Source of the DNA: Ptychodera flava
Lineage: Eukaryota > Hemichordata > Enteropneusta > Ptychoderidae
DNA length: 64,000 bases
Assembly: GCF_041260155.1 (NCBI RefSeq)
Contig: NW_027248373.1
Location: 496,001 to 560,000, forward strand
Direction: 5' to 3'
Positions 1 to 64,000 of this stretch are shown here, in pieces; position 1 is the first letter of the stretch; each line of letters starts with the position of its first letter. The notes below the pieces were generated by a model. The model had not been told where the DNA came from. It did no database searches and saw only the letters and a program-made list of their open reading frames with translations. Position numbers and translations under genes: made by a program.

Positions 1-991
1 TTCGAGGGGCAGACACTTTCCGATTTGAGTAAATATAACTTTATTGAATGCTATCGTGATCTCTTCAAACATAAAAAGGAGAGAACGAACATGACACTGT
101 ACGGAATTCAGAACGAAAATCTAAGAAAATTAAGAAGCGGTGCGACCGATGCAGATGCTGCCGTCGTGGGCGATAATTTACTTTTCGACACATATAAAAC
201 AAAATATGCTATTCGTCTCACTCATCCCCTCATAACAGGCCATGGAGTTGCATATCCAAAAGCGTTAGGGAGTCATATTGAATGGGAAATTACGTTGGCA
301 CCCGCCCCCAATTACTTGTCAGTAATCAGTTTATTACAACCAATTATAAATTAAAAAACATTCAAATGGAATACGAGACAATTTCTGACCTCGATCTCGC
401 GAGGTCAACTGCTGGTTATTACAACGGTGGAAAAAGTTACCTTTACGAGCATATACATTATTTTAGAACAATCCCATTCAAAGAATCGGACACGGTTATC
501 AATGAAAATATAAATGTACCACGACGTAGCATTAGAGGTATCGCTATACTCTTCACTAAAAATCAGAATCAGGCAGAACTGAACAGTGAACTTTTCTTTA
601 ACCCATCCATTGAATCTGTGTCTGTATCAATCGAAGGCATTGCAAATAAAGTGTACGCTCAGAAGATGATACCAAGACAATTTTGGCGAGAGGTGCGACG
701 GTATTTTGCTGAAGATAAAGATTGGTGTGAAATTGATATAGATGAGGCCGATTATTGAAGAATAAATTCTGTCTGTTTATCGATCTGCGTAGTTTTAAAG
801 ATATTGAGTTTCATGGAAATGGTTTAAAAGTAATGAACACAAAGGACGGAATTCAACTTGAGATCCTGAAGAAAGATACCGCGTGGGGTGGCGATGACGC
901 TCACAATGATAATATATTTGCCCACATTTATGTTATCAGTGATGCCCTAGTCTCTATTGAAAATAGTAGATTAATGTCTTTACAATTTTAA
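1..991 (+). pseudogene. Polinton capsid-protein candidate (partial)
   Basis: The reading frame is open at base 1, so the protein starts upstream of the window. The readable segments resemble, from memory, a protein found many times in cnidarian, mollusc and hemichordate genomes next to Polinton genes. Landmarks include a segment ending in PRRSIRGIAILF near 0.53 kb, VSIEGIANKVYAQ near 0.63-0.66 kb, and a C-terminal end of the form IENSRLMSLQF just before 0.99 kb. The beta-rich, poorly charged character and the place in the element suggest a jelly-roll capsid protein, but no diagnostic motif proves this. It is a broken fossil part. It runs toward the polymerase, which is on the opposite strand, so the two are convergent. 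Confidence 0.5.
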
Positions 992-3900
992 CCATGACCC
1001 GTCGTCCGTCCTATCGGCCATGTTTCTGCCAACCATTCGCCCGTGTCTGGATTGTATAACTGCACACGTTTGATATCATTTGGCGCCATCATGATTTTAC
1101 TACGCTTTTCACTACGGATTTCTCCAGCCTTTTTCCGTACAAACTGTACAAATTGTGCCGGCTCGGGCTTCTTCCCAGTTTCAAACAGATCTTTATAATC
1201 TTCAAAGTTCAAATGTTTTCTAACACAAACATCTTTCACCCCTTTATTTTTTTCTCTCCGAAGTTGGAGTTCGAAAAGCATACACTTTCGAGCGTATGCC
1301 GACAAAATCAAGAATAGGTTCACCATTCAACTCATCTTTAAATTTACCTATCACTTTTTTATTAATCTTCGGAAAGTTGGGCGCGAACTCATCCCACTAG
1401 TATCATATATAGACTTCTCACCATTCTTTTCCACATCTTCACGAACTATATCATTGAAAGTTACGTCGGATCCGGGGAGGGTATTGGTACACTGTAAACA
1501 AAACTGTCAGTATCCATGTAGGCTAATCGTATTCCAGGGAACTGGGCCCGAAAGTAATTGTAATGCGTCTCATACATAAGCAGCTTAGAAAGTTCCAGTA
1601 CTGCTGCGCCAATGAAAACTGGTTTTACATATCTATGCTCATCCGTTTTCAGTTCCAGTAGGGCACTGTCGCAGGAATCACCATCCTCTTCGGAAGTTAT
1701 GAAAGTTATATGTTTCATCTTTGGATTATACTTCTGAATCTTTTTACGTCCACTATCCGTGCCGTTCCAGTCCGAAACAAATTTAAAGTCTCTGTACTTT
1801 CGAACATCTTCTATTGTCTTACCGAACATTGCATTATTCATCAGCTTATAGAAATTCTTTTCAAAATCTGTCTCCCCTTTGCCCTCATTTTAGTGTTAAA
1901 GTCGATATATTTCGCGAGACATGGAGCTTCATCGAAAGCAAGCACCCGATAAATCTTTTTCAATCTCATTCCCATCCGAAGATAGAATTCCAGCAACTTG
2001 TAGTGTAAGACATAGGACTCTCTATCCATCACACTTGTAATCAGTCGACCGCCCTGCCTCGGAAATTCATAGTGATGCGGTGCTAATGGCAAATCGCTGT
2101 GTTCTTCATGTAATTCGGCTGGGTATTCTAAGTCTACTTCTAGAAAACTTGGTGGAAAGGTGGAACCAGGTCCCCACCCTCCGCCAGCTCGGCCCCCCGC
2201 TCCGCCTCGGCCCCTTCTTCCCATTCCTCCCACTCTTCCATCGTCATCCAATGAAGTCCGCCCGTAGGCATTGCCTGACTCATTGCCCAGCCGTAGAGAT
2301 TGTTTGCATCGAGATATTTTATTTCGGTCACCGGCTTCTCTGGATCGTAATTCCCGCCGGCGGGGCCAGCGTAAGCAGGATGATTTGTCTGTAAATAATG
2401 AATATTACACTGGCTGATACCGCCTCGAATTCCCCGTTGTACGAAAGTCATCTGCTCAGCATCTTGAATGAGTTTAAACTTATTACCCGTGTAAAGTAAC
2501 ATAGCATCCCATGTCAAGCCAGGCGCTGACATGTAATGGGCCGGATCTAACTTATATGCTTCTAAACATGTGTCGCGAAAATTTTCGAATATATTAGCAA
2601 GAAGGAGAACATCCGTCTCACAATAGAATTCCATATAATCACGAATCGTCTTACATCCAACTTCGTCCCATACTCTTAATGCATGTTCGTAATCGGACTC
2701 TGAAATCCCCTCTTCCGTCAATTCGCTATAAAATTCCCCCTCTCCGGGAGCTGGTTCTCTCCCAGTCTGTCAACCGAGTCTAAATATTCGTAGGGAAGAA
2801 ACCTTTCGCCCTTTGAATGTCCGGGTACGAAGTGGGCCGCCGTCCACCCCTGGGTCTCCGGCACAGTTTTGCCAACTTCGCCAATGACCCCATCATCAGC
2901 TGAGCACTGTCCATAAACTTTATAGAAAAGAAACGTCTCTTTATCTCCCTCTTCCCTCCGGCAACAACAATTGAGGCGTGAAAAATAAATGTTTTCGAGA
3001 GACCCATAATTCCTCCATTGCTCGTCTTAGCTATGATTTTAGGCTCTGGTCCGGAACCCCCATCATCTCCTTCGGTAACGATTTCATGTAATTCTTTCAA
3101 AATAAAAGAACCATCGTATCCCTTGAGGTTGTGAAAGTAGATAGGAATGGTTCTCGACGGCCGGCATCCTTCGCAATAGAAGGTCGCCTCCTCCTTCACT
3201 ACTCGGTATCCTGCCGGCTCTCCACATGCAATACAGACTGGATCACATCCGTCGCGCCGGTAATTAGAAGGATCCCTCATCGGTATTATTTTCCAATAAT
3301 ACGATTTAGAATAATACTCGGCCCGTTCTTTCATATCCTTTAGAAAGTCTGTAACACAGGAGAGACCTGTGAATGTTCTTTTACCATAAACAGTGGGTCG
3401 GCCGGGCCTCGTTTCGAAGGTCCCCACCCCCGTTCCACCCATAACATATGAAAGACAAATTGGAATGTGCGGCCGGTCCCCTTCTCAATAATTGCCTCAG
3501 TATCTGCATAGACGACGTAGGGAGAAGGAACCTTCTTCCGATGTCCTTCAAATTGACACACTTCCTTAGGAAAATCTGGCTGGGCAGTGTCTGTTCCACA
3601 GTATACCTGATGTTTTTCTAATTCTTCTGTTGACTTAAAACCTCTTTTACAAACCATACAAATACACTTCCGTCTGCGCTCATTCTTTCGATTAGTACGA
3701 GAATTACGAAGGCGATTTTCCGCAGTAATTGGTACGAAGTGAGAACGGCCGCCGTCTTCACCAACTATCAGTAAGATATTTGCTATTTGATTCCTATCGG
3801 CTTCACCTTCGGAATGGGCTCCGCCTTCCGTTCCGTCAGGGCTCCGCTACAGCTACTATATAAACATTTATTCCGGACGGATCGGGATCATTTTCGTAGA

Positions 3901-4471
3901 TCTGAAATACTTGAAGTTTGATGCTGGATTTTGCTGCTCGAAGCGCCTGAATACAGTCAGATCGGCGGGCGTGGGCGTGGGAATACCTTCCCAACAGTAG
4001 TCAGCAATAAATGGGGCGTACGTATTCCATTTTCTCCTTACCTGACCACATTTCTTTTCACGAAACTCGGGGTCGGCCAACTTTAAACTTGCTACGATGG
4101 CGTATTGAAAACAGTTCTCGCTGCCCGAAGGTAGCACCAGATCGCTCACACAATGCTTATTTTTTAACCATCTGGGAAGTTGGACTGCGCCAGCTCCCCC
4201 TTCGGAACGCTCCAGCCCCGAGTAAAACTTCTACTAGAATTACTTCAAAATTAAGTATCTCCTCGAGAACGAGACCAGAACCCTCAACATTTTCAATTGT
4301 ATCAAGCATACGATCGTAGCGATCTATTAATTGTTGCCCCACATCCGATCCCGATCCTCTTACATCTTTTGTGTATGTATCATTTAATTTAACATACAAT
4401 GAACGCGGTTGTGTATTACCAGTTTTCGGATCCGATAATTTGACTTCCATTTCAGTATAAACAGAGTACAT
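988..4471 (-). pseudogene. Protein-primed family B DNA polymerase of the Polinton
   Basis: The element's replicative polymerase, read right to left on the minus strand. An N-terminal region lies at about 4.47-3.87 kb and a short zinc-finger-like stretch (CxxxFxxxxxLxxHxxxC type) near 3.6 kb. The exonuclease motif I region (YADTEA) is near 3.5 kb, exonuclease motif II (FHNLKGYDGSF) near 3.15 kb, and the exonuclease III neighbourhood (CETDVLLL) near 2.6 kb. Polymerase motif A (LDANNLYGWAM) is near 2.3 kb and motif C (YMDTDS) near 1.5 kb. This order is the one expected for the family, whose members usually have roughly 1,000 or more residues. A GC-rich acidic insertion rich in E and W codons lies around 2.15-2.25 kb. 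It is clearly identifiable but broken in several places. Confidence 0.9.
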
Positions 4472-4846
4472 CTTTCGTTCCGAATGGTTTCTTTGACCAT
4501 ACCTTCAATATCCACCAGCTCCCCGATATCCTTGACTCGCTTGACTTCAGGAAATTTTTTTGTAAAACTGCTCCCTTGAATGCTGTATGTAAACTGGCCA
4601 TCTTTATGATATATACTATCCTAAAATTTTTAAAATGAAAAAATAATTATTCTATGATAGGTCATCAAATCCACTATAATATTTTTGTCAGCATTTATTT
4701 GTTTATATATCTCACCTAATCTTTCTAAGTCGACTAGTTCTTCCACATCTTGAATTTCTGGTTTATTAGGCGCAGCACAAAATATAATCTCTCAACAGTG
4801 AAAGAAAGGCCACGCTTACTTAAGCGCGGTTTAAATGCTAAGAATT

Positions 4847-5407
4847 CTATCTTACTACCTTTCGGATATTACGAGGTACAATAGCAGGATTTTCTCGGAC
4901 TGGTAGTAACGGACTCACTGTTTTAAAACCGCAGTCAATTTCTTGAACCATATCAATACATGTAGCGAAATCGTGATTTCTCCCTCTCCCTCTTTTAAAC
5001 TGAAATTTAAAATACCTCATGCCCGGCTGTGCCTCGCTCCCTCGCTTCTGATACACTTTAGATGGATTGTAAAATCCGCAGGAATTATTCTTGGAGTGAG
5101 CGGCCAGGCTTGCAGCATAACTTTTAGCAGTGCTTGCATTGAAACTTTCACCTAGGGTACGGAATATTATTAAATCGGTAAACTTTTGAAGACTCGGTTG
5201 CCAACGGACACACACCCCATCGCATGTAGCAGGATCTCCTCCCGAACCATATTTAGGTCCGATGTTGAAAACTACTTCTAGCTCACTGTCTACGTATATG
5301 AAAGGATCTACATATTCACCAAATACTAATTTGCCTCCATCATCAATTTTGATGTTTTCTCCGGTTTCAAGTATTTTTATTGCATCTGAAATAGAAAGGA
5401 TTGTCAT
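4847..5407 (-). CDS. Unknown Polinton protein, 186 residues
   Basis: An uninterrupted frame of 186 codons between the polymerase and the divergently placed kinase-like part. I do not recognise the family. It is mixed alpha/beta in composition, with a strongly basic C-terminal half, a GRGRN stretch and two Cys residues near the middle (DPATCDGVC). There is no signal peptide or membrane segment. Its start lies about 65 bp from the start of the + strand kinase-like part, so the two may share a bidirectional promoter in the AT-rich gap at 5,408-5,472. The basic tail could suit a nucleic-acid-binding or terminal-protein-like role, but that is only a guess. Confidence 0.55.
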   Translation of the reverse strand: MTILSISDAIKILETGENIKIDDGGKLVFGEYVDPFIYVDSELEVVFNIGPKYGSGGDPATCDGVCVRWQPSLQKFTDLIIFRTLGESFNASTAKSYAASLAAHSKNNSCGFYNPSKVYQKRGSEAQPGMRYFKFQFKRGRGRNHDFATCIDMVQEIDCGFKTVSPLLPVRENPAIVPRNIRKVVR

Positions 5408-5472
5408 TGTCTTATCGTATATATCTTAATAAAAAAAAATTTAAAAAAATTTCTATGATATAGTATCCCAAA

Positions 5473-6692
5473 ATGTCATACATATTCATAAATGGACCAA
5501 CTGGAAGTGGTAAGAGTTACGATGCAGTAAATTTGGATCCGTATCACGTACCAGAATTTGACACTAGTTTTTCCAGCAACATTGCCGACTTTTATAATGG
5601 GCGCCACGTTTCGATTGCCGATTTTCAGAACCAGTTTATAGAACATACGCTTAGTTTACAATGTCAGGCTGGGAGGAGGAGGGAGGAGAAACCTCCCCCC
5701 TCCTTCAGAACAATACATTATTTGTGACTCTTCCATAATTCAACATCTGACTTTTTCTCGAATCCGGGGCGTTTCCACGGAGTGGGAAGAAAAAAAGATT
5801 GTTTCTAGAGCATTTGACCATTTACCCAGTTTCATTATCATATTCAAAGATATGCCTTGGGATTATTGCAGGCGGAATGTGTTGACTCGAGCCAGGTCGT
5901 ACGAAATAGCCGCCTTAGAAGAACTAGAAGAGATTCACAATAAGTTCAAACAGACTTTCTTAGAAATTTGCCACGACTACAGACTTCCATGTTTGGTAAT
6001 TCGGAACGCTCTTACCCCCCTCGTTCTCAAGAATATACTTAATCCAACAATTGATACCGAGACAGTCGGACCAGTAGAATATCCACGAGCTTTTGACTTT
6101 GGAATTGCATGGGGCAGCTCACGCGATAGCGGCAGCCAGGGATTTTTAATAGACGGTTTCAAGGAGGAGGAACTTGAAAAAGCGTACTTCCCACCTGGTC
6201 AAGAACAACTAGAACAACCTCGAGTCTCACTAAAGAACCTACACAAACTTCTTAACGCTTGTGAATCTGTGTGTGCTTATAATGCTTCGTTTGACCTACG
6301 AGCACTTGACATTATGAAACCCTACGGTTCTGTAACACCGGACTTTGAAGTTACTTGTCTATGGCTCATGTCAGTTGTGTACATTATACTTCAACCAGAA
6401 ACTTATCGATAAAGCTGAAAAAGGGGGACTCGAAAGAACGGACTGTGGTAACATGAGAAGTCGTTTTGAAGATCTTGCAAACTTAATATGTTCAGGAACT
6501 GAGGGGGCCCCACCTCATCCACATACGGCCGAAAAAGATGCAGTAAGTGAACATTACTTACGACAGTACATGATAAATACTTGGCCAGGTGGGGGGTGGA
6601 AGTGGGGTGGTAAACTGACACTTTCGGCTTTCAAGAAATTAAGACTTTTTCCATGGTACTTATTGAATAACTTTCGTAAATACTTACGTTAG
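5473..6692 (+). pseudogene. Deoxynucleoside-kinase-like and DEDDh-exonuclease-like part of the Polinton
   Basis: The + strand part starts with a P-loop, GPTGSGKS, at about 5,494-5,517. At about 5.86-5.97 kb a stretch with RNVLTRARSYE followed by LEELEEIHNKF resembles the LID and following helix of the deoxynucleoside kinase/thymidine kinase family. Downstream are three spaced motifs of a DEDDh 3'-5' exonuclease: FDFGIAWG near 6.09 kb, NASFDLRALD near 6.28-6.31 kb and HTAEKDA near 6.52 kb. Nucleotide salvage and proofreading or end-trimming would both serve a DNA element that copies itself. I do not know this combination as a standard Polinton gene. It is broken. Confidence 0.55.
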
Positions 6693-6718
6693 TACTTGAC
6701 AAGTACCAGCACAGGAAC

Positions 6719-7839
6719 TTACGAAGTTCTAATAACATTTCCTCTCGGCTCCCAACTATTGAAACTTTCTGGATAACCTTTCCATTTTATCAGATAATAT
6801 TTCTTTCCTCTAATTTTTTTCGTCTTCAAAATTCGTTCAACTCTGTACAGCTCGTCGCGTTCTGAAGGTGCGCTCTGAAGTTCATCGGAGTAGAAAGTGC
6901 CGAGTATTTCCTCTCCATTCAGATCTTTTATTTTGTAAACTGGTGGCGTTCCCAAGCCAGCTGCGTACACAACTTTTGAAACACGAAAATCTCCTCTGTC
7001 CAATTTGGTAAATATCCTTTCTTAAAAGTGGTCTTGTATTTTGTAATTCGAACCCGTTCTCCCGGCTTGAATTCAGGGTTGGCTCCCCGGCTGCCAACTC
7101 AGGACCGAATAGTGTATAAAATGCCTGCCAATCGTTCTCCTCTGTTACGTCCCTGGGTTTCATTTTGATACTTCCGTGAACGGTGTTATTGTAATTCTCG
7201 AGAAGGTGGGGTAGAATGGGGAGCCAGGAACGTGTCTGTTTATATGTAAAGTATTTCCACATCATCGTCTTGAGGGTCCGATTAAAACGTTCAACGACGC
7301 TAGCTTTTTTGTCACTGTAGGTGTGAAACCAATGAATGCCTGACTCCTGGAGCCACCCCTGCATTTTTCGATTAGTAAATTCCCGCCCCTCATCTGTCTG
7401 AAGTTTGTCGGGCCTTCTCCCGGATTTCTTAATCACGTCTTGTAGCGCCTGCAACGTATCATCAGCCGTTTTTGACTGTATTGGCCTAGCCCAGGCATAT
7501 TTACTGAGTACATCGATTACTGTTAGCATGTATCGAATGTTATGATTCTCTTTTGCGAAGGGGGAGGGAATTCCACGAGGTCGCCTGCCAAAACTCGTCC
7601 ACCGATGTTACGAAAACGCGCCTCCCGCCCGAACACCCCCCGCGAGTACGAGGTACCGGTTTATGTAGATTATAAGTTAGCTGAGTTTTTAACCAGTCCT
7701 GCACCTCTTTCTTAGTAACGTGGAGTCCGCTGGCCCGTGCTGCGTCATACAATTTTTGTACACCTCCAAAACCAGTTTTCGGGTTGTAATATAATTCTCT
7801 AAGAGTGCCTTCAGCGGAGCCTTCGGCTTCAGCTTCCAT
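6719..7839 (-). pseudogene. Polinton integrase with C-terminal chromodomain
   Basis: A retroviral-type DDE integrase on the minus strand. The N-terminal region (LRELYYNPKTGFGGVQKLY, then LHKPVPRTR) lies at about 7.84-7.64 kb. The catalytic core at about 7.53-7.1 kb shows MLTVIDVLSKYAWARP for the first aspartate, LQTDEGREF for the second and VERFNRTLK for the glutamate. The C-terminal chromodomain at about 6.87-6.73 kb shows YLIKWKGYPESFNSWEP. Family knowledge: this enzyme inserts Polintons with a 6 bp target duplication, and the chromodomain directs it to modified histones. It is transcribed toward the kinase-like part, so the two are convergent. The domain order is complete, but the gene is broken in a few places. 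Confidence 0.92.
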
Positions 7840-7854
7840 AATTGCTATATTATA

Positions 7855-8485
7855 CGAATAATTTTATGTCGTACGGATTCCGTAAACGAAATACTAGTTT
7901 ACTGAATGGTCTACTTTTCAATTGCTTGATTAGGCCCACGGCTTCCTGTTCTGACACCTCCATTCCATATTCTTTTATAATAGTTTTGTTGTCTATCTTG
8001 TTCGGTGTGTAAAATAGTACTAACATCTGTATGTTTTCCCTAATGGTTTACTAATACTAGTATATGTTGAGTCAGAACCCAGACAGATAATCCGTCATGT
8101 CTTGCGCTGAAACCAAGTTGGACTAAAACGTTACTGCGCTTCTTCATATCTTTGGACGAGGCGCAGTCATCGAGGATTATTAAAGTGTTCGTTCCAGCCC
8201 ATTCTTTATGCACGTAGGTTAATGTATCATCCACTGCATCGAGTCCGACTGGAAATATAAACACATTATCATCGGTGAAAATGAATCTTCTATTATACGC
8301 TTTATTATTCATGAATGTTGGGCAAATGAATATCACATATTCGAATTTCCTTAAGTACGGACCGGTGAGGAGGTCCAACATAAATTCTGTTTTGCCAGAA
8401 TATGTCGGTCCAGTTATAATCATGTTGAATGGTGGGGTACGTATATTGACATTTCCTCTGGATCTATATACTGTAAATTAATGAA
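7855..8485 (-). pseudogene. Polinton packaging ATPase (FtsK/HerA type)
   Basis: The genome-packaging ATPase of Polinton-type elements. Walker A (GPTYSGKTE) is near 8.40-8.42 kb, preceded by a short acidic-hydrophobic lead. Walker B (LIILDDC) is near 8.18 kb and a sensor-like segment (LGFSARHDGLSVWVLTQH) near 8.05-8.1 kb. The order and spacing match the A32/FtsK-HerA packaging ATPases of adintoviruses, Polintons and virophages. Its C-terminal part continues to about 7.86 kb. It lies just upstream of the integrase on the same strand, as in many Polintons. It is broken. Confidence 0.85.
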
Positions 8486-8557
8486 TCTCTTCTAGTTCTT
8501 TTAAGTTACTGGTTCGAGTTAGATGAAACCCAGTCACATCGACAGCATCTGAATGAA

Positions 8558-9980
8558 CTATATAGTTAGTGACTTTATTCCAGTACCTACAATAGTAATG
8601 AATATTGCTAAAGATAACAAACCAATTTTACCATATTCGTGAATAGGGTCTACGCTGGTCACGGCTGCTGCCCGTTCTGGGGAGGGGAGGGGAGGGGACC
8701 GAGTCGTGTCATTGTGAGGTGACTCTCCGGGCTCGTCCTGCCACTTCACAGGATCCCCCCCCTCCTCCCCTCCCCCTCCATCTCATGTACAGCACTTTCT
8801 CGAACTTCCGTGTTTATATCACCATTCACCCCGAAGGACATAGATTCTGTTGCGTATTGCAATTCATTATTATAACCCGAGATTGCCGGGCCCGAAAGAA
8901 TGACCATCTCAGACGGTAAGAGAAGTAAATTTGGTGAGACTGCCATATCAAGTTTGACGCCAGTATTCATTATTGTGTCTTGATATCGCCTATAACTAAT
9001 TACTTTGTCGGTATTACGAATTTCATCTTCGAGGAGAACACCGAATTCTTTTCGGACTTGCTCTGCACTGCCAGTATCGCCCACTATGGTACTAGCGAAT
9101 ATTTGCTTGTGCGCCGAGTATGCAATATACGTAGGCTTCAAGGCTTTCATTGAGGCGGGCGAGACCGGCCTTTGTTAGTCCCGAGTCTCCCTTCAGAGGA
9201 ATGAAACTATTGTATTGTCCCTCCGATCCATCATTTCGGAAGAAATAATAGTGTGTCTGTCTTTGTCGGGCAGTACATGTTTTTTCTTTCCAAAAATGGT
9301 ATGTGTATAGAAAACGCCTCCGTCGGCGGAGAGGAAAAAGTCATGACCGTTGTATATCGCTTTTGGCTGTCGAACAGGCCACGATTAGTGTAATATTCAT
9401 ATCCATAACCAAGACCTTTATTTTGACCTTTTCGATAACGAAAGTCGGACTTCGTTGGACTTATATTTCCAAATTCTGTACATAGAAGTTCATATTGGAC
9501 GAGATTGTATGGATTGTCGCCGGCTTTGAAGGTGGGGGTATCGTCTGGAAGTGCAACGCCCATTTCATGAAGGATACGACGTATTGTAAAATATACATGG
9601 AAACGGCAGAATGATCGTATTTGCGGAGGAAATTTCTTATCAAAGAGATGGGCGAATGATATACCACAACCAGTAGTGCTGCACCATACAGCGAAATTCA
9701 GTTGCTGGTCCCAGTATTTCATGTTTGGTCCGCCCAGCCAGACATTACTTTCTTTCGCTGATCGATGAGTGATTACGTTATCTTTGAACACATCCCGTGG
9801 ATGAAAAGTAAATTTATCTGTCGGCGTTACATATATTTCTAAGTCCATGAGAATAGGTTTTATTCCTCCGTCCGGTTTGGAAGGAATATCAGCATGCTGT
9901 ACTGTTGGTATGCTCGTCTTATTCAATTGAAAAGCAACTGGGAATAAGTCTGTACTCATTATTCGTGTTTCTATATACAT
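8558..9980 (-). pseudogene. Conserved structural-protein candidate of the Polinton (~500 residues)
   Basis: A minus-strand part with two clear segments. The right one (about 9.98-9.23 kb) contains QLNFAVWCSTTGCGISFAH and a basic aromatic region. The left one (about 9.15-8.75 kb) contains SAEQVRKEFGVLLEDEI and LPSEMVI. From memory, these belong to one protein family repeated in many marine invertebrate genomes beside Polinton genes. At the left edge (about 8.56-8.62 kb) a hydrophobic stretch (IGLLSLAIFITIVGTGI) could be a membrane segment of this protein or of a small separate one. The function is not established, and a virion or capsid-associated role is inferred from context only. It is broken. 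Confidence 0.5.
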
Positions 9981-9990
9981 ATAGATTTAA

Positions 9991-10122
9991 ATGGAGGAGA
10001 ATTTTCCCGGAATCCCTGTCGGAATCCCTGTCGGTACGGTTCTGTTAGGGGTACTAACATTCCAGACTATGTTAATACTTTATTTCGGATTCAGGTTTAA
10101 ACGAATTTTTTATTTTTACTAA
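9991..10122 (+). CDS. Small membrane protein of the Polinton, 43 residues
   Basis: A short complete frame divergent from the structural candidate, with only 10 bp between the two starts. The sequence begins MEENFPGIPVGIPVGT, is followed by a hydrophobic run of about 20 residues (VLLGVLTFQTMLILYFGF), and ends in a basic tail with FKR. It is predicted to be a single-pass membrane protein. The GIPV repeat comes from a direct 12 bp duplication (ggaatccctgtc twice). Polintons and adintoviruses commonly carry such tiny membrane proteins near the capsid genes. Confidence 0.4.
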   Translation: MEENFPGIPVGIPVGTVLLGVLTFQTMLILYFGFRFKRIFYFY

Positions 10123-10145
10123 GAATAGATAACATACTGCAAACA

Positions 10146-10465
10146 ATGGAGAATTTAATAAAGTCATCAGCAGCGGCAAATATGGCAGCGCATTCCGAAG
10201 GGCTTCGGCGCCTTCGGACAATAATCAATCCATAATAGAGACAAAACGTGAAAAAATACTCTGTGTCATCGCAAGTGGTCAAAGTAAGTTATTTTTTGGT
10301 AAGGAGTTTACAGTTAGAGAAGTGGAAAAGTGGAAAGATGAATTCATAACACGAGCCTTTAAAGTCTATGAAGCGAAATACAGTTCTCTTATAAGTGATA
10401 CCATCACTCAAAGTTTCATAGATCTAGGAGCCCGTGCAATCAGTCAGGTAGTTCCCAATCGATGA
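10146..10465 (+). other. Short Polinton frames of unknown function
   Basis: A frame starting at 10,146 (MENLIKSSAAANMAAHSEG) and a second one ending near 10,465. The second has the helical, charged segments KEFTVREVEKWKDEF and DTITQSFIDLGARAISQVV. Both are on the + strand, between the 43-residue membrane protein and the proline-rich region. No family is recognised. A short GC-rich palindromic stretch with repeated CTTCGG lies at about 10,197-10,220. These are probably remnants of one small gene. Confidence 0.35.
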
Positions 10466-10619
10466 TCGAGATAACTATGCCACTGATCTTAAAAGGATTT
10501 TATTCTAAACAGTGAAATAAAACGATTATCAGGGGGAATAGCGTACACCGTGGGGGCCCCTGATTGCTCTAATTTCCACCGGTTTAATTACGGGTAAACA
10601 TTTAAATTTTAAAAAATCG

Positions 10620-11165
10620 GGTTTAATATAGTACCTGAAATAAATGGATTCAACTTCGCGACTCAGCAAACGGCTCCGCCAGGGACTCCGTCAGAAGCCC
10701 CGCCGACGACCCCCACACCGCAAACGGCTCCGCCGACTCCGACACAGCGCAACATAGAGAAAGTGACGTTACCGCCGAAGCATCCAGGGAGAGTTGCTTC
10801 AGGCAAGCGACTAGCGGAATGGAACAGGCAAACAGGGAGAAGAAACTAAAAGCAATGGAGGGGGGGAGAGGGGGGAGGGGATATGATGCGGTAGCAGACC
10901 TACGCCTACAATGAAAGAACAGTGTGATAATAATTCACGTGGTATAATAAATGTTATCTTGTTTTAGGAATTGTGGGAGTTTCATTGACTGCATTAGGGC
11001 TATATTGGGGGCGTGCTCGACATACCCCTGTTCCGTCCGGAAGATCCTCCACAGAAAGCGAAAAAAAACAGAGCACGTAGCAGCTCCATCCGGAACAGTT
11101 CCGACAGGGGTTCCGAGAGGAGGGGAGGGGGAGGGGGAGGGGGGGTGTTCCCAGCTCCTCTACAT
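10620..11165 (+). pseudogene. Polinton proline-rich, basic, membrane-anchored protein region
   Basis: A Pro/Thr/Gln-rich segment at about 10.65-10.75 kb is followed by KHPGRVASGKRLAEWNR near 10.78-10.83 kb. That lysine/arginine-rich motif occurs, from memory, in a Polinton and adintovirus minor protein. A hydrophobic helix (GIVGVSLTALGLYWG) near 10.97-11.01 kb would be the membrane anchor. An alternative frame over 10.64-10.76 kb is extremely arginine-rich and may be coincidental. Purine-only G-rich tracts lie at about 10,857-10,880 and 11,119-11,147. It is a broken fossil part. Confidence 0.45.
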
Positions 11166-11231
11166 TGTATGAGATGGATTAACTCCCATATTTTTATTTT
11201 TATTTTTTATTTTATATACTAGTCAGCAATC

Positions 11232-11459
11232 ATGGATATTAAAACAGTTGTAAACACAATGTACGATGGTATTGTAATCGCAGGACTTGCGATGGGATAT
11301 CTTATGATCTCCAGCAAATTTCTGAAAATAGAGGTTGGCGATCCAAGTCGTCCAAATTTGACTCGATTGGCAAAATTAGGCGGTGCGACTGCTGCCGCGG
11401 TTGCGACCAAAGATCTCCTTGAACAGAAAAATATTCCTGCAGAACCTTATACTTCGTAA
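11232..11459 (+). CDS. Small Polinton membrane protein, 75 residues
   Basis: An uninterrupted frame of 75 codons. It begins MDIKTVVNTMYDGIVIAGL, so a hydrophobic helix covers about residues 12-27. A charged segment with GDPSRPNL follows, then an Ala-rich second helix (GGATAAAVATKDLLEQ) and a short tail. From memory, this two-helix protein is a recurring small gene between the capsid and penton genes of animal Polintons. The start follows an AT-rich leader with TTTATATAC at about 11,210-11,219, which could hold a TATA element. It is intact and among the best preserved genes of the element. Confidence 0.6.
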   Translation: MDIKTVVNTMYDGIVIAGLAMGYLMISSKFLKIEVGDPSRPNLTRLAKLGGATAAAVATKDLLEQKNIPAEPYTS

Positions 11460-11532
11460 TGGGCACCTTCGGAATAATAATAATATTCATCGAACATTTA
11501 TACTTAGTAATATATACATACAACGTACAACG

Positions 11533-12262
11533 ATGATCATTTGGATTGAAAGCAAAACAGGTGAACCTGTTACTGTTAATTTTTACCCTTGTATTGACAC
11601 GACACAGTTTACGAAGATAAGACTGCTAGAGTGCGGACTATATAATTCATGGCATAACATAACATCGACGAATAATGTAATAAAATATCAAGAAGGTGAC
11701 CAACCGAAGAAGACTAAATCAATACGTCCAGGTAACTACAATATCGATACGTTAAACAAAGCAATCGGGTTGAAGCAAAAAATTAATTTGAAAAACATCT
11801 GCCGACAAACCACGTTCTTCTAACTTTGGCTAAAGATGTTAAAGTTTATTTCAATGCTACAGGTAGCTTCGCCAACGTCGTTGGCTTTTCAGATAAGCCA
11901 GAGGACAACCAGTTATAAAAAGTACTATGAGTCCGAAGAAAGTGGATTTCTTAACAGTCACTAAATATATAGTTCATTCAGATGTAGTCGATGTTACTGG
12001 AAATTATGTTTCATTTGGTTCGGGTGCCTCCGGAGGATACATACAGGGGAAAGTATCGAACTGTTTACAAATACTTCCCATCCGGGATACGAGAGAAATA
12101 AGTGAAAAGGTTACTTACGATTTTAAAAACGGAGCAATTTCTATGCCATTGAGAAAAGGGGGAGATTACATGAATTCAATGCGTATCTGGATAACAGATC
12201 AGGATGGGAACATGATCGATTTCAATAACTGGCCAATTAGCTTTTGTATTGAATTATTGTAG
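11533..12262 (+). pseudogene. Polinton penton (minor capsid) protein candidate
   Basis: The N-terminal segment starting at 11,533 (MIIWIESKTGEPVTVNF) is followed by LLECGLYNSWHNI and IRPGNYNIDTLNKAI. This matches the start of the single jelly-roll penton proteins of Polintons and adintoviruses. The C-terminal end near 12.17-12.26 kb shows MRIWITDQDGNMIDFNNWPI, again the usual end of that family. The penton would form the capsid vertices with the major capsid protein. It is broken, and its ends are taken from those family features. Confidence 0.7.
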
Positions 12263-12289
12263 TCCCGAAGCGGGGCCGGTGTAACCCTA

Positions 12290-12714
12290 TCGGAAGATAA
12301 ACCATCCCACGACCAATCCTCCAGCAATATATATCATTTCATATTTCTTTTGCTCAGGATGGGTTGATAATAATCTGAGAATTGCGCTAACGCTTGCGCT
12401 GGACTTGACGTAGAGTTGCTTTGCACCGCTTCTGCTTCTTCCAGGATTTCTGCATCTGTATCTCTTAATTCTGCCGCAGCATGTGCATCCTTTGCCTGAT
12501 TTTCTCTTTCCCAGTCAGCCTGGAGTAATCTTTTTTCTGACCAGACGTTGCGATCATGTTCAAATTTTTCTAATGCTTTATCATGTCGAATTTTCTCTTC
12601 AATAAGAGCTCACCATTCCAGAAAGCTTTTGTCCGATAATATTTCCTCCTGTGAATGCCGTTGCATTTAATACAGCACCGGAACTGTCATTCCTATAGCT
12701 GAAGCCATGACTGT
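12290..12714 (-). pseudogene. Polinton coiled-coil protein (PX-like)
   Basis: A minus-strand part in which the N-terminal end near 12.71 kb reads MASAIGMTVPVLNATAF. It is followed by a highly charged helix with HDKALEKFEHDRNVWSEKR near 12.59-12.53 kb, and further helix with many Glu, Ala and Gln residues to about 12.38 kb. From memory, a small Ala/Gly-rich head followed by a long charged helix marks a recurrent Polinton protein of about 140-150 residues and unknown function. It sits between the penton-like part and the fibre-like genes, convergent with the former. It is broken. Confidence 0.45.
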
Positions 12715-12770
12715 GTATTGTATATTACAAGGTATATTTTATTTTCACTGTATATAGGTCCCTACGGAGT

Positions 12771-13196
12771 ATGTCTGATCCAAGTGGCTTCGGTCTAGGT
12801 ACAATTCGTATGCAAAATCTTGAGCTTGAAGATCTGAGTGATGTTAAAGTTAACAATAATACTAAGATGGCTGCTAATCATAATAAGGATTACGTCCTTC
12901 GTTATAAAGACCGCGAAAAATATTTCGTTTTAGCCAATGCCGCGGCGCCACCCCACGAACATGCTGTAGAATTTTCCGAACTTAAAGACATTGATGAAAC
13001 TGTAATTGACGCCACAAAGGCTTCGAATGATTCTACTCCTTTTGCTCTGACATGGGATGGGGATAGTCAGAAATTCATGCCTTATAATGTGCCGCGTAAC
13101 ATCTTAGATATATTGGATAGTGAAATTGCAGGAGGTGTTGCTGAACCACCAGGAACTCCGAATGTGATTTATTTTGATAGCAATGTAAACAAATAA
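12771..13196 (+). CDS. Fibre-like Polinton protein, 141 residues
   Basis: An uninterrupted frame starting MSDPSGFGLGTIRMQNLEL. A repeat-like stretch LEDLSDVKVNNNTKM and YVLRYKDREKYFVL recalls the shaft repeats of phage and virus fibre proteins. The C-terminal part is acidic and Pro-rich. There is no membrane segment. It lies at the right end of the element with a lectin-like gene next to it on the same strand, so the pair may encode the attachment structure. The family is not recognised with certainty. Confidence 0.5.
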   Translation: MSDPSGFGLGTIRMQNLELEDLSDVKVNNNTKMAANHNKDYVLRYKDREKYFVLANAAAPPHEHAVEFSELKDIDETVIDATKASNDSTPFALTWDGDSQKFMPYNVPRNILDILDSEIAGGVAEPPGTPNVIYFDSNVNK

Positions 13197-13218
13197 TATA
13201 AGTGTTAGATTTTCGTAG

Positions 13219-13833
13219 TTGGCTTACTCCTACGAATCCATACATTGCACTTCTTGGTATCCAATTCATCTTAAAATTAGTCCTCTTAATACAATAATGA
13301 AGGCAGATAATACACTAAGAAGGTGGATAAACGAGGGGGAGAATTATTGCTCGTATACAGCTAGCGGAGTTCCAGTTAGATTATTTTGGGACACAACTTT
13401 AAAGAAACTGGGTCTTAAAAGTGTCGGTGATGAGGCAGCTGTTCTCACTTTACAGACTGTAAATCAACAGATGACTGATAATATGAAAATACTTCAACAT
13501 GGTACAGTTCTCATTAGATGTGTAAAGTTAGCTACTGGAGATGAATTTGACGATTTGGTTGGATATTATGCTATGAAAACAGATAACAGAACAACTTGTG
13601 ATATTATCATAAGTATTGATAAAGATCGGGGAGGGGAAATGAGTATTGAATGTTTTGTTGGTGGGAATAGAATAGAGAACGACTTAGGAACTACATTTGT
13701 ACGTAGAGATAAAAGAGTGAACACTTTAGATATCAGTACCATTCATCTGAAACGTCTCATATTATTTGAAGTAATGGTCTTCCGTCACATTTTAAGTTCA
13801 GAGGAAATTACTAAAATTTTATCTATCGGGTGA
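13219..13833 (+). CDS. Lectin/LamG-like Polinton protein
   Basis: A frame of 204 codons, with a more likely internal start at 13,297 (MKADNTLRRWINEGENY). The body has alternating hydrophobic strands (TVLIRCVKL, CDIIISIDKD, MSIECFVGG). The end, LILFEVMVFRHILSSEEITKIL, matches the closing strand and helix of concanavalin A-like/LamG jelly-roll domains. With the preceding shaft-like gene it suggests a receptor-binding head. It is the last gene of the element. A hairpin-like sequence (gaacaagttc and gaacttcgtgttc) lies just downstream at 13,833-13,866. The frame is open, but the exact start is unsure. Confidence 0.45.
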   Translation: MAYSYESIHCTSWYPIHLKISPLNTIMKADNTLRRWINEGENYCSYTASGVPVRLFWDTTLKKLGLKSVGDEAAVLTLQTVNQQMTDNMKILQHGTVLIRCVKLATGDEFDDLVGYYAMKTDNRTTCDIIISIDKDRGGEMSIECFVGGNRIENDLGTTFVRRDKRVNTLDISTIHLKRLILFEVMVFRHILSSEEITKILSIG

Positions 13834-14177
13834 ACAAGTTCGCACCGATAGGAACTTCGTGTTCAACATCAGCTAGACTCCGCGACCGGCCGGCCGGACT
13901 GACAACGGGGGTCCTTTATATAGGCTAGTTTGATGGTGTGATGACTCACACGGAATTTCCCGTACACCTTCGGAACGTGTATAAACATGCTCAGCAGGGA
14001 ATTTCCCCGCTTAGTTCAGGACAATGCACTGCTGCGCGTGCGTGAGTTCGTATATAGGTCAGGGTCATACTTTAGTTACATGGATGGTTAATTTTTCCTT
14101 CGCTTCATGTAGATAAATGAATAAAATGGGGTGTAAAATTCTTACTTCATCCCAGTTGTCCACGTTTACTTTACTAC
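13834..14177. other. Non-coding right flank of the Polinton
   Basis: No coding signal. It holds a small hairpin at 13,833-13,866, two TATATAGG boxes (about 13,917 and 14,052), two copies of GGAATTTCCC (about 13,951 and 13,999) and GC-rich patches. The end of the Polinton should lie here, but a terminal inverted repeat cannot be confirmed because the other end is outside the window. Confidence 0.4.
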
Positions 14178-14842
14178 TTTCAATATTTTTAGCGTGCTCT
14201 TCAAGCGTATTACGTTAATATATCAGACATTTTTCAGCACACCCTTCCTGTGCATTACTTTGATATACAAGACATATATATCAGAGATATCAGGATGTTC
14301 CATTTTTTCTCCGCGCCCTTCGGGCGCCATACTTTAATAAATCAGAGATATATGCCAGAGATATCTTGATGTTTGCTAAGTGAAAGTGTACTATTATGAA
14401 ATCTGCATTTCAAATGAAAAGCATGACAAATTCCTGATACTTTCTGTTCTCTCTATGAGAATTAAGTATGAGAAAGCAACATGCACAAATATCAATGTTA
14501 CAAGAAAAGGTCATCTCAGACTCTGCACACATCAGATTTGGCTAAAATGCCTCTCTATTGTTCCCCAGGAGATTTAATTGGATGGCTGGCAAGTCTTAAC
14601 ACCCATCAAAGTTAACTGCTTTTTCCTGTTGATATTCATGATTGACATCCATTTCTGTACAACAGTTCAGGACATCCGGTTAAGCATAGAAAGTGTGAAA
14701 TACATTCACAGCTCAATCAAAATGTACTGTATTCAAACTTTAAGATTGACACTTTGAAATTCCTTACAACTGACATGCCAACATTTCATTAAAACACAGA
14801 ATGACTTCAAATATAAATGTATGTAAAATATAACAATATATT

Positions 14843-14897
<55 letters not shown>

Positions 14898-14915
14898 ATA
14901 TATATATATATATAT
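14178..14915 (-). repeat. Inverted copy of the inner part of the 62.3-63.6 kb DNA element, with (TA)n
   Basis: Positions 14,178-14,845 are the reverse complement of about 62,625-63,275. Shared landmarks include the 16 bp palindrome with GCGCCCTTCGGGCGC-like core, repeated ATCAGAGATAT boxes, and the stretch around TTGGATGGCTGGCAAGTC. Both copies are bounded by (TA)n, here 14,846-14,915. The outer termini of the 62 kb element, with the G-rich inverted repeats, are missing here, so this is a truncated copy or a separate inner element. No coding capacity is seen. Confidence 0.8.
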
Positions 14916-14994
14916 TGTTGATGTTTATTACACCTCACTCATTCAGCGTGCACTGTCATTGGTTAAACACGACTCACGTGATATGTAAAAGAAC

Positions 14995-15389
14995 GTGATA
15001 ATGCCCTCTGCGAACTTGACGATGCCCTCTGCGTTTGATATTACATGGATGACGTCATTTTACTTACTGCGCATCCTCTATGCGAAACGTCATGCAGAGC
15101 TGTCACCGGCACAGTTGGACGATATTTTGATGCAAGTAAACAGAAAACGAACGAAAATGGCAACAAGGAATGCATTTTCTGTGTTCAGCGACTATGCAAG
15201 CAAGCAAATTTGGATACGGCCAACCGAGGAGATCGGCAAACTGTCAACGGCAACCCTATAGACTCGGCACTGACAACATTTTACGCTGAGGTTCGGACTC
15301 ATAAAGACGAACTGTACTCGAAGAAGTCTTTGTGTTTTTGGGCCTTTGCTTGTTTGCTTGTTCGGTGTAATAAAAATAATAACACATGA
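14995..15389 (+). pseudogene. Crypton-like (tyrosine-recombinase transposon) 5' gene remnant
   Basis: One + strand frame has TKMATRNAFSVFSDYASKQ and a second, overlapping frame continues with DSALTTFYAEVRTHKDELY. Together these resemble the helical N-terminal region that precedes the recombinase domain in Crypton elements and in the Crypton-derived host proteins QRICH1 and ZMYM. The change of frame, at about 15,240-15,260, marks it as degenerate, and no catalytic domain follows. Repeated GATGCCCTCTGCG boxes lie just upstream (14,999-15,030). A recent host-gene fragment is an alternative. Confidence 0.35.
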
Positions 15390-16245
15390 GAGCTAGGGCA
15401 ATATCACGTTTTTTGCCTGCCCTCGGGCTGGTGGTCATGATCGAAATACTGATGATGCCCTTGCCTACAGGCACGTGAATGTAGGTATATGATAAGAACA
15501 TTAACTGCATGGTCCGATCCTCAGGTCAAATCCAAATATACTGCAATTTTTTAACCGCGCTGAGTATGGCCTAGAACATTTGACACAACTTCAACATCCT
15601 AACATCGAACTGTTTTTTGTGTCAGGCCCTTTTAAATTCGTTTAAAGGAAAGCAAATAATGATGACTATCAAAACCAAAAGTTGGGCAACTGATCTCAGT
15701 GCCAAAAAAACATATGAAATCAGCGAAAGGTTAAAAACAATCACATAAAACGTTTTATTTCTGAAAACAGCCTTTCACAACAAATATTTCTAACATTGAG
15801 AAAAGCGTGGGCTTGAAATATGTGCCAACACGGAAAAGCTAAGGACCAAAAACTCCGATCATGGGTAAGTTTTTGCACCACTAACACTGGATTACACACA
15901 AATGGAGTCAATACATATGTGTCGAAACCCACGTTAGAAGACGAATAACAAAAAATTAGGCTTACTCTTTATAGGTGACCAAGGCAAATGACCATGAGGT
16001 CAAATCACAATGAAGGCGCGATTTTGCACGATGTTTAAATATCGGACAATCTAGTATCGAAGTTTCATGTCCAACATATTTCTATCATACATAACAATCT
16101 CGGGTCTAATATCGATAGGTTAGACGATACTTGAATGACCTACCTTGTGTCGCAGCATGACGGGTCTGTGAAATTGCCGATGTTTTACGAGTTTGTTAAA
16201 TAAACAAGTCACTCTTAGTCTCTGGTTGTACATTCACTCCTTTTA
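15390..16245. other. Spacer without recognisable gene
   Basis: No convincing coding frame on either strand. Mostly AT-rich unique-looking sequence with scattered TATCGATA-type boxes toward 16.1 kb. Confidence 0.5.
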
Positions 16246-16249
16246 TTTC

Positions 16250-16292
16250 TAAAGCCCACGTTTCGAACCCACACGGGGGTCCTTCAGGGCAC
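16250..16292 (-). other. Degenerate hammerhead-like hairpin (CTGAAG...GAAAC)
   Basis: On the minus strand CTGAAG (16,282-16,287) is followed by a 6 bp stem (GGACCC with GGGTTC, including one G-U pair) and then GAAAC (16,260-16,264). This is the order of the hammerhead core, but it has one extra base in the CUGANGA box and no clear stem I. Such motifs occur at the ends of Penelope-like elements. It is probably a relic. Confidence 0.3.
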
Positions 16293-16599
16293 TAAACAAA
16301 TGAAAGAAAACATATTCAAAGCGTAAATACAAAGATAACAAAGCTATTTGTGAAAGCCGTACAGAAGTGGTAAAAATGAATACAGTATAGTGGTTGCTAA
16401 ATTAATGGATACAATACGCAATATAATAGTTGCAAAACATAAAGAAGATGAACTGATAAGGAAATACACTATTTATAGTGGTGAAACTTACATTGTAGGA
16501 GCGTAGAGCCGGTAGTGTGTGGCTCAGACTCTAGGTGGAACAGAGTGTGAATGAGAGGGCTCCCTAGTAGCTAATACAATGGTGAAAATGAAAATGTTT

Positions 16600-17110
16600 T
16601 ACCTCAGGCTGATACATATCGGCGATTTTGGACTCTAATAATCGATACTCGATGATACCAGAATGACTTGCCTTGCGTCTCGAAACGCCGATAACTAATA
16701 TCGATACTAGAATAACTTGCCTATGTCTCTGCACGTCTGGTCTATGTCTTAGTAAAATCGCCGATGTTTGCGGCGATTTTGGGACTCTAATTTCGATACT
16801 AGTCGATTCTAGACTTGTCAAATCGTGGGTTAATATCTGATATACTAATATATCGGAGATTTTACCATCTTACAGATCTGGCCAAGCCCAACTTCTATAA
16901 CAGACGATACTATATATATGCTACTTGTCAAATCGTGGGTAAGTAACGATTTACATCGGGATTTCCACTGCGTTACAGATCTGGCCCGTGTTCTGGCCAA
17001 ACCCCACTTCCGTAGTCCGTAAAGTAGCCTATATAGGAGATTTCACCACCTCACATCTCTGACCAAACAATCCTACTTTTTCGGTACTGTACTGTCTAGT
17101 AGCTGTAAAT
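16600..17110. repeat. Degenerate repeats with ATATCGGAGAT and CGATACTAG boxes
   Basis: Imperfect copies of short units such as ggcgattttggactctaat, atcgatactag and gacttgtcaaatcgtgggt recur at 16,620-16,960. The unit at about 16,813-16,864 is the reverse complement of sequence at about 29,447-29,490, so the same family occurs in the 29 kb block. There is no coding content. It is probably a satellite-like or MITE-derived array. Confidence 0.5.
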
Positions 17111-17136
17111 ATCCGATATCATATATATAAAGTGTA

Positions 17137-17668
17137 ATGTGTATGGAGTACAATGTTGATAATTATTTTACATTATGTTCTTATTTTAAACTTTCGCCTC
17201 TTTTTATTCGTCGTCAAGTTTTAGATCTTTGGTCTATTCACAAGTGTGTCAATTTCATTACCGATTGTCCAGATATTAATAGCTCCTTCACTTTCTTTGT
17301 GCCCCCAAGGCGTCTCAGGTCTTCTGACCTTTTCCGGATACCAAATCACCGCGTTAACCTGTCTAAATATTGTTTTTCGTCTCGGGCAATGTCACTTTTA
17401 AATAGTGTCTATCGTTTTGATATTGATTTGTTTACCAGTCTTAGTGCTTTTAAAACACAAGTGTCATCTGTTTTATTATCTCTTGCTGATAGTCATTTTA
17501 CTACCGAGAGTTTTTGATGTTTGTCAGTCTCTGTTGTTACTTGTTTAGTGCCTTTTTTAAATTAGTTTCTGCATGTTGTAATTTGTCTTTTTTCATGTTT
17601 TAATTTTTCTCTGTTTGCATCCAGTTATTGGGCTATGCCTGTTGGATGTCAGAATGAATGAATAAATG
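17137..17668 (+). mobile_element. LINE fragment, 3' end (CR1/L2/Jockey-like)
   Basis: The frame at 17,137-17,517 encodes a typical C-terminal end of a non-LTR retrotransposon reverse transcriptase protein. Landmarks are SPLFIRRQVLDLWSIHKCV, FFVPPRRLRSSDLF, IPNHRVNLSKYCFSSRAM and a final SLLNSVYRFDIDLF. A short T-rich 3' untranslated region follows and ends in a small tail repeat (GAATGAATGAATAAATG) near 17,652-17,668, as in CR1/L2-type elements. It is strongly 5' truncated, as usual for LINEs: fingers, palm and endonuclease are absent. The final segment is still open. Confidence 0.7.
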
Positions 17669-17878
17669 TTGCGGTGTCCTCAAGATTTCTGTGCGATTCA
17701 GTTGCGTCTTGCCCTGTATTTCACACAAAATAACACAAACTGCAATGATTCACTCGATATTTGTGGTAGATCTAATGCGTGAAGTTTCCTTCGTTTCTTT
17801 TCTATTTACTATTCAAATGCTTGCACATACATACTTCACGTTTTACCAATCGCCATGCGTCACTTGAACTCACCACTT

Positions 17879-17923
17879 GAGGTAAACTGCTCGCTAGCCC
17901 GAAAACGACGAGCAGGTTACCTC
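17879..17923. other. 15 bp stem hairpin
   Basis: gaggtaaactgctcg (17,879-17,893) and cgagcaggttacctc (17,909-17,923) pair with one mismatch around a 15 bp loop. It lies next to the tRNA-like sequence that follows. Function unknown. Confidence 0.4.
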
Positions 17924-17939
17924 GACACGGTCAATACGC

Positions 17940-18056
17940 TGAACAATAAGGCGACCGCAACGAGATCTCGAACCCAACATATGAGGAGATATTGAATAGC
18001 GCCACTACTCTCGCGACAGAGCGTGAGGTGAGGCATTCGCCTTGATGCACTACCGG
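17940..18056 (-). repeat. tRNA-derived SINE-like head
   Basis: On the minus strand, an A-box-like TAGTGCATCAAGGCG (18,038-18,052) is followed about 65 bp later by a B-box-like GGTTCGAGATC (17,964-17,974). The spacing would suit a tRNA with a long variable arm (Leu/Ser type), but the arms do not fold well, so this is more likely a SINE head than a working tRNA gene. The rest of a SINE body was not recognised. Confidence 0.35.
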
Positions 18057-18436
18057 TCTGTCTGTTCAGTTTTTATTTGCGAATTTCACGTTTTACAAAG
18101 CTCTTGAAAGATTGAATAATTTCGTATCTTTGAATAAATTGTCAGGTATTCAGCTTAGCAAAACATTCAGGTAAACTTCATTACATATAGGAGAGTTACA
18201 GGCCAGCGTCTGTAGGACCAGCAGGACATCTTTCAAGAGTTACTTTACCGGCATGAAAACAGCTGGCCTCGGGCCATCGGGTTAGAGTGAATTTCGCACG
18301 CTGTGTACACGAGGAGCACTGTATGATCATGTATACGCAGTCCATAGAGCTCGATCCTAAAGTTTATGCAAATAATTTGTGTGCAAGTCAAAGTTTCTAC
18401 CCGGATTGCAAAGGAGAAGCTCAGTAAAATATAAAG

Positions 18437-18438
<2 letters not shown>

Positions 18439-18507
<69 letters not shown>
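18439..18507. repeat. (CT)n microsatellite serving as polypyrimidine tract
   Basis: About 34 perfect CT units run straight into AG at 18,508-18,509, which is the apparent acceptor of the first visible SLCO exon. Confidence 0.9.
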
Positions 18508-25323
<6,816 letters not shown>

Positions 25324-25363
25324 AAAACTAGTTATCTATGTTAATGCTTAAACTTCAACTTTG

Positions 25364-25469
25364 CAGTCTATACAATTGTTACGACTTGTGTGTATCATGA
25401 ATAGCTGTATAACCAGTCTACAATTGTTACTAACGGCTTGTGTGTATCATGAATAGCTGTATAACCAGT
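25364..25469. repeat. Two tandem ~53 bp units downstream of SLCO
   Basis: Units share gcttgtgtgtatcatgaata-like sequence and atagctgtataaccag, with a small insertion in the second. Confidence 0.8.
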
Positions 25470-25579
25470 TTTGAAATCTGGACGATGGGAGGGCGCTCGT
25501 ATTATAACCACGGGGAAGGTGAAAACATCACTTGAATTCTTATTGACCAGCTTTTCAAGCTTTTTAATCAGGAAAACTT

Positions 25580-25580
25580 G

Positions 25581-25643
<63 letters not shown>

Positions 25644-25772
25644 GATGTATCAAGCGGATTAGGTAGACAAGGTTTCATTTAAAAAAAATGTTCGACTTGA
25701 AATGTTTCGAACGAATTTGTTCCGACCCACCGTGATGTAACACAATCACAGTTACGTGATACGTCACATTAC

Positions 25773-25862
<90 letters not shown>
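25580..25862. repeat. Two (TA)n tracts around a palindromic spacer
   Basis: (TA)n at about 25,584-25,640 and 25,773-25,862. The spacer holds cagttacgtgatacgtcac-type inverted boxes. No coding. Confidence 0.9.
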
Positions 25863-25866
<4 letters not shown>

Positions 25867-26133
25867 AAAAGTAGTTAAACAGTTTCAATTCACTCGGATG
25901 GAAATAAATACAGCAATGATGTAAAGTAATGTCATGCAAGTGCAAGCAATAGATTATTATGGGTTCTCTATGATTGTGTCATATGAATGATGAAGATTGA
26001 CATCAGCAGGATTAGTTTATAACAATTAATATACAGCAAAGAAATAACATCATCAAATCTCCTAGGTGTTCATCAGTTATTTACCAAGGCGACTGTTTCG
26101 GGGATTTGAAAACAATACAGTCAACTGCCTTGA
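25863..26133 (+). repeat. Interspersed repeat, copy 1 (copy 2 at 52.47 kb)
   Basis: About 270 bp, over 90% identical to 52,474-52,743 in the same orientation. Both copies start right after (TA)n and end at GTCAACTGCCTT. Near the end, on the minus strand, GAAACAGTC is followed by CTGATGA, which are hammerhead core boxes in permuted order. This suggests the terminal part of a Penelope-like or similar element. Confidence 0.75.
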
Positions 26134-27190
26134 ACACAATTGGAACTATTTTGTGATTATAAGATCTTGGGCATTTTGTGTAATCTATTTAAAAATCACG
26201 AATCTAACAGTGTTTTTGTGTGAAGACGAGGGCAAATTTTATAAATTATTGATAATTGCACAATCATCAAATACACATATAACAAATTTTACATTTTTGT
26301 CTAGCTTTTCGCACTCTCAGGAAAGGAGAACCAATTAAATGTAACTGATTTGTCAATTTGTTTAGGTTTAAGTGAAAATACAAATTTCCTTTCCAAGGCT
26401 GATTTGTAGGCATTTGCTTTTCTCACCGAACGATGCATGATAAAATTTTAAATTTTCGATGGTAAAATGGCCTTCTACCTCTACCCAAATCAGTTCTGCT
26501 GTAGTGTATGTTTTTTTGGTGATCTCTCTTTGAAATGATTTGGTAGATGTTAAGAAAATGACTTGTACATTTATTTATTTCAAGGAAATGAGACCTGGTA
26601 AATTTGATAAAACTACCCTTTTCTTGTGCTTGTGCTAATTAATGCTGGAAAATTTTTAAAAATCACTGAACTATTTCAGCCCTTCTATTAAAAATGAACT
26701 CTTTTTGGTAGATTCAAAGAAATGTAATCAATATCATCTGTCTGTTGAAACCTTAAAATATTAACGGCAAAAACCAACAGTTTTTGTCTAGAATCTTTAG
26801 GGACTGTGCAGAGATGTCTTTGCAGCTTTCAGCATAGAGAATTGCAACAAAGTCAGTCCCCAGGGGTAGGGGTGTCTTGTCTAAGGACAGGGTTCTTCTT
26901 GCTATGGTTTATTTTATTTTAATATCATGAGGGAAAATGCCAAGAGGGTTTGACCGGTTAAGAAGGGCTTGACTACGCAGTTTCTGCATAGTGAAGCTTC
27001 ATTACGTATTCATGGTGACCCTGGCCAGCTGTCAATAACTTTGGGGGCTTTTGTATTTTGGCCTGCTTTGCATATGCGTCGTTGGACACGACCTGTCAAT
27101 CACCCAGGTAGTCAATTAAACTATTAATTGACTGTTTACCGACCCAATTAACATTATCCAGCAGTATCAGTCATATTTTAATCGCGTGGC
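26134..27190. other. AT-rich spacer, nothing recognised
   Basis: No gene, RNA or repeat structure was recognised on either strand. Confidence 0.5.
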
Positions 27191-30100
27191 CCGGGTGGAG
27201 CTATGTGAGAGGTCAGAAATCGACAGTCTGCGCCCCCAATCTGCGCTAGCGCATTTCAATCTGCGCTATCAATCTGCGCTCCAATTCTGCGTTATCAATC
27301 TGCGCTCCCATTCTGCGCTCTCAATCTGCGCTCCCATTCTGCGCTCTCGAACTCTCAGGGTACAGATCATGGAGTGAGTAGAATTCAAAGAATATCCAAG
27401 GTAAAAGGGACAACATATTACATTATTGTTTTGAAAACTTGTATTTTTGTCCATTACTTTTTCCCGAACGACTTTGCTCAAACTGTCTATAGTTAACTTA
27501 GTGGTAGATGGTTTGTTGCGTTATATGTGTCCGCACAGTAGGTCAACCTAATGTCCCCAAATAAAAGTGCATGGGTGAATGCAAGTGTTTTCACTGGCTA
27601 ACTTATTTTTCTTACTAAGATCTGCTTTACCTCAGTCAAAAAGATCGGACTAAACAGTTTCCGAATTTTCCGAATCGGCACAACATCTTGCTGAGACACG
27701 CGAAGACCGAATTTGACTGTCGTGTCTGTTTTCAAAAATATCTTCGCACAGACGTACGCATGAACTGTGTTCAGAAAGGTAGAACACTGCGGGACTAAAC
27801 TGTGGTCACTGAAAAGCTAGAATTGTCATTGTGGAACAAAAAACTAAATTAAATGTCATCGTTGACGTGTCATTATGTTGAAAATCCAGTTCCAAAATGA
27901 CTAATAAGTCACCAAAGTATCGGGGAAGTCAACTGCACAACGTAACCGATCGGGTATTTCCACATGAAGGAGCGACTTTGCACAATTTTGAAATATTGCC
28001 ACAGATGTGAAGACGAAATATCCAACTCTAGCCAAAACATGACTCTACGTTTTGGGCGGCTGCACTCGACGTCTTTTTACCAATATTAGCTTTACAGCAA
28101 GGAAAACGGTTGCGCGACAGGGCACGTTCAATTCGAAAATAGAGAGCAACTTGAAGGCAAATTTGATCGAAACATGGAGGTTTAAAAAGACCCCTTGACT
28201 AAGTTATGATTGGAAAAATCTCGCTGAAGTGTAGCGAAGCCCCTTCAGACAGGTTCCTGCGTGAAATATTACATATAAATGGACAATATGTGGAACTCGC
28301 GGTAGAGAAAGTCATGACCACTGTACTGTCAACAGTGCACACGACGTAACGAGGCAATCATACAAGGACGCCGTGTAATTTGTCTTCGCTACCGCTGGTA
28401 GTACGGCGAGAGTGCAAAGTAAAATGTTTTACACCCTTGTGTTTAGCTTTTAATTTTCAAATTGAGCCCGTTTGCGAAGTGAGACGTACATACAAGAAAG
28501 CAGCTGGTAGTCTTTGTCAAGAATGATTTTATAAAGAGAGATTCGTACATCTGATCCCCTTTTCAACAATACTAGCAATGGAGCAAGAGAGTCAGTTACT
28601 ACATGTATTAGAGAACCCGATGGGAAAATCGGGCAAGAGCTCAGACGTCGCATGGTCACCATGCAAACCGGCGGTTCTATTCAGAACAGAAGGTACAGCA
28701 GGTGATGTTTCACCATCTCCACAAAATAGAATATTTACGTATGCTTATCTTTGACCCCCAAAACCTCGAATAGCTAAATTGTACCAACCACGAAACTAGT
28801 TCAGTCACGTGAATATGTATATTTCGATACATATATGAATCCTTTCACAACGGAACGCATCAAAAATAAAGGTCGCAGTTCTGGTTCAAGGACGTTCACG
28901 AGAAGACTACGTCGACTAACGTCTATCCCAAAATTTTTTGACGTTCTTCATTTGGCTACGAACGCTTGTTGCTCTGAAGATCAGTAGCCTAAAACTGATA
29001 GAGATAGTCCCGAATTTAATTCTTTAGCTTGCTGGGTCTGTAAAAGTATCTGGTCATCATTGCAAATCGCATCGACATGAGTTTCTAAGAACTTTTACGC
29101 TTTGTATCACGGTCCCTCTGTCATAACTTTTGACACAGTCCCTCCACAAACTGTGGAAAGACGATGCTTCGTAATACCATGGAGCTAAAAACAGAAGAGG
29201 TATCCCTCATGGTAATTTAGAACTATCGTACATGTATCTCGTCATGTTTCCTGGTCAAACAAAGCCGCATATGCAGCAGTATATGCTTTCATCCGCTGAA
29301 ACCTGGAATCATATTTTACACGACGACGACGTCATGCTCAGCGGTATATAGACAGTAGACACTAGGATACTGCGACATTGCACTTTTATGTGATATCGGA
29401 TATTTTCAGGAAATGAGGATTGTTAAGTCAGGTATGAGGAGAGGGGAAATCTCCGATATATCGGATATTTACCCGTGATTTGACAAGTCTTTAGTATTGT
29501 CTAGTATTGTAAATAAAATCAGACTGACGACGTCGGGCTGAAGCAGCCCGAAATCTCCGGTAGCACCTACATTGGATATACTTACCTGCGTTTTGACAAG
29601 TCTAGTATCACCCAGGTAAGCATATGACAAATGTGATTTTTCGCACAGTGCTTGTATCAAAGTTAGAGCTAGACTAACAACGCCGGGCTGAGCCAGATCT
29701 ATTCATGGGTGAAATCTCTGAGATTTATCAGATAGAATTCCAGCGATTTTGGCAAGTGTAGTCTCGGTATTAGAGTTGGAACATCTCCGATAAAAATCGG
29801 ATAATCGACGATCACGCAGACCCAGCGTGCCCAGATACAGGTACCTCGTTGTGGTGACGTCTAGTATTGATATGGGACTCAACATATATTCCAAGTCTGT
29901 TATCTATAACAGAAATGTATATCTATCGATAACAGAAATATATGGGACGTCAAACTTCGATAGTGGACAGTAAATAACCAAAGTTTGCAGTAATCTCAAA
30001 CGAATCTATTTAGTTTTCACCACTCAAATTAACTATTTTATTGGTTTAGCTTCTGTAATAGTGATAGTTGGGTTGAAAATGAGCTGATAGAGATGCTCAG

Positions 30101-31862
30101 CTTGTGAAATTATTAAATTAAAGGGACATGCTCATGAGGGATCGTGACTAGAGAAAGATTTACGGCTGACCATTGTTTACAACAGCGGAACTTCAATCGC
30201 AATTTTTGTGCTTGTTAGTTCAATCGTTCCGTATGAACATGGTCTCAACAATCGGAAGAGAAGGAGCACACACATACATTTAGGGCCGACTCGCAGCGAT
30301 TTCGAAGCTGTTATCCAATTGGGTGGCTGAATCTTACCAATATAATGAAAACAATACAAATAGACTCCCTAAGTGGCTGTGAATAGTGACAATCGACCAA
30401 TCAGATATAACCTTGCAAACACGCTGCGAGTCAGCCGTACATTTATGGGTGAGTGTGCGTCTATGAAATAATGGTACGTAATTTATTATCTTTACAGACG
30501 TGACACCACCTTGCCTTGATTATATCGGGACAGGTTGATGCGGTGACAAGGGAGGGAGTACATTGTCGTTTCTGACCTCCTTGCATGATATAAACATAAA
30601 GCTAGAACGGATGTCATAATTTGTTGATCAATGCCATCTACGATCATACATGAAAACAAGGGAGCAGCATTGAAAGCGCTACAAAAGTTATGTAGCTTTA
30701 GTCGTGGGTCGTCCTTGTGGACAATTGAAAAAATATTTACAGTTCGAACCAACCACTGAAGTTGAAATGACTGGTACAAATCAGAGCGTTCCAAGTTCAC
30801 AGGCATTCACTTCTTGCATGATAGGACTACATGTAAATCGCCTTCCTGTTATAAAGTGCAAATCTTGAAAAATCGAAAACATCTCGAGAAAATATATCAT
30901 TGTTTTTACTTGTCTTCTGCGATGTGTTATAATGGCATCAACTTACCTAATCTTCACCGTCATAGTATCAGTTTCTTCGATGTCACATCTCTCAGATTAG
31001 TGATGTCATCTTTATTTGAGAAATTCATTAAATCCTCAATCGGAGTCAAACTCACAACGTGTGTATTCAGCTAGCTTGACGTCACTGGACGTAACTTGTC
31101 AATCATCATCACGGACATTGCGAACTGGCTAACGTCAGAATTGTCGGGCTCAAACGTTTCTCTGAACATGAACAGAAATGCTCAATATCGACAGAGAAAT
31201 CGTAAAAAAGGGTTTTAAATATTGACGGTAACCCAAACCAAAAGTTTGTATCCACTTGCGCTTCCGTAGGCCATCCTACAAACTGCTTCAATCAATGTCG
31301 CAAGGTTGCTGCAGTGGCTGGTAGCAAGCCCTGCCACTCCCTCTGCTGTGCGTTGTTAGGCTGTCGTCATAAGTCGTCCTCGACTTGTAGCAAGGTCTAC
31401 CATAATTGTAAGCGTACTTGACTTTGCGCTTACTACATGTACTTGATCATTTCTCAAGCTTTTTATATGAGAAAGAAAATTCATCGAATGTCTTCTTCAT
31501 ATCCCTAAGATCCATGAGACTATAACTGTATGTCGCGCTTGATTCGGAAACGCATTCGATCGTACATTACTCAATAACCAGTCTTCCTGACACTCGTCGG
31601 TATGGTGTACAAAAATACAAATCTATTTCAACACTAAACCATGCCATGTCTTATTATCTAGCAGGCGGCTATATCGCGGCAGTGTCACAAATGCCACCGT
31701 AATGACTAAAATCAAAACATTCATGGAACGAGAGAGCAGAATGGGAGCGAAGATTGATAACGCAGAATGGGAGCGCAGATCAATAGCGCAGATTGAAATG
31801 CGCTAGCGCAGATTGGGGGCGCAGACTGTCGATTTCTGATCCCCAACATACCTGCCGGGTGG
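27191..31862. mobile_element. hAT-type non-autonomous DNA transposon, 4.66 kb
   Basis: An element at 27,199-31,854 is flanked by a perfect 8 bp target duplication CCGGGTGG (27,191-27,198 and 31,855-31,862). The right terminus, read inward, is CAGGTATGTTGGGGATCAG. The left is AGCTATGTGAGAGGTCAG, which has lost the leading C. Both continue into the same CAGAAATCGACAGTCTGCG and then tandem (C)AATCTGCGCT subterminal repeats (left arm to about 27,350, right arm from about 31,729). An 8 bp duplication with CAGG termini and repeated subterminal boxes are hallmarks of hAT elements. No transposase frame was recognised inside, so it looks non-autonomous. The interior contains the degenerate 29.3-29.96 kb repeats. 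Confidence 0.75.
29340..29960. repeat. Degenerate palindromic repeats inside the hAT element
   Basis: Boxes such as ATCTCCGATATATCGGATAT, tttgacaagtctagtat and gggctgaagcagcccg recur. One unit is the reverse complement of 16.81-16.86 kb. GGGCTGAAGCAGCCCG (about 29,538) is itself a small hairpin. Confidence 0.5.
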
Positions 31863-32180
31863 GCACAACGTAGGAACGCGTGTATTTCTATGTGTACGTT
31901 TCACTTGTGGTGTTGTTTGTATTATCGTGCGTTTGAAGTCCTTGTTTCACCTACAGCATTACCTTCAAGGTGACAGGCTTACTATTAATGTTCAGTATCA
32001 TTGCACCGAGTTCTGCCCACGGTGAAAAACACCTGTTTTGCCTACTAATTACTGCCCGTCGCTGCCCGTCCTGAATGTAGCCTATCTATAGCTACAGTAA
32101 TCACATAAATCATTTATCAGTTTTGATATATACTCTTAAATTGTAAGTTTGATCAAAATCGAGACCACATTCAAGGGCTA
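31863..32180. other. Spacer with partial CTGCCCGTC repeats
   Basis: No gene. At about 32,048-32,072 the sequence ACTGCCCGTCGCTGCCCGTC resembles the terminal repeats of the foldback element at 32,762, so it may be a remnant of another copy. Confidence 0.5.
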
Positions 32181-32761
32181 TGCAGACTGTCCATGTACGC
32201 ACACACAGTGACAAGAAGGCGGCAAACACCTACTCACCAGCACATCAAATCGGCGAAAAGAAGCATAAAAAGCTATACTCATCGCCAAAACAAACGCGCC
32301 AAGCGCTAACAAAAACCCATACCAAGCGGCCCTTTTCTGGGCCACCAAATACTCCGAAAAGAGAACTACCAAAAAATACGATAAAATGACATAGAACACA
32401 CCAAACACTTAAAAGAAATAACAAAAATCGTACACATAACAAACAACTGAAACACAACATTAAATACAAAATAAACAATCACAGTAACGTAACAGAAAAC
32501 ATGGCCGTGGAAATAAATCAGCTATTTCTAAAGAAAAGCCGACAACAACATGAAATTCAACAACAACCTATCATCGCTCAAACTATGAAACTCCGAAAAA
32601 TAGTACTAGGCAAAAGCCTTAAAATTCATTCGGACACCAACAAAACCAAAAAGAATAAAACCACCTCAGGATTTCAACAAATTAAGTCGTATAATGTGAC
32701 TACGCTACATCGTGAGACACAAACAATCGCAACACCAATTCAAAGAAAAGTCAAATTGGAC

Positions 32762-33254
32762 GGTCCTACTAAATACTGCCCGTCACTGCCCGTCACTGCC
32801 CGTCAAGGCTAGAGGTAAAATTGGGCTTTCAATTACCGAAATAAGTCAATATCTAAACACCACTGACCCATACAACATATAAATATCCTACAAATTGATC
32901 GTCAAAGCCACCAATGCGTCGATTTACAACCCCAAAATTACTTCCGTAAAACGTCCCTGGCAAGCCGCCATCGTTCATTTATGAACGTGCGTGCACCGAA
33001 GCTGCGACCCCTATCCCCCAAAATAGTATAGTCCAAAAGGCAAGACGGCGGCTTGCCAGGGATGTTTTACGGAAGTAATTTTGGGGTTGTAAATCGACGC
33101 ATTGGTGGCTTTGACGATCAATTTATAGGATATTTATATGTTGTATGGGTCAGTGGTGTTTAGATATTGACTTATTTCGGTGATTGAAAGCCCAATGTTA
33201 CCTCTAGCCTTGACGGGCAGTGACGGGCAGTGACGGGCAGTATTTAGTAGGACC
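32762..33254. mobile_element. Foldback DNA element, 493 bp, 10 bp target duplication
   Basis: Arms of about 210 bp (32,762-32,970 and 33,046-33,254) are almost perfect inverted copies separated by about 75 bp. Termini are GGTCCTACTAAATACTGCCC, then three CTGCCCGTC-type repeats. A perfect 10 bp direct repeat, CAAATTGGAC, flanks it (32,752-32,761 and 33,255-33,264). Long inverted arms with a 9-11 bp duplication suggest a Mutator-like or foldback non-autonomous element. The close similarity of the arms points to recent insertion or gene conversion. It has no coding capacity. Confidence 0.85.
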
Positions 33255-33869
33255 CAAATTGGACTCCACGAACAACAAAAAAACAAAAACTTGAAAGCTA
33301 TCTGAAGCTTCTAAACTCGCACTTCTAGAGATACCCTTTCAAACAAGGAAACAAAACATGTCGCGTGCCAAAAGAATCGCGATAAACCAGCTTTGCAAAC
33401 AATGGACAAATTTGGGAAAATAACCCTTCGACAAGGGTCGGTTTTTCGTTATTGTCAACACAAACGATTACGTACTCGAATGAAAAAGGCAATTACGTAA
33501 CACTCAGTATTATACACAACAAGCCAGAACAAACAGTAAACAAAGTAAACGAACTATTAATTAAAATGTACGAGAACAAGCACATCAATCAGGATACTTG
33601 TAAGTATCTTGATCCAAGAAACATAAAATCCGTACCCCGCAGTGGTACTTATTGCCTAAAAATTCATAAACCTCCGCAAAAATCTAAAAGACACACCAGT
33701 CAAAACAAAATTTACCGAAGTAAAGAAATATAGAACAAACAAACCGAACCACCAAACGGACTCACAACGTGACCAAAATTAATATATTGCCTCGCTTATC
33801 GGAAAGCAAGACCACTAAAATGCATTAAAATAAATTTTCACAAACACAAACTAAGGAAAGAATCTACAC

Positions 33870-33922
33870 TGCGACTGATGAGAAACCACACTCGGGTTTC
33901 GAAACGCAAGCGTCAAAGGGCG
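33870..33922 (+). ncRNA. Hammerhead-ribozyme-like motif
   Basis: CTGATGA (33,875-33,881) is followed by a 6 bp stem II (GAAACC and GGTTTC, loop CACACTCG-like) and GAAAC (33,901-33,905). A short stem III (ACG/CGT around CAAG) leads to GTC (33,912-33,914), the canonical cleavage triplet. This is the whole conserved core in the right order. Stem I pairing is not obvious, which leaves activity in doubt. Penelope-like elements are known to carry such minimal hammerheads, which fits the neighbouring reverse-transcriptase fragment. Confidence 0.55.
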
Positions 33923-34140
33923 ACTCTATCAAGCTTTGTAACAACATAGGTCTGGCTGCGTCTCGCCATAAGCTTTCCGCACACAAACAAAACAATACCG
34001 TACACACTAATCCAAACTTCTCTACAAATATCCAAAGCGAAACAAACATTTCATTAACACAAACAATCGGATAAGAATGTAGGAACACATTTTCGAAACG
34101 AATCAAACACTAACTCGACACAAAACATTTAGGATAGTTA

Positions 34141-34791
34141 GGTGGGGAGCCTGTTTCACATTTTTTACATCTCGCTATACTGTCTATGATTCTAAAAATA
34201 AAAGTCATCTGCCACTTTTTCTGTTTGGCAAAACTCATCTCTTCAATCGAAAGTCGGGCGATTTCATGGTTCTTTGGGGCACTTAAGTGTACGTCGAGCT
34301 TAAGGAATGTAGTTACATTCGCGATGTTTTATTCGAAAATTATTTGTTTCTTCAAGGGCAAATGCACATAATTTATGCTGTTGGAAATACTGGCCGCTCA
34401 TAAACAAGACAATAAACTCAATATATGTGCATCTTTACTTATATTGTCAAAGTACCACCGACACCCACAAAAAACAAATGGTTCAGTCCAGGTATTTGCA
34501 ACTCTGCCATCCGACTGGTCAACAGGAAATCAACCATAGGTGTCTTTTGGCAAGCGTATACGCCAGTCACCTAGGCGACGGTAATCTGCACCACTTATCA
34601 CCATCGGGAAGGTACCCTCCCCATATACCACTGGCGATCCCACCCTCAAGGCACTGCGTCATTCGACCAAGCATTGTTATTGTAATTTCCTGCATAAAAT
34701 TAACAGCGAGCTCGAGGTCAACCGGTCAAAATGTCTTGGCATTTCTGGCATGATGTTTTACTATGATATATATTGCCAATAAAGAGTTATA
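34141..34791. other. Spacer without recognisable gene
   Basis: Unique-looking sequence. No gene, repeat or RNA was recognised. Confidence 0.5.
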
Positions 34792-34794
34792 TTA

Positions 34795-35398
34795 AGGGGA
34801 AGTTCACCAAGGATGATTTTTACATATGTAATAGCTCTATGGTCATTTACCCAGGAAAAACTATTTTCACCATTTATAACTCGCAGGATTTTTTACAAAA
34901 AAACGATAAAATAGTACAGGAAGTTGCCCATGTAATTTGAATCATGGGAAAAAAGCTCCAAACTTGGAGCTTGCATAATGTGATATGGAAGGGACCATCT
35001 TCGGATGGGTATGGCCCCCACATTGTCCACTCACAGTAACACAGTAGTAAACAGCAACACAAAATCTGACAGTGGAAAGTTTATTATAAGTGATTCATTG
35101 TTTATGCAAGGATAAACAGTATAAACAAAAATTATGTAAATACGCACAGCCTGGTTTAAGCATGGGTGAGTGGACAATGCCATACCCATGGGAAAATGGT
35201 CCCTTCCATATCACATTATGCAAGCTCCAAGCTTGGCGCTTTTTCCCATGATTCAAATTACATGGGCAACTTCCTGTACTATTTCTATCGTTTTTTGTAA
35301 AAAATCTTGCAAGTTATAAATGGCAAAAATAGCTTTTCCGGGGTTAGTGACCACAAAGCCAGCACATATGTAAAAATCACCCTTGGTGAACTTCCCCT
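34795..35398. mobile_element. Inverted-repeat DNA element, 604 bp, TTA target duplication
   Basis: Arms of about 215 bp start AGGGGAAGTTCACCAAGG and end with its reverse complement. TTA flanks both ends (34,792-34,794 and 35,399-35,401). The arms differ by several substitutions, so the element is older than the foldback element at 32.76 kb. The middle part (about 170 bp) shows no frame. A 3 bp TWA duplication is typical of PIF/Harbinger elements, so this is probably a non-autonomous member. Confidence 0.75.
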
Positions 35399-35482
35399 TT
35401 AGCAACCTTTCTTTGCAGCTTTGGTGTCTTTGTCTTATGTTAGCGCTAGTTTTGTAACGATTTCTTTTTTCGTATTTGTCCT

Positions 35483-38145
35483 TGACAATCTTTAGCGAAG
35501 TTTCGTCACTGTGTTGCGTCTATTATCTTACCAGTTTGATTGTGTAAATCGCCAAGGCAAGCAAGGGTAGTAATTTAGTCTATTATCTGATGAGTTTGAG
35601 TGCCTAATTTGCCAAAGTAAACAAGGTAAATTACTAATCTGTGGACGCAGTCACCAGATTATCACCGGATTAACTTTGACAGAGTCAACAACGTACGCAC
35701 CAGCAAGGTATAACTGAAGAAAGGGCTGAAACTCTCAAAAGCCGTGTCCACAGAAATCTACTTTACAATAAACATTTCCTAAGTTTTCGGACGTCAAAAG
35801 TTTCTGACATGTTTAAACGGGGACAAGCCAATTTATGCCTTCGTCGGTTGCTTCTTTGAGCAATAGAACACTAATCGAAGTGGTGGAGTCAGTGTGCCGA
35901 TGTGGTCCGTCAGACCGGAAGCCGGAACTAGAAACCTTTGACCTTAAAAATGTTTAGTTTAAGCCCACATGATCGAAAGAGGTAAACAAATTAGCCAACA
36001 TGCTTTGGGATCGAGGGTCAAGCTCATCGGTGTTTATAAACACGGACAAGACAATCTATGTGTTTTTGACTACAGCCGGTCATCGTTTGGGGGAAACTCG
36101 CCGCTTGTTACATAAAAACTGACTAGTCGGCAAAAGTATTTTCATATGCTTATTCGTTTCAAGACGAGATGAAAGCTGCAAAGACACATTGGAAGCATAG
36201 TAGGCCTAATACTCAACCAGGTTGATCTATACGTTGGGGAGATATTGATGTCACGGTCTTGTCGAACGAAAACGGGGATGTTTAGGCCATAGCAAAGACG
36301 ATAAATCAGTCAGCTGAATAAAACGAATTTTTTTGGACACCATATCTTTTTATGTCAGTTTTTAACCCGCGTGAAACCCTGCGTAACAATGTAATAACTA
36401 TATATAATCAAAACCTTTGGACATATCTTTTTATGTCAACGTTTGGACACGCTTTAGAAATGCATGATATAGCATACTGTACACACTGTGTACATGTCTG
36501 ACTGTCGGGGAAACACTTCTTGCGCCGCTGTCGGACTCAGTCGCGCGATCGCTGTGTCTTTCCCCGTCTTTCCCTCGCACATTCGCTTTACCAAAAATGT
36601 GTTTTTGTATAAAAAACCCCAGCTTTACAGTTAAGGATGTTAGACTTCGAAGTTTATGCAATCCATCATGATATGGCCACTGGCTCGCCTTTACATGTTA
36701 TGTGGGACTTTGCTCGGAGTTCACTACAATTTGACGTAGGCTTCGTCGACTGATAGAATGGAATAACAGAGATTTGTACATCGGACACAAATGCGAATGC
36801 ACTGTTTTTTGCGCCTCCGTCGGACTCAGTTGCTGTGTCTTTCCCTTGCACGTCAGCTTTCTCGAAAATGTGTTTGTATAAAAAACAACTTTACAGTGCA
36901 GGATGTGATCCCTCGAAGTTACTAATACACTTGTCGATTTGATATATGCGAAGACACACTGACGACCAGTTATTAATTAGTTCTCAAACCTGGTGAAAAT
37001 CATTCCGCGACACTAATCGCTTATATGTCTTTTGGAGAACGTCCTAAGAACCTGACATGACCGTACCCTGTTTGATGCGTTAGGTAGTTGAGTATAAGGA
37101 TTGATAAAATAATGTATCAAAATATACACAGATTCACGCGACTGCACTATCATATTCTTGGCAGCTCAATGACGTTTATGGCCGAGAGGGCGGGAGTCTC
37201 AGACACAAGGGAGCATAAGCAGTATGCAGTACATTGCATGCTTTCCGTGCAAAATCCGGCTTTGACTAATGTTCCCGTCCTGTTTCCGAACATAACTTTC
37301 GATCTGCGTTGCTAGTAATGTTGAGGTCAAGATATCCGAATCGTTCGTGTTCGAAATGCTTCTTGATTTGCAGAGAGAACACTCGACCTTCTTGTTTGTG
37401 TTTTAACTTAGCATATGGGGTCAATTGAAAAATTCAAAGCAAAATACCGCGGTGTATAAAATCTGCAGCCACGTAGTCACCAACCCACAACACTGCTTGT
37501 ACTTCAGAGCACACAATCGGTCGTATGTAAAACATATCTTTTGTTATTGAAAAAGAAGACTAATACAAAAGTGTACGTATTGCAAGAACGCAGTTGATAA
37601 ACTGGACAAGTTGAAGGCGAGCTCGAACGTCGAGTTAATAAAGTCTTTTCCGTTCTTGTTCTCGACTAACACGGAATTTTTCAATATACCCGTGAAGTCT
37701 GATTCAGTTCGATACGGTGTTAGGCACGTCGACTAACGTGGTTTTTGCCGGGCCAGCAGGAAGAGTATAAACACATCTCCGATGCGTTACCAAGGTGTGT
37801 TCAACACATACCACGCATTCCTGGGAGGTCCTCCTTTCCGACCAGCTCGTTTACAAATGAATATTCAAGTTTGTTGTGCCTTCTGTTTGTTTCTCAATAC
37901 ATGAATATAAAGTGTCCACTAGTTTTACGGACCACCTCTGGACACGGCTTTTGAGAGTTTCAGCCCTTTCTTCAGTTATACCTTGCTGGTGCGTTTGTTG
38001 ACTTTGTCAAATTTAATCCGCTGATAATCCGGTGATAGCGTCCACAGATTAATAATTACCCTTGATTACTTTGGCTAATTAGGCACTCAAACTCATCAGA
38101 TAATAGACGCAGCATGTTGACAAAACGTGTACGCAAGATTGTCGA
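35483..38145. repeat. Inverted repeat pair (about 250 bp) around a 2.1 kb non-coding segment
   Basis: 35,483-35,745 (+) and about 37,918-38,145 (reverse complement) share a long sequence including gcgtctattatctgatgagt and tataactgaagaaagggctg. The left copy has one additional partial unit of about 65 bp (35,513-35,577). A CTGAAGA...GAAAC motif occurs in each copy. This could be one element with inverted ends or two inverted copies of a terminal repeat of a Penelope-like element. No gene lies between. Target duplications were not found. Confidence 0.65.
36500..36930. repeat. Diverged duplication of a ~130 bp unit
   Basis: About 36,510-36,655 and 36,800-36,925 share cgtcggactcag, gctgtgtctttccc, aaaatgtgtttttgtataaa-like sequence and ttcgaagttta-type ends. 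No coding. Confidence 0.55.
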
Positions 38146-38240
38146 GGGCAGTGCTAAACATCAAAGGTTGGTAGAATATATCTTTATTAGCGATACAACG
38201 AAACACCTACCCACCCCTGGGGACGGACATGTAGACAACC

Positions 38241-38657
38241 CCCTGTGCTTTCAGGGACCACTCCAAGGAGACCCTAAATCTTTTAGAGACCACACTGACA
38301 TGACCTTGAAACTTTCAGGGACCACCCAGATGAGTCCTTGAAACTTTTAGGGACCACCCAGATGTGACCCTGAATCTTTCAAGGACTATCCTGTTGTGAC
38401 CTTGAAACTTTCAGGGACCACCCAGATGAGTCCTTAAAACTTTCAGGGACCACCCAGATGAGTCCTTGAAACTTTCAGGGACCACTCAGATGTGACCCTG
38501 AATCTTTCAAGGACTATCCTGGTGTGACCTTGAAACTTTCAGGGACCACCCAGATGAGACCCTGAATCTTTCAAGGACTATCCTGGTGTGACCTCGAAAC
38601 TTTCAGGGACCACCCAGATGAGACCCTGAACCTTTCAAGGACTATCCTGATGTGACC
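38241..38657. repeat. Minisatellite, ~34 bp units
   Basis: About a dozen copies of a unit of the type gaccttgaaactttcaggga + ccacccagatga, alternating with a variant ending ctttcaaggactatcctggt. Higher-order pairs suggest unequal exchange. Confidence 0.9.
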
Positions 38658-39430
38658 TTCGCTCGTCAGCTTGTGCATTCACAAGCATTACTTGGTAAAG
38701 CTGACAGGCAGACGAATCACTGAAAAGATTTGGTCCAACTTCCTGCACATACAGCGTCAATATTAATGATGGTCGAAGCTAAGATTATGTAATGGCTTAA
38801 CACAGCGTCCTCATCGCTCCCATGTGTGACTGGTCGGTCGGCTCCAAAACACGTCTTTGCATATTTATCACGCGACGAGATCTACAAGGCATGTTCTTCC
38901 CGGCATAAATGTGATAAACTGGGCAGTGGCTGAACCTTCAGTCGACTTAGACGAGCAAGCCTTGACGATTAATGGTAATTTACTCGCTGGTTGAAGTATG
39001 CTGTTACTGGCCGACACGCCGCTGGTCTGAACAGTAACAAATTATTCGCAAACTATCAGTTCATAATGGCACATTCCATTTTAACCTACAGGGGCATCTA
39101 GGATTGTGCAAGGTCCCGGGTAAGGTACATGTTGCTCTTTTATGCTGTAAAGTTTCCCCACCATTTAAAATACTATGATTGTATGTTACAGTCTTCATGA
39201 TTAATTTGGAGATATAGTCAATGATACTTTTCTCATTAAGCGAGACACTGAATCGTACACCAACTAATATGGTCCTTGCTAATTACATAGTAAAGGTCAC
39301 GGGTCACATTGTTGTGAGGCTCTGCATTGTTTCAAGTCGAGTGTGTAAACATCGTGATGTTCGAATGGATTTTGACTACTGCACTAATTCCGAGCGGGAA
39401 AGGTTGCCGATTCTGAATGTAGGACGTCCA
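38658..39430. other. Spacer without recognisable gene
   Basis: No gene, RNA or repeat was recognised apart from background AT-rich sequence. Confidence 0.5.
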
Positions 39431-39929
39431 TTACCCAAATTATTAGCTCCCATAGCCATATGTATATATGGCAATGGAAGCTATTCTTATAGGCTAGAAA
39501 AATGTATGTATGTATGTATGTCTGTATGTCTGTATGTCTGTATGTCTGTATGTCTGTCCGTCAACATCAAAAACTCCAAAACCGCTGTACATTTCATCTT
39601 GTATTTGGTTGTGTACATGGATGATGGGCTGTAGATGAGATTTTGTTCAAATGAAGTTTTCATTGCCAAAAATATGCAAATTAAGTGAAAAAATGTAAAA
39701 ACAGTCAAAATTGAAAAAACTCAATAACCACGGAGCAGATTACATGAAAAATTAGCATGTAAGTATTTTGGGCTGACATGAAATGATTCTGCCATCTTGG
39801 GTCAGTATCTTGGACTTGCCATTTTCATGAATTTTTTTTTTAATTTTCTCCCATTTTGGTCAAAAAATCTTCTTCTCTGAAACCACAAGTCCGATTGATT
39901 TGAAACTTGGTATGGAAGTGCATAGGAGT
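39431..39929. repeat. Interspersed repeat with (TGTATGTC)n start, interrupted by the BEL element
   Basis: A TATGTATG/TGTATGTC tract at 39,503-39,558 is followed by CTCCAAAACCGCTGTAC and a T-rich body, a layout common to one class of invertebrate interspersed repeat. Its right side is cut at 39,930 by the LTR element and does not resume on the other side. Confidence 0.5.
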
Positions 39930-40415
39930 TGTCTTGGAACTGCCACGAATATGCATTATTATGTAACGAACTTGCTGTGGACAATAGACACTAATTACTG
40001 AACAATAGATCATTTAGATGCAATAAGATTTACATAAGTTATTCATTTATGTTGATTATTCATTCACCCAGAATTCAGTAAGTAGTTTTTCTGTAATTCT
40101 CTCATATTTTGACCATGGATGTACATCCATGTTTTGACTTACCTGGATAAAAGCATATCAAAACTAGTAAACTTATATTAAAAGGTAATATGCTCTATTT
40201 ATGAGAGAAGTAAATGACAGTTGACTACTCAGAACGTTTCAACTAAGAACTCTAAGTTGCGTTACAACCCTAACTAAAGTTTCTGTGTACTCCATTTATC
40301 TGTGTGATAGTTTTTTGTAATAAAGGTTCTCGTTTTGTTGTTGTCTACACATCATGAGTCTATGTAACTGTGAATTCAGCGATTGACTGCTGCAACTACA
40401 TTGTGCTCTGCCACA
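39930..40415 (+). repeat. BEL/Pao 5' LTR
   Basis: 486 bp, TGT...ACA. It includes an 18 bp perfect palindrome, CATGGATGTACATCCATG (40,114-40,131), and an AATAAA polyadenylation signal near 40,319. Confidence 0.95.
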
Positions 40416-40815
40416 ATTTGGTGCCGAAACCCGGGAGAAAAGGACGACAGAAGATGATGTGAAGACTTGCTACCCGCCTTACTTGAAGATTTGAAGAACG
40501 TCTGGAACTCAAGACGCCCGAAGAAGTGCTACCTGTTCGATGATATGAAGAACCAACTCAAGACGCTTGAAGAAGTGCTACCTGCTTTACTGAAGATTTC
40601 AAGAACTTGAAAAAGTGGTACGCTTGAAGAGAATTTCGAGCCAGTGAAGATAGCCTACAACTGAAAGCTGATACTTGATCTGGTAAACCTGGAACTGAAC
40701 TGAACTGAACTGACTGAACTGAAACTTTCGACTTTGGTATACCAGATGAAACTGACTGAACTTTAAACACTTTGAAGTGGTGAGTTACCAAATAACTGAA
40801 CTCTGAACTGGTAGC
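40416..40815 (+). promoter_or_regulatory. BEL/Pao primer binding site and leader
   Basis: The tRNA primer site starts within 3 bp of the LTR end (about 40,418-40,436). The leader contains imperfect repeats of the type gaagaagtgctacctg and a GAACT run (40,690-40,720). Confidence 0.85.
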
Positions 40816-42045
40816 TTGCTATCCAAGCAAAAAGATTCAGAGCAAGAAATCTCGTCAAAAATGTCGCTTTCATATCTTAAAGGCTTGAGAACAAGATATA
40901 GAAATTTGTTGGACAAAGAGGTAGCTAAAGTTGATCCTCTAATGAGAAAACATGTCAGCACTGAAGAACTGGATCAACATATCTGGAAAATAAATTCAAT
41001 GAAATTGAAATTGAATGACTACTCTGAAAAGCTGACTGGAGTCAATGAGAAATTGTCCATTCTGGTTGAACAAACTGAAGATAAGAAAGAACAAACGATA
41101 TTTGAACAGGAAGAAGCAAGGGTTATGGACTTCCTTTCTACAGTTGAAGATGCTATAGGTGAGTTAACTGCATATGAAAAACACCTTCAGGGAAGTAAAG
41201 CAAGCATACATACAGGCCTAGAAAAGCAGATGGAAAAACTGATGGAGATTCAAATTCAAATGCAACAGCATACCAAAGAACTCTTACAAGCCCAGGCACC
41301 ACAACATCCCCCACAAGTGCCTTTTCAGGAACAGAGTACATCTGTTGCTGTGAAACTTCCAAAACTTGACTTGAATTGCTTCGATGGAGATGTCCTGAAG
41401 TGGAAAGAGTTTTGGGATTGCTTTGAATCTGCTATACACAAGAACCCTAAATTATCTGCCATCGAGAAGTTCAACTACTTAAGAAGTAAACTAAGTGGAG
41501 ATGCTATTGAAGCTATTGCAGGTATGGCTTTAATCAATGAGAACTACGAAATAGCTATCAAGTTACTTCAAGAGAGATTTGGTGATGAACAAACTGTTAT
41601 TAATACCCACTACAATAAGATCATGAATCTGACTGCAGCAGCAAACGAAACCAATAGTTTGCGATGTCTTTACGATACTATTGAGAAGCACCTACAAAGT
41701 CTGGCAGTAATGGGTCAAGATGTAAATCAAGATATATTCGTCTCCTTGATTACATCTAAACTTCCTAAAGAGGTGTTATTCCAACTTGAAATACAAAAGG
41801 GTCGAGAAGATAAGTGGACTGTACAAAAACTTCGACAACTTCTTGGCTCCTATATTGGTGCATTAGAATCAGCAGAACAATTTCCTTCAGCCTCACAAGA
41901 TAAAAGAAATTTTAAGAGTTTGTCACTGAATACCGCCAAGCCATTCCCGAAAGTGTCTCAAAGATCATCAGCAGAAGCACTTGTTATCAGTGAGAAGGGG
42001 AATTATCAGTGAGAAGGGGAAGTTTCTGCAGAAAGTTGACAAGGT
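40816..42045 (+). pseudogene. BEL/Pao gag-like part
   Basis: A Lys/Glu-rich coiled-coil N-terminus, a Gln/Pro linker near 41.28 kb, then LPKLDLNCFDGDVLKWKEFW near 41.36 kb, which opens the conserved capsid-like gag domain of Pao elements (DUF1759-type). It continues through AIEKFNYLRSKLSGDA and TINTHYNKI-like helices. It would form the intracellular particle. It is considered together with the rest of the element as a fossil. Confidence 0.85.
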
Positions 42046-45000
42046 GAGGCCCAGAAAATGTGTTTACTGTGAACAATCACACTGGAGTGACCAATGCATT
42101 GACTATCCAACAATAGAAGCTCGCAAGAAGAAGATTAAAGGTAACTGCTATATCTGTCTTAAGAAAGGTCATATGTTAAAGGACTGCCCTGTAGAAAAGC
42201 CTTGCTTCTTTTGCCGTCAAAGGAGGAATCACCACAGTAGCCTATGTCCAAAGAAATTTCCTGTGGTAGCAACAGAATCCTCAATGCCAAACCAAGCAAC
42301 TTTACCTGTCAGTACATCAGTGAACTTAGAAAAGGCCATGATCGCTTCAGGTGAAATGGTTTTGATGCAAACGGCTACAACTAGAATCCAGAATCCTACT
42401 TCTTCCTTGGCTGACACTGTTCGTATACTACTAGACTCTGGCAGTCATAGGTCCTACATAACTGAGAAACTGGCCAAGAAATTGAAGCTGAAATTCGGCA
42501 AGGTTGAAGAAATTTATCTAGTTACATTTGGAACTGAGAAAACCAAAGTCATCAAAGCACCTGTCACTACACTTAATATAACTCTCAAAGATAATACTGA
42601 AATGACTATCTCAGCAAATGTTGTTCCTAAAATAACTGGAACCATCCAGAGAATGCCTATTGATCCAGAGATTTGCCAACATTGGGAGACACTATGGAAA
42701 GATATTCCACTTGCTGACTCTCTCCCAAATGATGTTGAAACTTCCACCATCGAGTTGTTGATAGGAAATGACTACTACCTAGATATGATCCTACCACAGA
42801 AAATTCAGGTTCATCCTGGATTATACCTACTGGGATCAAGATTAGGATGGATACTCACTGGTAGAACTAATGGAATCTCTGAACAACACACGGAACCAAA
42901 TATGCTGATCCTTACCATGGGTACTCAGGTGTGGTCAGAATCTTCTACGTTCACCAATCCAGATTCTTCCTTACCAATCAAGCCAAACCTTGATGACTTT
43001 TGGAATTTGGAAACGATTGGCATAAAGGATTCCTACCAAGAATCTGATGATGATAAGGCACTGCAACACTTCAATCAAACTATCAAATTCAAATATGGAC
43101 GATATCATGTAAAATGGCCATGGAAGGAAGAAGAGCCTGACATTCCTGAAAATAGAGAATTGGCATATGGTCGACTGAAGTCACTTGTCAAAAAACTTGC
43201 AAAGAATCCTGAATTGCTTGAGAAGTACAATTCTATCATTATGGACCAGACAAACAAACGTGTTATTGAGCCAGTGACGAGCGAAAGTGAAGACGGACCT
43301 ATCAAGCACTACATCCCTCATCATGCTGTCATTAATGCAGCTAAGGCAACAACTAAAGTTCGAATTGTCTATGATGCATCTGCAAAAGTTGGTAAAGAAA
43401 GCAAGAATCTTAATGAGTGCCTATATCGTGGACCTGTTATGCTGCAAAACCTATGTGGCCTGCTGATGCGATTCAGACTTCCCAAAATTGCAATCATAGC
43501 AGACATTGAGAAGGCTTTCCTTCAAGTTGGTTTACAAAATCCAGATAGAGATGTCACTCGATTTTTCTGGCTGAAAGACCACAAGGACCCTCATGTAGAA
43601 GGTAACATCCAAATTTACAGATTTTGTAGAGTGCCATTTGGAGTCATCTCAAGTCCGTTCCTTCTTGCTGCTACTGTCGATCATCACCTGAAGAAATATG
43701 AAAGTCCCACAGCAGAAAAGGTACGAGAAAATATCTACGTTGATAACTTGATAACTGGGACAGGTTCCTCTGAACAGGCCTACAATTTCTACACTGAAGC
43801 AAAGCAAATATTTCAAGATGCATCCATGAACCTTCGTGATTGGTCCTCAAACTCTCAAGAGTTGTTGAGTCATATTCCAGAATACGACCAATCAAAATCA
43901 AAGAAGATCAAAGTCCTTGGTACAGGTTGGAATGTACAAGAAGAGGTTCTGACTGTTTCTGGTCCAGACAAAGACAAAATATCTTCAGTTGCAACTAAGA
44001 GAGAAGCACTTCAAGCTGTGTCATCAGTCTTTGATCCGCTGGGTTTTCTAATACCTGTGACTCTGAAAGCCAAGCTCTTTCTGCAAGAATTATGGAAGGA
44101 CAACTTGAAGTGGGATGACAAACTTCCTGAACCTAGACAAAGCCAATGGTACAGTATTGCTGAAGACTTAATGATTGTCAAAACTTGTCAGATTCCTAGA
44201 TTCATAGGAACAGAAAAAAATGACGGACAAATGAAATACGAGCTTTTCTGCTTCTGTGATGCTTCAAATCGTGCATATGCAACGGTAGTTTACCTTGGCA
44301 TCCAAACTGAAGAAAAATGCCAAGTCAACATGGTGTTCTCCAAAAATCGACTTTGCCCACAAAAGAGATTGACTGTACCTAAGTCTGAACTCTTAGCTGT
44401 TCTTATTGGTGTACGAAGTCTTAACTTCGTTCAGAAGGAACTTAAATTGCCACTTTCAAATCGTATGTTGTGGTCTGATTCTCAGTGTGTCCTGAAATGG
44501 ATCAGAAGCAAAAGACAACAAGAAGTGTTTGTGGAAAATCGACTGAAGGAAATCAGAGCTGAGAAAGATATCCAATTCCGATACATCTCTACTAGTGAAA
44601 ACCCTGCTGATGTGGCAACAAGAGGAACTTCAGTTCAAGAACTTCAGAAAATGTCAAGCTGGTGGCATGGTCCTGAATGGTTGGTAACTTCAAAACAGTC
44701 ATGGCCAACGTGGAATTTTGAGGTAGAGTTGCATGAAACAGATCTTGTTGCTGGGGAGGATCCGAATTGGAAAAATGACACTGATGAGGACCCTCAAGGT
44801 GAAAATGCAACTGATGAAAAAGTGAATTCGCCCATGAATATTGATGACAAAAGGTTCTCATCACTACTGAAACTTCTACGGGTAACAGCATGGGCCCTGA
44901 GATTTATCAAGTTGCTCAAGAAACAAAGGCAGTTGGGACCCCTTACAGCACAGGAATTGAGAGAAGCAAAACTTTTATGGGAACGTGAAGTCCAGAGACG

Positions 45001-46486
45001 ATCATTTCCTGCTGTCATAAAGGCTGCCAGATGTAACCAGAAAAGTAACTTAAAAGAGCAACTTGGTCTGCAGATTCATGAAGATGGTTTACTGCACTGT
45101 CATGGAAGACTTGCGAATGCAGAAATCACTGAAGGAGCTAGATTTCCAAAACTTCTTCCGAAGAAAGACCACTTTACTGACTTGGTGATCAAGGACTATC
45201 ATAAGAAACGTCTTCATTCTTGAATCTGTCAGACTTTGCTTCAAATTCGTCATGAATATTGGATACCTCAAGGCCGTTCAGCAGTCAGACGAATCTTATA
45301 CTTCTGCAGAACTTGCCGCAGACATGATGGTGGTCCATTTCGAATGCCAGTCATGCCACCACTACCAAAAGGAAGAGTTACCCAATCAACGCCTTTCACA
45401 TATACCGGCTTAGACTATCATTGTCCACTGTGCCTAAAGGAAATCTCAACCACCAAGAAAGTATGGGTATGTCTTTTTACTTGTCTTGCTGTAAGAGCTA
45501 TCCACTTAGAACTGGATCAGTTTATACTGTGTCTACAAAGATTCTTTGCTCGATGTGGGATACCAGAACACATAACTTCTGACAATGCCCCACAATTCAA
45601 GTTGGCAAAAACCATCATCGACAAGACCTCAAAGAAGATCTTATCGGATCCTGGTGTAAGAAGCTATGCAGCCAACCAAGGAGTCCAGTGGCACTTCATT
45701 GTGGAGCTTGCACCATGGATGGGAGGTTTCTATGAAAGACTTGTTGGTGTTGTGAAGAAATGTCTCCGTAAAGCAATCGGGAAGGTCTGCTTCACATATG
45801 ATCAGCTGCAGACTGTACTGGCAGAAGTAGAAGCAGTTGTGAACTCACGACCACTAGTATATGTTGGAGATGATATCAACTCGTCTATTACATTGACACC
45901 ATCTCATTTCCTCACACTCAATCCTTCTACTGGAATTCCTGGAACTGAAACTGAAGATGTAGATCCAGAATACCTGCCAAAAATGAGCACATCTGCAAAG
46001 CTACTTCAAACTTGGAAGAAAGGACAAAGCCATCTGAACAGGTTTTGGCAGATCTGGCGAGATGACTACCTCCTAACCTTGAGAGAACGTTTTCAAACTC
46101 GCCACAAAGGTCCAAGGAATCAAGTTCCATACAAACCTAGTCCAGGCGATGTAGTACTGTGTAAAGAAAACTTACCTCGTGGCACATGGAATCTTGGGAA
46201 AATTCAGAATGTGATCAAGAGCAGTGATGGTGAGATAAGAGCTGTGAAAGTTCTATTCCCTTCCAAGAAAACAATCACCCGGCCATTGAAACTTCTGTAC
46301 CCTATTGAATGTCCCGAAATGTCTGGAGCTGAGGATAAGACGGACAAAGTACAACAACCAAAGGAAACTGAACAGAATCAACTGAAGGACGACTTGCAAT
46401 GTTTAAGAAGACAACCCAACCGACAAGCTGCGGAAATTGCCAAGAAACGAATAGAGCAACAGCTACGCCCTGGACATGCAATTTAA
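42046..46486 (+). pseudogene. BEL/Pao zinc knuckle, protease, reverse transcriptase, RNase H and integrase parts
   Basis: Two to three CCHC/CxxC knuckles (CYICLKKGHMLKDC near 42.15 kb) come first. The protease core is LLDSGSHRSYI (42.43 kb). Reverse transcriptase shows IVYDASAK (43.37 kb), ADIEKAFLQVGL (43.50 kb) and YVDNLITG (43.74 kb). RNase H shows FCDASNRAYA (44.26 kb), SELLAVL (44.38 kb) and SDSQCVLKWI (44.48 kb). Integrase has a zinc-like N-terminus (45.24-45.33 kb), a first aspartate in YTGLDYHCPL, a second in TSDNAPQFK and a glutamate in GGFYERLVGV. All catalytic signatures are recognisable. It is one of the best preserved elements of the window but not entirely unbroken. Confidence 0.93.
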
Positions 46487-46509
46487 CAAAACGCTTTTTG
46501 TCGGGGGAG

Positions 46510-46992
46510 TGTCGTGGAACTGCCACGAATATGCATTATTATGTAACGACTTGCTGTGGACAATAGACACTAATTACTGAACAATAGATCATTTAGATGC
46601 AATAAGATTTACATAAGTTATTCATTTATGTTGATTATTCATTCACCCAGAATTCAGTAAGTAGTTTTTCTGTAATTCTCTCATATTTTGACCATGGATG
46701 TACATCCATGTTTTGACTTACCTGGATAAAAGCATATCAAAACTAGTAAACTTTATTAAAAGGTAATATGCTCTATTTATGAGAGAAGTAAATGACAGTC
46801 GACTACACAGAACGTTTAAACTAAGAACTCACGTTGCGTTACAACCCTAACTAAAGTTTCTGTGTACTCCATTTATCTGTGTGATAGTTTTTTGTAATAA
46901 AGGTTCTCGTTTTGTTGTTGTCTACACATCATGAGTCTATGTAACTGTGAATTCAGCGATTGACTGCTGCAACTTCATTGTGCTCTGCCACA
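46510..46992 (+). repeat. BEL/Pao 3' LTR
   Basis: 483 bp, the same TGT...ACA termini and palindrome as the 5' LTR, preceded by a G-rich polypurine tract (GTCGGGGGAG). It abuts a reverse-transcriptase fragment without a matching target duplication. Confidence 0.95.
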
Positions 46993-47690
46993 CCTCAGAA
47001 ATCTGGATGTAAGAGGATTGCCAAGCGATTTAACAACACATACAGATATATCGATGATCTCATCAGTTTAAACAATCCTGGTATATCCAATTATCTACAC
47101 CACATCTACCCAGATGATTTAGAAATAAAAGAAGCAACTGAAAGTGTGGACTCGGCTTCATACCTAGACGTAATGTTTGAAATTAGACAAAATACACTAT
47201 ATACTAAGCTGTATCACAAAAGAGACGATTTCAATTTTGAAATCATAAACTTCCCTTTTTGTCGAGCAATATACCATCATCTCCAGCTTATGGTGTGTAT
47301 ATTTCACAACTTCTTAGATACAGTAGAGCATGCAATTCATATGAAGACTTTCGAGTTAGACACAGCCTATTAGCTCAAAAGTTAGTGAGGCAAGGGTTCT
47401 CAGAAAGTCGATTAGTGAAATCATTTAAGAAGTTCTACGGTAGATACGGAGATGTTGTATCAAAATATGACCTGTCTGTTACTCAAATGATGAGTGACAG
47501 CATACCAAATTTTGACTCACAAAAGTAATTTGGTGAATTCACCAAATAACAATGGATTTGTCGCTTTGGGTCAATCTTGACGGGTGCGGCTAGCTGGCAG
47601 GGTACGCTTACCCATTCCGGACACCTGGTACCACACTACTTTGTGGTTCAAGATGACCCCATTGCCTTTGTCATTTTCAATATGTTCCTT
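46993..47690 (+). mobile_element. Penelope-like or related reverse-transcriptase fragment, 3' end
   Basis: It begins with TYRYIDDLISLNN (YIDD-type catalytic box, near 47.04 kb), then ASYLDVMFEI, TKLYHKRDDFNFEIINFPF and, in a second frame, SSPAYGVYISQLLRYSRACN then FYGRYGDVVSKYDLSV. The frame changes near 47.26 kb. It ends in a conserved non-coding tail (GACGGGTGCGGCTAGC, GGTACGCTTACCC, about 47,579-47,616). This is the C-terminal half of a widespread invertebrate reverse transcriptase. It is 5' truncated at the LTR junction. Confidence 0.65.
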
Positions 47691-50114
47691 GGACCTGGTA
47701 AATTTCTTAGTTACCTTGAATGATAACGATTATTGGACCTGATTTGATGTCTATTTTCAACTTCAAATGAGCATTCTGTTCATTTTCACTGATTTCAGTA
47801 AAGAGCACTCTCAAAACATTGCTCTGATCATTTTGAAGAAAAAGAAACAGTAAAAGGAGGTACCCTTGAGCTCCTATTAATTGAGTTAGGGGGTCCTGAA
47901 ATACCCAACTGCAAACAGTCTTACTTTTTCGGCATTTTTTTCATATTTTCAGCAAATACATGAATAAAAATTGATATTGATATTGTCATTTTCTGATTTT
48001 TGTATATGCCGTGTAGGGTACTGTAACACGACAAGAAAAATGATGAGAAAACAGTATTGCCCCATCTTGCTTTTCGAGATACGTCTTATAGAAATATGAC
48101 ATAACCTTTGAATTGATGTAGTTTCTCTGCTTTTAGATATTCAGCCCTTAAACATGTAGGGAGCTGATTAAGACTTGAAGTATTGCTATTTCCTGAAATA
48201 TAGACTTCGAAAAATTGCTTTACTAATGACTGTTACACTGTGTGAGGAAAAATGAGTCATGCTGAACAGTTGATGAAGTTAGGTGATGATGTTGGTGAAT
48301 AGCTGTTAGAAAAACTGCTGAGTCAGCATATTTTTGCAGATTTGTTTGTATAAAAAGGCATAATCTTGGCATTTCATCTTGAAATGCAGCACGCAGACAC
48401 CACCAATTGTACATACCAATAAATTTTTATTCCAAGTCTTTTATGAAAGTTTCAAGAAAATGACTATTACAAGGATGTGTTCTTGCATTTGTACAAGTAA
48501 ACCTTTGGAATCGCCTAATATTGCACTATTCCTGCCTTCATCCAACTGTCAGTACATCGGTTGGCAATGTCAACATTTGCTCATTTTGGCAAAACATGCC
48601 AGGTTTTCACTGTTCTAAATATAATTCACCGTTCTCAAACTTCAATGTAACTTATTTCATCATGATTTCAACATAAGTAAGTGTACAACAGCACCATTTT
48701 TGAACAGACACATTTCAAGGCAATCTTGAAAATCTTGAGATTGGTTTATCAAGAGGATATTGTGGACAAAAATGGACAAAATGAGAAAAATTCAGCATTA
48801 AGGTAGTATGAGCCTCAAAAGTGAAAGACTTTAATTTTTGCTCAAACTTTCCTAAACGAAACTTTTAAACATTCTCTTACTAAACCCTTTTAAACATTCT
48901 CTTACTAAACCAACAATAAAATTGGGGTTATCATGAAAGTTTGGAACTAGCAAAACAAATTATCGAACACTGTGTGATATTTGAAACTTAAAATAGTTGC
49001 CAACCCTGTGTTAATTCCATGGGGGATAATTAAATTTTGGATATTTGAAAAACTAAGAGAGTGAAAGTTTTTCTTTCTCAAAGAGCTTTAAAATGAGCCT
49101 GCACAAGTGGTTTATAAGAAAAGAATTATAGAAATTTGAGAATCAGAATGTCTGTCCCAAAGGCACGTTCTACCATAAGTGACAGCTACATCACTGTAAA
49201 ATTTAAAACTTCTACAGAAAACATGAGCTTTCTCGATCTAAAGCTCCTATAACCCTAATATCAACATCAGCTGACCTGTTAATTGTCCCTGAGTTTTTGA
49301 TTTTAACTTTTTAAGCCAATTTGCATATTTTGACAAAAGGTATCCCTTATCAATATGACCCAGTAGTGGTTCTAAAGTTTTTGCACTCGTCTGATACAGG
49401 CATTGATATTTGCTGATACCTCCATTTGCTATATGCATATAATATATTACAATGTAAGGGCTTGAGTGTCTATTCTTTGAATTATTGTGATGTATTCAGT
49501 TGGTTCATTTTGCTTATGAGTAATAAACCTCGCAAAATACTATTACAATTTAATTAAAATTAATAGTGAAAGTGTTATATAAAACTGGATTGTGATATAA
49601 CTAGACATGTACACGGCTTGATTACGACTACGACTGCGAGAAAAGCGTGCATCTGACATGGACCATGGGAAGTTAGCGATCGATCACGTGAAGCGAGATT
49701 GTGAAATTGCCTTTCTTCAATTAAACAATGTCACGGTTTGAACCTCCGAAATTCCAAAGCTATTTGAAAGTCGAAAACAAAACTCAAGTAAAATAAATTC
49801 ACAAACTTAAAGATATATAAACTTTAGCTTGGCTCCTTCAAGTTTTGACAAGCATGACCTGTTGACGCAGCAAAGAAATAAATTTCGTTCTCAATCAGTT
49901 GCCTTCAACGGGCCCGCCGCATACACCGTCTAGGCTATACGTTTTTATTGGACGTTTATATGAGAAACAGGATTGTTGTCAGAGTAAATTACACTGTGTT
50001 ACCTTGACTTGAAGTGCTGCGGTTCCACTTTATATCCAAATCTTTGGATCTGAGCACACATTCTGCTACTCAACTCGAGCCTAGCGATAGCCTTCATCGC
50101 ACTGTCTCCACCAA
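47691..50114. other. AT-rich spacer with a tandem 25 bp duplication
   Basis: No gene seen. At 48,863-48,911 the unit cttttaaacattctcttact + aaacc occurs twice. The surroundings (48.8-49.2 kb) look like a degenerate interspersed repeat. Confidence 0.45.
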
Positions 50115-50117
50115 TTA

Positions 50118-50385
50118 GGCCAAAGTAATTAAATTCTTTGTTTTGCGTCCCCACCCGCGTAGGTTTTTAAGGTTTTCATGAAAAACGCACACAATGTATT
50201 TGAATAGGAAATTTTAGGACATGACCGCTTAGCTTTTCTGAACTAAAATTTTGTTACAATTTTTTTTATTTGCTGCAATCAAATTACATTGTGTTAATTT
50301 TCTTGTGTGCGTTTCTCAGCCGCTTAGACGCGTACATTTTCCCATTTAGAGTGGACGCAAAACAAAGAATTTAATTACTTTGGCC
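50118..50385. mobile_element. MITE, 268 bp, TTA target duplication (Harbinger-like)
   Basis: Perfect inverted termini of at least 30 bp begin GGCCAAAGTAATTAAATTC. The element is flanked by TTA at 50,115-50,117 and 50,386-50,388. Inner inverted pieces (around cgcacacaatgta and acattgtgt) extend the pairing. Non-coding. The length, termini and TWA duplication fit a PIF/Harbinger MITE. Confidence 0.85.
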
Positions 50386-50388
50386 TTA

Positions 50389-52378
50389 CCAATGAGGCTC
50401 CTTAATCACTTTCTACTGATAGAAACTTTGTTAAGCTTTGTCTGATTGGCTAAATTGCAGGGAGTGATCCGTCTACTGCCAATTAAAATGTATGTTCCTC
50501 AATATGGTGATACAAATGCAAATGTGGTTGCTGTCTTCGTCCAGTCAACACCGAGTAGAGCTGAAGCCATCCTCATTTTGCAATATTAAAAGCGATCAAT
50601 TTTTGATAGCTATTTTCCTTGCAAACGATCTGAAATTCATTATGTCGAACTAAAAATGAAAATCAAAACATGAACTGGCAGGAGAAGTGTTTTCTCCAGG
50701 GACCATGCACGCGCTGAAATCGACAGTCAAGACTTTTTCCGTTCGATTTCCACAAACATTACACCAGTTTCGTTCGTAAAAGTAGTTTTGGAATATTAAT
50801 GAACCAGCAATGACTAGACTAGCTGTCCCCCAAGCTCAGTGTGGCTGTGAATAAAGATGGCCTATATGCTCCTGACGTCACAGAGTATCCATCACTGGTT
50901 TCATTTAGGTTTGGAGTCACACTTTAAAGGCCCACACGGATTTTTTTACTGTAAAGTACAAATTGTTTTACTCTGATCTCGAAAAAGTGAGTTTGGGTCT
51001 TTTTCAGAATCACACGTATGATTGACCTAAAATATCGCAGTCTCGGTCAATCCACTCCTCGGGTTAAAATCTTAAAATAGTCGAAACCAGCTCGTAAAAG
51101 GCGAAAATCCCGTTTGAAGACACCAAAGCTATGGACCCACAGCTAGGTCTAACCATGATAGCTCGCAGAGTTTGCTGCCGCAATGATCAACCACACCAGA
51201 TCTGAAGGTTCGTCCATTTTACATCGAGGGGCATTATTTTTAAAGGAAAGGGAATATTGAAATAAATGCAAAAACTGAAGCTAGTCTTTTTTAAATGACC
51301 AAGAATACATGTGTATTGAACCAGAAGCGTAGCTCAAGGCGTGCTTGTAATTCGTTAATTATGACCGATGGCTCTCAAGTTTCCATCAGTTTCGCCAGTT
51401 TCAATGGCTTGCCATGAACAGGCCATGAACTCAACGTCAACACACAGTGATACTCAATGTCGCCCACTGTAAAAGTTTATGGCGGGAGTTACTGAACATG
51501 TCTTGCAAAAATACACAAAATTGTCGTTGCTGCCATTCGAAGTTTCTCTGCGCTGTTTGTGATCCACGAAACTAGTCGCCTTATTACCAATCTCTCAATA
51601 TTTCACCAACTATCAGTTACCGGAGATCACTGCTGCAGGTTGCCTTTCCACGAACTGACGTACGTTCTTCCTCCCTGTAATGTGCATTCTCTTGATGGAT
51701 TAGTTAAAGGTAATAAATATAACTAGGCATGAAGATAAACTGTTGGCCCTATAGTTTCTGTTCAGCCAGACAGTTATGACTGTTACACTAAGTCAATAAA
51801 TATAAGAAGGTATGAAGATAAACTGTTGGCATGTTGTGAAGGGCCGTGTACCCCTAGACCTCCAAGTAAGCTCCGTGAACTAAAGAAATCATCTGGCCAC
51901 TCCAATATTAGACTTTTTTTGTGTGTGTGTGTGGGGGGGGGGGGGGGCAAAAGTATTCCCCAAGTGGAAGAAGGGAACTTGAAGAGTTCTCAGTCTGTCA
52001 GGAGAGGTACATCAAAATTGCCTTGATTTTCCTGCTACCATACCCTGTTCCTCCAGAGGTGATTGTTCATACAGTTTTTTAATGTACTTTTTCCTGTAAT
52101 TCTTGAACCAGTTTATACTTTGACAAACCTGTACTCTTTGTTTGCAGATGTATGCCAAGTGCCCTCACGCCGCCACTGTAGAAGCCCGGTTACTTTTGTT
52201 TCTTTGTTTCATCTTTGCCATCCTTTGATGTTATCCAAACAGCACAGGAGTTGTGTGTATAATTTGCGGCAGAGGGCGCATCTCATTGACAAGGACTTGA
52301 ATGAGCAACTTGAATGTTGTATACAGATAATGAAATTCTGCACATACGCACACGACGATTAATTAGATAGGGTGGAGT
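50389..52378. other. Spacer with short direct repeats and a G-rich run
   Basis: No confident gene. ataagaaggtatgaagataa-like sequence with aactgttggc occurs twice (51,720-51,750 and 51,801-51,832). A GT run plus 16 G lies at 51,907-51,947. A short + strand frame near 52.24-52.31 kb (VYNLRQRAHLIDKDL) faintly resembles the closing motif of LINE proteins, too weakly to call. Confidence 0.4.
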
Positions 52379-52379
52379 A

Positions 52380-52381
52380 TT

Positions 52382-52446
<65 letters not shown>

Positions 52447-52743
52447 TATATTATATATATATAATATATATATTCAAAAGTAGTTAAACAGTTTAAATTC
52501 ACTCAGATGGAAATAAATACAGCAATGATGTAAAGTAATGTCATGCAAGTGCAAACAATAAACCACTATGGGTTCTCTATGATTATGTCAAATGAATGAT
52601 GAAGATATGACATCAGCAGGATTAGTTTATAACAATTAATATACAGCAAAGAAATAACATCATCAAAATCTCCTAGGTGTTCATCAGTTATTTACCAAGG
52701 CGACTGTTTCGGGGATTTGAAAACAATACAGTCAACTGCCTTT
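52380..52743 (+). repeat. (TA)n plus interspersed repeat, copy 2
   Basis: (TA)n at 52,387-52,472, then 52,474-52,743 matches 25,863-26,133 in the same orientation with few differences and one-base length changes. See the copy 1 entry for its hammerhead-like boxes. Confidence 0.8.
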
Positions 52744-53503
52744 GCTCCCCAAGCAGTACTGATCAGGTACAACCACACCTTAAGTTATTCTGAGTCTTAT
52801 GTTATATATGATGTCTTTCGGTGTTACATTGAATTTTCAAAAAGTTGAGGATGTCTTGACATAGCTGAATGAAACTGTCTGATAATTTTAGGTTGTTGTC
52901 CTCCTTGATACAACATCCTGTTGTACAGGCTGGCAACTCTTGGAAGAAAATCTTCTAGGGGGTCAAAAAATTGAAAACGACAAGGAATTTTTTCAAAGTG
53001 TGGAGAGAAAAAAGGGGGTTACTCAATCTTTGGGGCTATATAAATTGAAACAAATTGCACAATTGTATATATCAACTTGCTCGTACATCCACCCTTTCGT
53101 GCTCTCCCCCTCGGGGAGCCTGAATTCTAACAGTATTACTTAGTAATAAACAATTTGGAAAAACTCAGAATGGACCATTTCACACATCAATTTCTCAAAT
53201 TTCCACGCAAGAGAGGGGACAACCGTATGACATCCCTCAGCGTCTCGCGTGTTCCCCTCCCTGTGCTTTCAAATTCTGCCAAGTCAGATATCCTAGTGAA
53301 AACTCTGTCACTACGATGAGAGCCATCCAAAGTAAACTAATACAGCGTATGGTAAGATACTGGTTATAGCGTGAGCTTTTACATTTATATTTTGTTGTGA
53401 CTCTGAATCTAATTTTGTAGGTTTCACCTTTCTCAACCGTCATGAGATAACCAATGATAATCTAGCAGGGTACACCAGGATTTGAAAGGTCTGTACCATT
53501 GCG

Positions 53504-53560
<57 letters not shown>

Positions 53561-55086
53561 CGTTTTGTTTTGGTTTGTAAATTTTACAAATATTTGTATG
53601 GATATTTAACTTTTCTAAGTGGGAGTGGGGGTCAGTCAAAATTCTCTGTTAGAGAAGAGGGTTATTCAAATTCATAATGGTTGGTGGGGGGTTACCTTAC
53701 TGTTAACTACAGAGTTTCCGATGAAATTCCTCCGACCTCGACCGTAAATAATGATAGTTTCCTAAGCATAATGATCAATACTGATTTAGAACTGAATTTT
53801 AGCTCTTGCTAGCATTCATTCTTCATCAATTACAACACATCTTACAATCAGGCATCGTCCGCTCGAACGGGCTGTTAGTTCGACCTTAGTCTCCAACTTA
53901 CTACTTGATTTCGGGGAACACCAAGCTTCCTGGCAAGAGACCAAGGCAAGCGAAGATTAAAATCAGAGTGATATGAACAACGTTGTAGTTATTTATTGGC
54001 CACTTCATTTTAATTCGGAATAGAATTCTTCTTCAGAAATGACAGTACAGCATATTTACAATACTATTAAAGGACCTGGGAGAGTTAACAATGATGTGAA
54101 GTGTCATCCATCGTGTGCATATAAATCAGGGAGGAGGGCCGACAATTTTTGTTCAATGATGACAAGTTTTTAAACTGCAGCACAAAAAATAAATGTATTG
54201 TACTGTCAAATAGATTACGTTCAAGTCGGTGAATTAAAAAAAACCATAAAATCATTTTAAACTGTTTCCCTTGTTTATCTTCTTTTTCATAGAAACCAAT
54301 TTGAAATATGGCACGTCAGGTTTTCCTACGATAATTGATCGGACACGTTACATTTGAGTCTGCGCAGTAGTTAGTTTCTGTCGGATTTCGGGTGAAACTC
54401 CCCTGTATCGCGTTCACCCCACTCACACGTATGTCATGTCTACCCCACCAGTAACCGTGCGCACGTGTGTCCACAGTACACAAATCACCACGTTTAAGCC
54501 ACTAACACGTTTACAAATAGCATACTTGAACCAAGTCTCTGTCAAGTACATCATCTGCATAAAACTTTTTGGATCAAGGAGGACTTTTTGTGAAAGCAAT
54601 CGAAGCAGGGTCGGCACTTTTAATTCATCTTTCCATCTTAATTCCATATAACGGAATAAAAACTAGTATTCAATAGACACTTCTATCTGACACAAATGTC
54701 GTAATGGCTGCTTCATTCATTTCCCTCACTGTTTATAAATGTTTAACAGAACCACTAAGCAGCATCCGTCTACATTCCATTGTTAATGTATAACAGACAG
54801 CAATCTGTCTAGGGATCATCAACATGATTAGCATTTCGGCACCGGCTTCGTCAGGAGCTCATAAAGTAAAAGACGAATTCTCTTTTTCCTCATGGTCTGC
54901 TAACAAGTTGTTTTGAGAGAGCGATAAGGCCCTCCCCGTTGGTGACTGAACAAATCAATGAATTGGATTAGGAGGGCAATTAACAGAAATGGACTGTGCC
55001 AATGTTCTGTGCCAATGTAGGCGCCCCCATATTATTGGTGATAATTCGTACCACATGCACACAGCGGCCGGTCGCCGTGTATCTGT
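52744..55086. other. Spacer with (GT)n and a hammerhead-like relic
   Basis: (GT)n at 53,504-53,559. On the minus strand at 54,833-54,854 CTGACGA is followed by a short GC stem and GAAAT, similar to the boxes at 16.26 kb. No gene recognised. Confidence 0.45.
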
Positions 55087-55088
55087 TA

Positions 55089-56723
55089 GGGATGGACCAT
55101 TAGATCTTGGGAGGGGGGTGGTCAAAAACAGAAAAAAAAATCAGAGCAGAAAGTTAGGAAAAAAAATCTTCAACTAGTTTGCAAAATACAAAATAAATAA
55201 GAAGACAAAGGCATAAAAAAAATCTGCAAAAGTCTTTAAAATTTTGAATTTTTTTTAGATTTTACCGACAGAAAGCAACTTCCTGTATTTTTAGTACGTC
55301 TTCCCGGCACATTTTAAATTTTAATTTATACATTTAGAGTGACTGCATCCCTTATACTGGAAGTTGTGATTATCTTATCTTTTCAGGGCTTTTGTATTCT
55401 GATCACTTGAAAATTATGAAATTATAGAGCCTGTTTTCTGCTTGTTTCCTGCGTACAAACCAAGCAGGTACACTAGGTAGAACATTGAAACTATGGTATG
55501 GCTGTCAAGACAGAAAGTTGTATTTACCTTTTAAGATCAAAGTAAACAGATGCAGGCCACATCAGTTTCATTTTTTTCACAGCATTTTATTGCAATGATG
55601 AATGCAAGAATGGGTGAACAAGTAGAAACACGTCAATAATGATAAAACAACATACCAAGTCATTATGTATTATTTTGCTTTTAAAAGGCATTTTCAATTC
55701 TTTTTTCTCAAAAAACAGCCTCAAAAAACAACAGCAACACATGTTTAATATTCAAAAATACACTATGTAGAATGCCATCTATCCTACAAATCCCAACACA
55801 AAAACACACAAAGGGGTTGAACTTTGAAAGTTTCTCGATAGCAAATACTGAATAAATCTGCATGAATAATTTTTTTTGTGTAGCAAATTTCAAAGAAATT
55901 GGACAAGCCCTTTCAGAGAATACCGATTTTTTGACCATGAATGGTATAAATTGCCCTTAAAAGACAAATATTGAAATTTCAACACATCTATACACATCCA
56001 ATCCATTTGGACATGGTGCTACAGAGAAATAGATGTTTTGATCAAAAATGGGCAACAATTACTCTAAAAACACAAATATGCAAATTTAACTATATTATTT
56101 AGCTTTTTTAGCTTCTCAGCTTGTCAAAATCAATTGTAAATTATGAGATATGCATGATGTTTGGTGGGGTGAATGTAGGCATTTCACCACGCAGTAGGAA
56201 GGGAAGCCAGGAAACCAAAATAGTCAATTTTCAAAACTATAGGAAGCTACTGAGGAGCAAGAAGACCATGTTTCAGAGGAAGATGTGTAATCCGAAAAAA
56301 TGCTCCCAAAGTGCCACCAAATAACACCATTTTATCTCTATTTTCAAAAGCTCCAACAGCAGAAGGGGGACACCCCCCTCCTGACCTCCCCCCGCAAAAT
56401 ACTCCCCAAGTGCCACCAAATAACACCATTTTAATCTCTATTTTTCAAAGGCTCCAACGGCAGGGGGGGACACCCCTCTCCTGACCTCCCCCCCCCGTGA
56501 CCGCTTGCGTGGCCACTTGTGGTGCTTGGCACCACATCTTTGCCCTCTTTATCTTCAGACAGCGACGAACTAAAAAAAAATTATAAATCAGAAAATTTAC
56601 TCAGAAAAAAAAATTTGCACAGCTAATCTCAATTGGAAAAAAAAATTCAGAAATTTACAATAGTAAAAAAATTTCACAATTTCATTGTGACCACCCCCCT
56701 CTCAAGGTCTAACGGTCCATCCC
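55089..56723. mobile_element. Inverted-repeat DNA element, 1.64 kb
   Basis: The left terminus GGGATGGACCATTAGATCTT and the right terminus, read inward as GGGATGGACCGTTAGACCTT, continue into GGGAGGGGGGTGGTCA in both arms. TA flanks both sides (55,087-55,088 and 56,724-56,725), with TTA at the left and TAA at the right. The interior is AT-rich and has no recognised transposase, so it appears non-autonomous. The G-rich subterminal run is like that of the 62.33 kb element. Confidence 0.75.
56300..56505. repeat. Two tandem ~105 bp units inside the 55.1-56.7 kb element
   Basis: Units contain aagtgccaccaaataacacc, a ctccaac box and a C-rich end with gacacccccctcctgacctc; they differ slightly. Confidence 0.85.
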
Positions 56724-56935
56724 TAACTCGCGCCTGTGGCAGTGACCATGTGACAACAACCTTACTGGCTTACATGTACTTGCCAGACGATAATTTCGGA
56801 AAAAAATTTGATATCGCTCTTTTTCATATGTCAAATCGACGTTCTAAATGATCAAACGGCACCGCTTATGGAAAAGACGGCGTTTTCGTCGCAAGGTCAC
56901 GTCACGAGATATTTCGCGTGATCTTGTATTCCAGT

Positions 56936-56950
56936 ATGGCGGCCTTGAAA
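56936..56950 (+). CDS. Possible first coding exon (MAALK) of a right-hand gene
   Basis: ATGGCGGCCTTGAAA is followed by a GTAAGA donor at 56,951. It lies just after a CpG-richer stretch with GGTCACGTCACGAG, a CRE/bZIP-like box, at about 56,895-56,907. This could be the 5' end of the gene whose exon-like units appear from 61.66 kb, but no intermediate exon was found. Confidence 0.3.
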
Positions 56951-59900
56951 GTAAGAACATGTACAACTTCAAATGATCGCTTTCAAGTTTACTAAACCAG
57001 TAACTGTGAACTATTTATTCCAAAACAGTGTGATATCAAACTGCAACAGTGTCAGTCAAAGTCTTTGCTGTTTCAATGTTCTTTTTATGGATTTATTTGC
57101 GTGATTCACAGTGTTAAACTTTGTTCGAGCACGACAATTGCGTTCACAAAGGAAAGTATACAATCACGGTCCCTCCACTGTGATACAATTTACAAAAACA
57201 AAATGAAACCCTTGGCCGTGACGTCCTGTTGTAATATTCTGAACGCATTTTGAACGATACATGGAGGTCAGCATACATCTAGGAATATCAACTTGCTGAC
57301 TCTGTTCGCAACGGTCGTTCTGAAAAGAAAATGAACCGCTCATACGCGGTATTTGCCGTATGTAGTCAAAACGACATACGCCTTACTTTTTTGCAATAAT
57401 GTCATACCATCATTGGTACGGGAGAGTGAAAAAGTAGTACGTTTATGGATTAAATTACATTTACCATATTCTGTGCACAATTGTGAAAATGCCCCACATG
57501 AAATATGGTCTGTGTTAATATGAATCTACTCGAATGGCAATGTGTAATGAGTTGCAATATTATCTCAGCAAATATTTGGTATGATAATTTTCCAGAAAGT
57601 ATTTGTTCAAGTTTAGTTGTCATATGTCTTGAAAATAAAGAAAATGTTGATGAAATGTCAGATTTTGGTGCCAAAGCAGTGAATTGATATTGACAACACA
57701 AGTTGACCATGGAAATTTTGTGTTAAGTAGTTTCTTTGAAATTACAATATATTTTTGACTTTTTGACTTGATGTAATGTTGGCATATGACATTATCATAA
57801 CATTGCAAAGAATGCTGGGTAATTCTGCTCTAATTGACCCAGTGTCATGGCAGTTGAGAATCAAGTGTAGGAAAGATTAGTTTTTCCTCCACTTGAGGAG
57901 TATAAATCAAAATGTCTGTTAAGATTTTGAAAACTATTCAAATGAATGACTATAAAAATAAACAAAACATTTTCATAAGTGTTTGCTGAAATATTGCTGA
58001 TTAGATGCTCTTCTTTCAAAGTTGAAATGTGTTGTTAGTCAGTGTTAACAATATGGCATGGATGCCTGTACATGAAAATATTGTGAACACAAAACAACAT
58101 CATCACCCAAAAAGGATATATTATATATATTATTCACATTCAATCAAAGTTGTACACATCAAGTTTTAGCTTCTCAGGGATACAGTATTTATATTATGAT
58201 CACATTCATATTTAGCATAAAAAATTACAAATTTGTTAGTTTCTTACAAATTTGTACATTTCTGTAGTACAAATTTTATATTGTTATGAGGAATACTACA
58301 ATCAGAAGTCCACACAGTTTGTTACAAATTTTTTACACATAATGGAGATTACAAAATATGCCAAAACAGATCTTATACAAAGTAAGTACAAGAAAAATAC
58401 ACAAGAACAGGTTTAGGCATAGCAATGTTGTATCATAAGGATATTGATGCAGAGTGGACGTTTTGCTGCAATTATTTTCAAATTATCAGCCGTAACATAC
58501 ACTTATCTGTAACAGATTTCATTCTAATGTTTTGTGCAATATGATCTGATAAACCATTCACAAAAGGTGAAACTGATTTGAAAAATTGCAGCCAAATATA
58601 ACGAGTAGCAGGTCAGTTTTACTGACAGTCAACTAAAAATGAGCCCACTGGACAGCGTTGTTAGTACTCTGCACACAACAATACAAATCTGGCTTTGCTG
58701 ATTGTGATGTGATTTTTTTCTTCAACTGATTTCCGAATCACACTGTGGCAAAGTCATTTTCACAACTTTAATCCCTTTAGCGTAGAAATGGTTTTGAAAA
58801 TGTGAACACATTGACTGCACTCAGTGTGATGTTTGTTACATTGTTTGTTTCACTACAAAATACACTGAATTGCGGATGAAAATAACAAAATTTGATACAA
58901 GAAACTGTAGTGAGGACAGCTTGATTTCAGAGGTATCAGTTTATTTTGGGGTGATTGGTAAAATATTGACAAAAATCCAAGGATATTTGCTCTGATATGC
59001 TAAAATGTCTGGGGAGAACTGGAGTTGATTTTGAGATCACATTGAAAGTCGGTACAATGACAATTTATCTACAGAAGCAAATATACGCCTGTCTAACAGT
59101 TGTTAGTGATGATCACTTTTGTTACAATTTGATCAGAAGCAGTTAAACTTCTGGTGAAGTAGCCACGACTTGTTCTATGAATTATGTTGAAATTGTCACA
59201 CATGTTGCACTTTAAATCTGGAATTGGGACTTGCCGATTGGGTTGTGTTAGTCCATGTGTCTATCCTGAACTGTTTCTTGGATATGACTGATTTGTCTCA
59301 GTCTGGGTAAAGGACAACACTACATGTCATAGATATGTTTGCTGACTTAATTTATTTCCTCATCCATTCCAATACAGACACTAAACGGCCATTTTGTGCA
59401 AAGAATGCTATTCACAGTTGCCTTAACTCATTGCATTCAAAGTTGGTACAGAGACAGTACACTATTACGTAGACACCCTATGTGCATTTTTATTTTTTTG
59501 AGGGACAGAGGGTAAAGAACAGATTTGAATACAAACCACATCTTCTCGGTATGAAGGATCCCTATCACATGAAAATTGTGCAAAAAGTTTACATCAAAAT
59601 ATGTTTTCGTGAATATTTTGGTCATTTGTTAATTTCACTAAAGTTCGGAATTATTCCATAACCTTATTCATAAAATTAAATCTTTAATAAGTTTATCCAT
59701 CACCTAACTTTTCCCTGTTGTATAATATTCGAGTCTGGCTGCTATATACTCATTATGTTCAAGCTGAGATCACAAGCAGCTACTTCAAGAACGGACGTTT
59801 GTTGTTTGCCTATGTACATGTAGGTTTGCCCATTAAGCATAATGGTCTTCAAAAGTTGTACTGTTATATTTGTGAAGAAAACGTATAAAGTTTCGTGAGA

Positions 59901-61460
59901 GTAACTTTAAAGTACCGATTTCCCCATCTAAGTTGCCTTTGTATACATGATTGCCAACCCCTTCAGACTCACGGTCACATCAAAAAAGTAATCATAGTCT
60001 ATTTCTCACCTTGTGTTTGCCTCCCTCGGCAGTCTGACAGCAGTTCTACAACAGAGGGTTGTTTAACAGGTATATAAACAGTAAAAACTGACAAGGTTGA
60101 TGGCTCTGAATTATTTTACAATCCATTTACTCTGACACTGATAAAATGGCATTCAAACTCTTGAATGAAGGATATACCTCTATAATGCACATGGGAAAAT
60201 ACTGACCTCTCACCACAGTACATTATCGAGAGCATGTGTTGCAAATCTTTGTGATGCAGTTTCATGTTACAACAGCAGGAACGACCATTATTTGCCATGT
60301 AGTTCATCAATTTCCTGGACGATTTTACAGGAATGACCATTATTTGCCATGTAGTTCATCAATTTCCTGGACAGATTTTATAGGGATTTATAAGAAACCT
60401 TTAAAATATTAAGGACATACAGTGATATCTAGAGTGCGTACTTGAATTTTGATGAGCTCAGCTAGCTGAGACGCCAATAAAGCAAATCTCAATGTGCCAT
60501 TTTTACATTTTGATGCAACAGCTAGGTCACATACACTTCCCAATTAATGGTCCAGATCCATGACTAAGAGTGGACATGCCTTGACAGATTTCTTTTAAAC
60601 TTGGCACAGGGATCACACACAGTGATTTACACACCATTGTCAAGTGTCTTCATGATACAATCTGACATGGCCACCCAGCAGCCATTTTCTTGTATTTTTT
60701 GTGTGTGTGGAGCCAGTACTAAGGCATGCTTTGACAAATGTCTTTAAAATTGCACAAGGACTATACACATTATGAATTATCTACTAGGCAGCCATTTGTC
60801 CTGGTTTTTTCTTGCTCACTCTGATTACATCATGCATTAAATGACATGTGGTTGTTGCTGATCATGTGTTTAAATGTGTTGCATATACACATATACTGGT
60901 ACATATGCAGTTTAATAAAATGCATGTTTGTACCTTTACATACTTTTCATTACTGCAATTTATACTCCTTTTATCGAGAAGTATTTTACTGCAATTCCAT
61001 TGTCCTCTACAAAATCTAGGGAAATTATTCAGTTTTTAGAATTGTACAGGCACATTCAAGTCAACCCCAGCCAGTTCACTTGAAACACATCCCCAGCTAC
61101 TCTTGCAAGATAACATGTGATAGCACCCTGTACAACCTCTTTACTTGAAAAGTGTTCACCACTACTTGCAAGATACTTGCCTCAGTTTCTATCCTGAGAC
61201 TATTTCTCTACTACCATTGTGATCTTCTACAAAATCTGACGTTGCCAAAACAAATCTCTTGCCAGCATTGACAGCATTGACATCTTGACAGGCAAATTCA
61301 AGTTCACCCATTCAGTACGCTTTTAAACGTTGTGTGTGATAGCACCCTCTGTGACAAATTGTGTATTTTCCATGTTCTGATTCTAAATGGCCACACGGCA
61401 CTTGCAGCATAATGTATCACCACTTCTATTGAAAGAGAAAAAGGAAACATTCTTTGTCTC
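56951..61460. other. Long AT-rich non-coding stretch (possible first intron)
   Basis: No coding exon was recognised. It contains a tandem 46-50 bp repeat at 60,277-60,380 (gaatgaccattatttgccat, then gtagttcatcaatttcctgg). Diverged ~200 bp repeated units lie at about 60.59-60.79 kb and at 60.95-61.36 kb, with shared gatagcaccct and ctacaaaatct boxes. Confidence 0.5.
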
Positions 61461-61525
61461 AGGCCTCTCAGCTAGGCGACTGATGCCGTATGTAGTGGGT
61501 TCGAATCCGATTGAAAACTATCCTT
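61460..61525 (+). repeat. tRNA-like sequence (possible SINE head)
   Basis: A B-box GGTTCGAATCC (61,498-61,508) is preceded about 30 bp upstream by an A-box-like CTCAGCTAGGCGA. No cloverleaf with a matching acceptor stem was found, so it is more likely SINE-derived than a tRNA gene. Confidence 0.4.
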
Positions 61526-61650
61526 TTTTCGCTGATTTGGCAATTATGGACTTGGAAACTGCAGTTACAATAATATTTGTGCCCTTTTACTGTTGCATAT
61601 TGACAAATTTATATTGTATGTGACTATGTCATCAACAATTTGTTATTTTT

Positions 61651-62487
61651 ATATTTACAGATCTGACTACGGACAACAGGATGGAAGAAGACAAGATACA
61701 AAGCTAAGTATACCTTTCATGTCGTTAGTTCATTTACCCTTGACAATGAATAACAACTTCAGTTTTTTCTACAGACACGTGTCACCATTGAAGACATGAC
61801 TGGAATGGAAACTGAAGTTTGTCCTGTAATGATGATGAATTAACTGGTATCATCTTGAAATCATCATTTTCTCATGAGTATTGACCCGATTGTCTGTTTT
61901 GTTTTCAGGTGTTAGTAATGAAGACCTTACTGAAGAAAAATGTAATGATATTGAGTTGTGATGTTTGTGTATTGACAATCATCACAACTAAAATAATGTT
62001 ATTAACCCATGTTTCATATTTATTTACAGGTGCTGCCAATGAAGATCTTATGCTGCAGGAGTACTGTTAACTTGATTTTTTTTTCCAGGTTTCACCGGTT
62101 AAAACATAGTGTAATATTTGCCATTTAATGAGAGTGACATTCAGTTACTTCGTGTTGGCTGGCCACGAGTAATTGGATGTTATTCTCCATATTTATTGAT
62201 GCTGTTTGCAATCCCTTTACAATTTTGATGCACAAAATATCATAATAACGTATGCTCTTTGTTTATTTACAGATGTTACCATGGTAATGCTGACTGGAAG
62301 AAGGAACATTTAATTGACATGTTTGCTTAGGGACTGGTCCGTTTCTTCGGCCTGGGGGGGCCGGTGGATTATTTTTTGCCGACGTCAAAAAGTGGCTGAC
62401 CCCCCCCATTCCAAATTTTGAAAACAGGGGACCCCCCTCACGTAACAACTGTAATATGTAACAATATAATACTGTAATATATATATG

Positions 62488-62546
<59 letters not shown>

Positions 62547-62557
62547 TTATATATACA

Positions 62558-62621
<64 letters not shown>

Positions 62622-64000
62622 ACATACATTTATATTTTAACAGTCATTCTGTGTTTTAATGAAATTGTTGGCATGTCAGTTGTAAGATAGGAATTTCAAA
62701 GTGTCAATCTTAAAGTTTGAATACAGTACATTTTGAATGAGCTGTGAATGTATTTCACACTTTCTATGCAAATCAGATGTACTGAACTGTTGTACAGAAA
62801 TGGATGTCAATCATTAATATCAAACAGGAAAAAGCAGTAAATCAAAAACTTTGATGGGTGTTAAGACTTGCCAGCCATCCAATTAAATCTCCTGAGGAAC
62901 CATAGAGAGGCATTTTAGCCAAATCTGATGTATACAGAGTCTGAGATGACTTGGAACACTGATATTTGTGCATGTTGCTTTCTCATACTGAATTCTCATA
63001 GAGAGAACAGAAAAGTATCAGGAATTTGTCATGCTTTTCATATGAAATGCAGATTTCATAATAGTACACTTTCACTTAGCAAACATCAAGATATCTCTGG
63101 CATATATTCTGATTTATTAAAGTATGGCGCCCGAAGGGCGCGGAGAAAAATATGAAACATCCTGATATCTCTGATATATGTGTCTTGTATATTAAAGTAA
63201 TGCACAGGAAGGGTGTGCTGAAAAATGTCTGATATATTAAAGTAATGCGCTCAAAGAGCACGCTGAAAATATTGAACATACATATATCTCTGATATATGT
63301 ATGCCTGATATGTTAAAGTTGGGCTTGCTGAAAAATATGTCTGATTATTAAAGTTACGCGCCCGAAGGGCGCGCCGAAAAATGCAACTAGATAAAATTTG
63401 TGGCTGATGCGATGCATTTTAGGCAATGATGAGCCTGTGTCGAAATTCAAAAAACGCACTGACCCCCCCCTATTGGGCATTTCAAAAACATGGTGACCCC
63501 CCTATCACCAAAGTCAAAAATAGGGTGACCCCCCCATGAATCCACCGCCCCCCAGGCCGAAGAAACTGACCAGTCCCTTATTTTCAAATGTGATCAGAGT
63601 GATGTTGATTTTCTTGGTGTTGGCTGGCCACCCAGTGAGTCAACATCACTCTGGTGTGTAATTAACTCTTTTGATGCACAAAATATCATAATAACATATT
63701 CTCTTTGTTTATTTACAGATGTTACCATGGTAATGCTGACTGGAAGAAGAAACATTTAATTGACATGTTTGCTTATTTTCAAAATGTGATCAGAGTGATG
63801 TTGATTTTCTTGGTGTTGGCTGGCCACCCAGTGAGTCAACATCACTCTGGTGTGTAATTAACTCTTGATTTGTTTTTATTTCTTAGGTGACAACATGGAG
63901 TATCTCGCTGTAGAAGTTATGTCAACTGGTCTGCTGTTTTAAATTGAATCATCAACGGATGTTGTTTGTTAATTTACAGATGCCACTGAGGAAGAATTGA
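61651..64000 (+). other. Tandem array of exon-like units after TTTACAG acceptors
   Basis: Eight units begin right after an acceptor-like (T)nACAG or TTAG: 61,661; 61,775; 61,909; 62,030; 62,273; 63,719; 63,887; 63,980. Several are clearly related. In one frame they read VTIEDMTGME, VSNEDLTEEK, AANEDLMLQE and VTMVMLTGRR. A GTAATG donor-like site follows the second and third units, giving lengths of 51 and 33 bp, both multiples of three. Intron-like parts are also duplicated, for example GTGTTGGCTGGCCAC and TGATGCACAAAATATCATAA. It could be an alternatively spliced multi-exon region of a host gene continuing beyond 64 kb, or a tandem duplication with decaying exons. Confidence 0.45.
62330..63577. 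mobile_element. Non-autonomous DNA element, 1,248 bp, TTA target duplication (Harbinger-like)
   Basis: Termini are GGGACTGGTCCGTTTCTTCG at the left and GGGACTGGTCAGTTTCTTCG at the right (read inward), each followed by GCCTGGGGGG-type G-rich sequence and repeated TGACCCCCCC-type boxes. TTA flanks both ends (62,327-62,329 and 63,578-63,580). The next tandem unit retains the uninterrupted site gcttattttc at 63,771-63,780, which proves the boundaries. The interior holds long (TA)n (62,470-62,620) and the same block that occurs inverted at 14.18-14.85 kb. No transposase. Confidence 0.9.

What the first reader, a model, noticed from the sequence alone, without database searches (positions are those of the whole stretch)
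5473..6692. Kinase-like plus DEDDh-exonuclease-like part in a Polinton
Seen: a P-loop GPTGSGKS, a deoxynucleoside-kinase-like LID/helix region, and three spaced DEDDh exonuclease boxes (FDFG, NASFDL, HTAEKD), all on the + strand between the polymerase and the integrase. Known: Polintons normally carry polymerase B, integrase, ATPase, protease and capsid genes. Inference: this lineage acquired nucleotide-salvage and exonuclease functions, as some larger DNA viruses did, perhaps as one fused gene.
Basis: partly seen in the sequence, partly recalled or inferred. Interest (0 to 1): 0.7.

Follow-up and report, generated by a model that had tools for sequence, protein, structure and literature searches.

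The report
Polinton kinase-exonuclease fusion gene, now broken
Inside a decayed virus-like transposon (Polinton) of an animal genome sits a broken gene that looks as if it once made one protein joining a nucleoside-kinase-like part to a 3'-5' exonuclease-like part, an unusual cargo for such an element.

Summary
At 5473-6692 (+), between Polinton polymerase and integrase genes, three overlapping open pieces carry in order a P-loop, a RxRxxE lid and three DEDDh exonuclease boxes. The chain occurs once here and in 0 of 300 simulated windows (patterns written afterwards). P-loop-to-lid spacing, 131 codons, fits bacterial deoxynucleoside kinases (129-135 in 12 of 18), not thymidylate kinases (0 of 12). 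PHROGs profiles hit each half at E about 3e-4; seven other window proteins reach at best 0.14. But Pfam gives nothing over its cut-offs, and PDB sequence searches are weak or empty. Lid and boxes I-II share one 256-codon frame without an ATG between lid and box I, so this was probably one fused gene. Two frame changes break this copy; the kinase DRS motif reads DSS. No relative was found, but no animal genomes could be searched; the fold prediction failed. Best reading: a nucleotide-salvage kinase fused to a proofreading or recycling exonuclease. New variant of a known kind.

The parts
5473..6692 (+). broken gene: dNK-like kinase half followed by DEDDh exonuclease-like half
   Evidence: three overlapping open pieces in three frames; motif chain
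5473..5724 (+). piece 1 (84 aa from ATG): N-terminal kinase part
   Evidence: 5473-5641 has its best codon-usage score in this frame of six
5494..5517 (+). P-loop GPTGSGKS
   Evidence: aligns with P-loop of bacterial dNKs
5584..5637 (+). ADFYNG...DFQNQF, resembles the dNK stretch FYxD..F..Q..F
   Evidence: alignment; not scored on its own
5642..6409 (+). piece 2 (256 aa): rest of kinase, then exonuclease boxes I and II in one frame
   Evidence: PHROGs hits
5711..5734 (+). QYIICDSS, at the place of the E/DRS motif of dNKs; arginine replaced by serine
5888..5905 (+). lid motif RARSYE (RxRxxE)
6053..6070 (+). exonuclease box I, DTETVG
6092..6103 (+).
6281..6295 (+). exonuclease box II, NASFD
6336..6689 (+). 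piece 3 (118 aa): C-terminal exonuclease part (stop codon ends at 6692)
   Evidence: 6412-6689 has its best codon-usage score in this frame of six
6522..6539 (+). exonuclease box III, HTAEKD (H-x4-D, DEDDh type)
1464..3846 (-). Polinton PolB in several frames, with its own Exo I (3496-3510), Exo II (3113-3130) and Exo III-like (2503-2535) strings, recalled motifs
   Evidence: PF03175 in 2 of 4 pieces scanned, 34.5 bits (over the cut-off of 25.8) and 24.7 bits (just under); motif positions
4850..5425 (-). 192-codon frame of unknown function, head-to-head with the kinase-exonuclease gene
   Evidence: no Pfam, PHROGs or NCBIfam hit
6722..7863 (-). integrase (rve core plus chromodomain), in several frames, tail-to-tail with the gene
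   Evidence: PF00665 E 2.8e-13 on 6885-7607; PF00385 E 1.4e-12 on 6722-7021, none on 7543-7863
8043..8477 (-). A32-type packaging ATPase piece
   Evidence: PF04665 E 1.8e-11

Best explanation
The segment is the broken remains of one gene that coded for a two-part protein: an N-terminal deoxynucleoside-kinase-like P-loop domain and a C-terminal DEDDh (DnaQ/RNase T type) 3'-5' exonuclease-like domain. Shown: the motifs, their order and spacing, the shared frame across the junction, the location in a Polinton, and the two frame changes. Inferred: in intact relatives the kinase half raised the supply of deoxynucleotides (by phosphorylating nucleosides or nucleoside monophosphates) for the element's own polymerase, and the exonuclease half removed 3' nucleotides, either as extra proofreading or end-trimming or to release nucleotides for the kinase. 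The element probably took the gene in as accessory cargo between its polymerase and integrase blocks. This copy can no longer make the whole protein by ordinary translation.
For: Ordered five-motif chain once in the window, 0 of 300 simulated windows. P-loop to RxRxxE spacing 131 codons versus 129-135 in 12 of 18 bacterial dNKs; the pair is found in 0 of 12 TMPKs. PHROGs: thymidylate kinase family E 2.8e-4 on the kinase half, DNA polymerase family E 3.4e-4 (and a polymerase exonuclease subunit at 0.2) on the exonuclease half, while 7 other window proteins reach at best 0.14. PDB search with the kinase half: 12 of 13 sequences matched are NDUFA10, best E 0.027. NCBIfam: Pol III epsilon models E 0.059 and 0.26 on the exonuclease half. 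One open frame of 256 codons spans lid and boxes I-II, with no ATG codon between the lid and box I (read), so the exonuclease had no ATG start of its own there. Codon usage fits in all three stretches tested. Neighbours are Polinton genes. PolB has its own Exo I-III strings, so this would be an additional exonuclease.
Against: No Pfam hit to PF01712 or PF00929; piece 1 hits only general AAA models under their cut-offs (E 0.042 and 0.097), piece 2 only DUF2779 at 0.22. PDB: with the whole middle piece the best match is an arginine-binding protein, E 0.057, then NDUFA10 at 0.12; the exonuclease half matches no exonuclease (one RNF31 sequence, E 1.6); piece 1 matches kinesins and others, no dNK; the third piece matches nothing. 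Small bacterial profiles scored the pieces weakly and did not separate dNK from TMPK (kinase half: 33 of 2000 shuffles as good for dNK, 26 of 2000 for TMPK; piece 1: 22 and 41 of 2000; exonuclease half 7 of 2000), and the TMPK profile scored the unrelated third piece just as well (23 of 2000). The DRS motif reads DSS. Box II to III spacing is 80 codons against 57-67, and I to II 76 against 80-98, in the 14 of 21 bacterial exonucleases that fit. Single-sequence structure prediction had pLDDT 34.5 and says nothing. Only one, broken, copy seen; no relative found.
Confidence: 0.6

Rival explanations
1. The fused protein is a DNA-end-processing enzyme rather than a salvage enzyme: the P-loop part acts on polynucleotide ends or as a nucleotide-binding regulator, the exonuclease part trims 3' ends of the linear genome or integration intermediates.
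For: The arginine of the DRS motif is lost (DSS); the PDB matches of the kinase half are mainly NDUFA10, which by recall is a dNK-fold protein without known kinase activity; an end-trimming need is plausible for a linear, integrating element (inference).
Against: The lid RxRxxE and P-loop look complete and spaced as in bacterial dNKs; no polynucleotide-kinase family was listed by Pfam, PHROGs or NCBIfam.
Confidence: 0.2
2. The kinase half is thymidylate-kinase-like (nucleoside monophosphate kinase) rather than dNK-like.
For: Best PHROGs family is named thymidylate kinase; the small TMPK profile scored the half about as well as the dNK profile.
Against: P-loop followed by RxRxxE is found in 12 of 18 dNKs and 0 of 12 TMPKs; PDB hits of the half are to NDUFA10 and no TMPK is listed. 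The phage TMPK phiKZ gp188, chosen by its annotation, itself hits both Pfam families, dNK just under its cut-off, so the PHROGs name does not decide.
Confidence: 0.2
3. A host or other gene fragment that landed in the Polinton after it was already dead, unrelated to the element's life.
For: It is the only plus-strand frame with motifs that I recognised within the minus-strand block 988-9986; no second copy is available.
Against: It is packed tightly: 47 bases from the neighbouring frame at 5425 and 26 from the integrase frame at 6719, without visible introns, and its codon usage matches the Polinton frames.
Confidence: 0.12
4. Chance resemblance in non-coding sequence.
For: Every database hit is weak.
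Against: 0 of 300 simulated windows hold the chain or either half of it; two separate profile hits of matching meaning; long open frames with fitting codon usage.
Confidence: 0.04

Closest known systems
Deoxynucleoside kinase family, Pfam PF01712
   Same: P-loop, FYxD-like stretch, RxRxxE lid, motif order and spacing
   Different: DRS reads DSS; no Pfam hit; fused to an exonuclease-like half
DEDDh exonucleases (RNase_T, Pfam PF00929; DnaQ/Pol III epsilon)
   Same: D-x-E box I, D in box II, H-x4-D box III
   Different: longer stretch between boxes II and III; no Pfam hit; fused to a kinase-like domain
Polinton/Maverick elements (adintoviruses)
   Same: PolB, rve integrase with chromodomain, A32 ATPase; accessory regions with further genes are known in vertebrate Mavericks (PMC8097293, passages seen)
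   Different: the main text of PMC8097293 holds 0 occurrences of kinase or exonuclease; a table passage of PMC4981718 lists thymidine kinase for Megavirales and Caudovirales, not Polintons
Bidnavirus segments with thymidine-kinase-like genes (PMC11071296, passages seen)
   Same: small viruses whose PolB is adintovirus-like and whose segments often carry a gene resembling the thymidine kinase or dUTPase of larger DNA viruses
   Different: no exonuclease fusion is mentioned in the passage seen
phiKZ gp188, putative thymidylate kinase
   Same: matches Pfam TMPK and, just under its cut-off, dNK, so is of the same P-loop kinase group
   Different: phage; no exonuclease family among the best 25 of its 27 Pfam hits

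Membership tests
Deoxynucleoside kinase (PF01712) | P-loop GxxGxGK[ST] near the N-terminus | tested here: met
   GPTGSGKS, residue 8 from the ATG
Deoxynucleoside kinase (PF01712) | RxRxxE lid at the family's distance from the P-loop | tested here: met
   131 codons, ignoring the one-base frame change; 129-135 in 12 of 18 dNKs, 0 of 12 TMPKs
Deoxynucleoside kinase (PF01712) | E/DRS motif (recalled) | tested here: not met
   DSS at the aligned place in this broken copy
Deoxynucleoside kinase (PF01712) | score over Pfam's cut-off | tested here: not met
   no PF01712 hit; the pieces were scanned apart, which lowers the score
DEDDh exonuclease (PF00929) | catalytic D-x-E, D, H-x4-D in three boxes in order (recalled) | tested here: met
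   DTETVG, NASFD, HTAEKD
DEDDh exonuclease (PF00929) | score over Pfam's cut-off | tested here: not met
   no PF00929 hit; PHROGs polymerase family E 3.4e-4; pieces scanned apart
DEDDh exonuclease (PF00929) | RNase H-like fold | tested here: inconclusive
   model pLDDT 34.5
Polinton/Maverick | PolB plus rve integrase | tested here: met
   PF03175, PF00665, PF00385; protein priming itself not tested
Polinton/Maverick | A32/FtsK packaging ATPase | tested here: met
   PF04665
Polinton/Maverick | double jelly-roll capsid, protease | tested here: inconclusive
   frames 8749-9174 and 9234-9986 have no Pfam hit; no protease among the Polinton-side frames scanned
Polinton/Maverick | terminal inverted repeats | tested here: inconclusive
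   none framing the element among the 25 longest of 53 inverted pairs in 1-15500; the left end may lie outside the window

The most novel reading that the evidence does not exclude
An animal Polinton lineage carries an undescribed bifunctional enzyme, a deoxynucleoside kinase fused to a DEDDh exonuclease, which recycles nucleotides for the element's own polymerase: a metabolic gene of large DNA viruses in a transposon-sized virus.
Probability: 0.45. Interest if true: 0.65.

Novelty: new variant of a known kind. Interest (0 to 1): 0.5.

Why it matters
Polintons are seen as close to the root of many eukaryotic DNA viruses, and their core set concerns replication, integration and capsids. A kinase plus extra exonuclease in one of them would show that nucleotide-metabolism cargo, usual in larger DNA viruses, also moves into transposon-sized elements, and would give a trait by which copies in other genomes can be found and tested for virus-like life. 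The kinase-exonuclease fusion itself would be an unusual domain pair (judged from recall; one literature search, listed none).

Tried and rejected
Relatives: eight scans of viral contigs, of which seven with window peptides or patterns built from them gave no relative (the one locus, L001, is a chance match: I recognised no Polinton gene among its 5 frames, and its record gave no match to piece 2). Phage records and genome contigs gave none either. The back-translated patterns find close relatives only, and none of these collections is one of animal genomes, so the silence means little. The eighth scan used phiKZ gp188 as query and gave one locus, L004, not used. Family searches in the record of L001 gave nothing.

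Structure: single-sequence AlphaFold2 of piece 2, mean pLDDT 34.5, not used further. Small bacterial profiles: kept as weak evidence only; one search was a first build without a check of motifs (22, 13 and 15 sequences) and is superseded. Of 30 RNase_T loci I tried 29 and kept 21; of 30 TMPK loci I tried 14 and kept 12; of 20 dNK loci I tried 18 and kept 18; the 8 and 2 dropped did not pass a filter for no stop and a family motif in the first 25 residues. So 14 of 21 and 12 of 18 are after that filter, and the 15 genomes were chosen through a dNK P-loop pattern.

Considered and rejected: that the exonuclease boxes are a copy of PolB's own exonuclease domain (box III is H-x4-D, opposite strand, and PolB keeps its own boxes). 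Considered and not shown: ribosomal frameshifting or introns at the two frame changes; PolB and integrase next door are split among frames too, so decay is simpler. Assembly error as the sole cause was considered: a BEL/Pao element in the same window keeps frames of 401, 1097 and 420 codons, which argues against a generally error-rich sequence but does not exclude it here.

Papers: Polinton plus deoxynucleoside kinase, 1 paper listed, on algal viruses, not opened; Polinton plus thymidylate kinase, 2 papers listed, not opened; adintovirus plus exonuclease plus kinase, 0; deoxynucleoside kinase plus DnaQ plus fusion plus virus, 0. Wider searches were seen as listings only, most of them capped. 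Passages only were seen of PMC11071308, PMC11071296, PMC8097293, PMC3671162, PMC12721341, PMC10175614, PMC4981718; PMC10120064 held none of the terms asked. The adintovirus description paper is not held.

Full report
What is there. The + strand from 5473 to 6692 holds three overlapping open pieces in three successive frames: 5473-5724 (84 codons from an ATG), 5642-6409 (256 codons) and 6336-6689 (118 codons, stop ending at 6692). They carry, in order, a P-loop GPTGSGKS at 5494-5517, a lid-like RARSYE at 5888-5905, and exonuclease boxes DTETVG (6053-6070), NASFD (6281-6295) and HTAEKD (6522-6539).

More than chance. With motif patterns recalled from the two families, and written (gap ranges too) after I had seen the sequence, the ordered chain of five occurs once in the 64000 bases and in 0 of 300 order-2 Markov windows; P-loop plus lid alone, and the three exonuclease boxes alone, are also 0 of 300. 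Using codon usage learned from eight neighbouring minus-strand Polinton frames, the expected frame scores highest of six for each of the three stretches tested.

Kinase half. PHROGs phrog_761, thymidylate kinase, matches 5642-6043 at E 2.8e-4 over about 100 residues (7.3e-4 with the longer piece). Of 13 PDB sequences matched by 5702-6040, 12 are NDUFA10, orthologues of one protein, best E 0.027; NDUFA10 belongs to the dNK fold by recall. With the whole middle piece the top match is an arginine-binding protein (0.057), then NDUFA10 (0.12), and piece 1 alone matches kinesins and others but no dNK. Pfam has no hit to PF01712 or PF02223. To tell dNK from TMPK I fetched bacterial members of both: a P-loop followed by RxRxxE at 90-170 residues occurs in 12 of 18 dNKs, at 129-135, and in 0 of 12 TMPKs; here the distance is 131 codons (the one-base frame change is ignored; these are the sequences left after a motif filter). 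Placed as separate rows in the dNK alignment, the first piece also lines up ADFYNG...FQNQF with the FYxD...Q..F stretch, and the second lines up CDSS with the DRS motif, so the arginine is missing in this copy. Profile scores from the small bacterial sets were weak and did not separate the two families (dNK 33 of 2000 shuffles as good, TMPK 26 of 2000). I therefore call it dNK-like and do not file it as a member.

Exonuclease half. PHROGs phrog_17, DNA polymerase, matches 6014-6409 at E 3.4e-4, and phrog_192, polymerase exonuclease subunit, at 0.2; that the matched part of phrog_17 is its exonuclease domain is inferred. NCBIfam Pol III epsilon models reach 0.059 and 0.26; Pfam lists nothing; the PDB search finds no exonuclease, and nothing for the third piece. 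The bacterial RNase_T profile scores the half at E 0.0072 for one sequence, 7 of 2000 shuffles as good, and aligns its boxes at the right profile places; box III, in the third piece, aligns but is not significant alone, 113 of 2000. Box I to II is 76 codons against 80-98, and II to III 80 against 57-67, in the 14 of 21 bacterial proteins that fit the motif expression. Seven other proteins of the window scanned in the same PHROGs call as a background reached at best E 0.14.

One gene. The lid and boxes I and II lie in one open frame of 256 codons, and no ATG stands between the lid and box I (read). So in this stretch the two halves are one reading frame; a fused protein is the simple reading. 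The frame changes before and after this piece mean that this copy cannot make the whole protein by ordinary translation. PolB and integrase next to it are split among frames too, as expected of an old copy. I did not read the gene through or mend it.

Surroundings. On the minus strand lie PolB pieces (PF03175 in 2 of 4 pieces, one of them just under the cut-off) with strings fitting their own Exo I, II and III, a 192-codon frame without hits, an integrase with rve core and chromodomain and an A32-type ATPase. The kinase-exonuclease gene is head-to-head with the 192-codon frame and tail-to-tail with the integrase. PolB's own exonuclease domain is of another type (DEDDy, by recall), so the DEDDh one is an addition. 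OATP exons and a BEL/Pao element point to an animal genome. No terminal inverted repeats framing the element were seen among the pairs shown.

Relatives. None was found in viral contigs, phages or bacterial and archaeal genomes. Single-sequence AlphaFold2 gave pLDDT 34.5 and was not used.

What is known. In the passages seen, vertebrate Mavericks have accessory regions with diverse genes, and the words kinase and exonuclease do not occur in that paper's main text (PMC8097293); bidnavirus segments often carry thymidine-kinase-like or dUTPase-like genes, and bidnaviruses have an adintovirus-like polymerase (PMC11071296); a table passage lists thymidine kinase for Megavirales and Caudovirales only (PMC4981718). 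Searches for Polinton with deoxynucleoside kinase or thymidylate kinase listed 1 and 2 papers, whose titles are not about such a Polinton gene and which I did not open; adintovirus with exonuclease and kinase listed none. These searches cover only the held open-licence library.

How it most likely works. Shown: domain motifs, order, spacing, shared frame, place, decay. Inferred: the ancestral protein phosphorylated nucleosides or nucleoside monophosphates and removed 3' nucleotides, serving the element's own DNA synthesis. The fused form suggests that the two activities were useful together, for example exonuclease products feeding the kinase, but nothing here tests this. The missing DRS arginine, if also missing in intact relatives, would favour a binding or end-processing role.

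Noticed in passing
40807-46486 (+): Pao/BEL retrotransposon with long open frames (401, 1097, 420 codons; Peptidase_A17, RVT_1, DUF1759, DUF5641), fairly intact.
   Followed up: partly
8530-8574 (-) and 11956-12000 (+): A 45-base stretch is present twice in opposite orientation, 91% alike, and reads, by hand, as nearly the same peptide VT[NK]YIVHSD[AV]VDVTG; perhaps two related capsid-type genes of the Polinton.
   Followed up: no
14179-14915 and 62529-63276: A repeat of about 740 bases, inverted, 92% alike, ending in AT repeats; the first copy lies beyond the frame ending at 13833. Not shown to be a terminal repeat.
   Followed up: partly
18683-19735 and 24961-25320 (+), 22181-22546 (+): Exons of an organic anion transporter (OATP) and a Kazal-like stretch just under Pfam's cut-off, i.e. 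a host gene next to the Polinton.
   Followed up: no
4850-5425 (-): 192-codon frame without Pfam, PHROGs or NCBIfam hit, head-to-head with the kinase-exonuclease gene across an AT-rich gap.
   Followed up: no
19800-20400: Long microsatellite that gives open frames of simple HTYI/CMYV repeats on both strands.
   Followed up: no
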